Shown here: one piece after another, positions 1-64,000 of the stretch | Layout: the number at the start of each line of letters is the position of its first letter | How positions within the stretch are numbered: the first letter of the stretch is position 1 | From: Yamagishiella unicocca | Taxonomy: Eukaryota > Chlorophyta > Chlorophyceae > Chlamydomonadales > Volvocaceae | Direction: 5' to 3' | DNA: 64,000 nt | NCBI GenBank assembly: GCA_003116995.1 | Contig: BDSL01000127.1 | Span: 186,001 to 250,000 of the forward strand | Made by a program: the position numbers and the translations under genes | Notes under the pieces: generated by a model | What the model saw: only the letters and a program-made list of their open reading frames with translations | Told to the model about the DNA's origin: nothing | The model's database searches: none

Positions 1-401
1 CGAGGATTTGGGGGACGGATAGGGCCGTATGCTCGCGGCTCGGGGGCCTCTGAGGGTCTCTCGCCCTCACAGTTAGCGGCGCCAATATGTCAGCACATGG
101 CATCACAACTGCAGGGCGTCAGTGTCACTGTAACCAGTGCAGATCCTACCCGCAACACCCGCCGTGGTGCGACGTGCTCCGTCGTAACCGCCAACCGTCA
201 GCTGCCAGATGACCACCATATTCCACGGCATACGTCCTTCCTGCCGCCTCCACAACTTCCACAACCCTCAAAACACATAATCTCCCGGTCGCCCGTTCCA
301 TCGCCACACGAAACCTCGCCACATCACGAGGGCTACCACTACTTCGCCCGCACGCCCTCCCACCCTGTGGCTACGGTCGGTTAGTGGCGCAGATGCGCCC
401 G
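1..401. other. 3' flank of the AAA ATPase gene
   Basis: This stretch lies downstream of the stop codon of the minus-strand AAA gene and probably holds its 3' UTR. An open frame of 95 codons runs on the plus strand from 97 to 384, but it has no family resemblance and nothing around it suggests a gene. No TGTAA motif in minus orientation was found here. Confidence 0.5.
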
Positions 402-3400
402 CTACTGCTGCCCGCCCGTCAGCCAGGAGGGCAGCGACCTGCCGGCTCCCAGCAGCCGGTTGATGGCACCCGCAGAAGCGGCCTGATGCTGCACCTGCTG
501 TACGGCGGAGGCCCTCTCCTCCGCTGAGGCCAGGTACTCCGAGAGGGGCGGCAGCGCGTCCTCACGCACCTCCCCCCGGATGATCTGCGGGGCAGGAAGA
601 GTTCGTTTTTTTAAAGAGGTAGAGGGATTTTAGCAGTGTCAGGCTTTACAAGGGACGATCATGTTGCAGCTTCTTTCGGGTCGTGAAGGGCAAGTACCGT
701 ACCATCGAAACCAACCGTCCAAACCGATTTACCTCCGCGTGTTTCAAGGCCACAAAGCTACAAACACCTTTCAACTTCCAGCTATGGTGGCAGGCGGAAG
801 GGCCTCCTCGCTTCCCTCTTCCTGCCTGGTCCGCCAAAGGGTTTCCTCTCCACCCCACCACAACCCACCGCACCTTGGATGCCCAGCGCCTCTCCGTGTG
901 CTCGCACACGTCCCGCAAGTCGCGGCCGCTCATGCCGGGGGTTCGCTCCGCCAGCTGTGCCAGCTCGGAGTCGCTCAGCTGCTGAGCGTACTGGCGGAGG
1001 ATGAGCTGCCTGGGGGTTCGCGCAGGGGCACGGGGGAGGGGGCCGGGGTAAGACGCGGGCTGCTTCATGAGCTGCCTGAAACCGGTCAGGTGGCGGGTTG
1101 ATCCTTAAACCGTGGCATCCCCACCCGTCAGGGAAACTATGTAAGTAACATTGCAACAGTAATTCACGATGTCACAACTACATTGTGATATTGAAGCTTA
1201 TGATCTATATCCTGGCTTGGCTTGAGGAAGCAAAACCCTGGCGGCCCCACCTGCACGTGGTGTCCGGGAGGTCGAACGTGAGCACCAGGTCGAACCGCGA
1301 CAGCAGCGCCGGGTCCAGGTCGGTTTTGCGGTTGGTGGCGCCGATGACCACCGTGCGCTTGGTGTCAGCGTCGAAGCCCTCCATCTCCCGCAGCAACACA
1401 CTCAGCAGCCGCCTGCTGGCCTCATGCATGCCCCCCGCCTGGCAGGAACCCATGATGGGGGGAATGGGAGGGTGTGGGAGGGATTGTTCTGCTGGGTTCA
1501 GCAAGGATTGGGCTTGACGCCTAAATCCTATGCTTGATATTAAAAATGCGACAGTCAGTTGAAGGGGCCAGTAACTTGCTGATGAATGCGACGGTGGTGG
1601 AGCACAGTGAGGCCGTGGATGCAGGGCGGCAGGCGGCAGGGAGGAACTATTGCGTTACACCCGCCACACACACCTCCCGGTTGCCACCCAGCGCGTCCAG
1701 CTCGTCCAGGAAGATTATGGCGCCGCCCATTGCCTCCGCCGCCTTGAACACTGCACCCAGCTGCTGCTCGCTCTGGCCGTACCACTTGGACAGTACGGCC
1801 TCCAGCGGCAGGTAGATCAGCGGTACGGCAGCCTGGCTGCTGATGACGCGGGCGCTGGTGGTCTTGCCTGGGGGCGGGCGCCGTACGGGCACATGAATCA
1901 TCATCAGGCGGCGGCTCGACCAATGGGCTCCACCGCTGCCAGCCATCCCTGCACCGATGCGTGCATTTGGCCCTAAAAAAATGCCCTCACACGCACACAC
2001 CCGCTCAACTTCTACCATGACACAGTGTTTTTACCGATGACACGATTTCATGCGGGAATTTCCACGCTTCAGCGTTGTAAACGTAAGCGATACTGGTAGC
2101 TACTACTTCAGGCAACGCCATCCACCTCCGCCCAGCCGCACCGGTGCCGGGGGGCCCCTCGAAAAGCACCGCGCGGGGGCGGTTGCTGGCGAAGGTCTTG
2201 CGCGTGGCCCTGGCGAGCTTGGCGTACACGTCGGGTCGCAGCAGCGGCAGCAGCAGGCAGTCCTCAATGGTGCGCTTCTGCTCCTCATAGCCTGGCGGGA
2301 GGGTGGTGTGTTCGGGGTCGGGCGGAGGGGGCCGGTGGTTCCGGGGCGGTGATTGGTTCGCGGATTCAAAACCATGCGTGTGGGAAAGGCTGCCGACAGG
2401 AACGGAAGTACTGGTAGGTGCAAAGACGCGCGAAGCTGGTACAACGGCAGGGGAGGAGCATGAGGCACGGGGGCAGACGCCGCGGGCTGTGGGGATGGAC
2501 GCGGCGACGACGACGGTAGCGGGATAAGGGCCCACATCCGCAGCCACGTCCGCAGCCACATCTGCATCCGCCCATCCGAGCACCGGCGACATACGTTCCG
2601 GACCGCCCAGCGCTCACCCGCCAGCACGCCCCAGTCCAGCTTGTCTTTGCTTCCGGGCGGAAACACCTGCAGCCAAAGGGGCGTCCGGGAGGAGGGGGGC
2701 GTGGCTTCGGTCTGCAGCTGCCTCCGGAAGCATATACCTGGTAACTGCCCCGCAGTAGCCGCAGCAGAAGGCAGTAGCAGACGTAGCAGCAGTAGCAGGC
2801 AGCAGCAGGCGTAACGACAGTTCCATACACACATACGCGCACCCACCTGCGCGCCCATAGCCAGCAGCTCCTCCACAGCGCGGGCCGCAGCAGGGCTGCC
2901 CCAGTCGTGGCCCTGCGCGCTGGAGGCGCCGCGACCCTTGGGTCGCTGCACGGGAGACTGCGGCATTCCGGGGAAGCCGCCGCCGCCCGGAGCCGGATGC
3001 GGCGGCAGGAAGCGTCCGCCTGCGGCCACAGCAGGGGTGCTGTTATGACGATTGCATTGGATGGGTTGGTCGCAGTGCAAGGGTGCGACACCGTAACCAG
3101 GAGGTCGTATCTGCGGCTGAAGCTGCCGGAGGCCAGCTTGGGCTTGGATTGCGGGACAGAAGGACACGAAGTCTTGCGGCCCCCACCTCCTTTCGCCCTG
3201 CCCTGTCCCGTCCCGATCCTGCGCACCGGTGTAGCCGCCTTCGTCCTCGTCTTCATCGTCGTCCTACCCGGGGGGCCGAAGAGGAGCGGGAGGGGCAGCG
3301 GGCAGGAGCCGGGGGATAAACGTTGGCGCAACAGCATCCCTACCTGCCTGCCTGCCTGCCTGCCTGCCGTCCTGTAGGGGTGCGCGGGTGTTTTCCTCTC

Positions 3401-6400
3401 TACCCTTGCGTGCTACCTGCACCCCACCCCTGCCCCAGCCGTGCTCTCCGGCCACCGGCATACCCCTAACCCGGCCACCCGAGCTCACCCGTCCCCCCTG
3501 AGGCTGCTCCGAGCCCCGCTGGAGCTCCTCAAATAGCTGCCGCATAGGGCCCCCGATGAAGCCGCCGATGGCGCCTCGCGCGAGCTCCGAAAACACCTCC
3601 TCCAGCTCTTGGTTTAGGGCGTCCACGTCAGCACCGCCGTGCAGGCCGTGTCGCCTGAAGGTGGTGCCGGGGGCGGAGGGAGGGAGAGATTGCACGGTAG
3701 GGAGGGCGAGGGAAGGATGGACTTGCGAGGAGATAATGAGCGCTAACCCAGATGAGGGTACTGACCCGCGGTTCTGGGCAATACTGCCAGACAATGGTAC
3801 GAACAAGGGTACGAACAAGGGTACGAACAACACTGTCAGACCATCGACACACCCACTCCCGCCTGCAATGCCCCCTTTTACCTCTTAATTATGGCGGTAA
3901 AAAGCCATCAAGAATGAAATTGAATAAACTTCATTATATTGACCTAAGCCACACGCCCGGGTGTGCCGCACCCACCTGGCGCTCGCTCCTCGCGCAGGCC
4001 GGTCCGTCGAGAAGGTCACGTTGGCCGCCCGCACCAACCGCCCGAGCGCCGCCAGCTCGTCCGGTGTGAAGGCGCTGCGCTTGGAAACCACCACCTGGGG
4101 GGACGGACGGATGAACGGAGAGAGGGACGGAGGAAGGGGCTGACGGATGGTGACCGACCCGCGGGACGGTGCTCACTGCAAAGGGACAAGCCAACACTTG
4201 ACAGCCCTCCTCCCATCATTACCCCCACGATGGCATTCTAATGTCACAATAAACACACCACACTCCGCCAGCCCTTCTCCCAAAACTCCCCACGCACCGG
4301 TCTTTATGCCACCCCTCCCCTCCAAGTTCTCCAGCATGCATCTCGAAACGTCTGTTCTAAACGGTTTTTTTCGAAACCGCAGCCACGGGTCTTCCTCGAA
4401 CCCCTCCCCTCCACACGCATGCACCAAACCCACCTGCGCCTGCTCGCTACCGCCTGGTGGCGGTACGAACATCTGCATCCGCAGGGCGCTCTCCGGTCGG
4501 CCTGGTTCCGGCCGTACCTCCAGCTGCACCGTACGGGAGGCGCCGTATATCGATTCCTGCGAGCACACCGGCGATGCCGCATAGCCCACACCGGGTGTGA
4601 GCATCACTACGCGCCAGCGCCCTACACTGATGTGGGCTCGAGCTGCGCCGGGTGTCCTGCCAGTGAACCGACGGAACGCTGCAACCCCGGAACTCCTCCA
4701 TCACATGGGAGCCACCCCCACCATCACCATCACCCCCACCACTTACGCTGTAGCTGACGCTGCCCCTGCCTCCTAGTCCCTGGCGCATCTCCTGCACAAC
4801 ATGACGGACAACAGTGCCACCAGGATTGACAGTGCCACAGTACGACAGTGCCACCAGGATTGACAGTGCCACAGTACGACAGTGCCACCAGGATGGATTG
4901 ACAGTGCCACAGTACGACAGTGCCACCAGGATTGACAGTGCCACGGTACGACAGTGCCACCAGGATTGACACCGGCACTCAGCGGAGGCATGGGGTTGCG
5001 GCTTGCCGGCGTTGCAGCTCCCCGCCGCGCGTCGCCTCTGCCTGGCCACACGAGCAAACTCTCCGTCCTGGCACTGCTTGGACGGCACAGCATCGCCCAC
5101 CGGCCCAGCCATGTGCCATGGATGAGAGTCCCGATGCTGGCCCGACCGCGTCCACCAACCTGCCCTAACCCACCCGCAGCACTGCGTCCGCGTCAGCTCC
5201 CTCCCTGAGAGGCACCACCACCTCCACCGCGCCATGAACCAGGCTGGCGGAGGGCGCCTCGCCCTGGAGTGGGAGGGGACGGGGGCGGGGGCGAAGGGAG
5301 GAGGCAGAGGCAATAAAATGGTGAGCCGTCAAGCACCGTCGAACATTTACATCGACGAGGGCGATAAGCAGCTGTGCCTAGTTTGCGGGTCAATGAAAGC
5401 AACCACCCACAATGTCGACACCACACACAGGCTATCAGCGCAAGGGGCGCCACGCCAGCACCTTGAGGGTTGGGGCGTGGGAGGGCAGCCTTGCGTTGAT
5501 CCTCGCAAACTCCTCCCCCACCTCGCCCCACGCGGTGTTGAGGGCGAGCTTGGTAGCCGCCAGAGCCTCTAGCAGGGGCTGGGCAGCGAAGGGCATCAGC
5601 GTCAGCATCAGCAGCTCCTTGACAGATGTGCTGTCTCCAGGCTTGGCGAGCGTCAGTGTCATTGCCAAATTACGACTTTGGGACCGTATCCGCTGCGGCG
5701 CGCTCTGCGCTGACGGGAGCACGCACGTCCTCAAAACTTCTGCCCATCCTCAAAAGTATCCGAAACTTGGTATTTTATCCATATTCCAACTCCCTGGACA
5801 TAACACGCCCTCTCACCCACCTGGCTGGGTGCTTCCGCCAGAGCCAGCGCTACTCCCGACGAGACGTAACCAGCAGCCACGACCCCTGCTGCTGCCGCGG
5901 CAGCGGCGGCGGCGGCGCTCGAGGAGGCAGATGCGCCGCCGCCCCACGCTCGCCACCTTCCCCAGCGCCAGCCACTTCCGCGCCCTCCTGCCGCTCCTCC
6001 GCCTCCCCTGGACCCACCGCCAGCGGAGCCGCCGCTGCCGCCAGCGCCGTTGCCTGCACTGCTCCCAATGCTCCCGCCAGCGCTGCCGCTGCTGCTGCTG
6101 TTGCCATTACCGCTGGTGCTGCCAGTCAGACCCGCCTGCACTTTCCGTACTGCTACAGCCACCGCCGGTGCGGGCGCCGACCCGTCGCCACCTGCCACGG
6201 AAGATGCGCCCGCAGTGGCCCCAGCTGGGCACCGAGGCCCCACAGGCTCCACAACCTGCGCGCAGTAGGTTTGCGCTCGTGGCGCCACTGCCGCCGCTGC
6301 CTCCGTCCGCTCCAGCAGCTGCGCACATGCCAGCAGGCCTGGGGCCAGGTAGGATGCAACTGCGTGGCAGGAGGAACGCGATGCAGTGGCTTAATTTGGT

Positions 6401-6606
6401 AGTCTTGAGCCGAAATGGATGCGTGCGTGAAGGGCGGATGTGGTGGAGCTGCCCGCGTCGAGCAGGTATTTTTGTGTTGCCGCAGAGGCACAGCTCGGCG
6501 AACTGTTTAAGAGCAAGGATGTCAAGATGAGGGTTGTTATTCGTTGGAGGGCTTGCGCGTAACACTGACCTGAGCCGGCGGGGCGCCACAGCTGGAGCCG
6601 GCTCAT
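402..6606 (-). CDS. Organelle-type AAA ATPase (At4g04180-like), 14 exons
   Basis: This is a AAA+ ATPase that probably remodels or unfolds proteins; its substrate is unknown. Exons read downward: 6606-6570, 6338-5821, ~5704-5462, 5263-5170, 4642-4434, 4094-3976, 3654-3489, ~3019-2847, 2666-2627, 2291-2142, 1867-1674, 1438-1251, 1009-874, 584-402, giving about 815 residues. Walker A (GPPGTGKT) is split by the intron at 2141-1868. Walker B (IIFLDELDA) and the sensor-1/arginine-finger stretch (GATNRKTDLDPALLSRFD) follow. The tail motifs SGRDLRDVCE and LPPLSEYLASAEER match what I recall of the Arabidopsis At4g04180 protein. The start at 6606 gives an Ala/Arg-rich, Gly/Ser-rich N-terminus like an organelle transit peptide. 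Phases agree at every junction except exon 7/8, so that join and the exon 3 and 8 starts are approximate. The start faces the CCA-enzyme gene across a short shared promoter. Confidence 0.82.
3343..3368. repeat. CTGC microsatellite in a AAA-gene intron
   Basis: About six perfect tandem copies of the tetranucleotide CTGC lie inside the intron between exons 7 and 8 of the AAA gene. Confidence 0.9.
3796..3831. repeat. 12-bp tandem repeat in a AAA-gene intron
   Basis: Three copies of GGTACGAACAAG in a row (the last ends in C) lie in the intron between exons 6 and 7. The unit is a multiple of three but is not in a coding exon. Confidence 0.85.
4811..4970. repeat. 34-bp minisatellite in a AAA-gene intron
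   Basis: About 4.6 copies of a 34-bp unit beginning ACAGTGCCACCAGGATTGAC start at 4811, 4845, 4879, 4917 and 4951. The third copy carries a 4-bp insertion. The array sits wholly inside the intron between exons 4 and 5 and explains the long tryptophan/histidine-rich open frames seen there on the minus strand. Confidence 0.92.
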
Positions 6607-7238
6607 CGCCGCCAGCCGTCGCTTCTACCCTCAGCGATCAGCCCTAAAGTAGCAGCAGGGAGCGACTCCAGCCCACGCGCTTGGAGCGGCTACTCCGATG
6701 GTAATGCCGTGCGATGATGCCGGAGCTGTTGCCCGCGCACTTGCAACTAATGACCGAGCGATGTGTATGAAGCAAGAAGCGATGGTGTCGCAAACCACTT
6801 ATATGCTGTATTACTACGTTGCCGGGCAGCTGTTTTCTTGAAGGTTCGTTAGCGAGACAACGTGCTGGAGCCTTATGAATAGTCTGTGCTGAAGTAATAG
6901 GTGTCGTTTATTGCATAGAGCAAGTACGGAGCTTGAAAGATGTTATGTTGCGTCCGGCCGATCCGTGCCGTCGCATGGATAGCACGGCTCCGACGTAACG
7001 CTGCCATGAACATTCGTAAGTGAACATAAATATAAAAATTTACAAGCTTACTTAAGTATCCGCCTCCTCGCATTACTGGCGGAGTAGGAGCAATCGGTCG
7101 TCGAGCACGGAGCTGCGTTCGCTAGCACACCCAACTCACCAACCCCGATCATTCCGATATATGATATATTGGCAAGCTTAGACGGCCACGTAAAGGTCCA
7201 GCGCCACTTAATCTCCTCCGCCCGCTGCGCGGCGGTGC
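6607..7238. promoter_or_regulatory. Divergent promoter region, AAA ATPase / CCA enzyme
   Basis: The 632 bases between the start codons of two divergent genes must hold both 5' UTRs and both promoters. It is more AT-rich than the flanking exons (for example 6873-7050). An AT-rich stretch at 7158-7170 could serve as a TATA-like element for the CCA gene, but nothing decisive can be seen. Confidence 0.5.
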
Positions 7239-10200
7239 ATGCTCGCCGGCGTCGCGACCGTGCTGCGCTGCGGGCCTCTTCACCGCGGCTATATGGCCTT
7301 GACGGCGGCTTGCCAGAACCTTCGCCCGACAGAGCGTCCCATCCGCGCTTCCCGCTCCACCGCCGCTGCTATTCCCGCCACCCGCCTCTCAACCGCCCTC
7401 ACCCGGTTCAGCCCGGGCGCCAGCCCCAGCGTCAGCGCCGCCTCCTCCTCTTGCTCCCTCATCAGCCCCCTATCCTCCGGCTCTCACCTTCCGTTCCTCA
7501 GTAACCCAACCGCCACCGGTTGGGCCCCAACCGGCTCCCCTTCAGCCGCTCCGCGCACGATGTCTACCAGCGCCGCCGACGTCAGCGCCGCCGCCACGGC
7601 AACCAGCGCCGTCCCTGATCGTACCGCCGCCGTTGAGGTGCGCGACACCATCTCCCTGACTCCCCGCGAACAGGAGATCTTCGACACGCTGCTCGCAGCC
7701 GCCCGTCAAGCCGGCGCCACCACCGTGCTGCGCTGCGCGGGCGGATGGGTCCGAGACAAGCTGCTGGGTCGGGGCAGCGACGACATCGACATCGCTCTGG
7801 ACAACATGCTGGGGAAGGACTTCGCGGACCTGGTCAACGACTATCTGAAGGCGCAGGTGCCGGGGGCCCGCGGTGATGTGCTATGTTCGGGTTGGGGGCA
7901 CCCGGTTGGCTGCTGGTTGGGTGGTGGTTGGCGGTTGGTCGTTGGCGGTGGGTGGGCGATCCGCTGCAAACTCGAGCGGGTACCGTGGTGATTGGATTGG
8001 ATTGCGCGGGCCGCGTACAATACATGGGCCGAAGGAACTGTTTGCCGCACGTCCGGCTGAGCGCACTAAATCCGCCCTATGCAGCTCGCCCCATCGGCGC
8101 ACACCGCATCTCCAACCCAACCCACACCACCACGACCACCGCCACCACCACCACCGATAGAAATGCACGCGAGCAACGAGGGACCTTGTCTTGCCGCGCG
8201 CCGGCACCTCAGGGACGCGAGGCCCGCCACACCGCCGTTATCCAGTCCAATCCGGACCAGTCCAAGCACCTGGAGACGGCGCGCATGAAGATCGGTGAGG
8301 TGTGGATCGACCTGGTGAACCTGCGCTCCGAAACCTACGCCGCCGACTCGCGCATCCCCACCATGACGTTCGGCACCGCGGAGCAGGTGGGTGCGCAGCA
8401 GCGCAGGCGGCATGCCGGAACGGGCTGCCCGCAAATGTCGTACATCATACACCGCCTATCTGCGGTGCCACGCAGCCGATAGACGTGCGCTACGGCATTT
8501 TGCCTGTAAGAGCGGCAGCGTATAGTGCGCTCGATGAGCACGGCAGGTTCCGTACCAGGGACATAAGGCTCCCTGTATCTGGCCGTGCTCCGGGAAAAAG
8601 GGAGAGCCCTCCGCGTGAGCGTGGCGCGCTCGTCCACTGTACGGCCCTTGTCTGCTGTACGGCGACGCTCGCAGGACGCCCTGCGACGGGACTTCACCGT
8701 CAACGCGCTGTTCTACAACATCACCTCGGGCGGCATGGTGGAGGACCTCACTGGGCGGGGGCTGCAGGTGCGTTCAGGCGGCAGGCGGCGCCGTGGTGCG
8801 GGCAGCGGTGCAGCGAGGGAGGGAGGGAGCTTGGCGGGGCGCGGCTGTGTGTTGCTGGGCTGGCTTCTGGTGTACGGCAAGGACATGCCTAGCATGGCAT
8901 GGCGCGTCTGGAGCTGTGGCCGAGGTCGTGGTGTCTCGAGGGTAGACTCTTTTGCTTCGCGACAAGAAAGATCACGCCATCAGGGTGCAGTACCCTCCGC
9001 CGCGCCCTGTCGAAGGGACCCCGCCTGCCTGCTGGGATGCCCGCCTCACCTGCACTTGCCCTACCACCCCGCCCCTGTCGCCGGACACACAGGACATGCG
9101 CGACGGGCTCATCCGCACGCCGCTGCCCCCCATGGAGACCTTCCTGGACGGTGAGCCAATGGGGTTTCAATACGTGGGAGGCACGTCGCGCGGGATGACG
9201 TCACGTGACGTGTTTTGGTGACAACCTTGCACGGCAACCCCTCTAATTCGCTGGCCTCCTCCTCCCCTCCTTCCTTCTCCACCAGACCCGCTGCGAGTGC
9301 TACGCGCGGTTCGGTTCGGCACGCGGTTCAGCTTCCGCCTCCACCCGGACATCTTGGTGGCAGCCGCGTCGGAGCAGGTAGGAGCGGGGCGGGGACGCTT
9401 CGTATCAGCAGGACGGAGAATGACCTCCTTAGCGCGGGCCGGCTGAGAGGCACGACTGAGTGACTGCGTTTCGGGACGGTGTTGCCGTCGACGTAGTCAG
9501 GCGCGCCGTTTAAAGGGGTGCGCATTGCTGGGGGTGTCGTACACCTGCCGACATCACATGGTATCGTACACCTGCCGGCACACCATGTGCGCGGCACCAA
9601 AGTAGCAACACCAGGAGTTCCGGAGTTGAACCGGGAGCCCTGCCCAAACGCTAATGGTCGCGCACGACCCAGATGGCCCAACACCACCAAACAAACAAGG
9701 CGATGGCAAGGCATATGTGCTGACATGCCATGGTCACAAACATGTTCAGTTCATGGTAGTGAAATTGCTACCTTCTCTTGTGCGTTTCTAGTATTAGCTT
9801 GTTGCCTTCCAAACGATGACTGTTACTTCGGATTGTCGGGCATCGAAATGGACTTGACCCCAACCGCACCCAACACCTCAGCAGGGCTCCGTTTGCTTGG
9901 TGCAGCGCCGAGCAGCTGCGCACCCGAAACCACAACGCCGATTCGTGCCCATATACAGCCTGCATCGCGACAACTATTCGCATCCTTACTCCACGTCACC
10001 AGCCTTGCAAAAATAATATACTAGCCTATTACCCAGAACGTCGCGCCGGTCGTGTAATTTATGCGCTAGTGCCTGCCTCCGGCTCCATAGCGGTCGGCGC
10101 GGTGTCGCCGCCAGCCTCCTTCGTCACCGCTGACTCAGCCGGCACCGCTGCGGGCACGTTCGCCCAGACGGCACGGTATAGCAGCAGGTACGCCATGTGC

Positions 10201-13200
10201 CAGTCGCCGCCGCCACTGAGCTGCAGCACCTCCTCCTCCGTCCGCACCGTGAGCTTCTCGTCGTCGAAGCAAACCCAGGTGCTGTCCAAGGGCTGCTTGA
10301 CCCACGCGACGTAGTGGCCCGAGTCGGCGGTGCGACCCTTGTGCGTCACTACGCCAACAAGCTCGTATTTGCCTGCAAGGCAGTGCCAGCGTCGCGGGGT
10401 CGGCGATTTAGGTCGAGACAGTGGGACAGGGGGAGGAGGGCAACCGCAAAAGCAACAAATCACCAGAACACAGGAGTAGCGAACCCGCAAATGGAGATCT
10501 TACCCGTCATAGCCTTGACCGTGGCGGCTGCGGGCGCGCTGGTGCTGGCGGCGCCGCTGGTGCCTGCCTCGCCGGCGGCGTCCTTCATGTCCACGTCAGC
10601 GCCGGCGCTGGGGCCGGGCGCCGCGGCGGCGGCAGCGGGGCCCTGCGCAGCACGTAAAACATGGCATCAGCGTGGACACAGTGGACGGGCGGTCGCGGCA
10701 CTTGCGACACCGCTGCCACAGCCGCTGTGAAGTCACGGCTTGGACGGGCCTGCTGGCCTTCGTCATGGCCTTTCCAAGCTTGGTGCTTACAAGGATGGCC
10801 GCGGATCACGCCCGACCCGAACGCAACATCCAACACTGCCTGCCTGCCGGGCGAGCCGGGCCTCTTCACCTTTTTGGCCAGCTTCTTGGCCTCGATTGCG
10901 CGGTCCTGCGCCTCCTTGTACGCTGCGCGCGGCGCCTCCAGATCCTTCTTCAGCTGCTCGCTGCAGAACTCATAGGCGTCGAACTCCAGCGAGAACGGAA
11001 TCTTCTTGAGGATTTTCGCCTTTTGGGAGTTGTCGCGCCTAGCGGGCGGAACAGGCCCAAGAGGAACAATGTCACCCAAAAATAGCTAGTTTGCTTCCAG
11101 AACACGTTGGTTTGGGGGAGCGATGGCGGTTTGGGCGCCGTTCCGCGCGCCCCCACCTGAAGAAGAAGCGCATCATCTGCAGCGTCAAGTATGGCGGCAG
11201 CGCCGTGATGGCTGTGGCTCCCTTGAACAGCACCGTGCGGCCCAGCTCCTGGCTGGTGCGCTCCCGCTCCTCGCGCAGCCCCACCGCCACACCCTCGCTC
11301 ACATGCGCAGTTTTGTCCTCAATGTTCACTTTGAGTGTGTACGACATGCCATCCTCCTGCTCGTTGTACGACAGGGGCGTGGGGCGGGTGGTGAAGAGGC
11401 GGTATGATTGGGTACCCAGAAACGTTTCGGTGTCTCTCGGCGTCGATTCATCGACACTCCACACCACACCTACCGTGAACTCCTCGGTCGAGTCGTCGCA
11501 CTTCAGGGTCAGGCGCGTGCGCAGCCCGAACAATTTGTCCACAGCCGCGGTGCCGTCAGCATCCTGATGTTGCGGTGGGAGAGGAAATTAGGAATGTGGG
11601 TTTTCGGGCCATCGATGACCAGCGGGGCAGGGCTTCGGAGGCGTGAAGTTTGCGGGTCCATGGTTCTTCGAACCAGACCACGTATCACCAATACTACCTT
11701 GCTTCGGCCCCAGACACTCTTTTCCCCGAAGCTCCCCCCTGTTTATTGCTGAGGTCACGGACCTTGACCTTCTCGCGCAGCGCATACATGACGTTCGTCC
11801 AGCACTCCTCGGCGTCCTGCTGAGCAAACACGCCACCTTGGCCCTGCTGTGCGAACTGCGGAAACTTGGCACGAAGCGCCACAAGGAAGCCGTACGGGGG
11901 GAAAGGCGCGCCGCCACTCTCCAAATCCTTGAAGAGCTCGGAGGTCGCTGCGACGAGGCGGCCCGTGGGGTCGTCCCCTGCGCCCGCTGACATCTTCTGG
12001 AGCGCCTCGCGCAGCGGCTGCACGGCGTACATGCATTGCATTGTAGAGTTCATGTAGCACGTGTTGCCCAGGTTGTGCAGTCCGGCACCGAAGCGTTTGG
12101 TGTCAAGGTGCTCCTGTTCCGATTCGGGCAGATCTTCCACAAACTTGGGCACGTTCTTTGGCGCCTCCACTGATACCGCCTCAGCAGATCCCATAAGCAT
12201 GATCGTCATGCCCTCTTTAGGAGCAGCCTTGCCCCAATCATCGTCCTTCAGCAGCGCGCCTTTTATCATGACCTTCTGCCTATCCGGCGGAACGCTTGTC
12301 AGCGCAAACAGCTGCGATTTGAAAACGAGAGGCGGCTGCGACATGTCGAGGTCGATGTCGTTGTATGTCTCCTTGCCCCATTTGACATTTATCTTGACCT
12401 GCGCCATGTCCTCTGCTGGCCGCTTATCGCCCGTATGGGTCATACAAACTGTATGTTTTGTTAATGCAGATTTGCGATGTTGCAATGGAATCAATTATAC
12501 ACTACAGACTTTTTAAAGTGACGTAGCAGCGTTACGTAAGGTCACATGGTGTCTTCCCCATCCCGCTGCATCACGATACTGTTGCCGGAAAAACACACAG
12601 CACGTTAGTCATATTGCATCTTAGTTTTATTAACGACAAATGATGGCTCGGCGACAGGAAGCTTGCATTGTTGCAGAACTCCCCCTTTCTCTACCCCCTC
12701 AATCGTCCATCATGTGCTCCGCAGGTACGGGTGGCTTTGGCCACCAAGATCAGCAAGGAGCGCGTCGGCACGGAGCTGGAGGGAATGTTCAATGGTAGGT
12801 GCATTAGGGCTTCGCGCACGAGTTGCTCTGCTCTTGCAATCGCAATATGCGCGGTGATAGATCGGCCACCTCGAGGGGCGCCGAAGGGCGTCCGCGTTAC
12901 GGGGTTGCCAGGCGCAGATTTTAGGCATTTACGGCACGCGCATTGTCGTACTGGTAGACTCAAGGTTGAAGGCCGCGCCATACAATTTCAGCCACCTCCG
13001 ACATCCCTGAGTCACCCACGCACGCACAACATCAGGCAAGTCACCGATTTCACTTGCAAAGCAACCGACAACTCGACCACACCGCAACTATGCAGGCCCC
13101 GCACCCGTTGAGGCGGTGCGGCTGCTGCACCGGCTTGGTCTCTTTACCACCGTCTTCGCGCTGCCAGCCCCCCTGGACTCCCGCCTCGGCAGTAGCTACG

Positions 13201-14662
13201 GCGCGCCGTGTTGCGCAACTATGGCAGCTGCGGACGGCGTCGTACGGGCGTTGGACCTCGAGGTGGGTCGTGGCAGCGAGATTGCGAGGTTGCAAGATTT
13301 TGAGTTTGTGCAGTTGACCCAGTCGGGGCAGGGGAAGAGAGTGGAACGGACACAGGGCTGTTCACTCAACCAGCAGCATCTTTTCCTTTGTCTGCCCAAG
13401 TCTGCACATACCATGATACCGTTGCATTACCAAACATCGCGATCCAAGCCTTGAATCGGCTGCTTCGAAGCCTGGCCTCCCACGCACGCCAGCTGTTTTA
13501 ATTAGACCCACCAGTACATCGCGAACGTGCATCGCAAGTGCAGCCCTTACCTACTCACCCACCGGTGTGTGTTCCGCCTCCCGCAGCTCAACAAGGACGA
13601 GCGGCGCTTCCTGCTGCTCGCGGCGCTGCTGCTGCCGCTGCGCGGGCTGCAGCACTCGCCAGCCAAGGGCAAGCCGGTGCCTGCTACCGCGGTGCTCATC
13701 CGCGACTCGCTCAAGTGGCGCGTCAAGGACATTGAGATGAGCGCGGTGCTACACGACACGGCTTCGGAGCTGGCGGCGGCGCACGCCGTACTGAAGGAGG
13801 GCAGCGCCGGAGGCGCCGGCGAGCAGGACGTGAGGGTGATGCTGGGGCAAGCGATCCGCAAGCTCAAGCAGCACTGGAAGCTGGGTGCGTGGGTTGCTCG
13901 GCCTCGGATGGCACGTGGCTGGGCCGTGGTGAGGGGTGCAGGGGTGAGGGTGGAGCGCATTGCAGTTGCACGACAGTTCAAATCACACAACAATCACGCA
14001 GCTGTCCTAACCTTCTCTAACCTGAGCTCCCTTCCCATCTCCTCCGCCCCACCTCTCCTCCGTAGAAAGCTCGTGTCAGCCTGGGTTACTTATGATAGGT
14101 CGTGAGCAACCTCGCCCCTTGGACCTTCCCCTGCCTCGGGTGATGCCCCACCTCACAGGCATTGCCCTGGCTCCGGTCGTCCTGATGCGCGCCGCGGCGC
14201 CGCTGCAGGGCTCCGAAGCAGCCGGGTCCGGATCCGGCGAGGTCGACGCCGACGGGGCCGGCGAGCTGTCGGAGGCGGCCGCGACCGCCAGGCTTGAGAT
14301 GGCACGGGAGTTGCTGGCGGCGGTCGAGGCGTACGGGCTGTCGGAGTGCTGGAGCTGGAAACCGCTGATGGACGGAAAGAAGGTGCGGCTTCAGGCGTGT
14401 ATAGTCGTGACTAGACACAAAAGCTTTGGCTTCTCGGCTGGCTTTCGGGGTGCACCTGCTTGCGGGTCCATGTCGGTGCCACCACCTGATGCCTCCGGCT
14501 CTGCAGGTGATGGGGCTGCTGGGCTGGTCCAAGCCTGGTCCCGAGCTGGGCAAGGTGATGGCCGCGGTCATGGACTGGCAGCTATTGCACCCGACGGGGA
14601 CGATGCAGGAGGCGGAGGCCATGGTCAAGGAGAAGTTCGGCGCAGGGATGCCTGAGGTTTGA
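7239..14662 (+). CDS. CCA tRNA nucleotidyltransferase, 10 exons
   Basis: This enzyme adds or repairs the 3' CCA end of tRNAs from CTP and ATP. Exons are 7239-7856, 8213-8386, 8675-8767, 9093-9150, 9286-9377, 12725-12794, 13096-13262, 13587-13884, 14159-14382 and 14507-14662, all phase-consistent, giving 649 residues. The class II signature is clear: GGWVRDKLLG followed by the metal-binding DIDIAL, then RRDFTVNALFYN and DPLRVLRAVRFGTRF. The C-terminal stretch WSWKPLMDGKKVMGLLG matches plant CCA enzymes. The first ATG gives an Arg/Ser/Ala-rich leader of 107 residues. A second in-frame ATG at 7560 would give a protein without the leader, as in plant and yeast CCA genes that serve several compartments. 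Intron 5 (3.35 kb) hosts a complete antisense gene. Confidence 0.94.
9378..12724. other. Intron 5 of the CCA gene, hosting the nested UBP6 gene
   Basis: The donor after 9377 and the acceptor before 12725 are in phase and join two parts of one CCA-enzyme helix region (…VAAASEQ to VRVALATKISKERVG…). This 3347-base interval is therefore an intron, about ten times longer than the others in the gene. It holds the UBP6/USP14 gene (10059-12407). The 680 bases at 9378-10058 presumably carry that gene's 3' UTR and include a 14-bp direct repeat (TCGTACACCTGCCG, near 9537 and 9564). The 317 bases at 12408-12724 presumably carry its promoter. Confidence 0.85.
10059..12407 (-). CDS. UBP6: Proteasome-associated ubiquitin hydrolase (UBP6/USP14), 5 exons
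   Basis: This deubiquitinase docks on the proteasome and trims ubiquitin from substrates. Exons read downward: 12407-11763, 11563-11157, 11038-10870, 10642-10504, 10372-10059, giving 557 residues. Residues ~1-80 form a ubiquitin-like domain that in the family binds the proteasome base. The Cys box NLGNTCYMNS puts the catalytic Cys near residue 117 (Cys114 in human USP14). The His box is THKGRTADSGHYVAWVK, and GGGDWHMAYLLLY follows near the C-terminus. A Pro/Ala-rich insertion (exon 4) precedes the His box. In-frame ATGs lie upstream at 12443 and further; 12407 was chosen because it starts directly at the ubiquitin-like fold. The exon 1 donor could instead be two codons earlier (after 11769). 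The gene is complete and lies entirely inside a CCA-enzyme intron. Confidence 0.95.
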
Positions 14663-14915
14663 TTGCCGCTGACTGGCCAGGTGCTGCTGGTGATTGCCAC
14701 CTCGTACCTGCAGGAGAGCGGCATCGTCTAGGCTTACTTGCTGTTTGCTATCTGTGCGATGGTACGTAAGGAGGGCAGCATAGTGGGGAGGCCCTCTGGT
14801 TGGCAGGCGGCAGAAAGGTTACGGAATCGCAGGCAGGTGCATGAAGGGCGCTCAGGTAGGGCGCTGCCTTGGCTGGAGAGGGGCCGCGTGGGATTCAAGG
14901 TGTGGAACCGACGAG

Positions 14916-14983
14916 CGCTGGTCGCAATGCTGGAGGGGCATACGTAGACGACCGCTGGTCGCAATGCTGGAGGGGCATACGTA
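14916..14983. repeat. Direct repeat of 31 bp
   Basis: Two identical 31-bp copies beginning CGCTGGTCGCAATGCTGG lie at 14916-14946 and 14953-14983, separated by six bases. They are in the probable 3' UTR of the CCA-enzyme gene. Confidence 0.9.
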
Positions 14984-15369
14984 CAAATCTTTGGGATGTT
15001 GGACCAGAGGCTGCTGGTACCGTATGTGGCGGTTTCCGCGCGCTGAGCCAGAGGGTTCCACACAGTCCGCGGCAGAGCATAACCCATCCCGCGGACCTCG
15101 ACCCGGCTCAGCGCCCCCACGTGGCGCGCCCGCTCAATCCACGGGTCTTAAGCTGACCGGTAGCTCCCGAGACGCGGGCTTGCATGTATCACCGAGGGCA
15201 CCGCTTAAGTGTGGCCCCTGCGTACGGGATCCTGCTTACGGTGTCGCATCGGTATTCGAACATCCATCGGGAGACAGCTTGTCCGCGCTATATACAGCAC
15301 AGCGCTCCACATGGTGTGAGCCCTGTTCGTCCCCAAGATGGGGTTTGGGCAATTCCGTAACCGCCGCCT

Positions 15370-15374
15370 TGTAA
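15370..15374 (+). terminator. Possible TGTAA polyadenylation signal, CCA gene
   Basis: This is the first TGTAA downstream of the CCA-enzyme stop, about 710 bases away. TGTAA is the usual polyadenylation element in volvocine algae. The assignment rests on the motif alone. Confidence 0.35.
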
Positions 15375-15903
15375 TCGCCAGAGCTACGAAAATAAAAACT
15401 GTGGGTCTCAGAGCCTGCCGGTCTACCTTCAACCCGGTATCGACGCATAATAATCCTCACGCCACCAATGAATTGCCTCCATGAAGTCCGTTTTATGGGC
15501 ATCTCAGTGCACAGCACGTTGAACGCTGTTTCGCGCGCTCCAATGCCCGCTGTTACTGAAGCATCGCATCGCCCCCACCACGCTGAATGTTCCGGTTCCG
15601 CCATGCAGAAGGGCAGGATTGCTTGACCCATGACCGAATAAGAACAGATTCATCCGTTGACGCCCAGTTCTTAGGTTTGCACCAGCTCTTGGACTTCAGC
15701 ACAGCTCCTCGCTCACTATTGCGCACACCCCTTCCTGGAGCCGACTTCCCTCGCAAAGCCCGAACACATGCATGGCGAAACAAATCGGACACCCCCATCA
15801 CCTCCCGTTTCTTCATCCTTCAGCCCCTGCTGACTTGGAATTCACATATGCTGGAGTAGGCCCCACGGATCACAGCGCCGATCGCCCACACGACGACGCC
15901 GAA

Positions 15904-15908
15904 TTACA
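15904..15908 (-). terminator. Possible TGTAA polyadenylation signal, sulfotransferase gene
   Basis: TTACA on the plus strand reads TGTAA on the minus strand, about 235 bases past the sulfotransferase stop. The distance fits a volvocine 3' UTR. Confidence 0.45.
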
Positions 15909-16140
15909 CCAGCGTCCAAAACCAATACCCGCACTTCCAACGCGAGTTTTGACCTGGGCCCTCTCCCATGCGCGCAGCGCATCTGCCTCCACCCATCAAC
16001 ACCCCGTGCATCCGCATTCCAACTCATCCGCAGTAACGCTACTCGCCCGCGACCACAACGGCATATCGGCGCAGGCCGGCATCAGCCAGACCCTGCCTGG
16101 CTGACCATCACCGTTGGTGCCCTCGCCTAGCTATCTAGGC

Positions 16141-19100
16141 CTACTGCTGGTTCCACTTCTCGTATCGCGCGTCGCCCGTGAGTCGGGCCAGCTGCGTGTT
16201 GTAGGGCTTGTATAGCTCGGTCAGCATGCGACGAGCCTCCGGTTCGATGGGCTGCTGGTCGGTGGTGTAGGTGTTAACCTTGCCAGCGGCGGCCTGTCAG
16301 GGAAGAGGCGAAAACAGCGGTGGTGGTGCTGGTGCTGGTGAGGGTTTGGTGATGGATGCTGATCTTAGGCTTTCCTGATGTGCGATGGCGACGGTGTGGC
16401 AGACGGGGACAGATGGGGAGTGTTCGTCACAACAACAGAATGACCTCTGAATGCAAAAACAAGGGCAAGGTGGAGGAAGGGCACTACAAGTGGTGCTTGG
16501 CGGGCAAGCTACTGGCCCCTGCCCAACCATTTCGAACAGAGCGCTGGTACAACAAGACTGCAGCAACGTTGGTAGGGTCGCTGCGTCGAACGGCATGTTT
16601 TCCTGCACAACCGGCTCATCATGCCGCCAACCTGCCCCGCCTACCGACCCCTGACCCAGCTCAGATGCACCCACCATCGCCTCCAACATGGTCCCGTTGA
16701 CCTTGGTGAGCCCAAGGAAGTCCACCACTCGCGCCATAGTGGGCTTCGGCTGCTGGAAGAAGTCGTCTGAGTGGATCACCAGCCAGTTGGACGGCGGAAT
16801 GAAGCGGTACCAGATCTCCAGGAACAGCCCGTACATGCCGCGCATCAGCTAGCAGTGACGGTGGCGGAGCGGCAGCAACGGCGGCAGTAGAGAGTGTTGG
16901 ACTCGGTAGAAAAGAACCGCGGCCGACTAGGAGCTCGAAAGGGGCGCCCCGAACACGGGTGAGCACAGGGTTCAACCGCTAGGAGATCCCAGCAGGACCC
17001 TGCCCCTCACCCTGCCAGTTGCCCCTCGCCCTGCCAGTTGCCCCTCGCCCTGCCAGTTGCCCCTCGCCCTGCCAGTTGCCCCTCGCCCTGCCAGTTGCCC
17101 CTCGCCCTGCCAGTTGCCCCTCGCCCTGCCAGTTGCCCCTCGCCCTGCCAGTTGCCCCTCGCCCTGCCAGTTGCCCCTCGCCCTGCCAGTTGCCCCTCGC
17201 CCTGCCAGTTGCCCCTCGCCCTGCCAGTTGCCCCTCGCCCTGCCAGTTGCCCCTCGCCCTGCCAGTTGCCCCTCGCCCTGCCAGTTGCCCCTCGCCCTGC
17301 CAGTTGCCCCTCGCCCTGCCAGTTGCCCCTCGCCCTGCCAGTTGTCCCTCGCCCTGCCAGTTGCCCCTCGCCCTGCCAGTTGCCCCTCGCCCTGCCAGTT
17401 GCTCTGCTGGTTGCACGGCCTCACCTGGTCTGCGTGGAAATATACCTTCTCCTCACGAGCCCCCAGCGCCTCGAACAGCAGCGCGCAGCGCCGGTCGCCG
17501 TGGCTCTGTGCGCACGCCCTGAACGAGCCCACCTGATCCTTCACGTACGCCGTGAAGCCGGCGCTGTCCTTACCTGCAGGAAAGCAGTGGAGTGCGGTGG
17601 GGCGCGGTGCAGCGGAGTAACGTGGAACGGGATGGAGCGGGATCGCAAGGATGCCTCGTCCTCCCATGTCCAAGTCCACACAGCCTACTCTACGGAGACG
17701 CTCGCTCCCACCAGATAACAGAGAGGGAGCTAAACACCACCAAGCCCCCGACCCAGCACCACCCTGCGCCGCACCGTATTTCGAGTGGTAGTGGGGGTAT
17801 CCGTGGAAGGCGGAGTAGAGGCGCATGACGGGGTCACGGGCGATGAGGATCATTTTGGGCGGCCGGCTGCCGTACACCGCACGCACGAGCAGCGGGTTGT
17901 GTGATTCCTTGTCGTAGTCAATGCCGGCGGCTTGGGCGCGCTGGGAGGGGTCGCAGAAACAGGATCAAACACGGTCGGTGGCAGTGGTGACTGTGTGAGG
18001 TTGGGAGGGACTATGGGCATATTTGGTAGCTGGCTGGAGAGGAGCGGCCAAGGGCGCCGCACCTTCTCGTCGCCGGCCAAGCTAGCCTTGTAGCAGTTGA
18101 GGTCCATGCACGTCTCGATGGGCACTTTGTCCTTGTTGAACGAGTCCACACAGGCGCCGTAGCACGGCTTCATGGCCTCCGCAAAGCCCCTGCCCGGACG
18201 GCAGCACCGGGGTTCCGCCGTTGGGGACGTTGGCCGGGGGCGAGCACGGGATACGCGACGACGGCAAGGGCGTGAGGCGCCCCTCTGGAGGCCAGCATCG
18301 AACCCCCATCGGCCCTACCTACTTGTGCCCGGTTCAAGTTGGCCGGAACCTTCCTTTCCCTCTGCCGGAGTATCGACCCTGTGCCGCTCCATCCATACGC
18401 CCCGTTGGGAGTTCTTGGCGTCGCCCCGCCGCGTGCCGTCCCCTGAGCGCCCTGCCAGGTGCGGGAGCTTCCTCGCTACCCCCGGCCTAAGTCGTGTTGC
18501 CGGGTCTTCTCGCCACCCCCAACACCGCCCAGTCAGGCCCCCACGCACCTGTGCGCCTTCCCGCCGCCTGCCCAGTAGAAGGCAAATGTCGAGGGAGAGC
18601 TATCCATGAGGACCTGGGGAGGCGGCGCGTAAAGAGGAAGGCACCGGTACTCGACGCACTGGTATTGCCCTATGCCGTTTTCCAAGAACCCTTCCTCGCT
18701 TCAGAAGGCACGCTGGCCCCTTGAGGCTCCCCACCGCTCCACCGTTGCCTTCGCCCAACCCGGCCTTCACCCTCCTCTCCACCCCAGCGCCGGCCTGCCT
18801 ACCTCCCCTGCTCGCCCACGGCCGCCCTCCCCTCTTCTCCTCCCCCACCCCACCGTGGCCACTCCCCACCTCTCAATCCACCTCCACACCGTGGTCTCTC
18901 CCCTGCTCATCGTGGCCTTTCCTCCCCTCCACACCGCCCTCACTCCAAGAGGCCATTTATCCCCCTCTCCTGCCCCTGCCATGTCACACCTTGGTCGCGG
19001 GCGCCTCCTTGATCGCTCTGGCGGCCTCACGCATGTGGTCCAGGTAGAAAGCCATCGGCTTCCCCTCCTCGCCCCAGAACTGGCAACCCGTGCAGGCATC

Positions 19101-20644
19101 CTAGGGCGCGAGGGACGGGGGACAGGGCACGCGGACAAGGTGGGTGTCGGCACCCTTTGGGCCGCCTGGTGGGCGTTCGCTGGGAAGCGTACACCCTTGT
19201 ACATATTTGGCAGCCCTCGGGTGTCAGCGTCATCGTGCGAGGAACGACGCGCGCACGGCGCGCTCAGTTGCACAGTGAGCGGGGTCGCTCAGAGGCTCGG
19301 ATGCCCGGCAGACCTCACGATCCACCTCCCAGCTCCTGGACATCCCCCCCCCCGGTTCTTTTATTGTAACCCCCGTAGTGTCAACCGACGCACCGTAACG
19401 ATGTCGGGGTGTACTCGCAGCTTGTCCGCAAGGCTCAGCGCACCCGCGTGGAACATTCCAGTGACGTACACATACGGCAGGCACCTGCCGTACGGGTCCG
19501 GAGGAAGATGCCGTAACCAGAGAGGGCGCGGGCTTGTGTCAAAGCCTTCAGCAAGTGACGGCGGGGTTTGGAAGTTGTGGAGTTTGACACGTAGGTCACC
19601 ATCGTCGTGTTCAGGCCGTCAGGCGCAACTGTGATTACCGCCACACCGGACTCTGCCCAACAGCGCTCCATGTTTCCAGGACTAGTTGCGCCCCGTGTTT
19701 TCCAGCACCAGTGGCACGCACAAGATGCCGCCCAAGAATCCGCAGGCGGTCCGAGCCTGGAAGGCGCCAGTCACGGCAGGTGCTGGCTGCGCTACGGAGG
19801 CACCCCACCTGAACTCTCCGCTGCTGCTGTTCCAGCAAGGATTTTTCACGTTGCCGTCAAACGCCTCCGGCACTTGCTCCATGAGTTCTGGGTCAAGCAC
19901 TTTTGCTGCACGCTGTAGTCGCGCGACTTCCTGTGGACTAGGCTCTGAGAAGACGCGGAAGGTGCTGCCAGCGGCTCTGTCGGCATCGCGCCTGCTGACT
20001 TCGCTCGAGTTGGCGGCCCCCCTGTTGGCAGCCCCCGTACGGGCGACCTTTGTGTTGGCAGCGCCCGCTGGTTTGGCAAACCCCGTGCTGGAACCTTCGA
20101 CGAGGGTTGCGGAAAAGACGGGGGCGAGGTTTTCAATACGGTGGGTGCGTACAATGTAACAAGGGACCCCACCCTTCATATACGTTACAGTATACGAAAG
20201 CCCAGTATCTGTTCCGAGCACACGGTCGGTCACCTCTTGGTCTCCCAAGAACCCCCAGCGACAGGGCTGTCGCCAATAGGGGGAAAATTAGGTCAACATG
20301 AGGTTGAGGGTTTCAGATCCGCCATTTCCTTGCACGTGCGCGCTTCACAAAGGAACACCCCGAGGAGCCATCAGGGAGTGATTTCTGCCTGTTCTCTTCC
20401 GTTATCCCGCAACGACCATTACGATCATCTCACTTGAATCCTGCAGCCCGTTCCGTTGCGAAAGAGCCGGCTCTGTCGACGCTGATGACGGTTTTATGTT
20501 CTGCACCACCGTGACGACCACCGTAAGCCCTATGGCAACAGACACTGCTACCAAAATCCAGCTTATGAGCTTTTCTCCAAGCGTGCTTGGGCTTTTCGGT
20601 TGTTTATTGGCGCCTGATCGGCGGTTCGTAACATTTGCGTTCAT
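16141..20644 (-). CDS. Type II membrane sulfotransferase, 10 exons
   Basis: This enzyme probably moves sulfate from PAPS to a glycan in the Golgi. Exons read downward: 20644-20434, 20241-19809, 19484-19394, 19100-18990, 18613-18549, 18189-18063, 17940-17775, 17573-17425, 16848-16675, 16293-16141, giving 559 residues with all phases consistent. A short basic N-terminus precedes one membrane segment (ISWILVAVSVAIGLTVVVTV, residues ~28-47), then a stem with Ala/Asn-rich repeats. The catalytic domain starts at RCLPYVYVTGMFHAGALSL. The 3'-phosphate-binding motif is intact (MILIARDPVMRLYSAF), and LMDSSPSTFAFYW and FIPPSNWLVIHSDDFF fit algal sulfotransferases. The 5' PAPS loop, normally (K)xGTTSL, reads HAGALSL. 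A small exon carrying the usual KETH-like stretch after HPDIVT may be missing from my model. Intron 8 holds a large minisatellite. Confidence 0.86.
17010..17401. repeat. 19-bp minisatellite beside a splice donor
   Basis: About 20.6 near-perfect copies of a 19-bp unit (CAACTGGCAGGGCGAGGGG on the gene's strand) fill part of intron 8 of the sulfotransferase. The array starts only ~20 bases after the donor at 17424. One copy has a single change at ~17345. Because 19 is not a multiple of three, all frames stay open and spurious Pro/Gly-rich frames appear on both strands. Confidence 0.97.
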
Positions 20645-20970
20645 GGTAAGCGATTCAAATCATTTGAAGGGCATGGAGTATAGAAAGAGGAATAACCGAA
20701 TAAGCGCAGTAAGTCGATAACTGCCTGGACAATCCATCATGTTTGTTTAATCTGTCCTGCGACAGACGCACTGTCGCACACATCTTTTCCCTGGAAAGCC
20801 ACATGAATCATACAGTCCTATAAAATATGATATCTCTCCTGAAGCATGCAGCGCTATTTGCGTAACCCTCAACACGGCGTAGCAGAGCCATGCTGCCTCT
20901 TTTCGCATGAACACAACCGCCATTACACAGGCGCTGACGTTTGCATAATTTGATACGTGGTGGACCCCAC
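20645..20970. promoter_or_regulatory. Divergent promoter, sulfotransferase / coiled-coil gene
   Basis: Only 326 bases separate the start codons of two divergent genes, so both promoters and 5' UTRs must be here. The stretch is relatively AT-rich, with an AT-rich core near 20819-20833. No specific element can be named. Confidence 0.5.
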
Positions 20971-23900
20971 ATGATGGTTCAGCATCGGGACCCCCTGGTT
21001 GAGGCATTTCTGCGGCTGGGGAAGGCCACCGACTTTCGACAGCCAGCAGAGGGCGGTGCGACGACGACAAGAGCGCAGTTCATGCGTCATTTTCGCCCCC
21101 AAAACCGGGAAGCAGTAGGCGCGTTTGTTGCCGCCTTCCATGGCGCCGAGGATGCGCAACGTCTCCGAGCCGCGGCTAGCAGAGCTCGCGACACCGGGGG
21201 ACGGACTGCGAAGGAAGTGGCAACACATCACAAGGCGCAAGCAGCGCTACGCAACCTGGAGGCTCGAACGGCACGACTTCGCGAGCAGGAGCAGGCGCAA
21301 GACCAGCTTGCAGTGAGTAGTAGATTACTGGTCGAAGTCTGAGCCTGGAGTTTGCTCATCGCATCGGAAACATATTGACATATCTAAGTCGTCGAATCGC
21401 CAGGGGGGCACCAAGTACCCATGCGCACTACCCTCACAAACCCTCGCTGCTACCGCCCGCTGGACTCCTTTCGTCTGCCCGCGTCTTACCAACGCATGTC
21501 CATCCTTTCCTAGGCACAAGTCAAATCGCAGCTGGCCGCCTCCCTGGAGGACCAAGCCAAGCTGACCCGCCTGCAGCAGGAGCAGCAACAACAAAGGGAA
21601 CGGGTGAGTGGGATCGCCTTTACTGCGAACAAGGCTACAAGGCTGGACAGACACGCGACGGAGGGACAAGGGGCCAGCTACAGGGGCAGCTGGTGTGTGT
21701 TGGGATGCACATCGGGCCCGTGGCCAGGCGCGTCAAATCCACCTGGCCCAGGCATCCAACCGTGACGCCGCAACCTTTCAGGGAATCACGCAGATCGTTA
21801 TCATATCGTTGGACATTACCGAGGATGCACTATACATATCAAGCAGTGCTAGCGACCTGTTGCGTTGGGGAACGGGGCGCCATAGCAGGCGACAGCGTAC
21901 CCCGTGCCGAGGCGCAATCATTCAAGGGAGTGACAGGGCGTTTGGGTCAAGTGCTTGGTCAGGCTGTGCAGGGCGGTGATCACGGGTCAGGTGGATGAGG
22001 GATACGCTGATCCATTGAAAGCTGGGATGGATGGGAACCATGCTGCGCAGCTGGTGCGATTTGGGCACGCAGTTGACTTCCGCACCGTCCGCCTGATAAG
22101 TCCAGTGACAGGCGCTTCTTCAGGGATGCTTTTGCCACATTTCACCGAGCGCACGCGGACCAACCCGGGCGACGAATCGCGCCATGGGTACATACGGTAC
22201 CTTTTAGGTGTCATGCTCGCATGGCCGTACATGTCTGGAACGGCAGCAAGGTGCTTACTAAACCCCTTGGGTGGCCGTCCCTCTTGATGTGTCAGGCCAA
22301 CTTTTTGGAAACACTTCGCAATCGCGGCCGACGGTTGCGGCCTACACTGGAGAGCTTTACGCAGCACCAGCGGCAGCAAATCCAGGCGGTGCGGTCTCGC
22401 ATGTTGGGTGAGGCAGGTGAGTGGCTGCCTAGCTGCCGCCGGAAAGCAGTCAAAGTTAACAGGCAAACCCAAACTGGTCTCGCACCCACGCCTCGCTGTG
22501 CCCTCGCCCTCCCCAGATCCCTCCGGGGACGCTGCTAATGTGGAGCGGATTGGGCAGCTGTGCGGCCTGGTGCAGCAGGAGCTGTGGATGCAACTCAACG
22601 CCGCAAGCATGGCCGCGTCCTCAGGTGCGCTCTATTACGGGAGGACATTTACCCGCAAGGATTAGCGGTTTCAGGGCTACGTTAAAAAGCCCACGAAACC
22701 TCAACATGTCCCGGTCGCGCCACAACTCGGGAAGCGCAGCCCTGTGAACAAGTTGGTTAATGGCTTGAGAAGCGGGTCAGGTTCGACGCCCTTAGAGGAA
22801 CGTTCTGCATGTGGATATCCCGCCTGCGGCACGGCTTCCATGAGCGATCAACCCTCGCACCGAAAGCACACCTTGTTGTCGCGCTGTTCACCTCCTTTCC
22901 ATCGCTTACTTCCTTTATTGTTCCACTCCTTAACCCCAACGCCCTGTGTGCGCACGTTGATTCGTGTGTGTTCGCAGCCTCCAGTATGCCCAGCTCGCTG
23001 ATGCTTACCGGCGGTGGGGAGCTGGGCCCCGACCCCTTTGCTTGCGCGCTGTCCGCGCCCTTCCCGAGTGCAAACCCGCACGCCGACTTGGAGACGCACC
23101 TGCATCTGCCGCGAGCCAGTGGGCTGCAGCGCCAAGTTTCGGCGCTGCTTCTGCTGCCGCCGCAGAAGCTAACGCAGGCTGTATGTCAGGTGCGTCGCCG
23201 GTGGGGATTGGAAGCCAGGCTGTGGGCGGAAGGGCCGGGCACGGTGGGCAGGGGTAGGATGACCCCTCCGTCGGGAGCGGATGAAAATGGCGGCAGACAG
23301 ACGCGCGGTTGGGCTGCCGGTGCTGGTTGATGGCTTTCTGCACTGCCGATCAAAGCCGCTCTTTCGATCCACCTTGTGTGCAGCTGTCGAAATCATCTCG
23401 CAACGGCCTGGCGGTGCTGCTGGGCGGCTGGGACCTGCTAGCGGACGCCCGGCGCCGCTGCCAGGCACTTGGCGCCGCAGTGGACCCGCTGTACGACGTG
23501 CGCAAGATGCATCAGGTGGGTTAACGAGGGCTACTGCAATGGGATGGGCGAGAGGTCGCGGCAGCCGGAAAGCTATCATGGCAGGAGGAGGTAAGCAAGC
23601 CGCGGCTCTTACTGACCTGGGATAAGGCCTCCTCCATTCCGACTTCGCAAATTCATGTTCCGCTCAGCCCTGACACGCCATCTCCGGTGCTGCCCTAACC
23701 CAGGCGCAAGTAGAAAGCTTTCTTGACCTCAGGCGGCTAGAGAAGCAGGCGCGGGACGCTAAGATACGGCTGCTTGAGCTTGCGCTACTTCCAGCCGTTA
23801 AGCAGGCGCTGAGCCAGCCCGCCATCCGGGCGCGCGTGAAGGTATGGCGGGGCGGCGCACAGGGTCGTTCACGAAGCGACACAATTCATGGGGTCTTGGT

Positions 23901-26900
23901 GGTGGCGGTAGCGGAGCAGGAATCGCGGCTGTGGTCCTTGTTCCCGGGTCGGATCCATGCCCTACCAATATAGGAATGCACAGTGTCGCTTACGGCTGAG
24001 GGTCGCACTCCTCATGAGCACCGAGCTACTGCTCTGACGCCAGTCCGCATCCTGTCAGGTGCTATTGTCGAGTGCACGGAGATGCCGGCTCAGTTCCCTC
24101 TCTCTCTCCGTTGGCCGCAGGCGGAGGGCAACCGTGTCGCTCTGGCTGCTGCGCGCACCTCCCTGGAGGGGCTCCGGCGGGACGCAGCAGAGCAGGGCGA
24201 GCTGGTGGGGGAGGTGGGGCGGCTGGAGGCCGCAGCCTTCGAGCTGGAGCGGGAGGAAAGGAGGCTGGAGGTGCGTGGGATGCAACGCCGGAATGAGCGG
24301 CTCGGGAAAAGGCTGGACGAAGACACCACGCGATCAGTCTCGGTGTCCAGTGCGTGGGCCTTGCGGCGTCCAGTGCGTGGACCTGGGATACTTGGAGTGG
24401 TGTTGCCAAGGCCTGGGGCTTGATAACCCTCCCGCTCAGGCGCCTTCGAGCGCCCTTCTGGCCCCTCCCTGTCCCTCCTACCCCGGCGCAGAGCCTGGTC
24501 AGCTTGCTTACGAACTCCCTGGGTCAGGTGCTCACCGAGTGGAAGCAGCAGTACCCGGCCAACCAGGAGTTCCTGCAGCGCATGCTGCCCAAGTTGTACG
24601 GCGAGATGGTCGAGTGCGCAGGCCGCAGCACAGACCGCCTGTCGCGCGGTGTGGCGGAGCTGATGCGCGTCCCATCGGAGTTGCTGCCCGCCATGGCAGA
24701 GCAGCGGAGGCTGATACGGCTGCAAGTAGCAGCGGGAGGCGGACAGGGCGATGGCGGCACAGCGGCGGGGGGACCATCGCTTGGGCGCAGTGGGAGTGCA
24801 AACCTGGGTAGGTGGGGTTGGCGCCGTGGCGGGCAGCGGTGATTCGGGCTGGGTTGATGGTAACTTAGGTGGAGTCAGCATCGTGGGTTGATGGCATTTT
24901 TAGGTGGAATCAGCATCGTGCTCGGGTCGTCCTGTGCGGTAGCAGCGCGTTCTGCTTTACCACCGGCTGGGAGCTGTAGGTTGCTGTAAGAGGCACATCA
25001 GGCGGGGGAATGGATCGCGGAGTAGGGCCAATGTGCCACCCGAATGGTTGCGTTTCCGACCCCCATATACATCCCACTCACGTCCACATCCGACCGCACA
25101 AAAGCGGCTGATCCTCGTACACCTCCTCCTTTCCCCTGCCCGCCTCCGGAAATCCTCCAGGCCTGCTGTCGCCCAACTCCCTGGCCCTCGTGGAACGCCT
25201 GCGGCTCGCGCTGCCGTACGTGGGGCCGCAACGTGCCGCCGCGATGCTGCGCGCCGCAGCGGCCTCGGGCAGCAGCGCGTACCAGGGAGTCGCCTCGACC
25301 CACGGGTCGATGCTGATCCGGAGCTCGGCTGCCAGCACGACCAGCAGCCAGGGAGCCCGCAGCAGCACTAGCGACGGCGTCCTGCTGGGAATGGCGAGCG
25401 TCAACGGCAGTGTCAACGCCAGCCAGAACGGCTGGCCTGGATCCGGCGCTGCGGCTGCGGCCACCAACCCTATGGGCTCCTGGCCCGGGCCCGGCCCAAA
25501 CCAAGGCCTCAGCGCAGGGCCGGCGAACGGCTGGGCGAACCGCACGTCTGGCAACGCCGACAACCTACACGGCTCTGGTTTCGGAGCGGGCCCAGGCGGC
25601 GGCGGGGGCGGCCACAGTGTGGGCAGCAGCGGCTCGTGGATGATTGGCGGAGCTGCCGGCGCCTCTGCTGCGCCCGCGGTGGCGTGGGGGCCGGGGCCAG
25701 CGGCACTAGGCCTGCCAACGCTGTGCTACTGGTTGGCGACCGTAACGGTTCTGGACCCGCTGGCTCCGCTCCGCTGCCCCGCTGCACTGCTGCGAGACCT
25801 ACACGGTACGCTGCGCTGCAGGGCAGGCACTGTCGGGAGGTCGCTAGGAATTGCCCTAGGTCCTGGCGTGTTCCGCTTCTGGGTTTGTGAGGAAGATCGA
25901 CGGGTGGCTTGTGGCACCAGAGTGGCACCAGAGTGGCACTAGAGTGGCACCAGAGTGGCACTAGAGTGGCACTAGAGTGGCACACCCCGTCGGCACCACT
26001 CTGCTGCCTGCCCGCTTGCAGTGTCTGCCATCGCCAGGCTCTGACAATGGGCACCCCCCTCCCTGCCCACCCGTGTAGAGCGCTTCTTGTGCCACGACCA
26101 GATGGCCAAGTGGCTGGCGTCCACAGACACGCAGGTGCGGTTGAATAGATAAGGCCCACCTGGCCGCGCTCCTCAGCGTCACCGCGTCACGAGCGGGACA
26201 GTGCACTGAGTAGCGCGCGCCGCCGTGGATGCTGCCAAACAGAAAGGAGCGGAGGATGTGAAATTCCTTCGCCGCCGGCCATGTGGCCAGACCCGCGTTC
26301 GATTTCCTTCTCCCCCATGCTGTTACACGTTGCACAGCGCCAGCCACGTCTACTCCGCACAAAATACTGTACACCGATGTATATAGCACGCTTCACGGCC
26401 TCACCCCACCGCTTACTTCTCTTTCCCTTTAATGTCGCTCAACCCTGGTCGTTCCTCCCCCCTGCCCTGGCTGTGCCCCTAGCCCCGCCAACGCGAGCTC
26501 GCCACTCTGCGACCTGCCAATGCCGCTCTGCGGGAGGGGCTGAGCTCCAAGCGGCAGGCTGACGCGGTGGAGCGGCTGGCCAGGTTGGCGCGCTCGCGGA
26601 ACGACATGCTCAAGACGGTGGAGGCGTGTGCACCTAGAGTGCGGAGAGCCATGCGGGAGATGGAGGTGCGTGGCGCATGGGTTGGGCCGGATGGGTCGGG
26701 AAGCAGATGGGAAGATCATGCGTCACTGATTCTTTCCACCCATTCGCTGCTGCCTGAAAGCGTCGGTGTGCCGTACGCGACTGAACTGCATGTCGTGTCG
26801 CAGCTCAGCCGCGATGCTTCTCGAATCACCCCAACATGGGCCCTGTCTGGTGATTGCGCACATACACACAGGAGCAAGGAGCTGTGCGGCTGGTGCCCTG

Positions 26901-27386
26901 GCGCAGAGGTGAGCGTCTGGGAGGGGGCTTACCCCAGGAGCACACTGGGTGTGGCCGGGACCTCGAGGGACGTGGGTGCAGCAGAACACGTTGTGGCTGA
27001 GCACGACAAGTGGTGACAGCTGCCACACACTGCCCGTCAAGCGGTAATTCCCATCGAATGCTGCTAGCCAATATTTATCTACTTGGCGTCGTGCTTATCA
27101 AGCGATGCGGTACTTCCATTTAAAGCCACCAGCAAAGTCATGTCGCGTCTGAAAGCTTCAACTGCCACATGCCGCTGTCCTGCCATCAGCATTGAATTTT
27201 CTCTAAACCGTCCAAACCCACTGGCCGCATCTGATCCACGCAGTGAACAGCCTCACCGCCCAGGAGATGCTCAACGAAATCCGCTCCATATATGCCCGGA
27301 TAAATCAGCTGCAGCAGCAACCACACCAGCCACACGAGCGGCCCTACGGAGCACTGATGCCGCCGCCCGCCAGATCGGCCTTTTGA
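20971..27386 (+). CDS. Coiled-coil protein, possible augmin subunit 5 (HAUS5/AUG5)
   Basis: Exons are 20971-21312, 21514-21603, 22296-22416, 22517-22624, 22978-23189, 23384-23515, 23704-23841, 24121-24270, 24492-24807, 25161-25805, 26079-26134, 26483-26665, 26872-26908 and 27244-27386, all phase-consistent, giving 890 residues. The first exon has a small folded region (residues ~1-70), where VGAFV…HGAEDAQRLRAA resembles the HAUS5/AUG5 N-terminus that ends in a run like SERTVKRIRGN. Long Gln/Glu/Arg-rich coiled-coil stretches follow (exons 2-3, 7-8 and 12). Exon 10 inserts a ~180-residue Ser/Gly/Asn-rich disordered region. If the call is right, the protein belongs to the augmin complex that recruits gamma-tubulin to spindle microtubules. 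The gene structure is well supported. The family name is an inference from pattern and length, and another coiled-coil protein is possible. Confidence 0.5.
25911..25983. repeat. 11-bp minisatellite in intron 10
   Basis: About 6.6 copies of an 11-bp unit (GTGGCACCAGA, with a C/T variant) lie in the intron after the Ser/Gly-rich exon of the coiled-coil gene. Confidence 0.95.
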
Positions 27387-30300
27387 GCCGTACGCGACGA
27401 CACGGATGCCGTACAATGACGTGACGTCAGCCTTGATGACACGGAGGTCCTCGTGTCGCAATTTCACTTGGGCTTCGAAAACCCTTGGGAAACCACGTCA
27501 TGAGATCGCTTCAGCTGCCCATGTTGGTATAGGCGAACCACCCGTTGCACTCCACACAGGAGTGGCCGTCACGCCACACAGGCGTAACTCTGCACCGCGC
27601 CACACAGGCGTGATACAGCACATGGTCGCCACGGCTGGGCGCTGGTAGGTAGGGCCTCGTAAGTTGCGCCATTGGCACCATCAGCGCACTCGCTGTCGTG
27701 GCGGCTCTTAGAATTGGCGCAGATACAAGCTAGGCGCAAAATTGCGAGGACGTGAGGGGAAGGGATTAGACACGTGGAAACTGAACAGGCGACAGCGCAG
27801 TGGGGCCCTCGCCAGTCGGTTGACACCTGACACATGGCATATAACGCGCGCATATGCGCTCATGGGATCAATATTGGCACATACATTGTGGCAGAGTGCT
27901 CGCTGACCGTACTTCGGTTTCATCTCGTGGCTGCTGAACGAGATGTGGATGATGTTCAGCCTGCATCCGCCCCCTGCAAGCCCTCTCCCCGTTTGCTGCT
28001 GGGTGGCTCCAAGACGCCAGACCAGCTGCTACGGCACCCTTGCGGTACATACCACACGGTGCGGTGTAATGCAGTGCAGCGCCAGAAGTGCCGACGATGC
28101 ATCACAATACGCCGACTGAAGGCTGGAATGCCTGCTGTGCCCTGCCGTACTGCTGACTGGGCGTTGTGGGGCAGCTGACGGGCGCGAGGGCGCGGTGCGG
28201 TGCGCTTTTGAGGCAGCAGGCAAGTGGACGGGCATGTGTAGAATATGTGACCCTTACAAACAGGTGCCGAAGGTGCAGGGAAGGCCCTCCCTAAGCAGGT
28301 GTCGTGGCGGAGAAACGTACTGTAGGCGTCGGACGGTTACGCAATGCCATAGTGGACGGATTTTGATAAACATCTCTCTCTCTTCGTGAATGTCTCAAGC
28401 CCAACGCGATGTAAAGTTACGGAGCTTCCCCCATATCCCGTACCTTAGTTGATAACTAACAGCGTAACCCCAAATCGCGCAGATCCGCATTGGGGGGTAT
28501 GGGCTATCCATGGTGGTGAGCGCGTGAAACGTTATCTGATTTGGGACACCGGGATGAGCCCGAATGCGAACCACGTTGATGGCGGGTGTAGTTTCAGCTC
28601 CGCCCTGCATGCGCCAGCTGCCGTTGATCCGTGTTTTCAGCCTTGGGCAGCTGGGGTGTAAGCAAACACAAACGAGCCTAATATCGCATGTTACGGGTAC
28701 GCAGGGAGTGCATAGGTGTGGCGCCTGATGCCGTGTGGACTGCGCGTTTGCACCAATGCCCGTGCTGCCACAAAAACAGGTTGCAGGATGCGAGTCCTAG
28801 CTGCCTGTACGACATGACGAACAACCCGCAACAGCGTGCACTGGCTGTCATCCCTCTTGCGCATGAGTCCCCTACCCCCCTGCCTGCTTGCTGCTCCACT
28901 CTCCAAGACCGCTCCTCCGGCCGTCATTGGAACCCGACCCCTTCCCCCAACCCACATCAGCTGCTTGACGACTCCCACCTTGCTCCCTGTCTTGATGGTT
29001 TCAGCCCTCCTTCATGGCCTCTGGTGCCTTCGTGCCTGCATGCACAGCTGGGCTAGCTGCACACCTTCCTCTCCCTCTCGGGCGAGTGGGTCATATCTTT
29101 GTGTGTTCACGTCGTCTTAGGGGCTTCACACCGAGTTGAGTTTCAGGGGACATGTACGGTTGCAAGTTTGCGTGATACGTTTCCCAGGGCGTTGCATTGC
29201 TGCTGGGCGGACCTGGCGCGCGGGTCCAAGAGGGTCCAAGCGTGTGGTCCAAGGCTGTCTCCCTGGCCGGCAACGAAGGGCAGCCCAGCGCGCCGAGCGA
29301 ACCCGGCATGAGCTTTTTGGTTGCTGCTGGTTGCTGGCTTTTGTGTGAGCGAGGCCATGATGTCCGAAAAGCTATGTGTAGCTCCATCTGCGTGATTGGT
29401 CGCAAGGCGGGATGCGGGCGTCGTGCTAAAATGACGGACATTACAGACAGTCAGAGGTTCATGTGAGGAACGCAAACCTCAACTCACGTATGCAGAAACG
29501 GGTGATGGTGGGCGCCGTTTTGGGTGATTGTGATCGCCGTTCAGGTACCATTGTGCGCTGTTGTACGGGTTAAGGCATAGGGCTGGGGTTCATCATTTAA
29601 GGCACATAGCTAGGGGCTTGCGTATCAATGCAGGCCTGGCAGGACACCAATGCTGTGATCAGGATTCCTGTGATAGGCCGTCATGCCGTCAGAAATGGGC
29701 GTCGACATTAGTGCCAGCAGTAACTAGGTGGAGTACCGCCCGCCTTACCACAAAACGATACGAGCTCCCGGTGCAGTTGGCGATATGTACGCAATATGTA
29801 CTAGCTGTGAGACTCTTGGATCGTCTGGGCCTCACGGGTTCCAACCTTTTTTTATTTATCAATCAACGCCAGGAGCCAGGGCCAGAATTCTGGAGATGCC
29901 GTCGGTCTGAAGATGCCATAAGGCCATCGCCGTGTCCTGCATCATAAATACTCTAGCTATAGGACGAGCAGCAGGCCTGTGCCGTCCCTGGAATCATTGG
30001 CCGTATACCATAAGCAAGTAATACTGCCATATACAAATTGCAGCAGTGGATCACGTACGCACGCCACTGGCAGTGGGCATGTTTTAGCGCTTCCAAGCCT
30101 GCGCCTTGCGAACCGACCGGCTATATTGTCGGCTCTCCCTCATCCTCCCTGCGGATCGCCGACTATCTGAGGGATCCATAATCGTGCTTTGTATTTCCAC
30201 GGTCTTATACTTCCGATGGAGGTGGAAAAAGCTGCTAGTGAGGCTTTGCTTATGAGTGGTGCACTAATATAAATGGAGGATCCATCTCGGGGCAGGTGTA

Positions 30301-30418
30301 GAATGCGGCGTATATCCACTCATCTGTGACCTAACCGGCACAGAAAGTGGGTTGAAAGTACGGCTCATTACTTATTCCTGCAGACAATTGCGTTAGCATT
30401 GCGAATAACATACCAAAT
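27387..30418. other. Gene-free interval of 3.0 kb
   Basis: I see no exon with family resemblance or sustained GC-third-position coding bias here. It begins with the presumed 3' UTR of the coiled-coil gene, with the first TGTAA at 28065-28069, about 680 bases past the stop. It ends with the BASS promoter, AT-rich around 30230-30430. A 14-bp direct repeat (CGCCACACAGGCGT-like) occurs near 27572 and 27598. Scattered open frames of 60-130 codons look random. Confidence 0.5.
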
Positions 30419-31203
30419 ATGCTGTATATGCGTATAACAATGCAGTCAGCTATTTTACAGCGTCCGCCTTGCGCGCGACATCGGACGCTGCTGCCAAAAG
30501 CAAGACCATCGGCAGAGCTCACGACACGCATACATGTAGGTTTAGGCAACTTGAATGATTTGGCGCGCGGCAAAGCTACGGCGTTGGAAGCTGCGCCCGC
30601 CTACGACTCCATCCTGGCGTGCAATGGTGCATACCGCCTGGCGCAGCGCATTCCCCTGATAATCTGGTCTGCTGGAACCTCATCGAGGCGAGGGGCGCCA
30701 GGACGTCAGGTCGTGGCTGCTGCTTCGCCCGCACCGGCTGCGGACGACGGTGCAGTGACGCCATCGGCGCCCGCACCAGACAATTCAACTGTGGCTGGTG
30801 GCTTGGACGCCAATGCTGCCCCCCTGGATTCCTCCACCTCCTTGTCACAAACAAGCGCTACGGAAGCAGCCAAGAGCTCCTCGGTTGACGCCGCACGGCA
30901 GCCGCAATCATCGCCGCCGTCTCCCTCCCTGGATGATCGCCTGGTCGCGCTATGCGGCCGCATCACGTCACTCTTCCCGTTGTGGGTGGTGCTGGCAGCG
31001 GGGGCGGCGCTTTGGCGGCCGGAGCTGTTCACCTGGTGGGTCGATGAGTCAGCATGGGTGGCGCGGGTGGCACTTGGCCTTGCGGTGTCACGTGGCGTTC
31101 ACTACGACAAAATCGGAAACCTCCACCACCGCCGCCACCGATTGCGGCGATGACGACGGATGTTGCTGCTGCTGCCATTGCTGCCACTGCTGCTTCTGCC
31201 GCT

Positions 31204-31235
<32 letters not shown>

Positions 31236-34043
31236 TGCTACCGCTGCTGCTGTTGCCGCTGTTGTTGCTGCCGCCGCTGTTGCTGCCGCTGCTGCTGCCG
31301 CTGCTTCTGCTGCTGCTGCTCGCAGGCTCCCCACGCGCTTCATCACTTGGGGTCTGGCGCTCACCATGCTGGGCATGGGCCTCACGATGCGCCTGTCAGA
31401 CTTCGGCAGCGTATTCCAGCGCATGCCGCAGCTGCTGCTGCTGGGAATGGCGCTGCAGTACACCGTCATGCCAGCGTTGGGCTGGATGTTCTCAAGGTGG
31501 GAGGGGAGCGGGGCAGGGGGAGGCGGCGGAGCGGGGCAGGGGGAGGCGGCGGAGCGGGGCAGGGGGAGGCGGCGGAGCGGGGCAGGGGGAGGCGGCGGAG
31601 CGGGGCAGGGGGAGGCGGCGGAGCGGGGCAGGGGGAGGCGGCGGAGCGGGGCAGGGGGAGGCGGCGGAGCGGGGCAGGGGGAGGCGGCGGAGCGGGGCAG
31701 GGGGAGGCGGCGGAGCGGGGCAGGGGGAGGCGGCGGAGCGGGACAGGGGGAGGCGGCGGAGCGGGACAGGGGGAGGCGGCGGAGCGGGACAGGGGGAGGC
31801 GGCGGAGCGGGACAGGGGGAGGCGGCGGAGCGGGACAGGGGCCGGTCCCTACAACTCTGAACGTTGGAGGGGTCAGGGCGCGGTCACGGCATGGCAATAC
31901 CTGGCCGTCGCTAGGGAAGAAGCAAGTGCCGAAACGGGGCTCGCGTAGCGAGTGGAAGTCCAACAGCCGCGCCGCCTGCAGCTCCGTTCTGTCGCTACCT
32001 GGTGCCCTGCGCCGTTCAGTGGGTTTGATTTGGGAGGAAACCCTTTTTTATGTGTATGTATGTGTATGTGTGTGTGTCATCATCCTGTGCTGTTCCGTAC
32101 TGCACTATGTTTTGCTCTGGTGTCGTACCGTGCCGCGGCAGGTACGCCGGCTTGTCCGCCCCGCTGGCAGTGGGCATCTCGGTGCTGTCGGCCTGCCCGG
32201 GGGGGACCGCATCCAACATCGTCGCCTTCCTGGCCCGCGGCGAGATGGCGGTGAGTGGGGGGCGGAAAACGAGTGGGAGCGGGCAGGATGGCCTCCTGGG
32301 GCTGGGCGGGCTGGGCGGGCTGGGCGGGCTGGGCGGGCTGGGCGAGCTGGGCGGGCTGGGCGGGCTGGGCGGGCCAAACCCAAATCCTCCACTCCAACGG
32401 ATCCTGCAGCTGCTCCGACAATTCCCCTGCCCCCAAGTACACCAACACCCGCCCCCCCGCATCCGTCCTCCCGTCCCCTCCCTGCAGCTGTCCATCCTCA
32501 TGACCACCGCCTCCACCCTGGCTGCCGTGGTGGCCACCCCCGCCATCACTGCGGCGCTGGCGGGCACCCTGGTGCCGGTAGACGCCAAGGGGCTGTTCAT
32601 GTCCACCATACAGGTGGGCAGGGCTGGCGGCGGATCCAGTCGGGGACATCACACCACGGGGACAGGAGAGGCGGCACGCCTAATAGCCCACACAAGCCTT
32701 CGCACCGCATGGGCGCATGCTGCCACAGGATGTGTTTTGGGTTCATCTTACCCCTCCTTCCGTCCCTCCCTCCCTTTCCCCCGCCCCCTCCACCCTGCAG
32801 GTGGTGCTGCTGCCGGTGGTGGCTGGCGCCCTGGCCAACCAGCGCTTCCCCGTGGTCGTCTCCCAGGTGGCCCGCTACACCCCGGCAGTAGCGACACTGC
32901 TGGTGGCCGCCATCGTGGGATCCACGCTGGCGGCCAGCGCCGGTGCCGTACGGGCCTCCGGGCCCTCACTGCTGGGGGCGGTGGCGGGGCTGCACGCGTC
33001 GGGCTTCTTCTTGGGGTAGGAGCGGGATCCTTTCTGGGAAGGGGACAGCGCGGAGGTAGGGGGAAATCGCGAGAAGGGCATGGGAGGGCGTGTGCGGGAG
33101 GATAGGATGTGTTTTACCCGGCCTGTGGTGGGGCGAGGCCGGCGGGGCAGTCAGCAGCCCTAGACGGGAGGCCGGGTTTTGGTTGTGGTTGTGGCAGAGG
33201 TGGTAGGCTGCATGCGTGGCCTTGGAGATTTGGTAGCGGGAATGGGGCGATGCACGATGGTGTGTGATGCAGTTTGGGGATGGAGTTTTGGCGGGGACGC
33301 TTTGGACGGGAACCGTGCGATGGGTTTGGGCAATCGGCCAGGGAGCCGAAGTCGCCGGTGACGCGTGGTTCAGATTTGGCCTAGCCGTGCGCCTCCCTGA
33401 ATCGTTTCCTGTCCTCTTCTGCCGCGTTTCTGTAGGCGGTAGCCGCGCCGTCTGCGCCTTTCTTCCTGACGCCTCCCGGTCCCCTTCCCTTACCTGGCGG
33501 CTGTTGACCCCCCCATAACCGCCTGGCTCGCTTTCCAACCTGGCAGGTACGTCATCGCCAAGGCGCTTGGCCTGTCCGACAAGATCTGCCGTACAATGTC
33601 CATCGAGGTGAGCCGGGCCCCTCGTACTGGATGCCGCGGAAAGGGAAGGGAAGTGGCGTACCTTTTGGAGTGGCGCGCCTTCTGGAGTGGCGCTAGCCAG
33701 GAGTCTATGGTCTTTTAGGTGTATGGTGGTACCGGTATGCACGAGGATATGCGATCCCTGCCCCTTCCCTGTGGTGCCCTGTGTTGCCGTGCCCCATTCC
33801 TGTGGTGCGCTCTGGCCCCCGCAGGTCGGCATGCAGAACAGCACGCTGGGTGCCGTACTGGCGGCGCTTCACTTCGCCGACCCGCTCACGGCCGCCCCCT
33901 GCGCCGTCAGCGCTTGCACGCACAGCGTCATGGGCTCGGCGCTGGCGGCCTACTGGCGGCGCACCACCGCAGCGGAGGCGGAGGCGGAGGCGGAGGCGCA
34001 AGCGGAGGCGGGGGCAGGGAAGGCCGGGGAGCGAAGCGGGTGA
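30419..34043 (+). CDS. BASS-family sodium-coupled transporter, plastid type, 7 exons
   Basis: This is a bile-acid:sodium-symporter-family carrier, probably in the chloroplast envelope. Exons are 30419-31047, 31326-31496, 32142-32250, 32488-32613, 32801-33015, 33547-33607 and 33825-34043, giving up to 509 residues. The leader is rich in Arg, Ser and Ala and looks like a transit peptide. In-frame ATGs at 30419, 30428 and 30440 are all possible starts; the last has the better context. Nine or so membrane segments follow. Family hallmarks are LTMLGMGLTM, SACPGGTASNIVAFLARG (the sodium/substrate crossover region), AGTLVPVDAKGLFMST, and EVGMQNSTLGAVLAALHF near the end. The C-terminus ends in an Ala/Glu repeat. 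Known BASS substrates include pyruvate, pantothenate and keto acids; I cannot tell which applies here. Introns 1-3 carry unusual simple repeats. Confidence 0.95.
31150..31325. repeat. Triplet-rich (CTG/CCG) tract in BASS intron 1
   Basis: A 170-base impure run of CTG, CCG and TTG triplets fills the 3' part of intron 1 and ends at the acceptor. It is open in all frames (poly-Ala, poly-Leu, Cys/Arg-rich) but interrupts the transporter between two exons that join cleanly without it (…FTWWVDE to LPTRFITWG…). Confidence 0.85.
31508..31845. repeat. 23-bp G-rich minisatellite in BASS intron 2
   Basis: Fourteen to fifteen copies of a 23-bp unit start at 31508 and then every 23 bases. The unit begins GCGGGGCAGGGGGAGG. 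The first ten copies carry GGGGC; the last five (from 31738) carry GGGAC. The array begins 11 bases after the splice donor at 31497. The period is not a multiple of three, so long Gly/Arg/Glu open frames run through it and are artefacts. Confidence 0.97.
32301..32372. repeat. 9-bp repeat in BASS intron 3
   Basis: Eight tandem copies of GCTGGGCGG (one ends in A) lie inside the intron between the CPGGTASN exon and the next membrane-segment exon. Confidence 0.95.
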
Positions 34044-35460
34044 TTGGCATGGGCTTGCCCGCCTTGCAAGGCAGCATCATTTGGGGTTTGCTGGGCACCA
34101 GTTGGCGTGGTACAAGGTTCACGTAACAAAGTAGGGAAGAAAGGGATGTGGAGGTGGAGGAAGGTTTGTTTGGGGTGGATGGGCGGGGACAGTGATCGTT
34201 GTGCGTACGGAGTATTGAATCCTGTGTAAAGGGGCGGGTGGCTGAGGGCGGTGGTGGGCCGGCTTGAGTTAGGCTGATAGGCTAGGCCCCCACCAGGTTG
34301 TCCCAATGAAGGTGGCGGCTCCATACGGCTGGCTGGCTGCGGCTTTGGGCCGGTGTGTGTTGGTTTTGTTGCTTGTGACGGGAAGGGTGGCCGGGGTGCC
34401 CATGTCAGGAAAACTGGTCATGCCAGGAAAACCGTCCATGTCAGGAAAACTGACGAAGGGCTCGGAGGTTCCCTCTTCAACTGCGCCGTGCTGCGCCGTG
34501 CTGCGCTCGTGTTTTAGCGGCATCACGAATGAATGGCAATGTGTTAATGAGGCGAAGAAGAGTGTATCAACTACCGTTTTCTACTTGCTTTGCAGCCGTA
34601 AGTGCGCCACGTCGTGACGCTGCCATCGGGCTGGCTAAGCATAGTAGGTATGGCCCTCCCCGTTGTTATAGCATCGCCCGGGCTTGCGGACGCTGGGTAA
34701 ACAAGCCATGGCAACATGGAGAAACTCCCTCATGTGGTGGTACTGGCCTGTACCACCACTTGGTGGTACTCTGGCGACCTGTAGCGTCGTGCCAACCGTT
34801 GCCACGGGAACGCGTGGGTATGGGGTGACGATATGTCTCTTATATTCGCACATTTATCTGCGAAGGAAACGGAAGCGATTGGACAACACCGGGACCTGCT
34901 GGAAAACAAGGAAACACATCACCAGAAGCGCACTACTGGGGGGGTGCGCGAGTCTTCAACTGTCTAGTATGTTGTTTATTTGCGAAAGTTATTTGTTCTC
35001 CATGCATCTAGTCGCAGCTTAGGCAGGATCCTACTAATGCCCGCCGCAGAATCACCTGGCGTGCCGTTCCGAGACATGCAGAAATTACGATGTTCTGCAT
35101 ACGATGCGTAATGCAACATTCGCATTATGTATTGGTAATGCCCGGACACCATGGGCCCGGCTGATCTTCCACAGAAGACGTGCAGGCCGTACTAGGCAAC
35201 GCAGCTGCCAACAAACTGCTGCGCTTGTTGAGGCCAGGCCAGACCGAATTAGCCTTAAATTGCGGTCATTCCCTGCGTAAGAAACAGCTCAACAAACGCC
35301 CCATACATTCCTTAAACTCATTGATCTATTGGCCTGAACCTCAAATCCTCAAATATCATCCTACAGTACTGGACTCGCTGAGGAGCGGGGTCCCGCACTA
35401 ATTTGCAGCTCGCTGGGACATTAAGAGAACTTAAAGCATCTCCTTTTACCAGGATCCAAG
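34044..35460. other. Intergenic region, BASS to Ro60
   Basis: No gene was seen. The region contains three 18-bp tandem units (ATGTCAGGAAAACTGGTC-like) at 34402-34455. A perfect 10-bp-stem hairpin with a 6-base loop lies at 34734-34759. The last ~250 bases (35200-35460) are AT-richer and should hold the Ro60 promoter. Confidence 0.55.
34225..34229 (+). terminator. Likely TGTAA polyadenylation signal, BASS gene
   Basis: TGTAA occurs about 185 bases past the BASS stop codon. Its position and sequence match the usual volvocine polyadenylation signal. Confidence 0.55.
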
Positions 35461-38400
35461 ATGGAGACGGACGCCGCCCCGTCTTCCGATGTCGACGTTC
35501 CCCAGTCGGTTCCCCTCAACGAGGCCCAGGTTTGCAACAACGCCGGCGGCTTCGTTTTCAAGATTGACGACTTTGCCCGCTTGAGGCGCTTCGTCATCCT
35601 TGGCAGCAATGGTGAGTATTCGGTGTGTCCGGACAGGGATGAACCCGCGGCCCCAGGCTAAGCCCTCGCCTCACCCCCTTTCCCAACTCCCTATTCTGCC
35701 CCGCAGCAAATAACTACTACATATCGAACAAGGATATGGAGCTGCAGAATGCTGAGTGCGTGCTGCGGCTGCTGGCGGACGGCCAGGGCGAGCGCATTGT
35801 GGAGGAGGTGCAGCGCATCTCCAGGGAGGGGCGCGCCCCGCGTCAATCGCCAGGTACGCCTCACGGGGCCGGAATTCGGTGGCGTAGTGTTTCACGTTGA
35901 CGATTGCTCAGGCACATTCGTTGCACCGTAGGAGGGCCAGCTAGCGGTGCAGCGATCAATCCCGTACAGGTGTACACAGGCATACATGCGCTCCAGCTGA
36001 TGCACCGCAGACGGGTACCTTCCGCCGTCTTGTTCCTGTACCCATATTCCCTCCCTCCCACCCTCTCTCCCTCCCTCTCTCCAGGGATCTTCGTCCTCGC
36101 CATTTGCGCCCGGCTGGGCGACGCCGCCACCCGGCGCGCCGCCCTTGCGGCCCTCCCTGCCGTCTGCCGCACCGCCTCCACCCTGTTCGAGCTGGTGCAG
36201 CGCTGCAAGGAGCTGGGCGATGTGACCAAGGCGACGAGGCAGGGCGCTGAGGCAGCGGACCCGGTGACCGTCATGGCGTGGCTGGCGCAGGCGGAGAGGG
36301 CCGCCGCTGAGGCCGCCGACGATGATAAGTCCCTCGCGGGGCAAGGCGGCAAGGCCAGCTGGGGCCGAGCCATGCGCCGCGCTGTGGCTCTGTGGTACCT
36401 GGGTAAGGCCCCCGTGGCAGTGGCCTACCAGGCCACCAAGTACAGCCAGCGCAACGGATGGAGCCACGCGGACCTGCTGCGGCTGGCCCACCCGGACCCG
36501 GAGAAGCACGCCGCCAAGCGCCGCAAGCTGCTGGTGGACGCCCCCGGCGCAGCGGCACCAGCAGCGGCTGGCGGTGGTGGTGACGGTGAGGGGGCGGGAC
36601 AGGAGCCGCCGCCGCAGCAGGCGGGCGCTGGTGAGGCGGCATGCGGCGAGGAGTTTGATGCGGAATGGGTGGTCGTGAAGCCGCCGGTGGATGTCGACAT
36701 GGATACTGAGGAAGGGGGAGGCGGTGACGACGGCGCCGCAGCTTCGGAGCAGGGGGCTCTGGCGGCGGCCGTGGCTGCAGCAAATGCAGCGACCGCAGAG
36801 GGCGACACTGCCGCTGTTGAGGCCCAGCGTGTGGCGGACATGAAGGCCATCTTTGACTTCCTGACCCACGGGACGCTGCCAGGCCAGGGGCCGCGGACGG
36901 CGCGCCGCATCAAGGCCAAGCCTCAATGTGGTGACCTGGAGCAGTGCCCGGCAACGGAGGTCGCTTCTGGTGGCGCAACAGCTGGTAACGACAACCCCAC
37001 GCCCGCTGCAGCAGACGCTGCCGCCTCTGCTCCAGCCGCTGACACCCCAACCGCCGCCCCGGCCGACACCGTCTTCGCCGACGCTACCGACGCCAACCCC
37101 GCTGACGCCCCTCCCGCCGATGCCATACTTGCCAACGCCACCGACGCCGGCCCGGCTGACGCCACCCCCGCCGATGCCGTACTTGCCGACGCCGCCGACA
37201 CCGGCCCCACTGACGCCTGCACCACCGACGCCGTACTTGCCGACGCCGCCGATGCCGGCCCCGCTGACACCGCCATCCCCGACGCCGCCCCCGGCGACGC
37301 CGTACTTGCCGTTCTTGCCGACGCCGGCCCCGCTGATGCCGCCCCCGCCGACGCCGTACTTGCCGACGCCACCGACGCCGGCCCCGCTGACACCGCCCCT
37401 GCCGAAGCCGCCCCCAATGACATCGTACTTGCCGACGCCGGCGATGCTGGCCCTGCCGACGCCGAGATCACTGACGCCGCCCCCGCTGACGCCGCCCCCG
37501 CCGACGCCGTACTTGCTGACGCCACCAACGCCGGTCCCGCTGACGCCGCCTCCGCCGACGCCGTACTTGCCGATGCCGCCGACGCCGGCCCCGCTGATGC
37601 AGCATTCACCGACGCCGCCCTCGCCGACGCCATACTTGCCGATGCCGCCGACACCGCCCCCGACGATGCCGTACTTGCCGACACCACCGACGCCGGCCCC
37701 GCCGACGCCGTACTTACCGACGCCACCAACGCCGCCTTCACTGACGCCGCCATCACCGACTCCGCCGATGCCCCCGCCGCCTCCACGGCACCTGCCGCCG
37801 ATGCCGCCGCTGGGATCCTGCTGAGTCCGGTGATGCAATACCTGGTTGACGCGCACCGGCTGCGCAAGGAGATCCGCGCGCCGCCACCGTTGGTGAAGAA
37901 CCCCAAGCGGGGCCGCGGCCGCGTTGCGGTTGAGGATGTGGCTGTGGGCGAGGGGCAGCAGCCGCAGCCGCAGGGCCAGGAGCAGCCCCCGCCGGACCCT
38001 GCCGCCATTGCCGCCCACGCCGCCGCCGAGGCTGAGGCCGTTGAATTGGCGGTTTCCCTTGTACGGCGCCACCGCTTCGGCCACGAGCACGTGGGCGACA
38101 CTGCTCTGCTGCGGTCTCCGGAGGTGTGGTCCGCCTTCCTGGAGGCGGGCATGCCCCTGACATCGATGATTCGCAACCTGGGCCGCATGACACAACTGGG
38201 CGTCATGCAGCGGCCGGACTGCCTGCAGCGGATTACCGCCCGGCTGCAGGACCCGCGGGCGCTGGCGGCAGCCCGGGTGCACCCCATGTCCCTGTTGGAG
38301 GCGCTGTGCACCTACCGCAATGGAGCGGGTGCGCGAGGTGTGGCGCGGTGGGAGGCCGAGCCATCCGTGTGCGCGGCCCTGGAGGCGGCGTTCTACCTGG

Positions 38401-39206
38401 CGTTCAAGAACGTGACCCCCACCGGCAAGCGCTACCTGGCAGGTCTGGACGTGAGCGGCTCCATGTGCTCCCCCTGCGGAGGAATGACCTCGATCAGCTG
38501 CCACGAGGCGACTGCGGCGATGCTGATGTCGGTGGTGCGGTCGGAGCCGTGGCTCAAGACCATGGCCTTCTCGCACGAGCTGGTGCCGATGGAGCTCACG
38601 GTGGGGCCTCGCACGGGGGCGGGGAGGGGCTGGAGTGGACAGGCGGGGGCTTGGGGCTGACTTGGTTGTGTGGTGCCTGCTGTGCTGCGGGAGAGGGTCG
38701 ATGTGCCGCGTGCCAAGCGTTAGACGCAAATGAGGGAGGAAGCTAAAGCGATAGGACAGGGTCAGGTTGTACGCGGTGGCCTTTCCGAGTACATACGTTA
38801 GCTGGCTCCGCACCCCCTGTTGCTGATCTGACCTGCCGCCTTCCTGCCCACCCGCCCGCAGCCCAATGACCGACTGGAGGAGGTTGTGGAGCGGGCCTCG
38901 GCTATCCCCATGGGCGGCACGGACTGCGCCTTGCCCATGCTCTACGCGCTGCAGCAGCGGCTGCCCGTGGACGTGTTCCTGGTGCTCACGGACAACGAGA
39001 CGTGGTTTGGGGGCGTGCACCCGGCAGAGGCACTGCGGAGGTACCGGGACACCATGGGGATGCCGGAGACCAAGCTGGTGGTGATGGCGTTCAGCGGCAA
39101 CCAGTTCAGTATCGCCGACCCGACCGACCCGGGCATGCTGGACGTGGCGGGGCTGGACAGCGCGGTGCCCCGGCTGGTGGCGGACTTCGTGTGCGGGAGG
39201 CTGTGA
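35461..39206 (+). CDS. Ro60/TROVE RNA-binding protein with large repeat insertion
   Basis: Ro60 forms a ring that holds misfolded non-coding RNA ends and Y RNAs. Exons are 35461-35611, 35707-35853, 36085-38600 and 38862-39206, all in phase, giving 1052 residues, about twice the ~540 of animal Ro60. The N-terminal TROVE hallmarks are NNAGGFVFKIDDFARLRRF and ELQNAECVLRLLADGQGERI. The ring continues as RTASTLFELVQRCKELG and GWSHADLLRLAHPDPEKH. A Gly/Ala/Glu-rich loop (~251-351) and an Ala/Asp/Pro repeat (~412-673) are then inserted. TROVE sequence resumes at LVDAHRLRKEI and SMIRNLGRMTQLGVM. The von Willebrand A domain has an intact MIDAS (DVSGSMCSP, ~886) and IPMGGTDCALPMLYAL, VFLVLTDNETW. The ATG is the first in frame and starts just before the TROVE domain. 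Confidence 0.96.
37020..37806 (+). repeat. Coding repeat (DAVLADATDAGPADA-type) inside Ro60
   Basis: The third Ro60 exon contains roughly 15-20 degenerate units of about 15-20 residues built on PADAVLADATDAGPADA. At the DNA level these are GC-rich units with GACGCCGTACTTGCCGAC as the most constant part. All units stay in frame, so the protein gains a ~260-residue acidic Ala-rich segment. The opposite strand of this repeat is also open, giving a long Gly/Val-rich shadow frame. Confidence 0.93.
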
Positions 39207-40040
39207 GGCGGTGAGCAGGACGAAGCCGACAGGCAGCGGCAGGGGCCGAATAAGAGGGAGGAGAGGGGAGGGTACAGGAGCGGATTGTAGGTATTGTGGC
39301 GGCAGTCGCAGAACTAAAGGAGAATTGAAAGCGCGGCGGTTTGAAGACGTGCTGAGGAGCGCTCAAAGTTTGAGCTTGTAGGATTACGTAGCAATGCCGT
39401 ACTTGTACTTAGGAGCGGCAGGAGAGAAGCGACTACAGCTTCTAAGTTAGGTTATTTACGGCAGCCGTACGGCTTGCCTCATTGACCCGGTCACCGGGTC
39501 TGTTTAGTACTTAATCGTTGCTTGCTGCTCAATAGTTCGGCATTCTGCCTTCACTATTGGAGCTTTTCTTGCTCTCTACTTCCCCCCGCCAGCCCTATTG
39601 TTCCCGCGTCTACCCCCGCCAACCAGCAGGTTGGTTCCGCCCGGGAGCGACAGTGGAGCAGGCGCCCTAAGGAGAACAGCGATGATAAGCGCGGAGTTTC
39701 AGCGTTACTAGCACGGCCTTAAGATGGCCCTGAGCGCGCTATGTGTTTCCCGTGGGTCATGTCGATACCCGGTGGAGAAGATGTGTCGTGCCGCTGGCAC
39801 GTTTCTTTGGGTTTACCCTTTCGGGGGATTGTCAAGGCGCTTCGGGCGCGGCGTGTTAGGTGCTTCGTGCCGCGTGTTGTCTCTTCGGCCGTGCCGGTGT
39901 GGCCGCGCTGGACTGCGCTTTCGAGCGCTCGGTTTTTCCCGCGCTTTCGGGCGCCTTTCCGTGCTTTGCACGGACCGCGCCAGAGGGCGCTGGTCCGTTT
40001 TTTGTTTACGTGTGCTGTCGCGAGAGCGTCTATCCAGCTC

Positions 40041-40169
40041 CTGCAGTAGTGTAGGGCCCATCGCAGCGCAGTCACCGTTTTGCTGACTCCAGCATGCCGC
40101 TCCTTAGGTCACGACAACCCCTGTTTGCGGTGTTAGGCAAGCCGGTTAAACGGCGATAGTACATAATTG
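40041..40169 (+). repeat. 129-bp dispersed repeat, copy 1
   Basis: This segment, from CTGCAGTAGTG to ACATAATTG, is about 90% identical to 56871-56999, with small indels. It includes the shared block CGACAACCCCTGT and GTTAGGCAAGCCGGTTAAAC. It lies in intergenic DNA. Confidence 0.9.
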
Positions 40170-40251
40170 CCCTTAAAACGGAGCGATCGTAGTAGATATC
40201 GCAATGTTCGCTAGCGGAATGCTAATGCCGCCAATGCTAATGCCGCCCGCC

Positions 40252-40310
40252 GGTTACAGTGGGTTCCAGACCAAGCAAAAGGTAGAATCATCGGGCACAT
40301 CGCTTATTGT
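40252..40310 (+). repeat. GGTTCCAGACCAAA-family dispersed repeat, copy 1
   Basis: It shares GTTACAGTGGGTTCCAGACC and ATCGGGCACATCGC with six copies located inside introns of the exon-array gene. This is the only copy outside that gene. Confidence 0.85.
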
Positions 40311-41073
40311 TGTTCGGCTTGCGGGTTGGCTTATTACGTTGTCCCAAGTTAAGACCATACGCCCATACCAGGAGCTGTGTTGCCTCCCTGCTTATAGTGT
40401 GTATTGTCAGTTGTGTTAGTTGCCGCCATTGTCGCCTGGTCTTCGTGCAGGCCATGCGGCACCCTGCTGATTGAGCATAACTAAGCGTGCTGATCGCGTG
40501 CGCAAAAACGACAGTGTTTGTTGCCTTGGTGCAACGTTGTTGTAACGGTTAACGTGCGTGTTGCCGGATCTCAGGGGCAGTCATTTCTGTCTCCTGCACT
40601 TCGCATTTGCATCTGTGCGTATTGCCGTAGCTACATTCACACAACCGTCACCTCTTCCCCTTCGTTCTCCTTTCGCCCTCGGACGTTGTCCTCTTTTGCT
40701 GTAAAGAGAAGCTAGGTACTTGGAATAGCGCTGCCGTGCGATATGCAGTGGCCTTGGAAACGCGACAGCTCACTTCCTTAGGGTGCCATGGCGGTAATGA
40801 AGCGGCTGTGAAATTACACCTGTTGGCATACAGCTCCCCCTTGGGCTGCAACGTGCGCTTCTAGAGGTATAAGGTAGCCGGGAGGGCAGTCTCCCCCCCT
40901 CTCCGTAAGGCCAATTAGGAAGCTCAATGACCAGCGTAGTCAAGCTTCGTGTAAGAAAAAGGAATAAAAACAATAGAAACCTAAAGCACATAATGCGAAT
41001 ACATACAAAGGCACATGCGTACTTGGACCTTTTTACCGACAAGCCGCCGTCAGAATAGCTCTACGCACGACCG

Positions 41074-41674
41074 CCGTGACACCCCTATGTACTGGGACTC
41101 CTCCCTGGAGTCACAAACGGTCACAGTAACAAAATCATGTCCGCAATCATGCACGAAGCTGTGCTTTAGAAAGGACGTATATGCTTACTGTATACCTCGT
41201 AGGTAACGCGACGCCTATGCCGATTGCAGCCTGGCCGTTCAGCTTAGCGCTACGCACCCTATTGCGCATACCTCCGTCTTTACCAAAATTCGTTGCGAGA
41301 GCCATTCAGTGGAGCAGCTGTTAAGGAGAGTCATTCCCAAGTGCAGTAAAGGTTCCCATGCGCCAAGCCATTCACCGTCGACGTTCATTAGCGCTGCAAT
41401 TGCCGCGCTGCGATCTCTAATTTGTGTATATTATTCTCTACGGAGGATCGCATAGAGGCGATAGAGGCGATATATCAACAACGGAGCGGTGACAAAGGCG
41501 ATAGGCCAACAACAAGCCGCATATGTTTATGGTTCGCGGCCACACCTTTAGCTGTAACCTACAACAGCTTTACATAGAAGTGACGTCTAGCGGCGGAGCA
41601 TAATATCCGCGTTTTTTCTTACTGTGACCGTTTGTGACTCCAGGGAGGATTCACAGCACACAGGGGTGTCACGG
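41074..41674. mobile_element. 601-bp element with 56-bp terminal inverted repeats
   Basis: The left end 41074-41129 and the right end 41619-41674 are inverted copies matching at 52 of 56 positions. Both begin CCGTGACACCCCT and end ACAAACGGTCACAGTAA. The 489-base interior encodes nothing recognisable and contains short GATAGAGGC-like direct repeats. Size and structure fit a non-autonomous DNA transposon (MITE-like). No clear target-site duplication flanks it (ACGACCG left, AAGGTTT right), so a chance or rearranged inverted repeat is not excluded. Confidence 0.65.
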
Positions 41675-43643
41675 AAGGTTTGCCGTACATGAAGATCCTT
41701 TTCAAGCAGGTCCTCTATCCCAATGAGCGTACGACACGTACGAAGGCGTCTAAGTCGAGAACATGCGGCGTTTTAGTTATCGACACATAGATGTCAAAGA
41801 CGGGAACCGTCTTCTTCGTGAAGCAGATGATCGTGTATTTATTTTCGGTTTAGTATGCGTGGATGGAAGGGCGTGTGGAGGATGGGTTCGCGCGCTGTCC
41901 GGGACTTGACGACTGGCCTTGGCGTACCTGCTGGGTTGCTGGGTTGTGATTCTTGTGCGTGGGGAACCCGCGCGCTGTTCTGCATACCGGTAGGCTCCAT
42001 CTGGTCCTGGGGCCGTTAGTGCTGGCTTGACCTTTCCAGAGCAGTAGCATGCAGCGCCACCGGAAATGCCAACATAGCAGTAACGCCAGCATTATACTAC
42101 GCAATTCGTCGCCTATGGGTGGGGGGAGCTTTCTTGGGCTGCCGGCGCCGGCCCGGTGTCCCCTCGCCTGCACCACTTCTGGAATTGCCCCCTTGCTCGT
42201 GCAATGTTCGGTTTTTCTGCCGGTCTATCTTGTCGGGGGCGAGGTGTCTTGGCCGCGGCGAGCGAGGTCCCTGTGCCTTCGGTGCGTTTCGGGGTGTCTG
42301 CTCAGGTGTGCTGGTGTTGCTGTGGTCCCCCTGCTTGGGTTAGGCCCGGCTTGCGTCTCTAAAGTCCAGGACATGGCCCCCGCCCCTTCTTGTCCTGGGT
42401 AAACCGGGTTTGAGGTCACCTAAACACTTCATTTGTTGTGTCGTAAGGTATCTTAGGTCCCCAGCCTGTATCGTGAGGCGGCGTACCAGCGTAGCGCATT
42501 CGCGCGGTTTTCTCAGCTGGCGCTGTCTCGCATGGCCCCCCGTCTGCTACCATACTTTTACAGCCAACCCAATTTGGTACCATGGACATGGTGCTATTCC
42601 TCTTGCGTTGTAGGGCAGTGTGAGTTGCGCTCGTGTGGCCCACCTGCTCTAAAAAACGCCCGTTAGAGGGATCCCTTGATAAGCATCTGCCAGGTGGCAA
42701 TCCTGTCCGTTCGCGACTGCTATTTCCCGGTCCATTTGCGATCTTTTTGCGCGCAGCTTCCCAGCCCCCGCTGTAAATTTCGTGTACTGGGGACTTTTAT
42801 TCTGCTCCCGGCCGAGCGGAAATGCGGCCCGTCTCAGCTGTTTCTCCGGCCACTACATTTCGGCATCGGCGGTAGAATGTACGGGCTCGGTGCTCGTGCA
42901 GCACGGTCCCGGCCCTCACGACATACGATCTCGGCTTTTTTCAGCAGGGAATGGCATGTCGAGCATCCTCCGCGATGCCTCCCGACGCTCGCTTGTAATT
43001 TTGCCATTTAGAAGTCTCTGTCCTGTAATCGGTCATTTGGCTCTGCGTTCCGTCTGTGCTGCTCGTCCGACTCGTGTACACACGCTAAAATCGGCATCGG
43101 CGGTAGTTCTATACAGACTCGGATGGGGAAAATCTCGCTACAATGGTCTGCTTAATGACACAATTTCGTAAGCAGAAAGTAGCCAGCAAAGTTATATGCT
43201 GCTTTGCGCTCCCTCCTTATGCATGTGAGTTGCGACTCATAGCTGACTGCCAACATTCGCATCTTCGCCGAGGGCGCTGGGATGCTTTATTAAACTAGGA
43301 GCTCACGGCAGGAGGCGTTGCTTGGGCGCGAGGCCCACATACGCTGCGTACTACGCTTGGTGGGCGCCTGCCATGTATGTATTCTGCGGCGCGAGCGCGC
43401 GAGCGACTTGCCCTGACTGCACTGACTGCACTGAATTCATCTAGAGGTAGCAGTTCCATTACCTTATTTTGCTACGGGATGTTTGATGTTGCTCTCCGCA
43501 GTGCGTCATGCTCCATGGACTTAAGTCGAGGAACACGTTAACCAGCTGCAATACCTTTTGCAAAGCAACTTAATTTGTTAGAGGTTGATGTTACTGTTTA
43601 CCCAAGATACAGCTCGATACCTGTAATCTCCTAAGCGGTGCAC

Positions 43644-46600
43644 ATGGCCCAGCCCCTCGAGGATGACGAGGTCTATGAGGCGTACGTACGCCTTGGCAGC
43701 GCGAGTCCCGCAAACGGGCTGCGTAGTATTCCAAGGAACGAGCTGGACTATATTGTAAAGCTGGCTGGCTACCGCATCGTGTCGTCAGAAAGCGGAGCGC
43801 AGACGGACAGATATGTCTTATCTGCAATCGATGCGGGTGTGCAGCCTGCTGCCGGGAGCGAAGTGAACAAGCTCGAGGTGCAACCCACGTCGTGGGTAAT
43901 ACAGACGCACGGCAACAAAAAAGGTCTTACCGCGTTGATTGAACGCTTCAAGAAGGTCCTGAATGACCTCGGCATGACGTTTCAGCATTTCAACTACAGC
44001 GGAGACATCCGACGGATGGAGGTGAGTGCTTTGGCGGAATGAGCTCTGCTTGATTCCAGAATGGATACCACGAAAGGCCACGCAAGGGATCCAAGTGTGT
44101 TCACCTACTTTCCCACATCGAGTTGTTGTAATTGTAGTTGTCTAGTGTATGGATCTACTGTTCCAAATGTATGTGTGAAAAAGGAATTTCCCCCGCAAAA
44201 CACCTTAGATGTATTTGAGTTGACCATTATCAATGTCCTTCATATAGGCTTATCTTCGTTTGGCCCTGTCCCATCCCACCTAACGAAGTGGCCTAACGGC
44301 ACGGCCTCCATTACCGCCGTCGGTTCTTCCCTTGCCGCATCCTTTTCCGCAGAGACTCAGAGCGGAGAGGGAGAAACTTAAGGAAACAGCGATTCAGCTA
44401 CGCCAGGCTTTAATCTTGAAGATTATCAATTTGACGACGTTTTCTCGCGATTGCGTCGTATCATCGTACAGCAACACGCACAAGGACAAATATGCTCTGT
44501 CTACGGCCGATTTGGGTCTCCTGTTTAAGCACAGGCAGCGGGTCGAGTCGTACACGTCGTTGCGTGGCAGCACACGCCTGTGGGGCTGGTACCTCCGCAT
44601 CTTGGAGATTATGATCGAGCTCGGCCTGGCGGAAGTGCCCCAAAACCCGGACGACATCAACCCAAGCATCTTCCCGGACGCAGACCCAAACATAGACCAC
44701 AGCAAGGTATGTACGAGCGAGCAAAGCGTTGCTTTATGCATGCGTATTCTTAACAGTAGGGTACATACGTACGTACGTTTGCTCGTTTGCGGTGTGCATG
44801 TGATCTGCCACGGTCAGAGACAGCGCACCTGGAAGCCAGCATGTCGCTTGCAATTACACATATCTGGCGTTTTCGATTGCAAGCGGTGTTTCCCATTCTA
44901 CAAAATGTCGATCGCAACTGCACAATTCATTCCCGGCGGAGGCGCCGCGGGGGGTGGGCAGAGATGAGGGCAAGTCGCGCCGTATTTCTACATTTGATTA
45001 TTTAGCAGCTTCTGGTGTGGAATGAAGGGCGGGCAACCCTGCTGGCTCCTTTCTCTAGTTTTGACGCCAATGGACGCAAATGTGTGTGCCCCTCCCCCCG
45101 CACGAATTTTCTTGTGCTCTCAGATTCTCCCCCTGGAAGGGGAGTTGGATGGTCTACAGAGGCAGATACGTGGACTGCTGGTGCGTGATAAAGCGACGGG
45201 GCCGAAATTCAGGATGAATAACCCTGCTGTGCGCTTTTGCAATCGATGCATCTCCACTGCCCTAGCTGCTTGCTACCACCACGGGAGCGAAGCGAGCTTC
45301 GCAGATCGCCTTCATCTTCTATGTCCACATGGCGCGCATGCATACGTACGCAAATAAAGCACCGGGATCTTGCGTGGGTTCGCTGCAGCTTCAACGTGCG
45401 GTGTGGCACTTACTTTGCACAGCGAATACCGGTGCGCAGCTAATAACCAGTCTGCGATGTCCGCCCTTACCTACGCCAAGTACTTCCATACGCCGGACAT
45501 CATTAGCTACCTGCTGTGCGTTCTGGTTGCGAAATAGGACGTCGTTTACGGAGGCAGGATGGGAGGAAGACTCGACAGCGCGCAGCTACTAACGCGATTG
45601 TGCGCAGCAATATCGTGCACTTTACGCCATTAAGGCATAACGTCAAGTTGGACCTTCGGCGACTATGAAGAGGGGCCTAGAGGGCTGATTCGAAGGCGAC
45701 TTACTTGACCAATCACCACATACGCACGTGCCGTAACATTTTGCTTGACTGACAGAGCTAGCGGTTGCAGCGTGAGGCAAAAAGCAGGATACGAGCAGCG
45801 TACGAGCCTGCATCCATGGCTACCACTACTAGATAGACCCCCCGGTCTGCCCCATCGAGCGTTCACCTCAACACAACGTCAGCTACGTACTGTGGCGGCC
45901 ATCCTTGATGCTCATTGAGCCTTGCTTCCGCTTCACCGACATACCCGCCCATCAGCAAGTAGTACTACCTAGGCGTTACAGCCGCTTATTACATGGTACT
46001 GTTCCCTCCGCCGTCGCCGTGCGTTCCCCCCTTCCGCAGAAAGAGAAGGAGGAGAAGGAGCGAGCCGTTGAATTGCGTACTTCCTCGATCGCGAAGGTGA
46101 TCAAGTTGGTAGCCAGTTCTCGTGACGACTGCGTTGTACCGTCGTACAATGATACGCACATGGACATGTATGCCTTGTCAGCGAGCGACTTGGAGGCCGT
46201 GTTTAAGGACAGGCCGAATGTCAAGGAGGCGAAGGCGCCGACGTCGTTGCGTGGCAGCCCGCAGCTGTGGACCTGGTACGCACGCATCTTGATGCTTGTG
46301 GAAGGTATCGGCCTCAAGGATACCGAGGCTGACATCAGTCTCGACTTCGATGCGAGCATCTTCCGAGAGCCAGACGAGGACGACCTAGACCCCGGCAAGG
46401 TTTGTGCAAACAATATGCGTGGCTTTATGCGCGCATAATCGTGGGCACGGCATATGTGGATAATCTTCAACAAATCGTTAAACAGTTACCACTGGTCCAT
46501 CCGTTAGTTGAGCAGATCGTACACCGTCGCGGTGGCTTGCCTACCTTTGTTACGGTGCGGTTGGGTTTTTGTCTCTTTCGTCTCCTTCAGTGTCAGGCGA

Positions 46601-49600
46601 TGTGCCCGATGGTTCTGCGTTTTGGTCTGCGCCCACTGGGCTGGGCTGGGGTTTAGCTCTTTTTTATTTTTAGGCCATACACACTGACCGGGATAAAACA
46701 ACACACACCTACCAGCCAACGCCAAGCTGCCGTTGGTCATTTTTGGTTTCCTAGCTACGGGAGACGGGGGACCGGAGGGGACGGACGCCGCGACAGGCTC
46801 CCATGTCCGATCGGTCGCGGCTACTGCGTGTTGCATGTTGTTGTTGTAACGGTTACATGTATTGCTACGGTTGCATGTATTGCTTGACTATTGGCAACCG
46901 GTGGTCAACGTCCGTTACTGCCCCAGGGGTCGAGGGTTGAATGACACCCTCGCTCCTCATGCTAGGGCTATTTCGTTTTACAATGAGCGGCCCAATCCCC
47001 CCTACCTACCTGCTGCCTGCCGTGCCTACACGTTCTTTGCGCTGTAGGTTGACGGAATAGCCAAGGACTTGGCAGTCCTGGAGGAGGGGCTTCATGACCT
47101 GCGGGTGTGTTCGTTGTTAAGCACTAACGGGAACTGCTTCGTGCTGGTTGACCCAGTTGGGTTCTTTAGCGTACTAGGCTAGGACGGACGGAGTGCGTCC
47201 TCCGGCTATGGTACTTCGGCGGTTGGGTGAACTAACGACATGCCGTCATTCCCAGCGATCGCCATGGAATCCATGTCAATTCCATTTTGTCGTGTGTGGC
47301 ACTTCCCTCATTGTTTCACGCCTCCGTCCGCAGAAAGCCAAGAACGATGCTATATCAGCTGCGATAAAGCGTCGTGCTGTCCTGATCCAACGGGTTGTCG
47401 AGTTGATGACGGTTTCTCGCGACTGCATCGTGTCTTCATACAGCAGCAATAAGCACCTAGTCGAGTGCGTCCTCTCTGAGGAGGATGTGGATGCGCTGTT
47501 GAAGGAGAGGACTTTGGGCGTGGACCCCCAGACGTCTAGTTCGGAAGCGCATGGTAGCTTGCGCCTGCGGGAGTGGTACCTTCGGCTCTTGGAGGCCGTG
47601 GAAGAGCTCGGCCTGAAAGATGCTCAGGCTCCCATCAGCCGCAACTTGGATGCGAGCATCTTCCGGAAGCCAGACGCGGCAGTAGACCCCGGCAAGGTCT
47701 GTATGGGTTGATGCGTGGCTTTATCTCTAACTAGGTGGAAGTTGTTTTCGCTCGAAGTAACTAAGGAACAAAGCGGGAGGGGAGGCAGGGGAAGCTGCCG
47801 CCACAAGAATTTCTGCTCGGCACATGCAACGGCAGCAGGGCAGGTTCGTACATACGAGCGGATAAATGGAAGGGAACTCCATGTTTACTACATCGATAGA
47901 TAATTGTGGCTTATCCATCGGTACCTGGAACGAATTACGGACTCCATCTACCGGCTAACTTGACAGCAACTAACCCGTCCACGCCCACCGCCTGTACTCG
48001 CTCCTTTGCTTTGCGTGTCAAGGTTCCCGATTTGGACGTGAAGATCGCTCAGCTTGCCGAGGACCTACAAAAGCTGACGGTACGTGCTTGATTATCGCTT
48101 GACCGATACTTAGATAGAACAAAGAGCAGCGCTACTGTTCTTGCTGACTGCGCTCGTGGCTGCCAAGCGCAAACGTGGCGCAATCCTTTTGTTTTACCAC
48201 TGCACCGCCCACGTAATTTCTGCATCCCCGCGGCTTCAGCTCTCCCCCGCTCGCCTCTCCGTGTATACTCTTACCTCGCTCGCTGGACCCCCTTCCACAG
48301 GAAGAGCGGAAGCTTACTGAAGGGGCTGCCAAGTTACGCGCTTCGTTGACGGTGAAGGTGGCACAACTAATGGCGGACTCCCGCCACTGCATCGTGGCAT
48401 CGTACGACCATGAGCGCGTGGCGGAGTACGTCATGTCGCAGGATGACGTGGATGCCCTGTTTGAGGGCGTGCAGCGGGGCGAGGAGCCGCCGCAGGGGCG
48501 AGGCAGCACCCGCCTGCGGGCCTGGTACGCTCGCCTCTTGGAGGTGCTGTACGGGCTCGGCCTGGACGACACCAAGGTTCCAGTTAGCCCCAGCTTCGAT
48601 GCGAGCATCTTCCAAGAGACGGCCCGAGACCTAGACCCCGGCAAGGTTTGTGCCAATGTAGAATTGCGTGCGGGCGTAGTCATCAGCGTCACTCAAGATA
48701 GGGAGCGGGGCATTAACTACATGGTTGCGGGCTTTCAATTCGATTTGCGTACGTGCGTGAGCAAGCGTGATTAGGCATGTCGCGTGAGCGAGCGTGATTA
48801 GCTACCTACGTACCTGCTCTTAGCCGTCCAGAACTACCGTTGCTTTGGAGTCCTGAACATGATACGTACGCGATGTCGGGTTTCTTATCGGTACGTATTA
48901 AACGTAAGGCATACCTAGCTGCATATACACATCGTTAAGCTCCAAAAGCTGCCAACCATTCATTCCGTTACAAGCCAGGGCAGGTGGCTGGGCTGGGATA
49001 ATGAAGAAACCAGTGGACAGCAGGATATGGATGGGAGAGGGCGGTGGCGGCTCAATCAAGCAAGGCCCCGCCATCATTAATGTGTGTGTAGTACTTAATA
49101 CAATGGATTTGTTCCAGACCAAAGGCAGAACCATATGGCACTCCGCCGGACACGTATTGAAGGAGACGAAAGAGGCAGAAACCCGGGCGCACCGCACCAA
49201 TGCATGGCAAACCACCAACAGGACACAAATTATCAGTCCAGAGGCAAGAACAGCAGCAACCAGCTCCTCAAGGGGAATTTGCGCTGTAGGCCCCCTTATC
49301 AGGAGCCGACCACCAAGCAACACGCCTAGCAGACCCGCAGCCGATGAACCAACGGAGCGCCACCACGATACAACCAGAAGCAAAGGGACAACCTTGCCTC
49401 CATGCACGCAGCCGGGGCCGATCACGACCCTACAGACACGTCGTCCGGCCCCCTCACGCACGCACAAGCAAGGCGACCGGAAACTACCCTCCGAAGGGGA
49501 TGCCGAGGCTCCACAGCGGCCCAACCCTTCCGGGAAAGGCTTAACGCTGCAAACCCTTGCAGAAGGGCCCCAAACTCCAGGCATTGGCCACCCAGCAGCA

Positions 49601-52600
49601 GCGGCGAGGGGTGATGAAGCCATGTTCCTTTGCTTTGCGTGCGTGCTCGGGCAGCACTTCAGCTTGACCGCAAATGATGGGAATCCCCGCTACCCGCCTG
49701 TAATCCTTGCTTTCGCACACGCGTGCCAGGTTAACGGTCTGGCGGTTGCGATGGTGGAGCTGGAGAAGGAGATACGCGAGCTGACGGTGCGTACATGCAT
49801 GCTTATCTTCCGCAGACGAGCACTAACCGCTGGATTTATTCAGGGCTGTTGGATGGAAATAGTGTTTATCACTACTAGCATTGTTTCCACTGCCTTGCTG
49901 CCTGCAATATGAGCCGCCGTACGTTGGCACTTGTCTCCAAGTAATGCCCTCGCTCCCTCCTCGGTGACACCTACCCATACCTGCCTGTTACCCCTTACTT
50001 CCGCCGCAGAGGCTTAAGGAGGAGTTGGACACGGTCCTGGCGGTGCGTACTACTTGAAGACAAGCGAACAGCGTATAACGGTCTGGTTGAGCATCGGAGG
50101 CCGGTGGCTCTTGCTTGGACGGATATGACATCGCTGGACCAACATGATCCAAGCGATGCCTTCACCAAAGCTTGCCTGCTCCGTACTCCATACGCAGCGC
50201 CATGTCAGTCATCAGCCCTTAGCCTTTTACGTAACACAGTGCGGTCGCTTGTTATGCCTCGCCGTACCAACCCGTTACGTGTTGCAGGAGAAGAGGAAGA
50301 AGTGGGAACAGGCCACTGCGTTGCGTGCTGATTTGATCCAGAAGCTGGTCAGCCTGCTGATGCCGCTTTCCCGGGACTTCATCATCGCGTCGTACAGCAG
50401 CAGAAGCACGAAGATGGATGAGTACGACCTCTCTGAGGAGGACTTGTATGCCCTTGGTACATTCTTTGAAGCGGAAGGGCGAGGCGAGGACCCCCGTCAT
50501 CAGGCGCGAGGCAGTATGCGCCTGCGAGACTGGTATGCCCTCTTGCTGAAGGTTGTCGAAGGGCTCGGCCTCAAGGAAACCGAGGCCATCAGCCCCGACT
50601 TCGATGCGAGCGTCTTCCGAGAGCCTGACCCGGACCTCGACCTCGACCAGGTTTGCACATGTCCTTTGTGGAGCGTGAAGCTGGGATAACCTGCTTGATG
50701 ACGGATCAATGAATCTGATACAAATAGGATAAGGTACCCGTGCATTCCACATCCAAGTTAGCAATGAACTGACAGTAAGCTCCCTACCCTAACCTCCAAC
50801 AGTGAGTTTACCCCCCCGCTGCACCACCCTGCCTGATGACGCACCCCTTTTGACATGCAAGGTCAACAATCTGGCTGCTGGTGTGGCCGAGCTGGAGAGG
50901 GCCTTACTTCAGCTCACGGTGCGTGCCTGCCTGTTCGATCGGTCTTATCCGAATAGCTAGAGCAGATCGTGTTACTACTATCACATCGATGGTTCTACCT
51001 CTTGGTCTGGAACCCACTGTAACCGTTATAACAACTGTCACAATTATCACACCTTATTTTTGTAACAGTTACCACTACACCTTAATTCAGTCAGCGTGCC
51101 TCCATGCTTGCTTTGGGTACGATGCGTCTCCGTCCCACGTCCTGTCGCACACTTAAAATCGGCACACATACACCACCACATCGCTCCCTGCCGCATCGAT
51201 GTGCGCCAGCGGACATCATGTCCGATGACGCAGCAGCCTTGCGTCTGGCCCTGCCCCCACCCCTACGTACCTGCCTCTGCTGTACCCCCGCGTCGCTGCT
51301 TACGTATGTAAGTCCCCTTGATACGCGTCCCTCATTGCACCTACCCCGTACACACGACCCGCAGCAAGAGAGGAAGAAAGCCACAGAAGCTGCAATGAAG
51401 CTACGGGCTTCGTTGGCGGTGAAGGTGACACAACTAATGGCGGACTCCCGCCATTGCATCGTGGCATCGTACGACCATGAGCGCATGGCGGAGTACGTCA
51501 TGTCACAGGAGGACGTGGATGCCCTGTTTGAGGGCGTGCAGCGGGGCGAGGAGCCGCCGCAGGGGCGAGGCAGCACCCGCCTGCGGGCCTGGTACGCTCG
51601 CCTCTTGGGGGTGCTGTACGGGCTCGGCCTGGACGACACCAAGATTCCAGTTAGCCCCAGCTTCGATGCGAGTATCTTCCAAGAGACGGCTAAGGATCTG
51701 TACCCCGGCAAGGTTTGTACGATGCACTGCTGCGTGCGTGTGTAGCTATCTGCTGTGACATTCCGTTTAGGTAGGCGGCAAGCAAGGCACGCAGCCGCAG
51801 CTTAATTGTTTTGAATGCGGTTACTTCGTTGCTGCCGGTTGGTTACTCGGTTAACGACCACGTGGACCACCGACGGAGATGCATAGTTGATCAAAGCTCC
51901 ATCGCTTCGGTATTACGCTCTGGGTTCCTTGCCCGTTCGTCAGTAGTGAAGCCACGCCCATTCGGCTTATTTAACAATGTGCCGTTCCTTTGGTGGCAGG
52001 TTTCGTTGGTCCCAATCATATCCTATTTGTTGGCATCAACCTGCCTCCCCCAGCCACTTGTGATCCTTGATTGCTCGCGCGCATCCCTTTCAATGCAAGG
52101 TGTACGATTTGGCTGTTGAGGTAGAAGAGCTGGAGAAGGAGATGCGTGAGCAGATGGTGCGCGCTTGCCTTAGTACGTAGTAGTAACGGGTACAGTGGGT
52201 TCCAGACCAAAAGATAGAACCATCGGGCACATCGCCAGACACGTATTGCATACACGGCCAGAAAAACCTGTACACGGTTGGCGTTTCCCTGCAACAATCT
52301 ATAGAAGCAAAAAACGTAGTACCTCGCTTGAAATTGACATGCAGCAGAACGTAACGATTACAACAAGAACGTACAGGCGGCGAAGACGAGGAATGATGGC
52401 GGTCGTAGTTCCATCCGGCGACACGGACCTGACCTGCTAGCCCCCCATGCCCCCACGCGCATACATTATCCAATTATTGATCTACCTAGAAGTGTACACC
52501 ATAGCTTTCTTGCCCTTCATCGGTGAGCGCTATCTATGCCATTGGGCCTTAGCAACCAGCTCTGTCCCGGCGCCATGTGGATTGAGGTGGATTACACTTC

Positions 52601-55600
52601 CCTGCGTCCCCGCGACATCCCTTGTTACTTTTCGCAGGAGGAGAAGAAGAAGCGGCAGGAGGCAATTGCGCTGCGTGCTGATTTGATAAACCGCATTCCC
52701 AACATGGTGTCGCTGTCCCGCGACTGCATCATCTCGTCGTACAGCAACAGTACGAAGATGGACGAGTATGACCTTTCCAAGGAGGACTTGGTGGCCCTGT
52801 TCAACTTGGTGCCTGGCCTGGGCACCCGTCAGCAGGATCGTGGCAGCACGCGACTGAGGGACTGGTATGCCACCATCTTGAAGGTTGTGGAAGAGCTGGG
52901 CGGCCTCATCAATGATATGGCCAGCAGCGAGGAACACATTGGCCCCAACATTGATGCGAGCATCTTCCGAGAGCCAGACAAGGACGACCTAGACCCCGGC
53001 AAGGTTGGTACAGTACACATGAGCGGCAATAATGTTTCATGTTAATTATTTGTGCGCTATCTAAGTAAGCGGCATGGCGCATTCAGCAGCTCGACAGACT
53101 ATTGTTCGAGGCGGCTGACCGACGAGTGTGAGCTACCATGGGGCTTTCCGCGGATATCAAATGGGCGCCATCCAACTAACTACGTAATAACCAACACGCA
53201 GCTCCCATGCAACAGGATTTCCTACGAATGGAGAGGTGTACATTGCAACAAACCTATCTGCCACAACACTTTGTATGCATTAGGATGTAAAATCGCTTCC
53301 TTGACGAAACATTCGGAATGCGAAATCGCTTCCCTGACGAAACGGTTGTAGACACCCACCCGTGATCTAAGAGGCCTCCTCAAATTTTCTCGCTAATAAC
53401 GTTAACGGGCTGTTTTGGTGTCCAGAGAGTGAAAATCCCCGGCTGCTGCCCCGCCTTGCCTCATGATGTACGCGTTTGCCCTGCAAGCTTGGCGGCCTGC
53501 TTGCGAAGCTCGATGAGCTGGAGAAGACCATACTGCTGATTGTGGTAGGTGCTAAACTATAGGCGAAGACAACTGGGATTTCCACAACGAATGGACGCTT
53601 ACGCACCAACAACCACTGTAACCGTTACAACAACCTGCGTATGCCCCCACGCGCCCACACATGGTTTGCTTGGATACGTACGACGCGTCTATAGCTTACG
53701 TCCTGCAGCATACAGAATCCTTTATTTGCCACGTGCCGGTTTGCGTCATACGTACACCTATCATCATCTCGTCCATCCTCGCCGTCTATTTTTATCCTTG
53801 GTCTTTGCGTGCGTGCTTGCCCAGGCCCCTTCCCCGCACCTGCCTCTGTAGCTCGTCCCCCGCCACCCTTTGTTATGCTTCCCTGACCGCACCTACCCCG
53901 TACACGCACACAACCCGCAGCAAGAGAAGAAGAAAGCCACAGAAGCTGCAATGGAGCTACGGGCTTCGTTGACGGCGAAGGTGACACAACTAATGGCGGA
54001 CTCCCGCCATTGCATCGTGGCATCGTACGACCATGAGCGCATGGCGGAGTACGTCATGTCACAGGAGGACGTGGATGCCCTGTTTGAGGGCGTGCAGCGG
54101 GGCGAGGAGCCGCCGCAGGGGCGAGGCAGCACCCGCCTGCGGGCCTGGTACGCTCGCCTCTTGGGGGTGCTGTACGGGCTCGGCCTGGACGACACCAAGG
54201 TTCCCGTTAGCCCCAGCTTCGATGCGAGTATCTTCCAAGAGACGGCCAAGGATCTGTACCCCGGCAAGGTTTGTACGATGCACTGCTGCGTGCGTGTGTA
54301 GCTATCTGCTGTGACATCCTGTCTAGGTAGGCGGCAAGCAAGGCACGCAGCCGCAGCTTAATTGTTTTGAATGCGGTTACTTCGTTGCTGCCGGTTGGTT
54401 ACTCGGTTAATGACCACGTGGACCACCGACGGAGATGCATAGTTGATCAAAGCTCCATCGCTTCGGTATTACGCTCTGGGTTCCTTGCCCGTTCGTCAGT
54501 AGTGAAGCCACGCCCGTTCGGCTTATTTAACAATTGTGCCGTTGCTTTGGTGGCAGGTTTCGTTGGTCCCAATCAAATCCTATTTGTTGGCATTAACCTG
54601 CCTCCCCCAGCCACTTGTGATCCTTGATTGCTCGCGCGCATCCCTTTCAATGCAAGGTGTACGATTTGGCTGTTGAGGTAGATGAGCTGGAGAAGGAGAT
54701 GCGTGAGCAGATGGTGCGCCCTTGCCTTATCACGTCGCCGCAGGGTCGATTCACTTACGTTGTTGTAACGGGTACAGTGGGTTCCAGACCAAAAGATAGA
54801 ACCATCGGGCACATCGCCGGACACGTATTGCATACACGGCCAGAAAAACCTGTACACGGTTGGCGTTTCCCTGCAATAATCTATAGAAGCAAAAAACGTA
54901 GTACGTCGTTTGAAATTGACATGCAGCAGAACGTAACGATTACAACAAGAACGTACAGGCGGCGAAGACGAGGAATGATGGCGGTCGTAGTTCCATCCGG
55001 CGACACGGACCTGACCTGCTAGCCCCCCATGCCCCCACGCGCATACATTATCCAATTATTGATCTACCTAGAAGTGTACACCATAGCTTTCTTGCCCTTC
55101 ATCGGTGAGCGCTATCTATGCCATTGGGCCTTAGCAACCAGCTCTGTCCCGGCGCCATGTGGATTGAGGTGGATTACACTTCCCTGCGTCCCCGCGACAT
55201 CCCTTGTTACTTTTCGCAGGAGGAGAAGAAGAAGCGGCAGGAGGCAATTGCGCTGCGTGCTGATTTGATAAACCGCATTCCCAACATGGTGTCGCTGTCC
55301 CGCGACTGCATCATCTCGTCGTACAGCAACAGTACGAAGATGGACGAGTATGACCTTTCCAAGGAGGACTTGGTGGCCCTGTTCAACTTGGTGCCTGGCC
55401 TGGGCACCCGTCAGCAGGATCGTGGCAGCACGCGACTGAGGGACTGGTATGCCACCATCTTGAAGGTTGTGGAAGAGCTGGGTCGCCGCAAAGAGACCGC
55501 CGGCGGGGAACGCACCATCAGCCCCGACTTCGATGCGAGCATCTTTCAAGAGCCAGCAGACGAGGACGACCTAGACCCCGGCAAGGTTGGTACACATGAG

Positions 55601-58600
55601 CAAATAATTACTTATATTGATTACTCGCTTTGGCATCTGGAACGGAAGCGATGTTCTTGTTATAATGACAGTAGTGCTTGTGATTACAGATTGTGATTAC
55701 AGTGGGCTCCAGCAGATAGACCAAAAAGGGGGGACCACCGGGCACAACTACTGTACTAGATGAGAAATTGCATCCTTGACAAAGCAACCGTACTTCATTG
55801 TGGATAGACGCTCATGATTTGCTGAGAGACCAAGAGGAGGAAACCCCTCTCCTTTTCTCGCGAACAATAACCTAGGCTGTTTTGGTCCGTGGTTAATGAA
55901 CAATATCTAATCCCGACTGCCCCGCCCGCCGCTCCGCCTGCCTCATGATGTACGCGTTCGCCTTGCAAGCTTGGCGGGGTGCTTGCTAAGGCCAAAGAGC
56001 TGGAGAGGACCATACTTCAGCTCGCGGTACGTACGTGTTTTATTATACAACCGGGAGAGTTCCATTCGAAACGGACGTACGTGTACGCACTGAAAACATT
56101 GAGCGGGTGTATGTACCACTTACCCCATGCTTTGCTTTGATAAGTAGACGCGATAGGTAGACGCGTCTCTTACGTTGCGTCACAAAGTTCATCTACCTGT
56201 AAATACATAAATCGCTAACACATACACTAGCGATGTTTGAAATAGACACAATTATGCGCTTTTACAGCAATGATATCACCCCGTCCACCTTGCCTCGCCG
56301 TCTACCTAATCGGCCTTGCTTTGCGTGCTTGCCCGGCCGGCCCACCCCCTTCACCGTACGTGCCTCGCTCATTCATTCACCGCCGTTGATGATACGCTTC
56401 CCTCATTGCACCTACCGCGTACACACGGCCCGCAGCAAGAGAAGAAGAAAGCTACAGATGCCGCAATGGAGCTACGGTCTCCGTTGATGGTGAAAGTGGT
56501 CGAACTAATGGCGGACTCTCGCCACTGCATCGTGGCATCGTACGACCATGAGCGCATGGCGGAGTACGTCATGTCACAGGGTGACGTGGATGCCCTGTTT
56601 GAGGGCGTGCAGCGGGGCGAGGAGCCGCCGCAGGGGCGAGGCAGCACCCGCCTGCGGGCCTGGTACGCTCGCCTCTTGGGGGTGCTGTACGGGCTCGGCC
56701 TGGACGACACCAAGGTTCCAGTTAGCCCCAGCTTCGATGCGAGTATCTTCCAAGAGACAGCCAAGGATCTGTACCCTGGCAAGGTTTGTACGGATGCGCA
56801 ACTGCTGCGTGCGTGTGTAGCTATCTGTTGTGTCACATCAGAAAGGCAGCAGCGAGGCATCAATTTGATTCTGCAGTAGCTAGTGTAAGGCCCATCGCAG
56901 TCACCGTTTTGCCGACTCCAGCATGCCGCTCCTAAGGTTACGACAACCCCTGTCTTTGGTGTTAGGCAAGCCGGTTAAACGGCTATAGTACATAACTTGA
57001 TTTATTTGCGGTTGCCGCTGGATATGCGGTAAATTATTGGCCTACCTTCCCAAGCCATCTCGAATCCTTGCTTACGCGCGTCCTTTCCTTCAATGCAAGG
57101 TTTACGATCTGGCTGTTGAGGTTGAGGAACTGGAGACAGAGATCCGTGAGCTTAAGGTGTGTGCTTGTGCATTAAGACAAGCATCAATGACTGGATTCGT
57201 TAGGCGCATACCTATACACGACCGACGTTTACCTTCCTAATACACAAGCAATCCGCAGAAGCCGTAGCTCTCCACCGCATTCACTGCACTGCTACTGCTG
57301 CACCATGTATGATCCATTTCCTTACCGCCCCTACCGCACCAACGAGCCATTGCCATGGTGTAGGTTGCACTTGCCGTTTACCCCCAAGCAACTAACCTTC
57401 CCTCGCTCCTCGGCGACGCGCTTTTTTTTGCCTGCTTTTCCCCTCCCACAGCGACTGAAGGAAGACCTGGACAAGCGTCTGGCGGTGCGATTATTGCTAC
57501 TTGATGTGTGAAGACGGGCAAGGAACATACTCGTTGCACTTGCATACCGGTAGTTCCGAAACTAAACCAGTCTGCTGACGCGACCCATAGCTGTATGTAT
57601 GTGCCGCTGCCGACATGATAACCTGCCTCCGTCAGTGCTAAATCATCTGTCGTTGGCCCGCCTTTCACACGGTCGCTGCATTCGCGGGCCCTTATATTTA
57701 TTCCGCGATTGATGTCCCTTAAATTTCGCAGGAGGAGAAGAAGAAGAGGGAGGAGGCACTTGCGCTGCGTGATGATTTTATCCAGAAGCTTGTCAGCCTA
57801 GTGTCGCTTTCCCGGGACTGCATTGTGCCGTCATACAGCAGTTTCAAGAAGATGGATGAGTACGACTTATCCGAGAAGGACTTGGGTGTACTTTGCACCA
57901 TATCTAGGAATGGGCGAGGCGAGGACCCCCATCATCAGGATCGTGGCAGTAAGCGCCTGTGGAACTGGTACGTCCTCCTGCTGAAGGTTGCGAAAGAGCT
58001 CGGCCTGAAAAGTGCCAGGGCGCTCATGAGCCCCACCTTCGGTGCGAGCGTGTTCCGAGCGCCAGACCCAGACGACGTAGAACCCGGCAAGGTAGGTTCG
58101 TATGCGTGAGCAACGAAGCAACGCGTGGATGGCTTCGCGCTGCATCATCACAGATATCGGCAGGACGGGCAGCACGCACCTGGTTTATTACCTGTGCGTG
58201 GGTGTATAGCAGTATGTAGTTTGCGGCGATTCGATGGGAGGTCGGAGACAGGTAAGCGCACACCTTGCACGACGCATATCAGCGACTACCAAAGGCGCGC
58301 TCCCGGCGTAGGCATACTCCACGGAAGGCGTAAGAAGCGAGCACGGGATATTGGTAGTAGTCGAGGATGGTGATTGGTGACGGAGTAGTAGCAACTATTA
58401 TAGTGAGCCCCATACGCAGGATAGATCGTAATTGCTTGCGTGGGCAGAGAGCGAAACGAAAATGAAGAAGCATCCGCAGAAGCCATACGTATCAATCCCG
58501 TTCGCACCTCTATAACATTTCCAAAGTAATTATTGAAGGATTACCTTTAAAATCCATTTCACTAACTATGCTCCGTTGACCACCTGTAGGCCTGTAATAC

Positions 58601-61600
58601 TTATGCGATGAGTAACTGGATAGGCAGATAGGGCGGGCACTGCTGTTCATGCCCTCTCGTTTGATTGATAGCGCAGTTGAACATTCATGCCGGCCCTCTC
58701 GTTTGATTGACAGCGCAGTTGAACATAGTACGTGGCCCAAACAAGGGACTGACATCCCCCATCCGCCCGCCTGCCCCCACCTGCTGTCCCCATGCCTTTG
58801 TGCTGCAAGATTTTCGGTCTGGATGCCGATGTCGCGAAGCTGGGCGAGGACTTACATGAGCTGGTGGTGCGTCTTTGATTTGGCGAAGAGTAGCGCTAGT
58901 AGCAGTAACAACTGGCAGTTGTTACAACAACAACGACAACAACAACAACTGGCTGGCAGTGCTGCTAGCTGCGCTCGAAATAATGTACCCGACTCAATCG
59001 ACCCAGATTCGCAGCTTCACTTTGGAATGGAATGCAGCAGGCATACGCCGCCCTGCTGCCACGCACGTATCACTCATTTACCCACACGATCCATCGTCGC
59101 CAGGTCGTTGGCTGGCGATTAACCCCCTTCCCGTTTCCCCCGGATGCTCTTGCTTCCTTACTGTGCCAACCCTTCGCAGAAAGCCAAGATGGATGCTATC
59201 GCAGCTGCGATTGAGCAGCGTGCTTCTTTGATCCAGAAGGTGGTCGAGTTGACGGCGCTGTCACTCGAGAACTGCACCAAGTCGCCGTACCGCAAATATG
59301 AACAGCTGGATGAGTTTATCCTGTCCAAGGAGGACGTTGGTGCCATGTTCGAGGACAGACGGGGCGCGGACACCGAGGCACGCGGCGGCAATCGCCTACG
59401 GGCCTGGTACCTTCGCCTCTTGGAGGTTGTGGAAGGGCTCGGCCTGCAGGATGCCCAGGCGCCCATCAGCCCCGACTTCGATGCGAGCATCTTCCAAGAG
59501 ACAGACCCGGATATCGACCCCGGCAAGGTTAGCCTGATTGCTGAGCAACTGCGTGCATGGGATCGCATGTGCACGCTCGTCATGTGAGGCAGGACATTAT
59601 TTAGTCCGTTCGTTGGCGGATGGTTTGCGGCGACCAGAGGCTTCCCAGCCAACTGGTTCAATTGTTCACCTAGCTGCCGTAAATAGCTTGCTCGCTCTGT
59701 ACAAGTACAATACTCGGCTCAGCTGCGGATACCCTAGGCGCACTACGGGCAACCAGGCAGGCGGGCGTTTTCACCTCCCATGAATGTAGTTTCAATCTCA
59801 TTCCTTCTTTCCAGCAGTGTAGTTTAGGTTCGGTGAAAACTGTGATTTGACGATACATCCGTCCCATGCTTCTGCCTTCGCGCTGCAAGATTGACTACCT
59901 GGAAGCTGAGGTGGCTAAGCTGGAGGATCAGTTACACGAGCTGATGGTGCGCGCTTGCTTGGTCGAGCTTCATGAACGCGACCCGCTGGCCTGTGCTTGC
60001 ATTGTTTATGTTGTGACGCCGATCTACCTCGCACCGCATCTACCTCCACCTGCTGCCGTGCATGTTACCTGCGTACAGCATGGCCGCCATATATCATCCT
60101 CGCTATGCCGTTGGCTCTCGCATCCCGTCCGTTGACGACATTCTCCCCTGATTTTACTGTGCTCCCTTCCACACGCTCGCAGCGGGGAAAGGAGGAAGCG
60201 GAGGCGGCCATCAGAGACGCCAAGCTTAAACAGCGGCAAGCCGATGCTCGCAAGATGCTGGAAGGGGCATTACAAGCAGAAGCCGACCTGCGCATGGCGA
60301 CCAATATGTGCAACGCCGATTGCGGTTGCAATTGCAACTGTTATTGCTGTTGCAATTGCAACTGTTATTGCTGTTGGTACCGCAAGGGCCATTGCGAGGT
60401 ACGTTTGCAGGCGATCCTACAGGCCAACAGCGGTGGATGGTTCCTGGGTTCGCTTTAGTAATTGCTGACATGCACAGCGTTACGCCGCAGCCGGAATTCT
60501 ATCCCGCCCCCTAGCTAGATCGCAAGTCCCCACGTCGTCCCGTGTTTCCGCCTCTTATTTCCTGTATGTTTGCGCATCCGCGCTCGCAGCCGCTCAGGCA
60601 CCCTTGCAACTCTCGCATCCTGTCTAGATACCTGTATCCTGCGCGCGTGCCGCTCTATTTCCGTTCTCTGTCATCGAGTGTTTTTAGGTGCAAGCAATAG
60701 GGTGCCTCGACAAAAATGCTTTCGTAGCGCCAGGCTCTGTACATAGGTGGTGCATACCTGTCATGCGGCATCTCGCTCAGCGTCTGATGTCTATAGTCGG
60801 TCGCATACTCTTGCATTGACGACAACAGTCTCCTACCCGATTTTACGAACTTATAATCCGGACAGGGCTCCTCCTGGGCCGGCTCTGCTCAGCACGAGCA
60901 CAATGCTGACGGCAGCAGCGGCGCAGCCAGCAGCACCATCTGGCCCAATCCCAACTCTGCTCAGCACGAGCATAAGACTGACAGCAGCTGCTATGTGGGC
61001 ACCACCAGCACGGGATTGCGCCCCAACTCGGGTCAGCATGATGATAAGCCCCAGACGACCGACGGCAGCAATGAGGCAGGCAGCATCACTATGAAGGCGA
61101 GCTCCAGTTCTGGCTCCAGTTCTGGCTCCAGTTCCAATTCCAGTTCCAGTTCCAGTTCCAGTATCAGTTACGATTCCGATCCCGATGTGCCAGAGCCGCG
61201 GGTCGAGTCCCTTCCCTGGGTGAGCCGGCCATCTCAGGTTGGCTGTGCGATTGTGCCCGCCTGCGCCGTATTTATTGCACATATGCCGCGGCCGCCGCCC
61301 CTCCCTATTTATTCCGTCCACCTCTGCCTTTATTTGTCACCCCGTTGATTGACCTTACTTGCCGTCCTGGTCACCTACGGCCCCTGCTTACATGGTTTAG
61401 CAGTGGTTTAGCAGTGACCCACGCACGATGTGTAACTTCCATCCAATGCGTTGTGATAATGAGAGGCGTCCTGGACCACTGTTGCTAACATAGGCGGCAT
61501 CACGTGGCGCACGCCTCCTCCCTTCCCTACCTCTTCACCCATCTGGACGCCCGAAGCACCGAAATCCCGATCTCGGACCGACCGTCACAACACTGAAACT

Positions 61601-62988
61601 TGCACCCCCCGCTCCCTACCTGGCCCCGCGCGCCCCTTGCTGCCCCCCACAGTCGCAACAGGCGCTGGTGGACTTCCGGTCGCTGGTGCGGAGGCGCGGC
61701 TTCCAGCTGCTGGAGCTCACTGACGAGCCCACCAGCGCGAGGTTGGACGCAGGTATGTTTACGTGCGTAGGCCCCGTGGCAGTTGGAATGTTGGGTGGCG
61801 ATTGCTTACCCTATTTGGCGTGGTGCCGGTTGCTTGGTTTGGTTGCGATGGCTGCGGGGGTTGTCGGTGATCGTACTAGAAGATTGCGATTGCGACGATT
61901 GCGATGCGATGATGGTGAGCGCGAGGGGATATGTGGGGTTGGTTATGGCTTAACTGCCGCGCTGTTGGGCGCGGATGGAGTAAACTAGGCGGTATGATGA
62001 AAGTGTGTTGATGTGTGTGGCCGGGTAATCAGCAGCAACGATCCCTGGCATCAATGCCGGACGTACGTGCCAGTATGCCGAGCTACCAGCAGTGCCCAGT
62101 CCGTGCATCGTGTCCCGGCGTACCGGCATGTGCGGGAATATATTTGTGTCCGCTCTCTGGGTACGGCAGAGCTTCGCACCACGTAAGGGCGACAACTAAC
62201 CAGCTGGGGTGGCAGGCAGGTGTGCAACACCCACCGTATCCCCTACGTGCCCATATTGACCACCGTCGCCCTTCCAAAACCTAAGCTCCTTCCCTCCTTC
62301 CTTCCCCCATCCTATCGCGCGCACAGTCTTCTCCCTGCCGCCCGAGTTGTGGCCCGTGCTGCCACCTGGTGCGATGTATTGCTTGGATGACTCCGACTCC
62401 GACCCACGCTCGAGCTTTGGCTACATGCAGAACAAGAACTTCCCGGATACCAAGGTTTGGTTGTTCAGGGGCAGGGGAGGGACCAGCCAGCGTTCCAGCC
62501 AGCGCAAGGGAGGGCAAGGTGGGCAAACACATCGCTCGGTGGGGCCGCGGTAATCGGACAGGCAGGAGGGCCATCCAACATGCACCGCCGCGCCCTCTCC
62601 GCTGCGTCTTGCGTATAATCCCAACGCACCCGCCGCTGGCTCCGTGCCCTGATCGCATTACCACCCCTGGCCTGGGCTGGGTGGGCTGCCTCGAAACGCC
62701 TCGCTAGCTCCTACCTCCGACGCAACCGCTGCCCCACTTCCTCTGCCACCTCCTCTGCCACCTCCTCTGCCGTCCCTGCACCCTTGCGCCCTCTCATTAC
62801 TCCTGCCGTTCCCCAGGTGCAAGTGAGCACCTACTTTGGCAAGTGGAACAGCCAGCTGGTCGACTTCGTGGTGTCCTGGGAGCACACGTCGCGGTCGAAG
62901 GGCCCACGGCAGCAGCCGGGTGACGTCAGGACGCAGCCGCCCCTGGAGCCCTGGGAGCCGCGGCAGGTCTTGGCGCACACCACCAAGG
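43644..62988 (+). CDS. Giant exon-array protein, unrecognised family (3' end outside window)
   Basis: Function unknown. The ATG at 43644 starts an acidic N-terminal exon (43644-44021). Then come twelve long exons (44353-44706, 46040-46399, 47334-47696, 48301-48645, 50288-50650, 51365-51712, 52638-53003, 53921-54268, 55220-55585, 56436-56783, 57732-58091, 59180-59527), each a ~115-122-residue copy of one domain. Each is followed by a 57-base exon (45124, 47048, 48023, 49730, 50862, 52100, 53488, 54657, 55970, 57100, 58810, 59890). Two extra 33-base exons lie at 50010-50042 and 57452-57484. Every exon in the array starts and ends in phase 0. The tail is 60183-60398 (Cys-rich), 60866-61219 (Ser-rich), 61653-61752, 62327-62454 and 62817-62988, all phase-compatible, so at least ~2120 residues. 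Domain hallmarks are SRDCIVSSY, LRxWYxxLLxxVEGLGL and DFDASIFREPDxDLDPGK. No signal peptide or membrane segment was seen. The array is firm; joining the tail exons is less certain. Confidence 0.8.
44353..45180 (+). repeat. Array unit 1
   Basis: The domain exon 44353-44706 (118 codons) reads RLRAEREKLKETAIQLR… and keeps SRDCVVSSYSNTHKDKYALS and STRLWGWYLRILEIMIELGL. The usual SPDFDASIF is altered to INPSIFPDADPNIDHSK. The helix exon 45124-45180 encodes ILPLEGELDGLQRQIRGLL. It is one of the most divergent units. Confidence 0.88.
46040..47104 (+). repeat. Array unit 2
   Basis: The domain exon 46040-46399 (120 codons) begins KEKEEKERAVELR and ends DASIFREPDEDDLDPGK. The helix exon 47048-47104 encodes VDGIAKDLAVLEEGLHDLR. 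The intron between them (46400-47047) holds a reverse-orientation copy of the GGTTCCAGACCAAA repeat. Confidence 0.9.
46550..46645 (-). repeat. GGTTCCAGACCAAA-family dispersed repeat, copy 2
   Basis: Read on the minus strand, it matches copy 3 over about 90 bases, including the extension AAGGAGACGAAAGAG. It lies in the intron of array unit 2. Confidence 0.8.
47334..48079 (+). repeat. Array unit 3 (subtype C)
   Basis: The domain exon 47334-47696 (121 codons) begins KAKNDAISAAIKRRA and ends LDASIFRKPDAAVDPGK. The helix exon 48023-48079 encodes VPDLDVKIAQLAEDLQKLT. Its closest relative is unit 12, at the far end of the array. Confidence 0.9.
48301..50918 (+). repeat. Array units 4-5 (first A-B pair)
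   Basis: A exon 48301-48645, helix exon 49730-49786 (VNGLAVAMVELEKEIRELT), extra 33-base exon 50010-50042 (RLKEELDTVLA), B exon 50288-50650, helix exon 50862-50918 (VNNLAAGVAELERALLQLT). The intron after the A exon is 1084 bases, against 316-388 in the later pairs, because of inserted sequence. Confidence 0.9.
49105..49200 (+). repeat. GGTTCCAGACCAAA-family dispersed repeat, copy 3
   Basis: It carries GTTCCAGACCAAAGGCAGAA, GGACACGTATTG and the downstream AAGGAGACGAAAGAG block. It is inside the enlarged intron after array unit 4. Confidence 0.82.
50984..51034 (-). repeat. GGTTCCAGACCAAA-family dispersed repeat, copy 4
   Basis: This is a short copy in reverse orientation in the intron after array unit 5. 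It includes the outer TAACGGTTACAGTGGGTTCC part on the minus strand. Confidence 0.8.
51365..53544 (+). repeat. Array units 6-7 (second A-B pair)
   Basis: A exon 51365-51712, helix exon 52100-52156 (VYDLAVEVEELEKEMREQM), B exon 52638-53003, helix exon 53488-53544. The 33-base exon is absent; the interval carries a dispersed repeat instead. DNA from about 51330 to 52900, introns included, is nearly identical to 53890-55482. The B exon ends differently (LGGLINDMASSEEHIGPNID). Confidence 0.92.
52183..52250 (+). repeat. GGTTCCAGACCAAA-family dispersed repeat, copy 5
   Basis: It lies between the helix exon of unit 6 and the domain exon of unit 7, where the first and fourth A-B pairs have the 33-base exon. 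Confidence 0.88.
54758..54830 (+). repeat. GGTTCCAGACCAAA-family dispersed repeat, copy 6
   Basis: This is the duplicated counterpart of copy 5, carried along by the segmental duplication of the A-B pair. It keeps the fuller outer end TTGTTGTAACGGGTACAG. Confidence 0.88.
55696..55750 (+). repeat. GGTTCCAGACCAAA-family dispersed repeat, copy 7
   Basis: A diverged copy (ATTACAGTGGGCTCCAG… CACCGGGCACA) with a small internal insertion, in the intron after array unit 9. Confidence 0.65.
56436..58866 (+). repeat. Array units 10-11 (fourth A-B pair)
   Basis: A exon 56436-56783, helix exon 57100-57156 (VYDLAVEVEELETEIRELK), 33-base exon 57452-57484 (RLKEDLDKRLA), B exon 57732-58091, helix exon 58810-58866 (IFGLDADVAKLGEDLHELV). 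Unit 11 has decayed at several constant positions (for example SPTFGASVFRAPD for SPDFDASIFREPD). Confidence 0.9.
56871..56999 (+). repeat. 129-bp dispersed repeat, copy 2
   Basis: Counterpart of 40041-40169, ~16.8 kb away and in the same orientation, inside the intron after array unit 10. The matching outer limits (CTGCAGTAG… and …ACATAA.TTG) suggest a discrete inserted element. Confidence 0.9.
59180..59946 (+). repeat. Array unit 12 (subtype C)
   Basis: The domain exon 59180-59527 (116 codons) begins KAKMDAIAAAIEQRA and ends SPDFDASIFQETDPDIDPGK, but SRDCIVSSY is replaced by SLENCTKSPY. The helix exon 59890-59946 encodes IDYLEAEVAKLEDQLHELM. It resembles unit 3 more than its neighbours. Confidence 0.9.
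60183..60398 (+). other. Cys-rich exon of the array gene
   Basis: This 72-codon exon follows the last helix exon in phase 0. A charged helix (RGKEEAEAAIRDAKLKQRQA) leads into a run with 13 Cys in about 31 residues, built from two copies of CNCNCYCC (24-bp tandem repeat, 60327-60350 and 60351-60374) and ending YRKGHCE. A donor (GAG|GTACGT) follows. If it is not spliced, the frame stops at 60458 after 19 more codons plus the stop. The pattern could bind metal or be lipidated; neither is shown. Confidence 0.65.
60866..62988 (+). other. C-terminal exons of the array gene (or a following gene)
   Basis: Four exons continue in matching phases. 60866-61219 is a His/Ser-rich linker with a run of serines and SYDSDPDVPEPRVESLPW. 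61653-61752 contains ALVDFRSLVRRRGFQLLEL. 62327-62454 contains SLPPELWPVLPPGAMYCL. 62817-62988 contains VSTYFGKWNSQLVDFVVSWE. The last ends in phase 1 at a GT donor, so the gene continues past the window. I recognise no family. No start codon context or stop separates these exons clearly from the array, so they are assigned to it, with the alternative that a second gene begins near 60866. Confidence 0.55.
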
Positions 62989-63031
62989 GTGGGTGGCGGA
63001 GGCGGGGTGGGAGCCCAATCCCAAGCAAGGA

Positions 63032-64000
63032 CGGGGGCTAAGGGGGCTAGGAGGGCTAGGAGGGCTAGGGGGGCTAAGGGGGCTAGGGGGCTAGGGGGCT
63101 AGGAGGGCTAGGAGGGCTAGGAGGGCTAGGGGGCTAGGAGGGCTAGGGGGCTAGGAGGGCTAGGAGGGCTAGGGGGCTAGGAGGGCTAGGAGGGCTAGGA
63201 GGGCTAGGAGGGCTAGGAGGGCTAGGAGGGCTAGGAGGGCTAGGAGGGCTAGGGGGGCTAGGAGGGCTAGGAGGGCTAGGGGGGCTAGGAGGGCTAGGAG
63301 GGCTAGGGGGGCTAGGAGGGCTAGGAGGGCTAGGGGGGCTAGGAGGGCTAGGAGGGCTAGGGGGCTAGGAGGGCTAGGAGGGCTAGGAGGGCTAGGAGGG
63401 CTAGGGGGGCTAGGAGGGCTAGGAGGGCTAGGAGGGCTAGGAGGGCTAGGAGGGCTAGGAGGGCTAGGAGGGCTAGGAGGGCTAGGAGGGCTAGGAGGGC
63501 TAGGAGGGCTAGGAGGGCTAGGGGGAGGGGGGCTAGGAGGGCTAGGAGGGCTAGGGGGCTAGGAGGGCTAGGAGGGCTAGGAGGGCTAGGAGGGCTAGGA
63601 GGGCTAGGAGGGCTAGGAGGGCTAGGAGGGCTAGGAGGGCTAGGGGGGCTAGGAGGGCTAGGAGGGCTAGGAGGGCTAGGGGGGCTAGGGGGCTAGGGGC
63701 TAGGAGGGCTAGGAGGGCTAGGAGGGCTAGGAGGGCTAGGGGGGCTAGGAGGGCTAGGAGGGCTAGGGGGGCTAGGAGGGCTAGGAGGGCTAGGGGGGCT
63801 AGGGGGGCTAGGGGGGCTAGGAGGGCTAGGAGGGCTAGGAGGGCTAGGAGGGCTAGGAGGGCTAGGGGGGCTAGGAGGGCTAGGGGGGCTAGGGGGCTAG
63901 GAGGGCTAGGAGGGCTAGGGGGGGGCTAGGGGGGGGGGCTAGGGGGCTAGGGGGGCTAGGGGGCTAGGAGGGCTAGGAGGGCTAGGAGGGCTAGGAGGGC
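63032..64000. repeat. 9-bp G-rich minisatellite running off the window
   Basis: Over 100 copies of a 9-bp unit (GGGCTAGGA, with GGGCTAGGG and 8-bp variants) continue to the last base. It begins about 44 bases after the donor at 62988, so it probably lies in an intron of the array gene. In-frame TAG codons recur in every frame of the G-rich strand, so it is not coding. The G-runs could form quadruplexes. Confidence 0.97.

Follow-up and report, generated by a model that had tools for sequence, protein, structure and literature searches.

S-adenosylmethionine decarboxylase (AdoMetDC) consists of two sheets, the pyruvoyl sheet and the scaffolding sheet, and in trypanosomatids it is accompanied by the prozyme, a catalytically dead paralogue that forms a heterodimer with the enzyme and regulates it (PMC5201418). 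Dead enzyme paralogues, including this regulator of AdoMetDC in trypanosomes, were known before; at the locus described here, in the green alga Yamagishiella unicocca, an exon of the same housekeeping enzyme appears to serve as a repeat unit, thirteenfold inside one gene. The host belongs to a lineage of algae in which the evolution of multicellularity is studied. The prozyme keeps the whole two-sheet fold together with the dimer surface. Like the prozyme, the array protein is, judged from its sequence, a catalytically dead AdoMetDC paralogue; unlike the prozyme, it consists of a fragment of the N-terminal half that is repeated in one chain, separated by coiled-coil linkers and found in a green alga, and it has no C-terminal half. 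With eukaryotic AdoMetDC itself the array shares a homologous first coding exon, the phase-0 3' end of that exon, the order of the motifs and, for its first module, similarity in the 5' UTR, whereas it differs in lacking the Glu-Ser pair, Cys82 (human numbering here and below) and the C-terminal half, and in consisting of 13 tandem copies with helix linkers. A further comparison is with coiled-coil and spectrin-like scaffolds, which likewise have long tandem repeats joined by helices and genes organized exon by module; the array stands apart from them in that its repeat unit comes from an enzyme exon.

The window, i.e., the whole stretch of 64,000 nucleotides that was analysed (contig C127:186001-250000 in a genome of 133,378,104 bases and 1415 contigs), contains no N bases. 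The array lies on its plus strand at 43644-60398 and was modelled as 28 exons, namely a first coding exon (E1), twelve domain exons (D), twelve helix exons (H), two short linker exons (S) and a last exon (T1). With exon borders set by eye from the open frames, the lengths of all 28 are divisible by three and all are in phase 0. Every one of them has a GT donor, all exons after the first have a CAG, AAG or TAG acceptor, and no stop or frameshift was found inside any of the 28. The D exons measure 345-366 nt (115-122 residues), the H exons 57 nt (19 residues) and the S exons 33 nt. The open protein comprises 1871 residues to position 60398, or 1890 when T1 is read to its stop, and without T1 it is acidic (pI 4.95). 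An original prediction from the letters alone had described, on one strand and with splice signals, twelve domain exons of 115-122 residues that each have a helix exon of 19 residues behind them, and all of this is confirmed. It had missed a thirteenth module, the diverged N-terminal E1, which carries the start codon, and the two 11-residue exons.

Upstream of the array lies a putative remnant of a 5' untranslated exon (43502-43643), collinear with the 5' UTR exon of AdoMetDC and with the acceptor CAG/TGCGTCA in both. It is followed by E1 (43644-44021; 126 residues), a diverged copy of the entire first coding exon of AdoMetDC, which has lost the Glu-Ser pair of the cleavage site and was identified by Pfam, BLASTP and a hidden Markov model (HMM) of AdoMetDC. 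The modules and their helix exons then alternate as D1 (44353-44706) and H1 (45124-45180), D2 (46040-46399) and H2 (47048-47104), D3 (47334-47696) and H3 (48023-48079), D4 (48301-48645) and H4 (49730-49786), the latter followed by the linker exon S4 (50010-50042), D5 (50288-50650) and H5 (50862-50918), D6 (51365-51712) and H6 (52100-52156), D7 (52638-53003) and H7 (53488-53544), D8 (53921-54268) and H8 (54657-54713), D9 (55220-55585) and H9 (55970-56026), D10 (56436-56783) and H10 (57100-57156), again followed by a linker exon, S10 (57452-57484), D11 (57732-58091) and H11 (58810-58866), and D12 (59180-59527) and H12 (59890-59946), before the modelled T1 (60183-60458), which encodes a charged stretch and a Cys-rich 24-bp repeat. 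All D exons were placed by the exon model and by genome searches (that with D4, and for D3 that with D3 itself), D1-D11 also by the HMM, D3-D12 by the tree described below, and D7 and D9 in addition by a match at the DNA level. The H exons were placed by the exon model and their heptads, and the S exons by the exon model and the tree.

Almost certainly, E1 and the D modules trace back to eukaryotic AdoMetDC (PF01536), namely to its first coding exon. The alga has an intact AdoMetDC of its own, with two coding exons at C41:319532-320853, which is 80-88% identical to the AdoMetDCs of the best eight algae listed (volvocine and Chlamydomonas-like). The strongest evidence of origin comes from reciprocal searches of the genome, in which nothing unrelated appeared among the best candidates scored. 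The first coding exon of AdoMetDC, used as a query together with 36 residues of translated 5' UTR, found eight places at E<=10 among the eight best candidates scored, i.e., itself, E1 (E 1.7e-11) and six of the twelve D exons (E 0.05-0.6, weak singly). Conversely, D3 found 13 places among the 13 best candidates scored, the twelve D exons and AdoMetDC (E 0.39). In direct comparison by BLASTP, E1 is 39% identical to the AdoMetDC exon over 108 columns (E 9e-21), and a profile of the twelve D modules aligns with this exon in hhalign with a probability of 96.8% and an E of 3e-10, at 35% identity over 81 columns. The direct match between E1 and the D profile is weak (probability 4.9%). E1 retains a segment ahead of the first helix that is missing from the D modules, and these retain motifs that E1 has lost; hence, E1 in its present form did not give rise to the D modules, nor they to E1.

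The likeness extends to motifs, exon borders and DNA. Three array motifs have counterparts in the intact AdoMetDC of the alga: CIVSSRSNEQMDAYVLSESS for CIVSSY..(D)EYxLSEED, GTTRLLNAVPRLLEVARTLGL for GSTRLRxWYxRLLEVVExLGL and RASFLFPDN for DASIFREPD. AdoMetDC exon 1 (after ASFLFPDNQ) and the D exons, which end a few residues after DASIFREPD, have a phase-0 end in common. In DNA comparisons, E1 is matched by the AdoMetDC locus with an E of 4e-9, and D7 and D9 with 1.5e-8. Furthermore, the stretch before E1 is 70.7% identical to the AdoMetDC 5' UTR over 75 columns (blastn, E 0.007 and 0.049), and in either gene the similar stretch occupies positions -125 to -52 relative to the start codon; the match is weak alone, and its collinearity with E1 supports a remnant of the 5' UTR. 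The AdoMetDC gene on C41 also has a short upstream open reading frame (uORF), split by an inferred intron and ending in AKFSAAFADCVKFPS*, and this end resembles the conserved peptide of the plant AdoMetDC uORF. A group of AdoMetDC uORFs is among the uORF groups listed in PMC2075485.

An HMM of the AdoMetDC N-terminal part, built from 108 sequences (the alga's own and 107 kept of 114 matches), gave 42.9 bits for E1 and 9.2-15.0 bits for D1-D11, each above all of its 1000 shuffles, of which 717-892 returned a score. D12, at 4.3 bits, was exceeded by 3 of 1000 shuffles and thus alone does not stand above them. The D profile in turn gave the own AdoMetDC 32.9 bits, as compared to 10.4 for the best of 5000 shuffles (3840 returned a score). 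When AdoMetDCs were ranked by this profile, the own enzyme came first, the next named ones were volvocine or Chlamydomonas-like, and three of the ten lowest were land plants by name, which suggests that the array arose within the green algae.

In a Pfam scan, E1 passes the cut-off of PF01536 (SAM_decarbox) marginally, with 22.6 against 22.2 bits; in the genome-wide PF01536 search, whose list is limited to E1 and the two exons on C41, it scores 19.5 bits and remains below it. In the Pfam comparison that had been suggested at the outset, E1 alone passes; none of the eight D modules scanned (of twelve) matched PF01536, spectrin or another repeat family above the cut-off. The D profile did not match AdoMetDC chains in the PDB, and no relatives of the array were found in a protein collection by limited searches that scored about 8,000 candidates each; the first of these searches missed AdoMetDC for E1, and volvocine AdoMetDCs are in the database. 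The original prediction had held that the shared motifs match no family. This did not hold up, since they are decayed AdoMetDC motifs, visible by profile and reciprocal searches only. A confident match to a known family had been named in advance as the finding that would speak against the prediction, and the AdoMetDC identity comes close to this.

The array has lost the catalytic features of its ancestor. In a joint alignment of the 13 modules, the column of the pyruvoyl Ser68 contains Ser only in D2, where Ala precedes it, and the column of Glu67 contains Glu only in D3, D5 and D11, such that no module (0/13) carries the Glu-Ser pair of autocleavage. Cys82 is likewise absent from all 13, being replaced by His in two and Arg in 11. 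A tblastn search of the window with the whole enzyme gave 16 matches at E<=10. The ten with E<0.1 are E1 and nine of the twelve D exons and start within residues 20-45 of the query; the remaining six have E>=3.2 and lie outside 43644-60458. The C-terminal half of the enzyme (AdoMetDC exon 2) was not found in the array, as no match with E<0.1 extends past residue 147. The modules thus seem unable to make the pyruvoyl cofactor, so that the array protein would not be a decarboxylase, and no enzyme activity is expected from it.

The twelve D modules fall into types. In their tree, in which three of nine inner branches reach the tool's mark of good support, D4, D6, D8 and D10 form type A (support 100/99), D5, D7, D9 and D11 type B (97/98) and D3 and D12 type C (91/92), while D1 groups with D2 (88/87). 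The order along the array is therefore E1, D1, D2, C, four A-B pairs and C, i.e., the pairs are bracketed by type C. The introns common to D6-H6-D7 and D8-H8-D9 are 97.9-98.3% identical, which shows that a unit of about 2.6 kb was recently duplicated in tandem. For other pairs the exons have remained alike (94.5% identity for D8/D10, 91.3% for D4/D6) and the neighbouring introns align at only 42-56%, a pattern that fits selection on the coding exons, exon-wise gene conversion, or both. By the NG86 method, dN/dS is below 1 in all 64 printed D pairs (dS<1.2) of 66 computed, with a range of 0.28-0.93 and with 0.28-0.39 in five of the six type-A pairs; the youngest pairs are the least constrained (0.78, from seven changes, for D6/D8 and 0.77 for D7/D9). 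A search of the genome with D4 at E<=0.001 found 13 places among 14 candidates scored, the twelve D exons and a partial copy, a 38-residue piece, on contig C63. At about 4263-4878 of this contig, some 610 bp match the array at 90.9%; they comprise the end of a type-A module, an intron and a helix exon, and hence represent a displaced array fragment.

The heptad pattern by which the linkers of coiled-coil scaffolds are recognized is found in the H exons. They carry I, L, V or M at 69 of 72 heptad a/d positions as compared to 20 of 156 elsewhere, and 8 of 10,000 column shuffles were as good in any register. Structure prediction of one unit, also proposed beforehand, gave an answer of moderate to low confidence: two module models are mainly helical, with a mean pLDDT of 74.9 and 64.1. 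AdoMetDC has a four-layer alpha-beta-beta-alpha fold; its sheet is absent from the D models, even with AdoMetDC rows in the alignment, and their comparison with solved structures in the PDB gave no convincing match. In the D4 model, two strands of two residues each (31-32 and 45-46) occupy the places where the enzyme strands around CIVSS and AYVLS are expected, and the model starts with a helix at residues 2-30. Given this start and the heptads of the H exons, a linker may continue into the adjoining module as a single longer helix. The idea of a modular tandem-exon protein with helical linkers, put forward in the original prediction, is thus supported by the exon model, dN/dS and the heptads.

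As to what the array encodes, we favour a repeat protein of some 1,890 residues, perhaps more, that is a neofunctionalised pseudoenzyme, probably acting as an elongated scaffold, since such a role best explains a dead, acidic, modular and helix-linked protein. We infer the following order of events. The founder would have been a duplicate of the 5' portion of the AdoMetDC gene that took along the 5' UTR, the start codon and the first coding exon, the latter representing part of the N-terminal half of the enzyme and ending at the same phase-0 intron. This exon would then have been duplicated repeatedly within the gene, acquired a helical extension at its 5' end and become interleaved with 19-residue heptad-helix exons. 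As all introns are in phase 0, the insertion of a further module would leave the reading frame intact, and the latest addition would be the copied A-B pair. The helix linkers may determine the distance between modules or mediate oligomerisation, and the modules may offer repeated spacer or binding surfaces. Intermediates are still visible, with E1 near the enzyme, the D modules further away and an A-B pair just duplicated, such that the steps by which an enzyme became a repeat protein, and perhaps changed its fold, are directly testable. A bolder version, in which the enzyme exon turned into a structural repeat by losing the catalytic sheet for a mainly helical fold, giving a lineage-specific rod-like protein that is possibly fused to an unrelated large protein, is one we advance tentatively and consider rather doubtful; if true, it would be a recent example of how a metabolic enzyme can become a modular scaffold through exon duplication.

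That the array yields a single functional protein, presumably from one transcript, is a conclusion we hold with considerable confidence. The opposite, a decaying or selfishly expanding exon array that is untranscribed or transcribed piecewise, would agree with the recent duplication of a D-H-D unit complete with introns, the high dN/dS of the youngest pairs, the stray fragment on C63 and the limited protein searches that found no relative in other species. However, such an array would hardly be expected to show 28 of 28 modelled exons free of stops and frameshifts and with AG/GT borders throughout, dN/dS below 1 in the 64 printed pairs, the low values among type-A pairs included, and older exon pairs that stay similar where their introns do not, and we therefore regard decay as improbable. 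Chance likeness between AdoMetDC and a new, unrelated domain family is a far more distant prospect, already contradicted by the specificity of the reciprocal whole-genome searches, the shuffle controls, the DNA-level matches and the common phase-0 exon end, even though Pfam and PDB sequence searches with the D modules did not point to AdoMetDC and the predicted models look helical.

A role in the polyamine pathway deserves separate consideration. Dead modules might bind AdoMetDC, its substrate or polyamines and so tune the active enzyme, like a multivalent prozyme, and activation of AdoMetDC by one of its catalytically dead paralogues is known (PMC5201418). The ancestry of the array makes such control possible, and the AdoMetDC 5' UTR remnant before E1 would be in line with it, but nothing in the sequence demands it. 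Only the N-terminal part was kept, the C-terminal half being missing; by our reading of the alignment, the D modules have another sequence in place of the strand that follows the cleavage site; and no AdoMetDC uORF could be recognised ahead of the array. Moreover, plant-type AdoMetDC is a monomer and offers no dimer surface to capture. A regulator of this kind is accordingly unlikely in our judgement, and a scaffold role seems to us somewhat more probable for the array protein than one in the polyamine pathway.

Where the gene ends depends on T1. Read through, T1 meets a stop at 60456-60458; an alternative phase-0 donor, GTACGT, follows position 60398. Inside T1, at 60309-60385, a 24-bp tandem repeat codes for an unusual Cys/Asn/Tyr-rich stretch. 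Downstream, on the same strand, lie four phase-compatible exons (60866-61237, 61653-61752, 62327-62454 and 62817-62987), the last three of which match a paralogous gene at C5:363320-364597. This C5 paralogue has several Ser-rich exons, and no Pfam match above the cut-off was found in the pieces of it that were scanned; the window copy of this type of gene seems to run past the window end. Whether the array and these exons form one gene, with the AdoMetDC modules fused to the N-terminus of a paralogue of the C5 gene, we consider evenly balanced, and such a fusion would extend our favoured scaffold reading rather than replace it. For it speak the GTACGT donor, the phase-0 start of the next exon after a CAG acceptor, and the position of the first Met of the 60866 exon as the 76th of 124 residues, which makes this exon look internal. 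The originally predicted span, 43644-62988, takes in these exons as well; it is borne out as far as T1, and 60866-62987 may or may not be spliced on. Against a single gene stand the stop in T1 when read through and the fact that the D-module genome search lists no place on C5 among the 14 candidates scored. TGTAA, the algal poly(A) signal, was not found in 60399-60866, which is uninformative at that length, given 12 occurrences in 11,142 bp of array introns.

The window holds further features. On the minus strand, 11697-12494 matches Ubiquitin carboxyl-terminal hydrolase, along with a weak N-terminal ubiquitin-like match below the cut-off. A Ro60-like protein is encoded at 35901-38657 on the plus strand, with TROVE and Ro60 vWA domains and a long Ala/Asp-rich repeat between them. 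Finally, 63035-64000 consists of a 9-bp minisatellite, GGGCTAGGA, with about 109 copies in the window and apparently continuing past its end.
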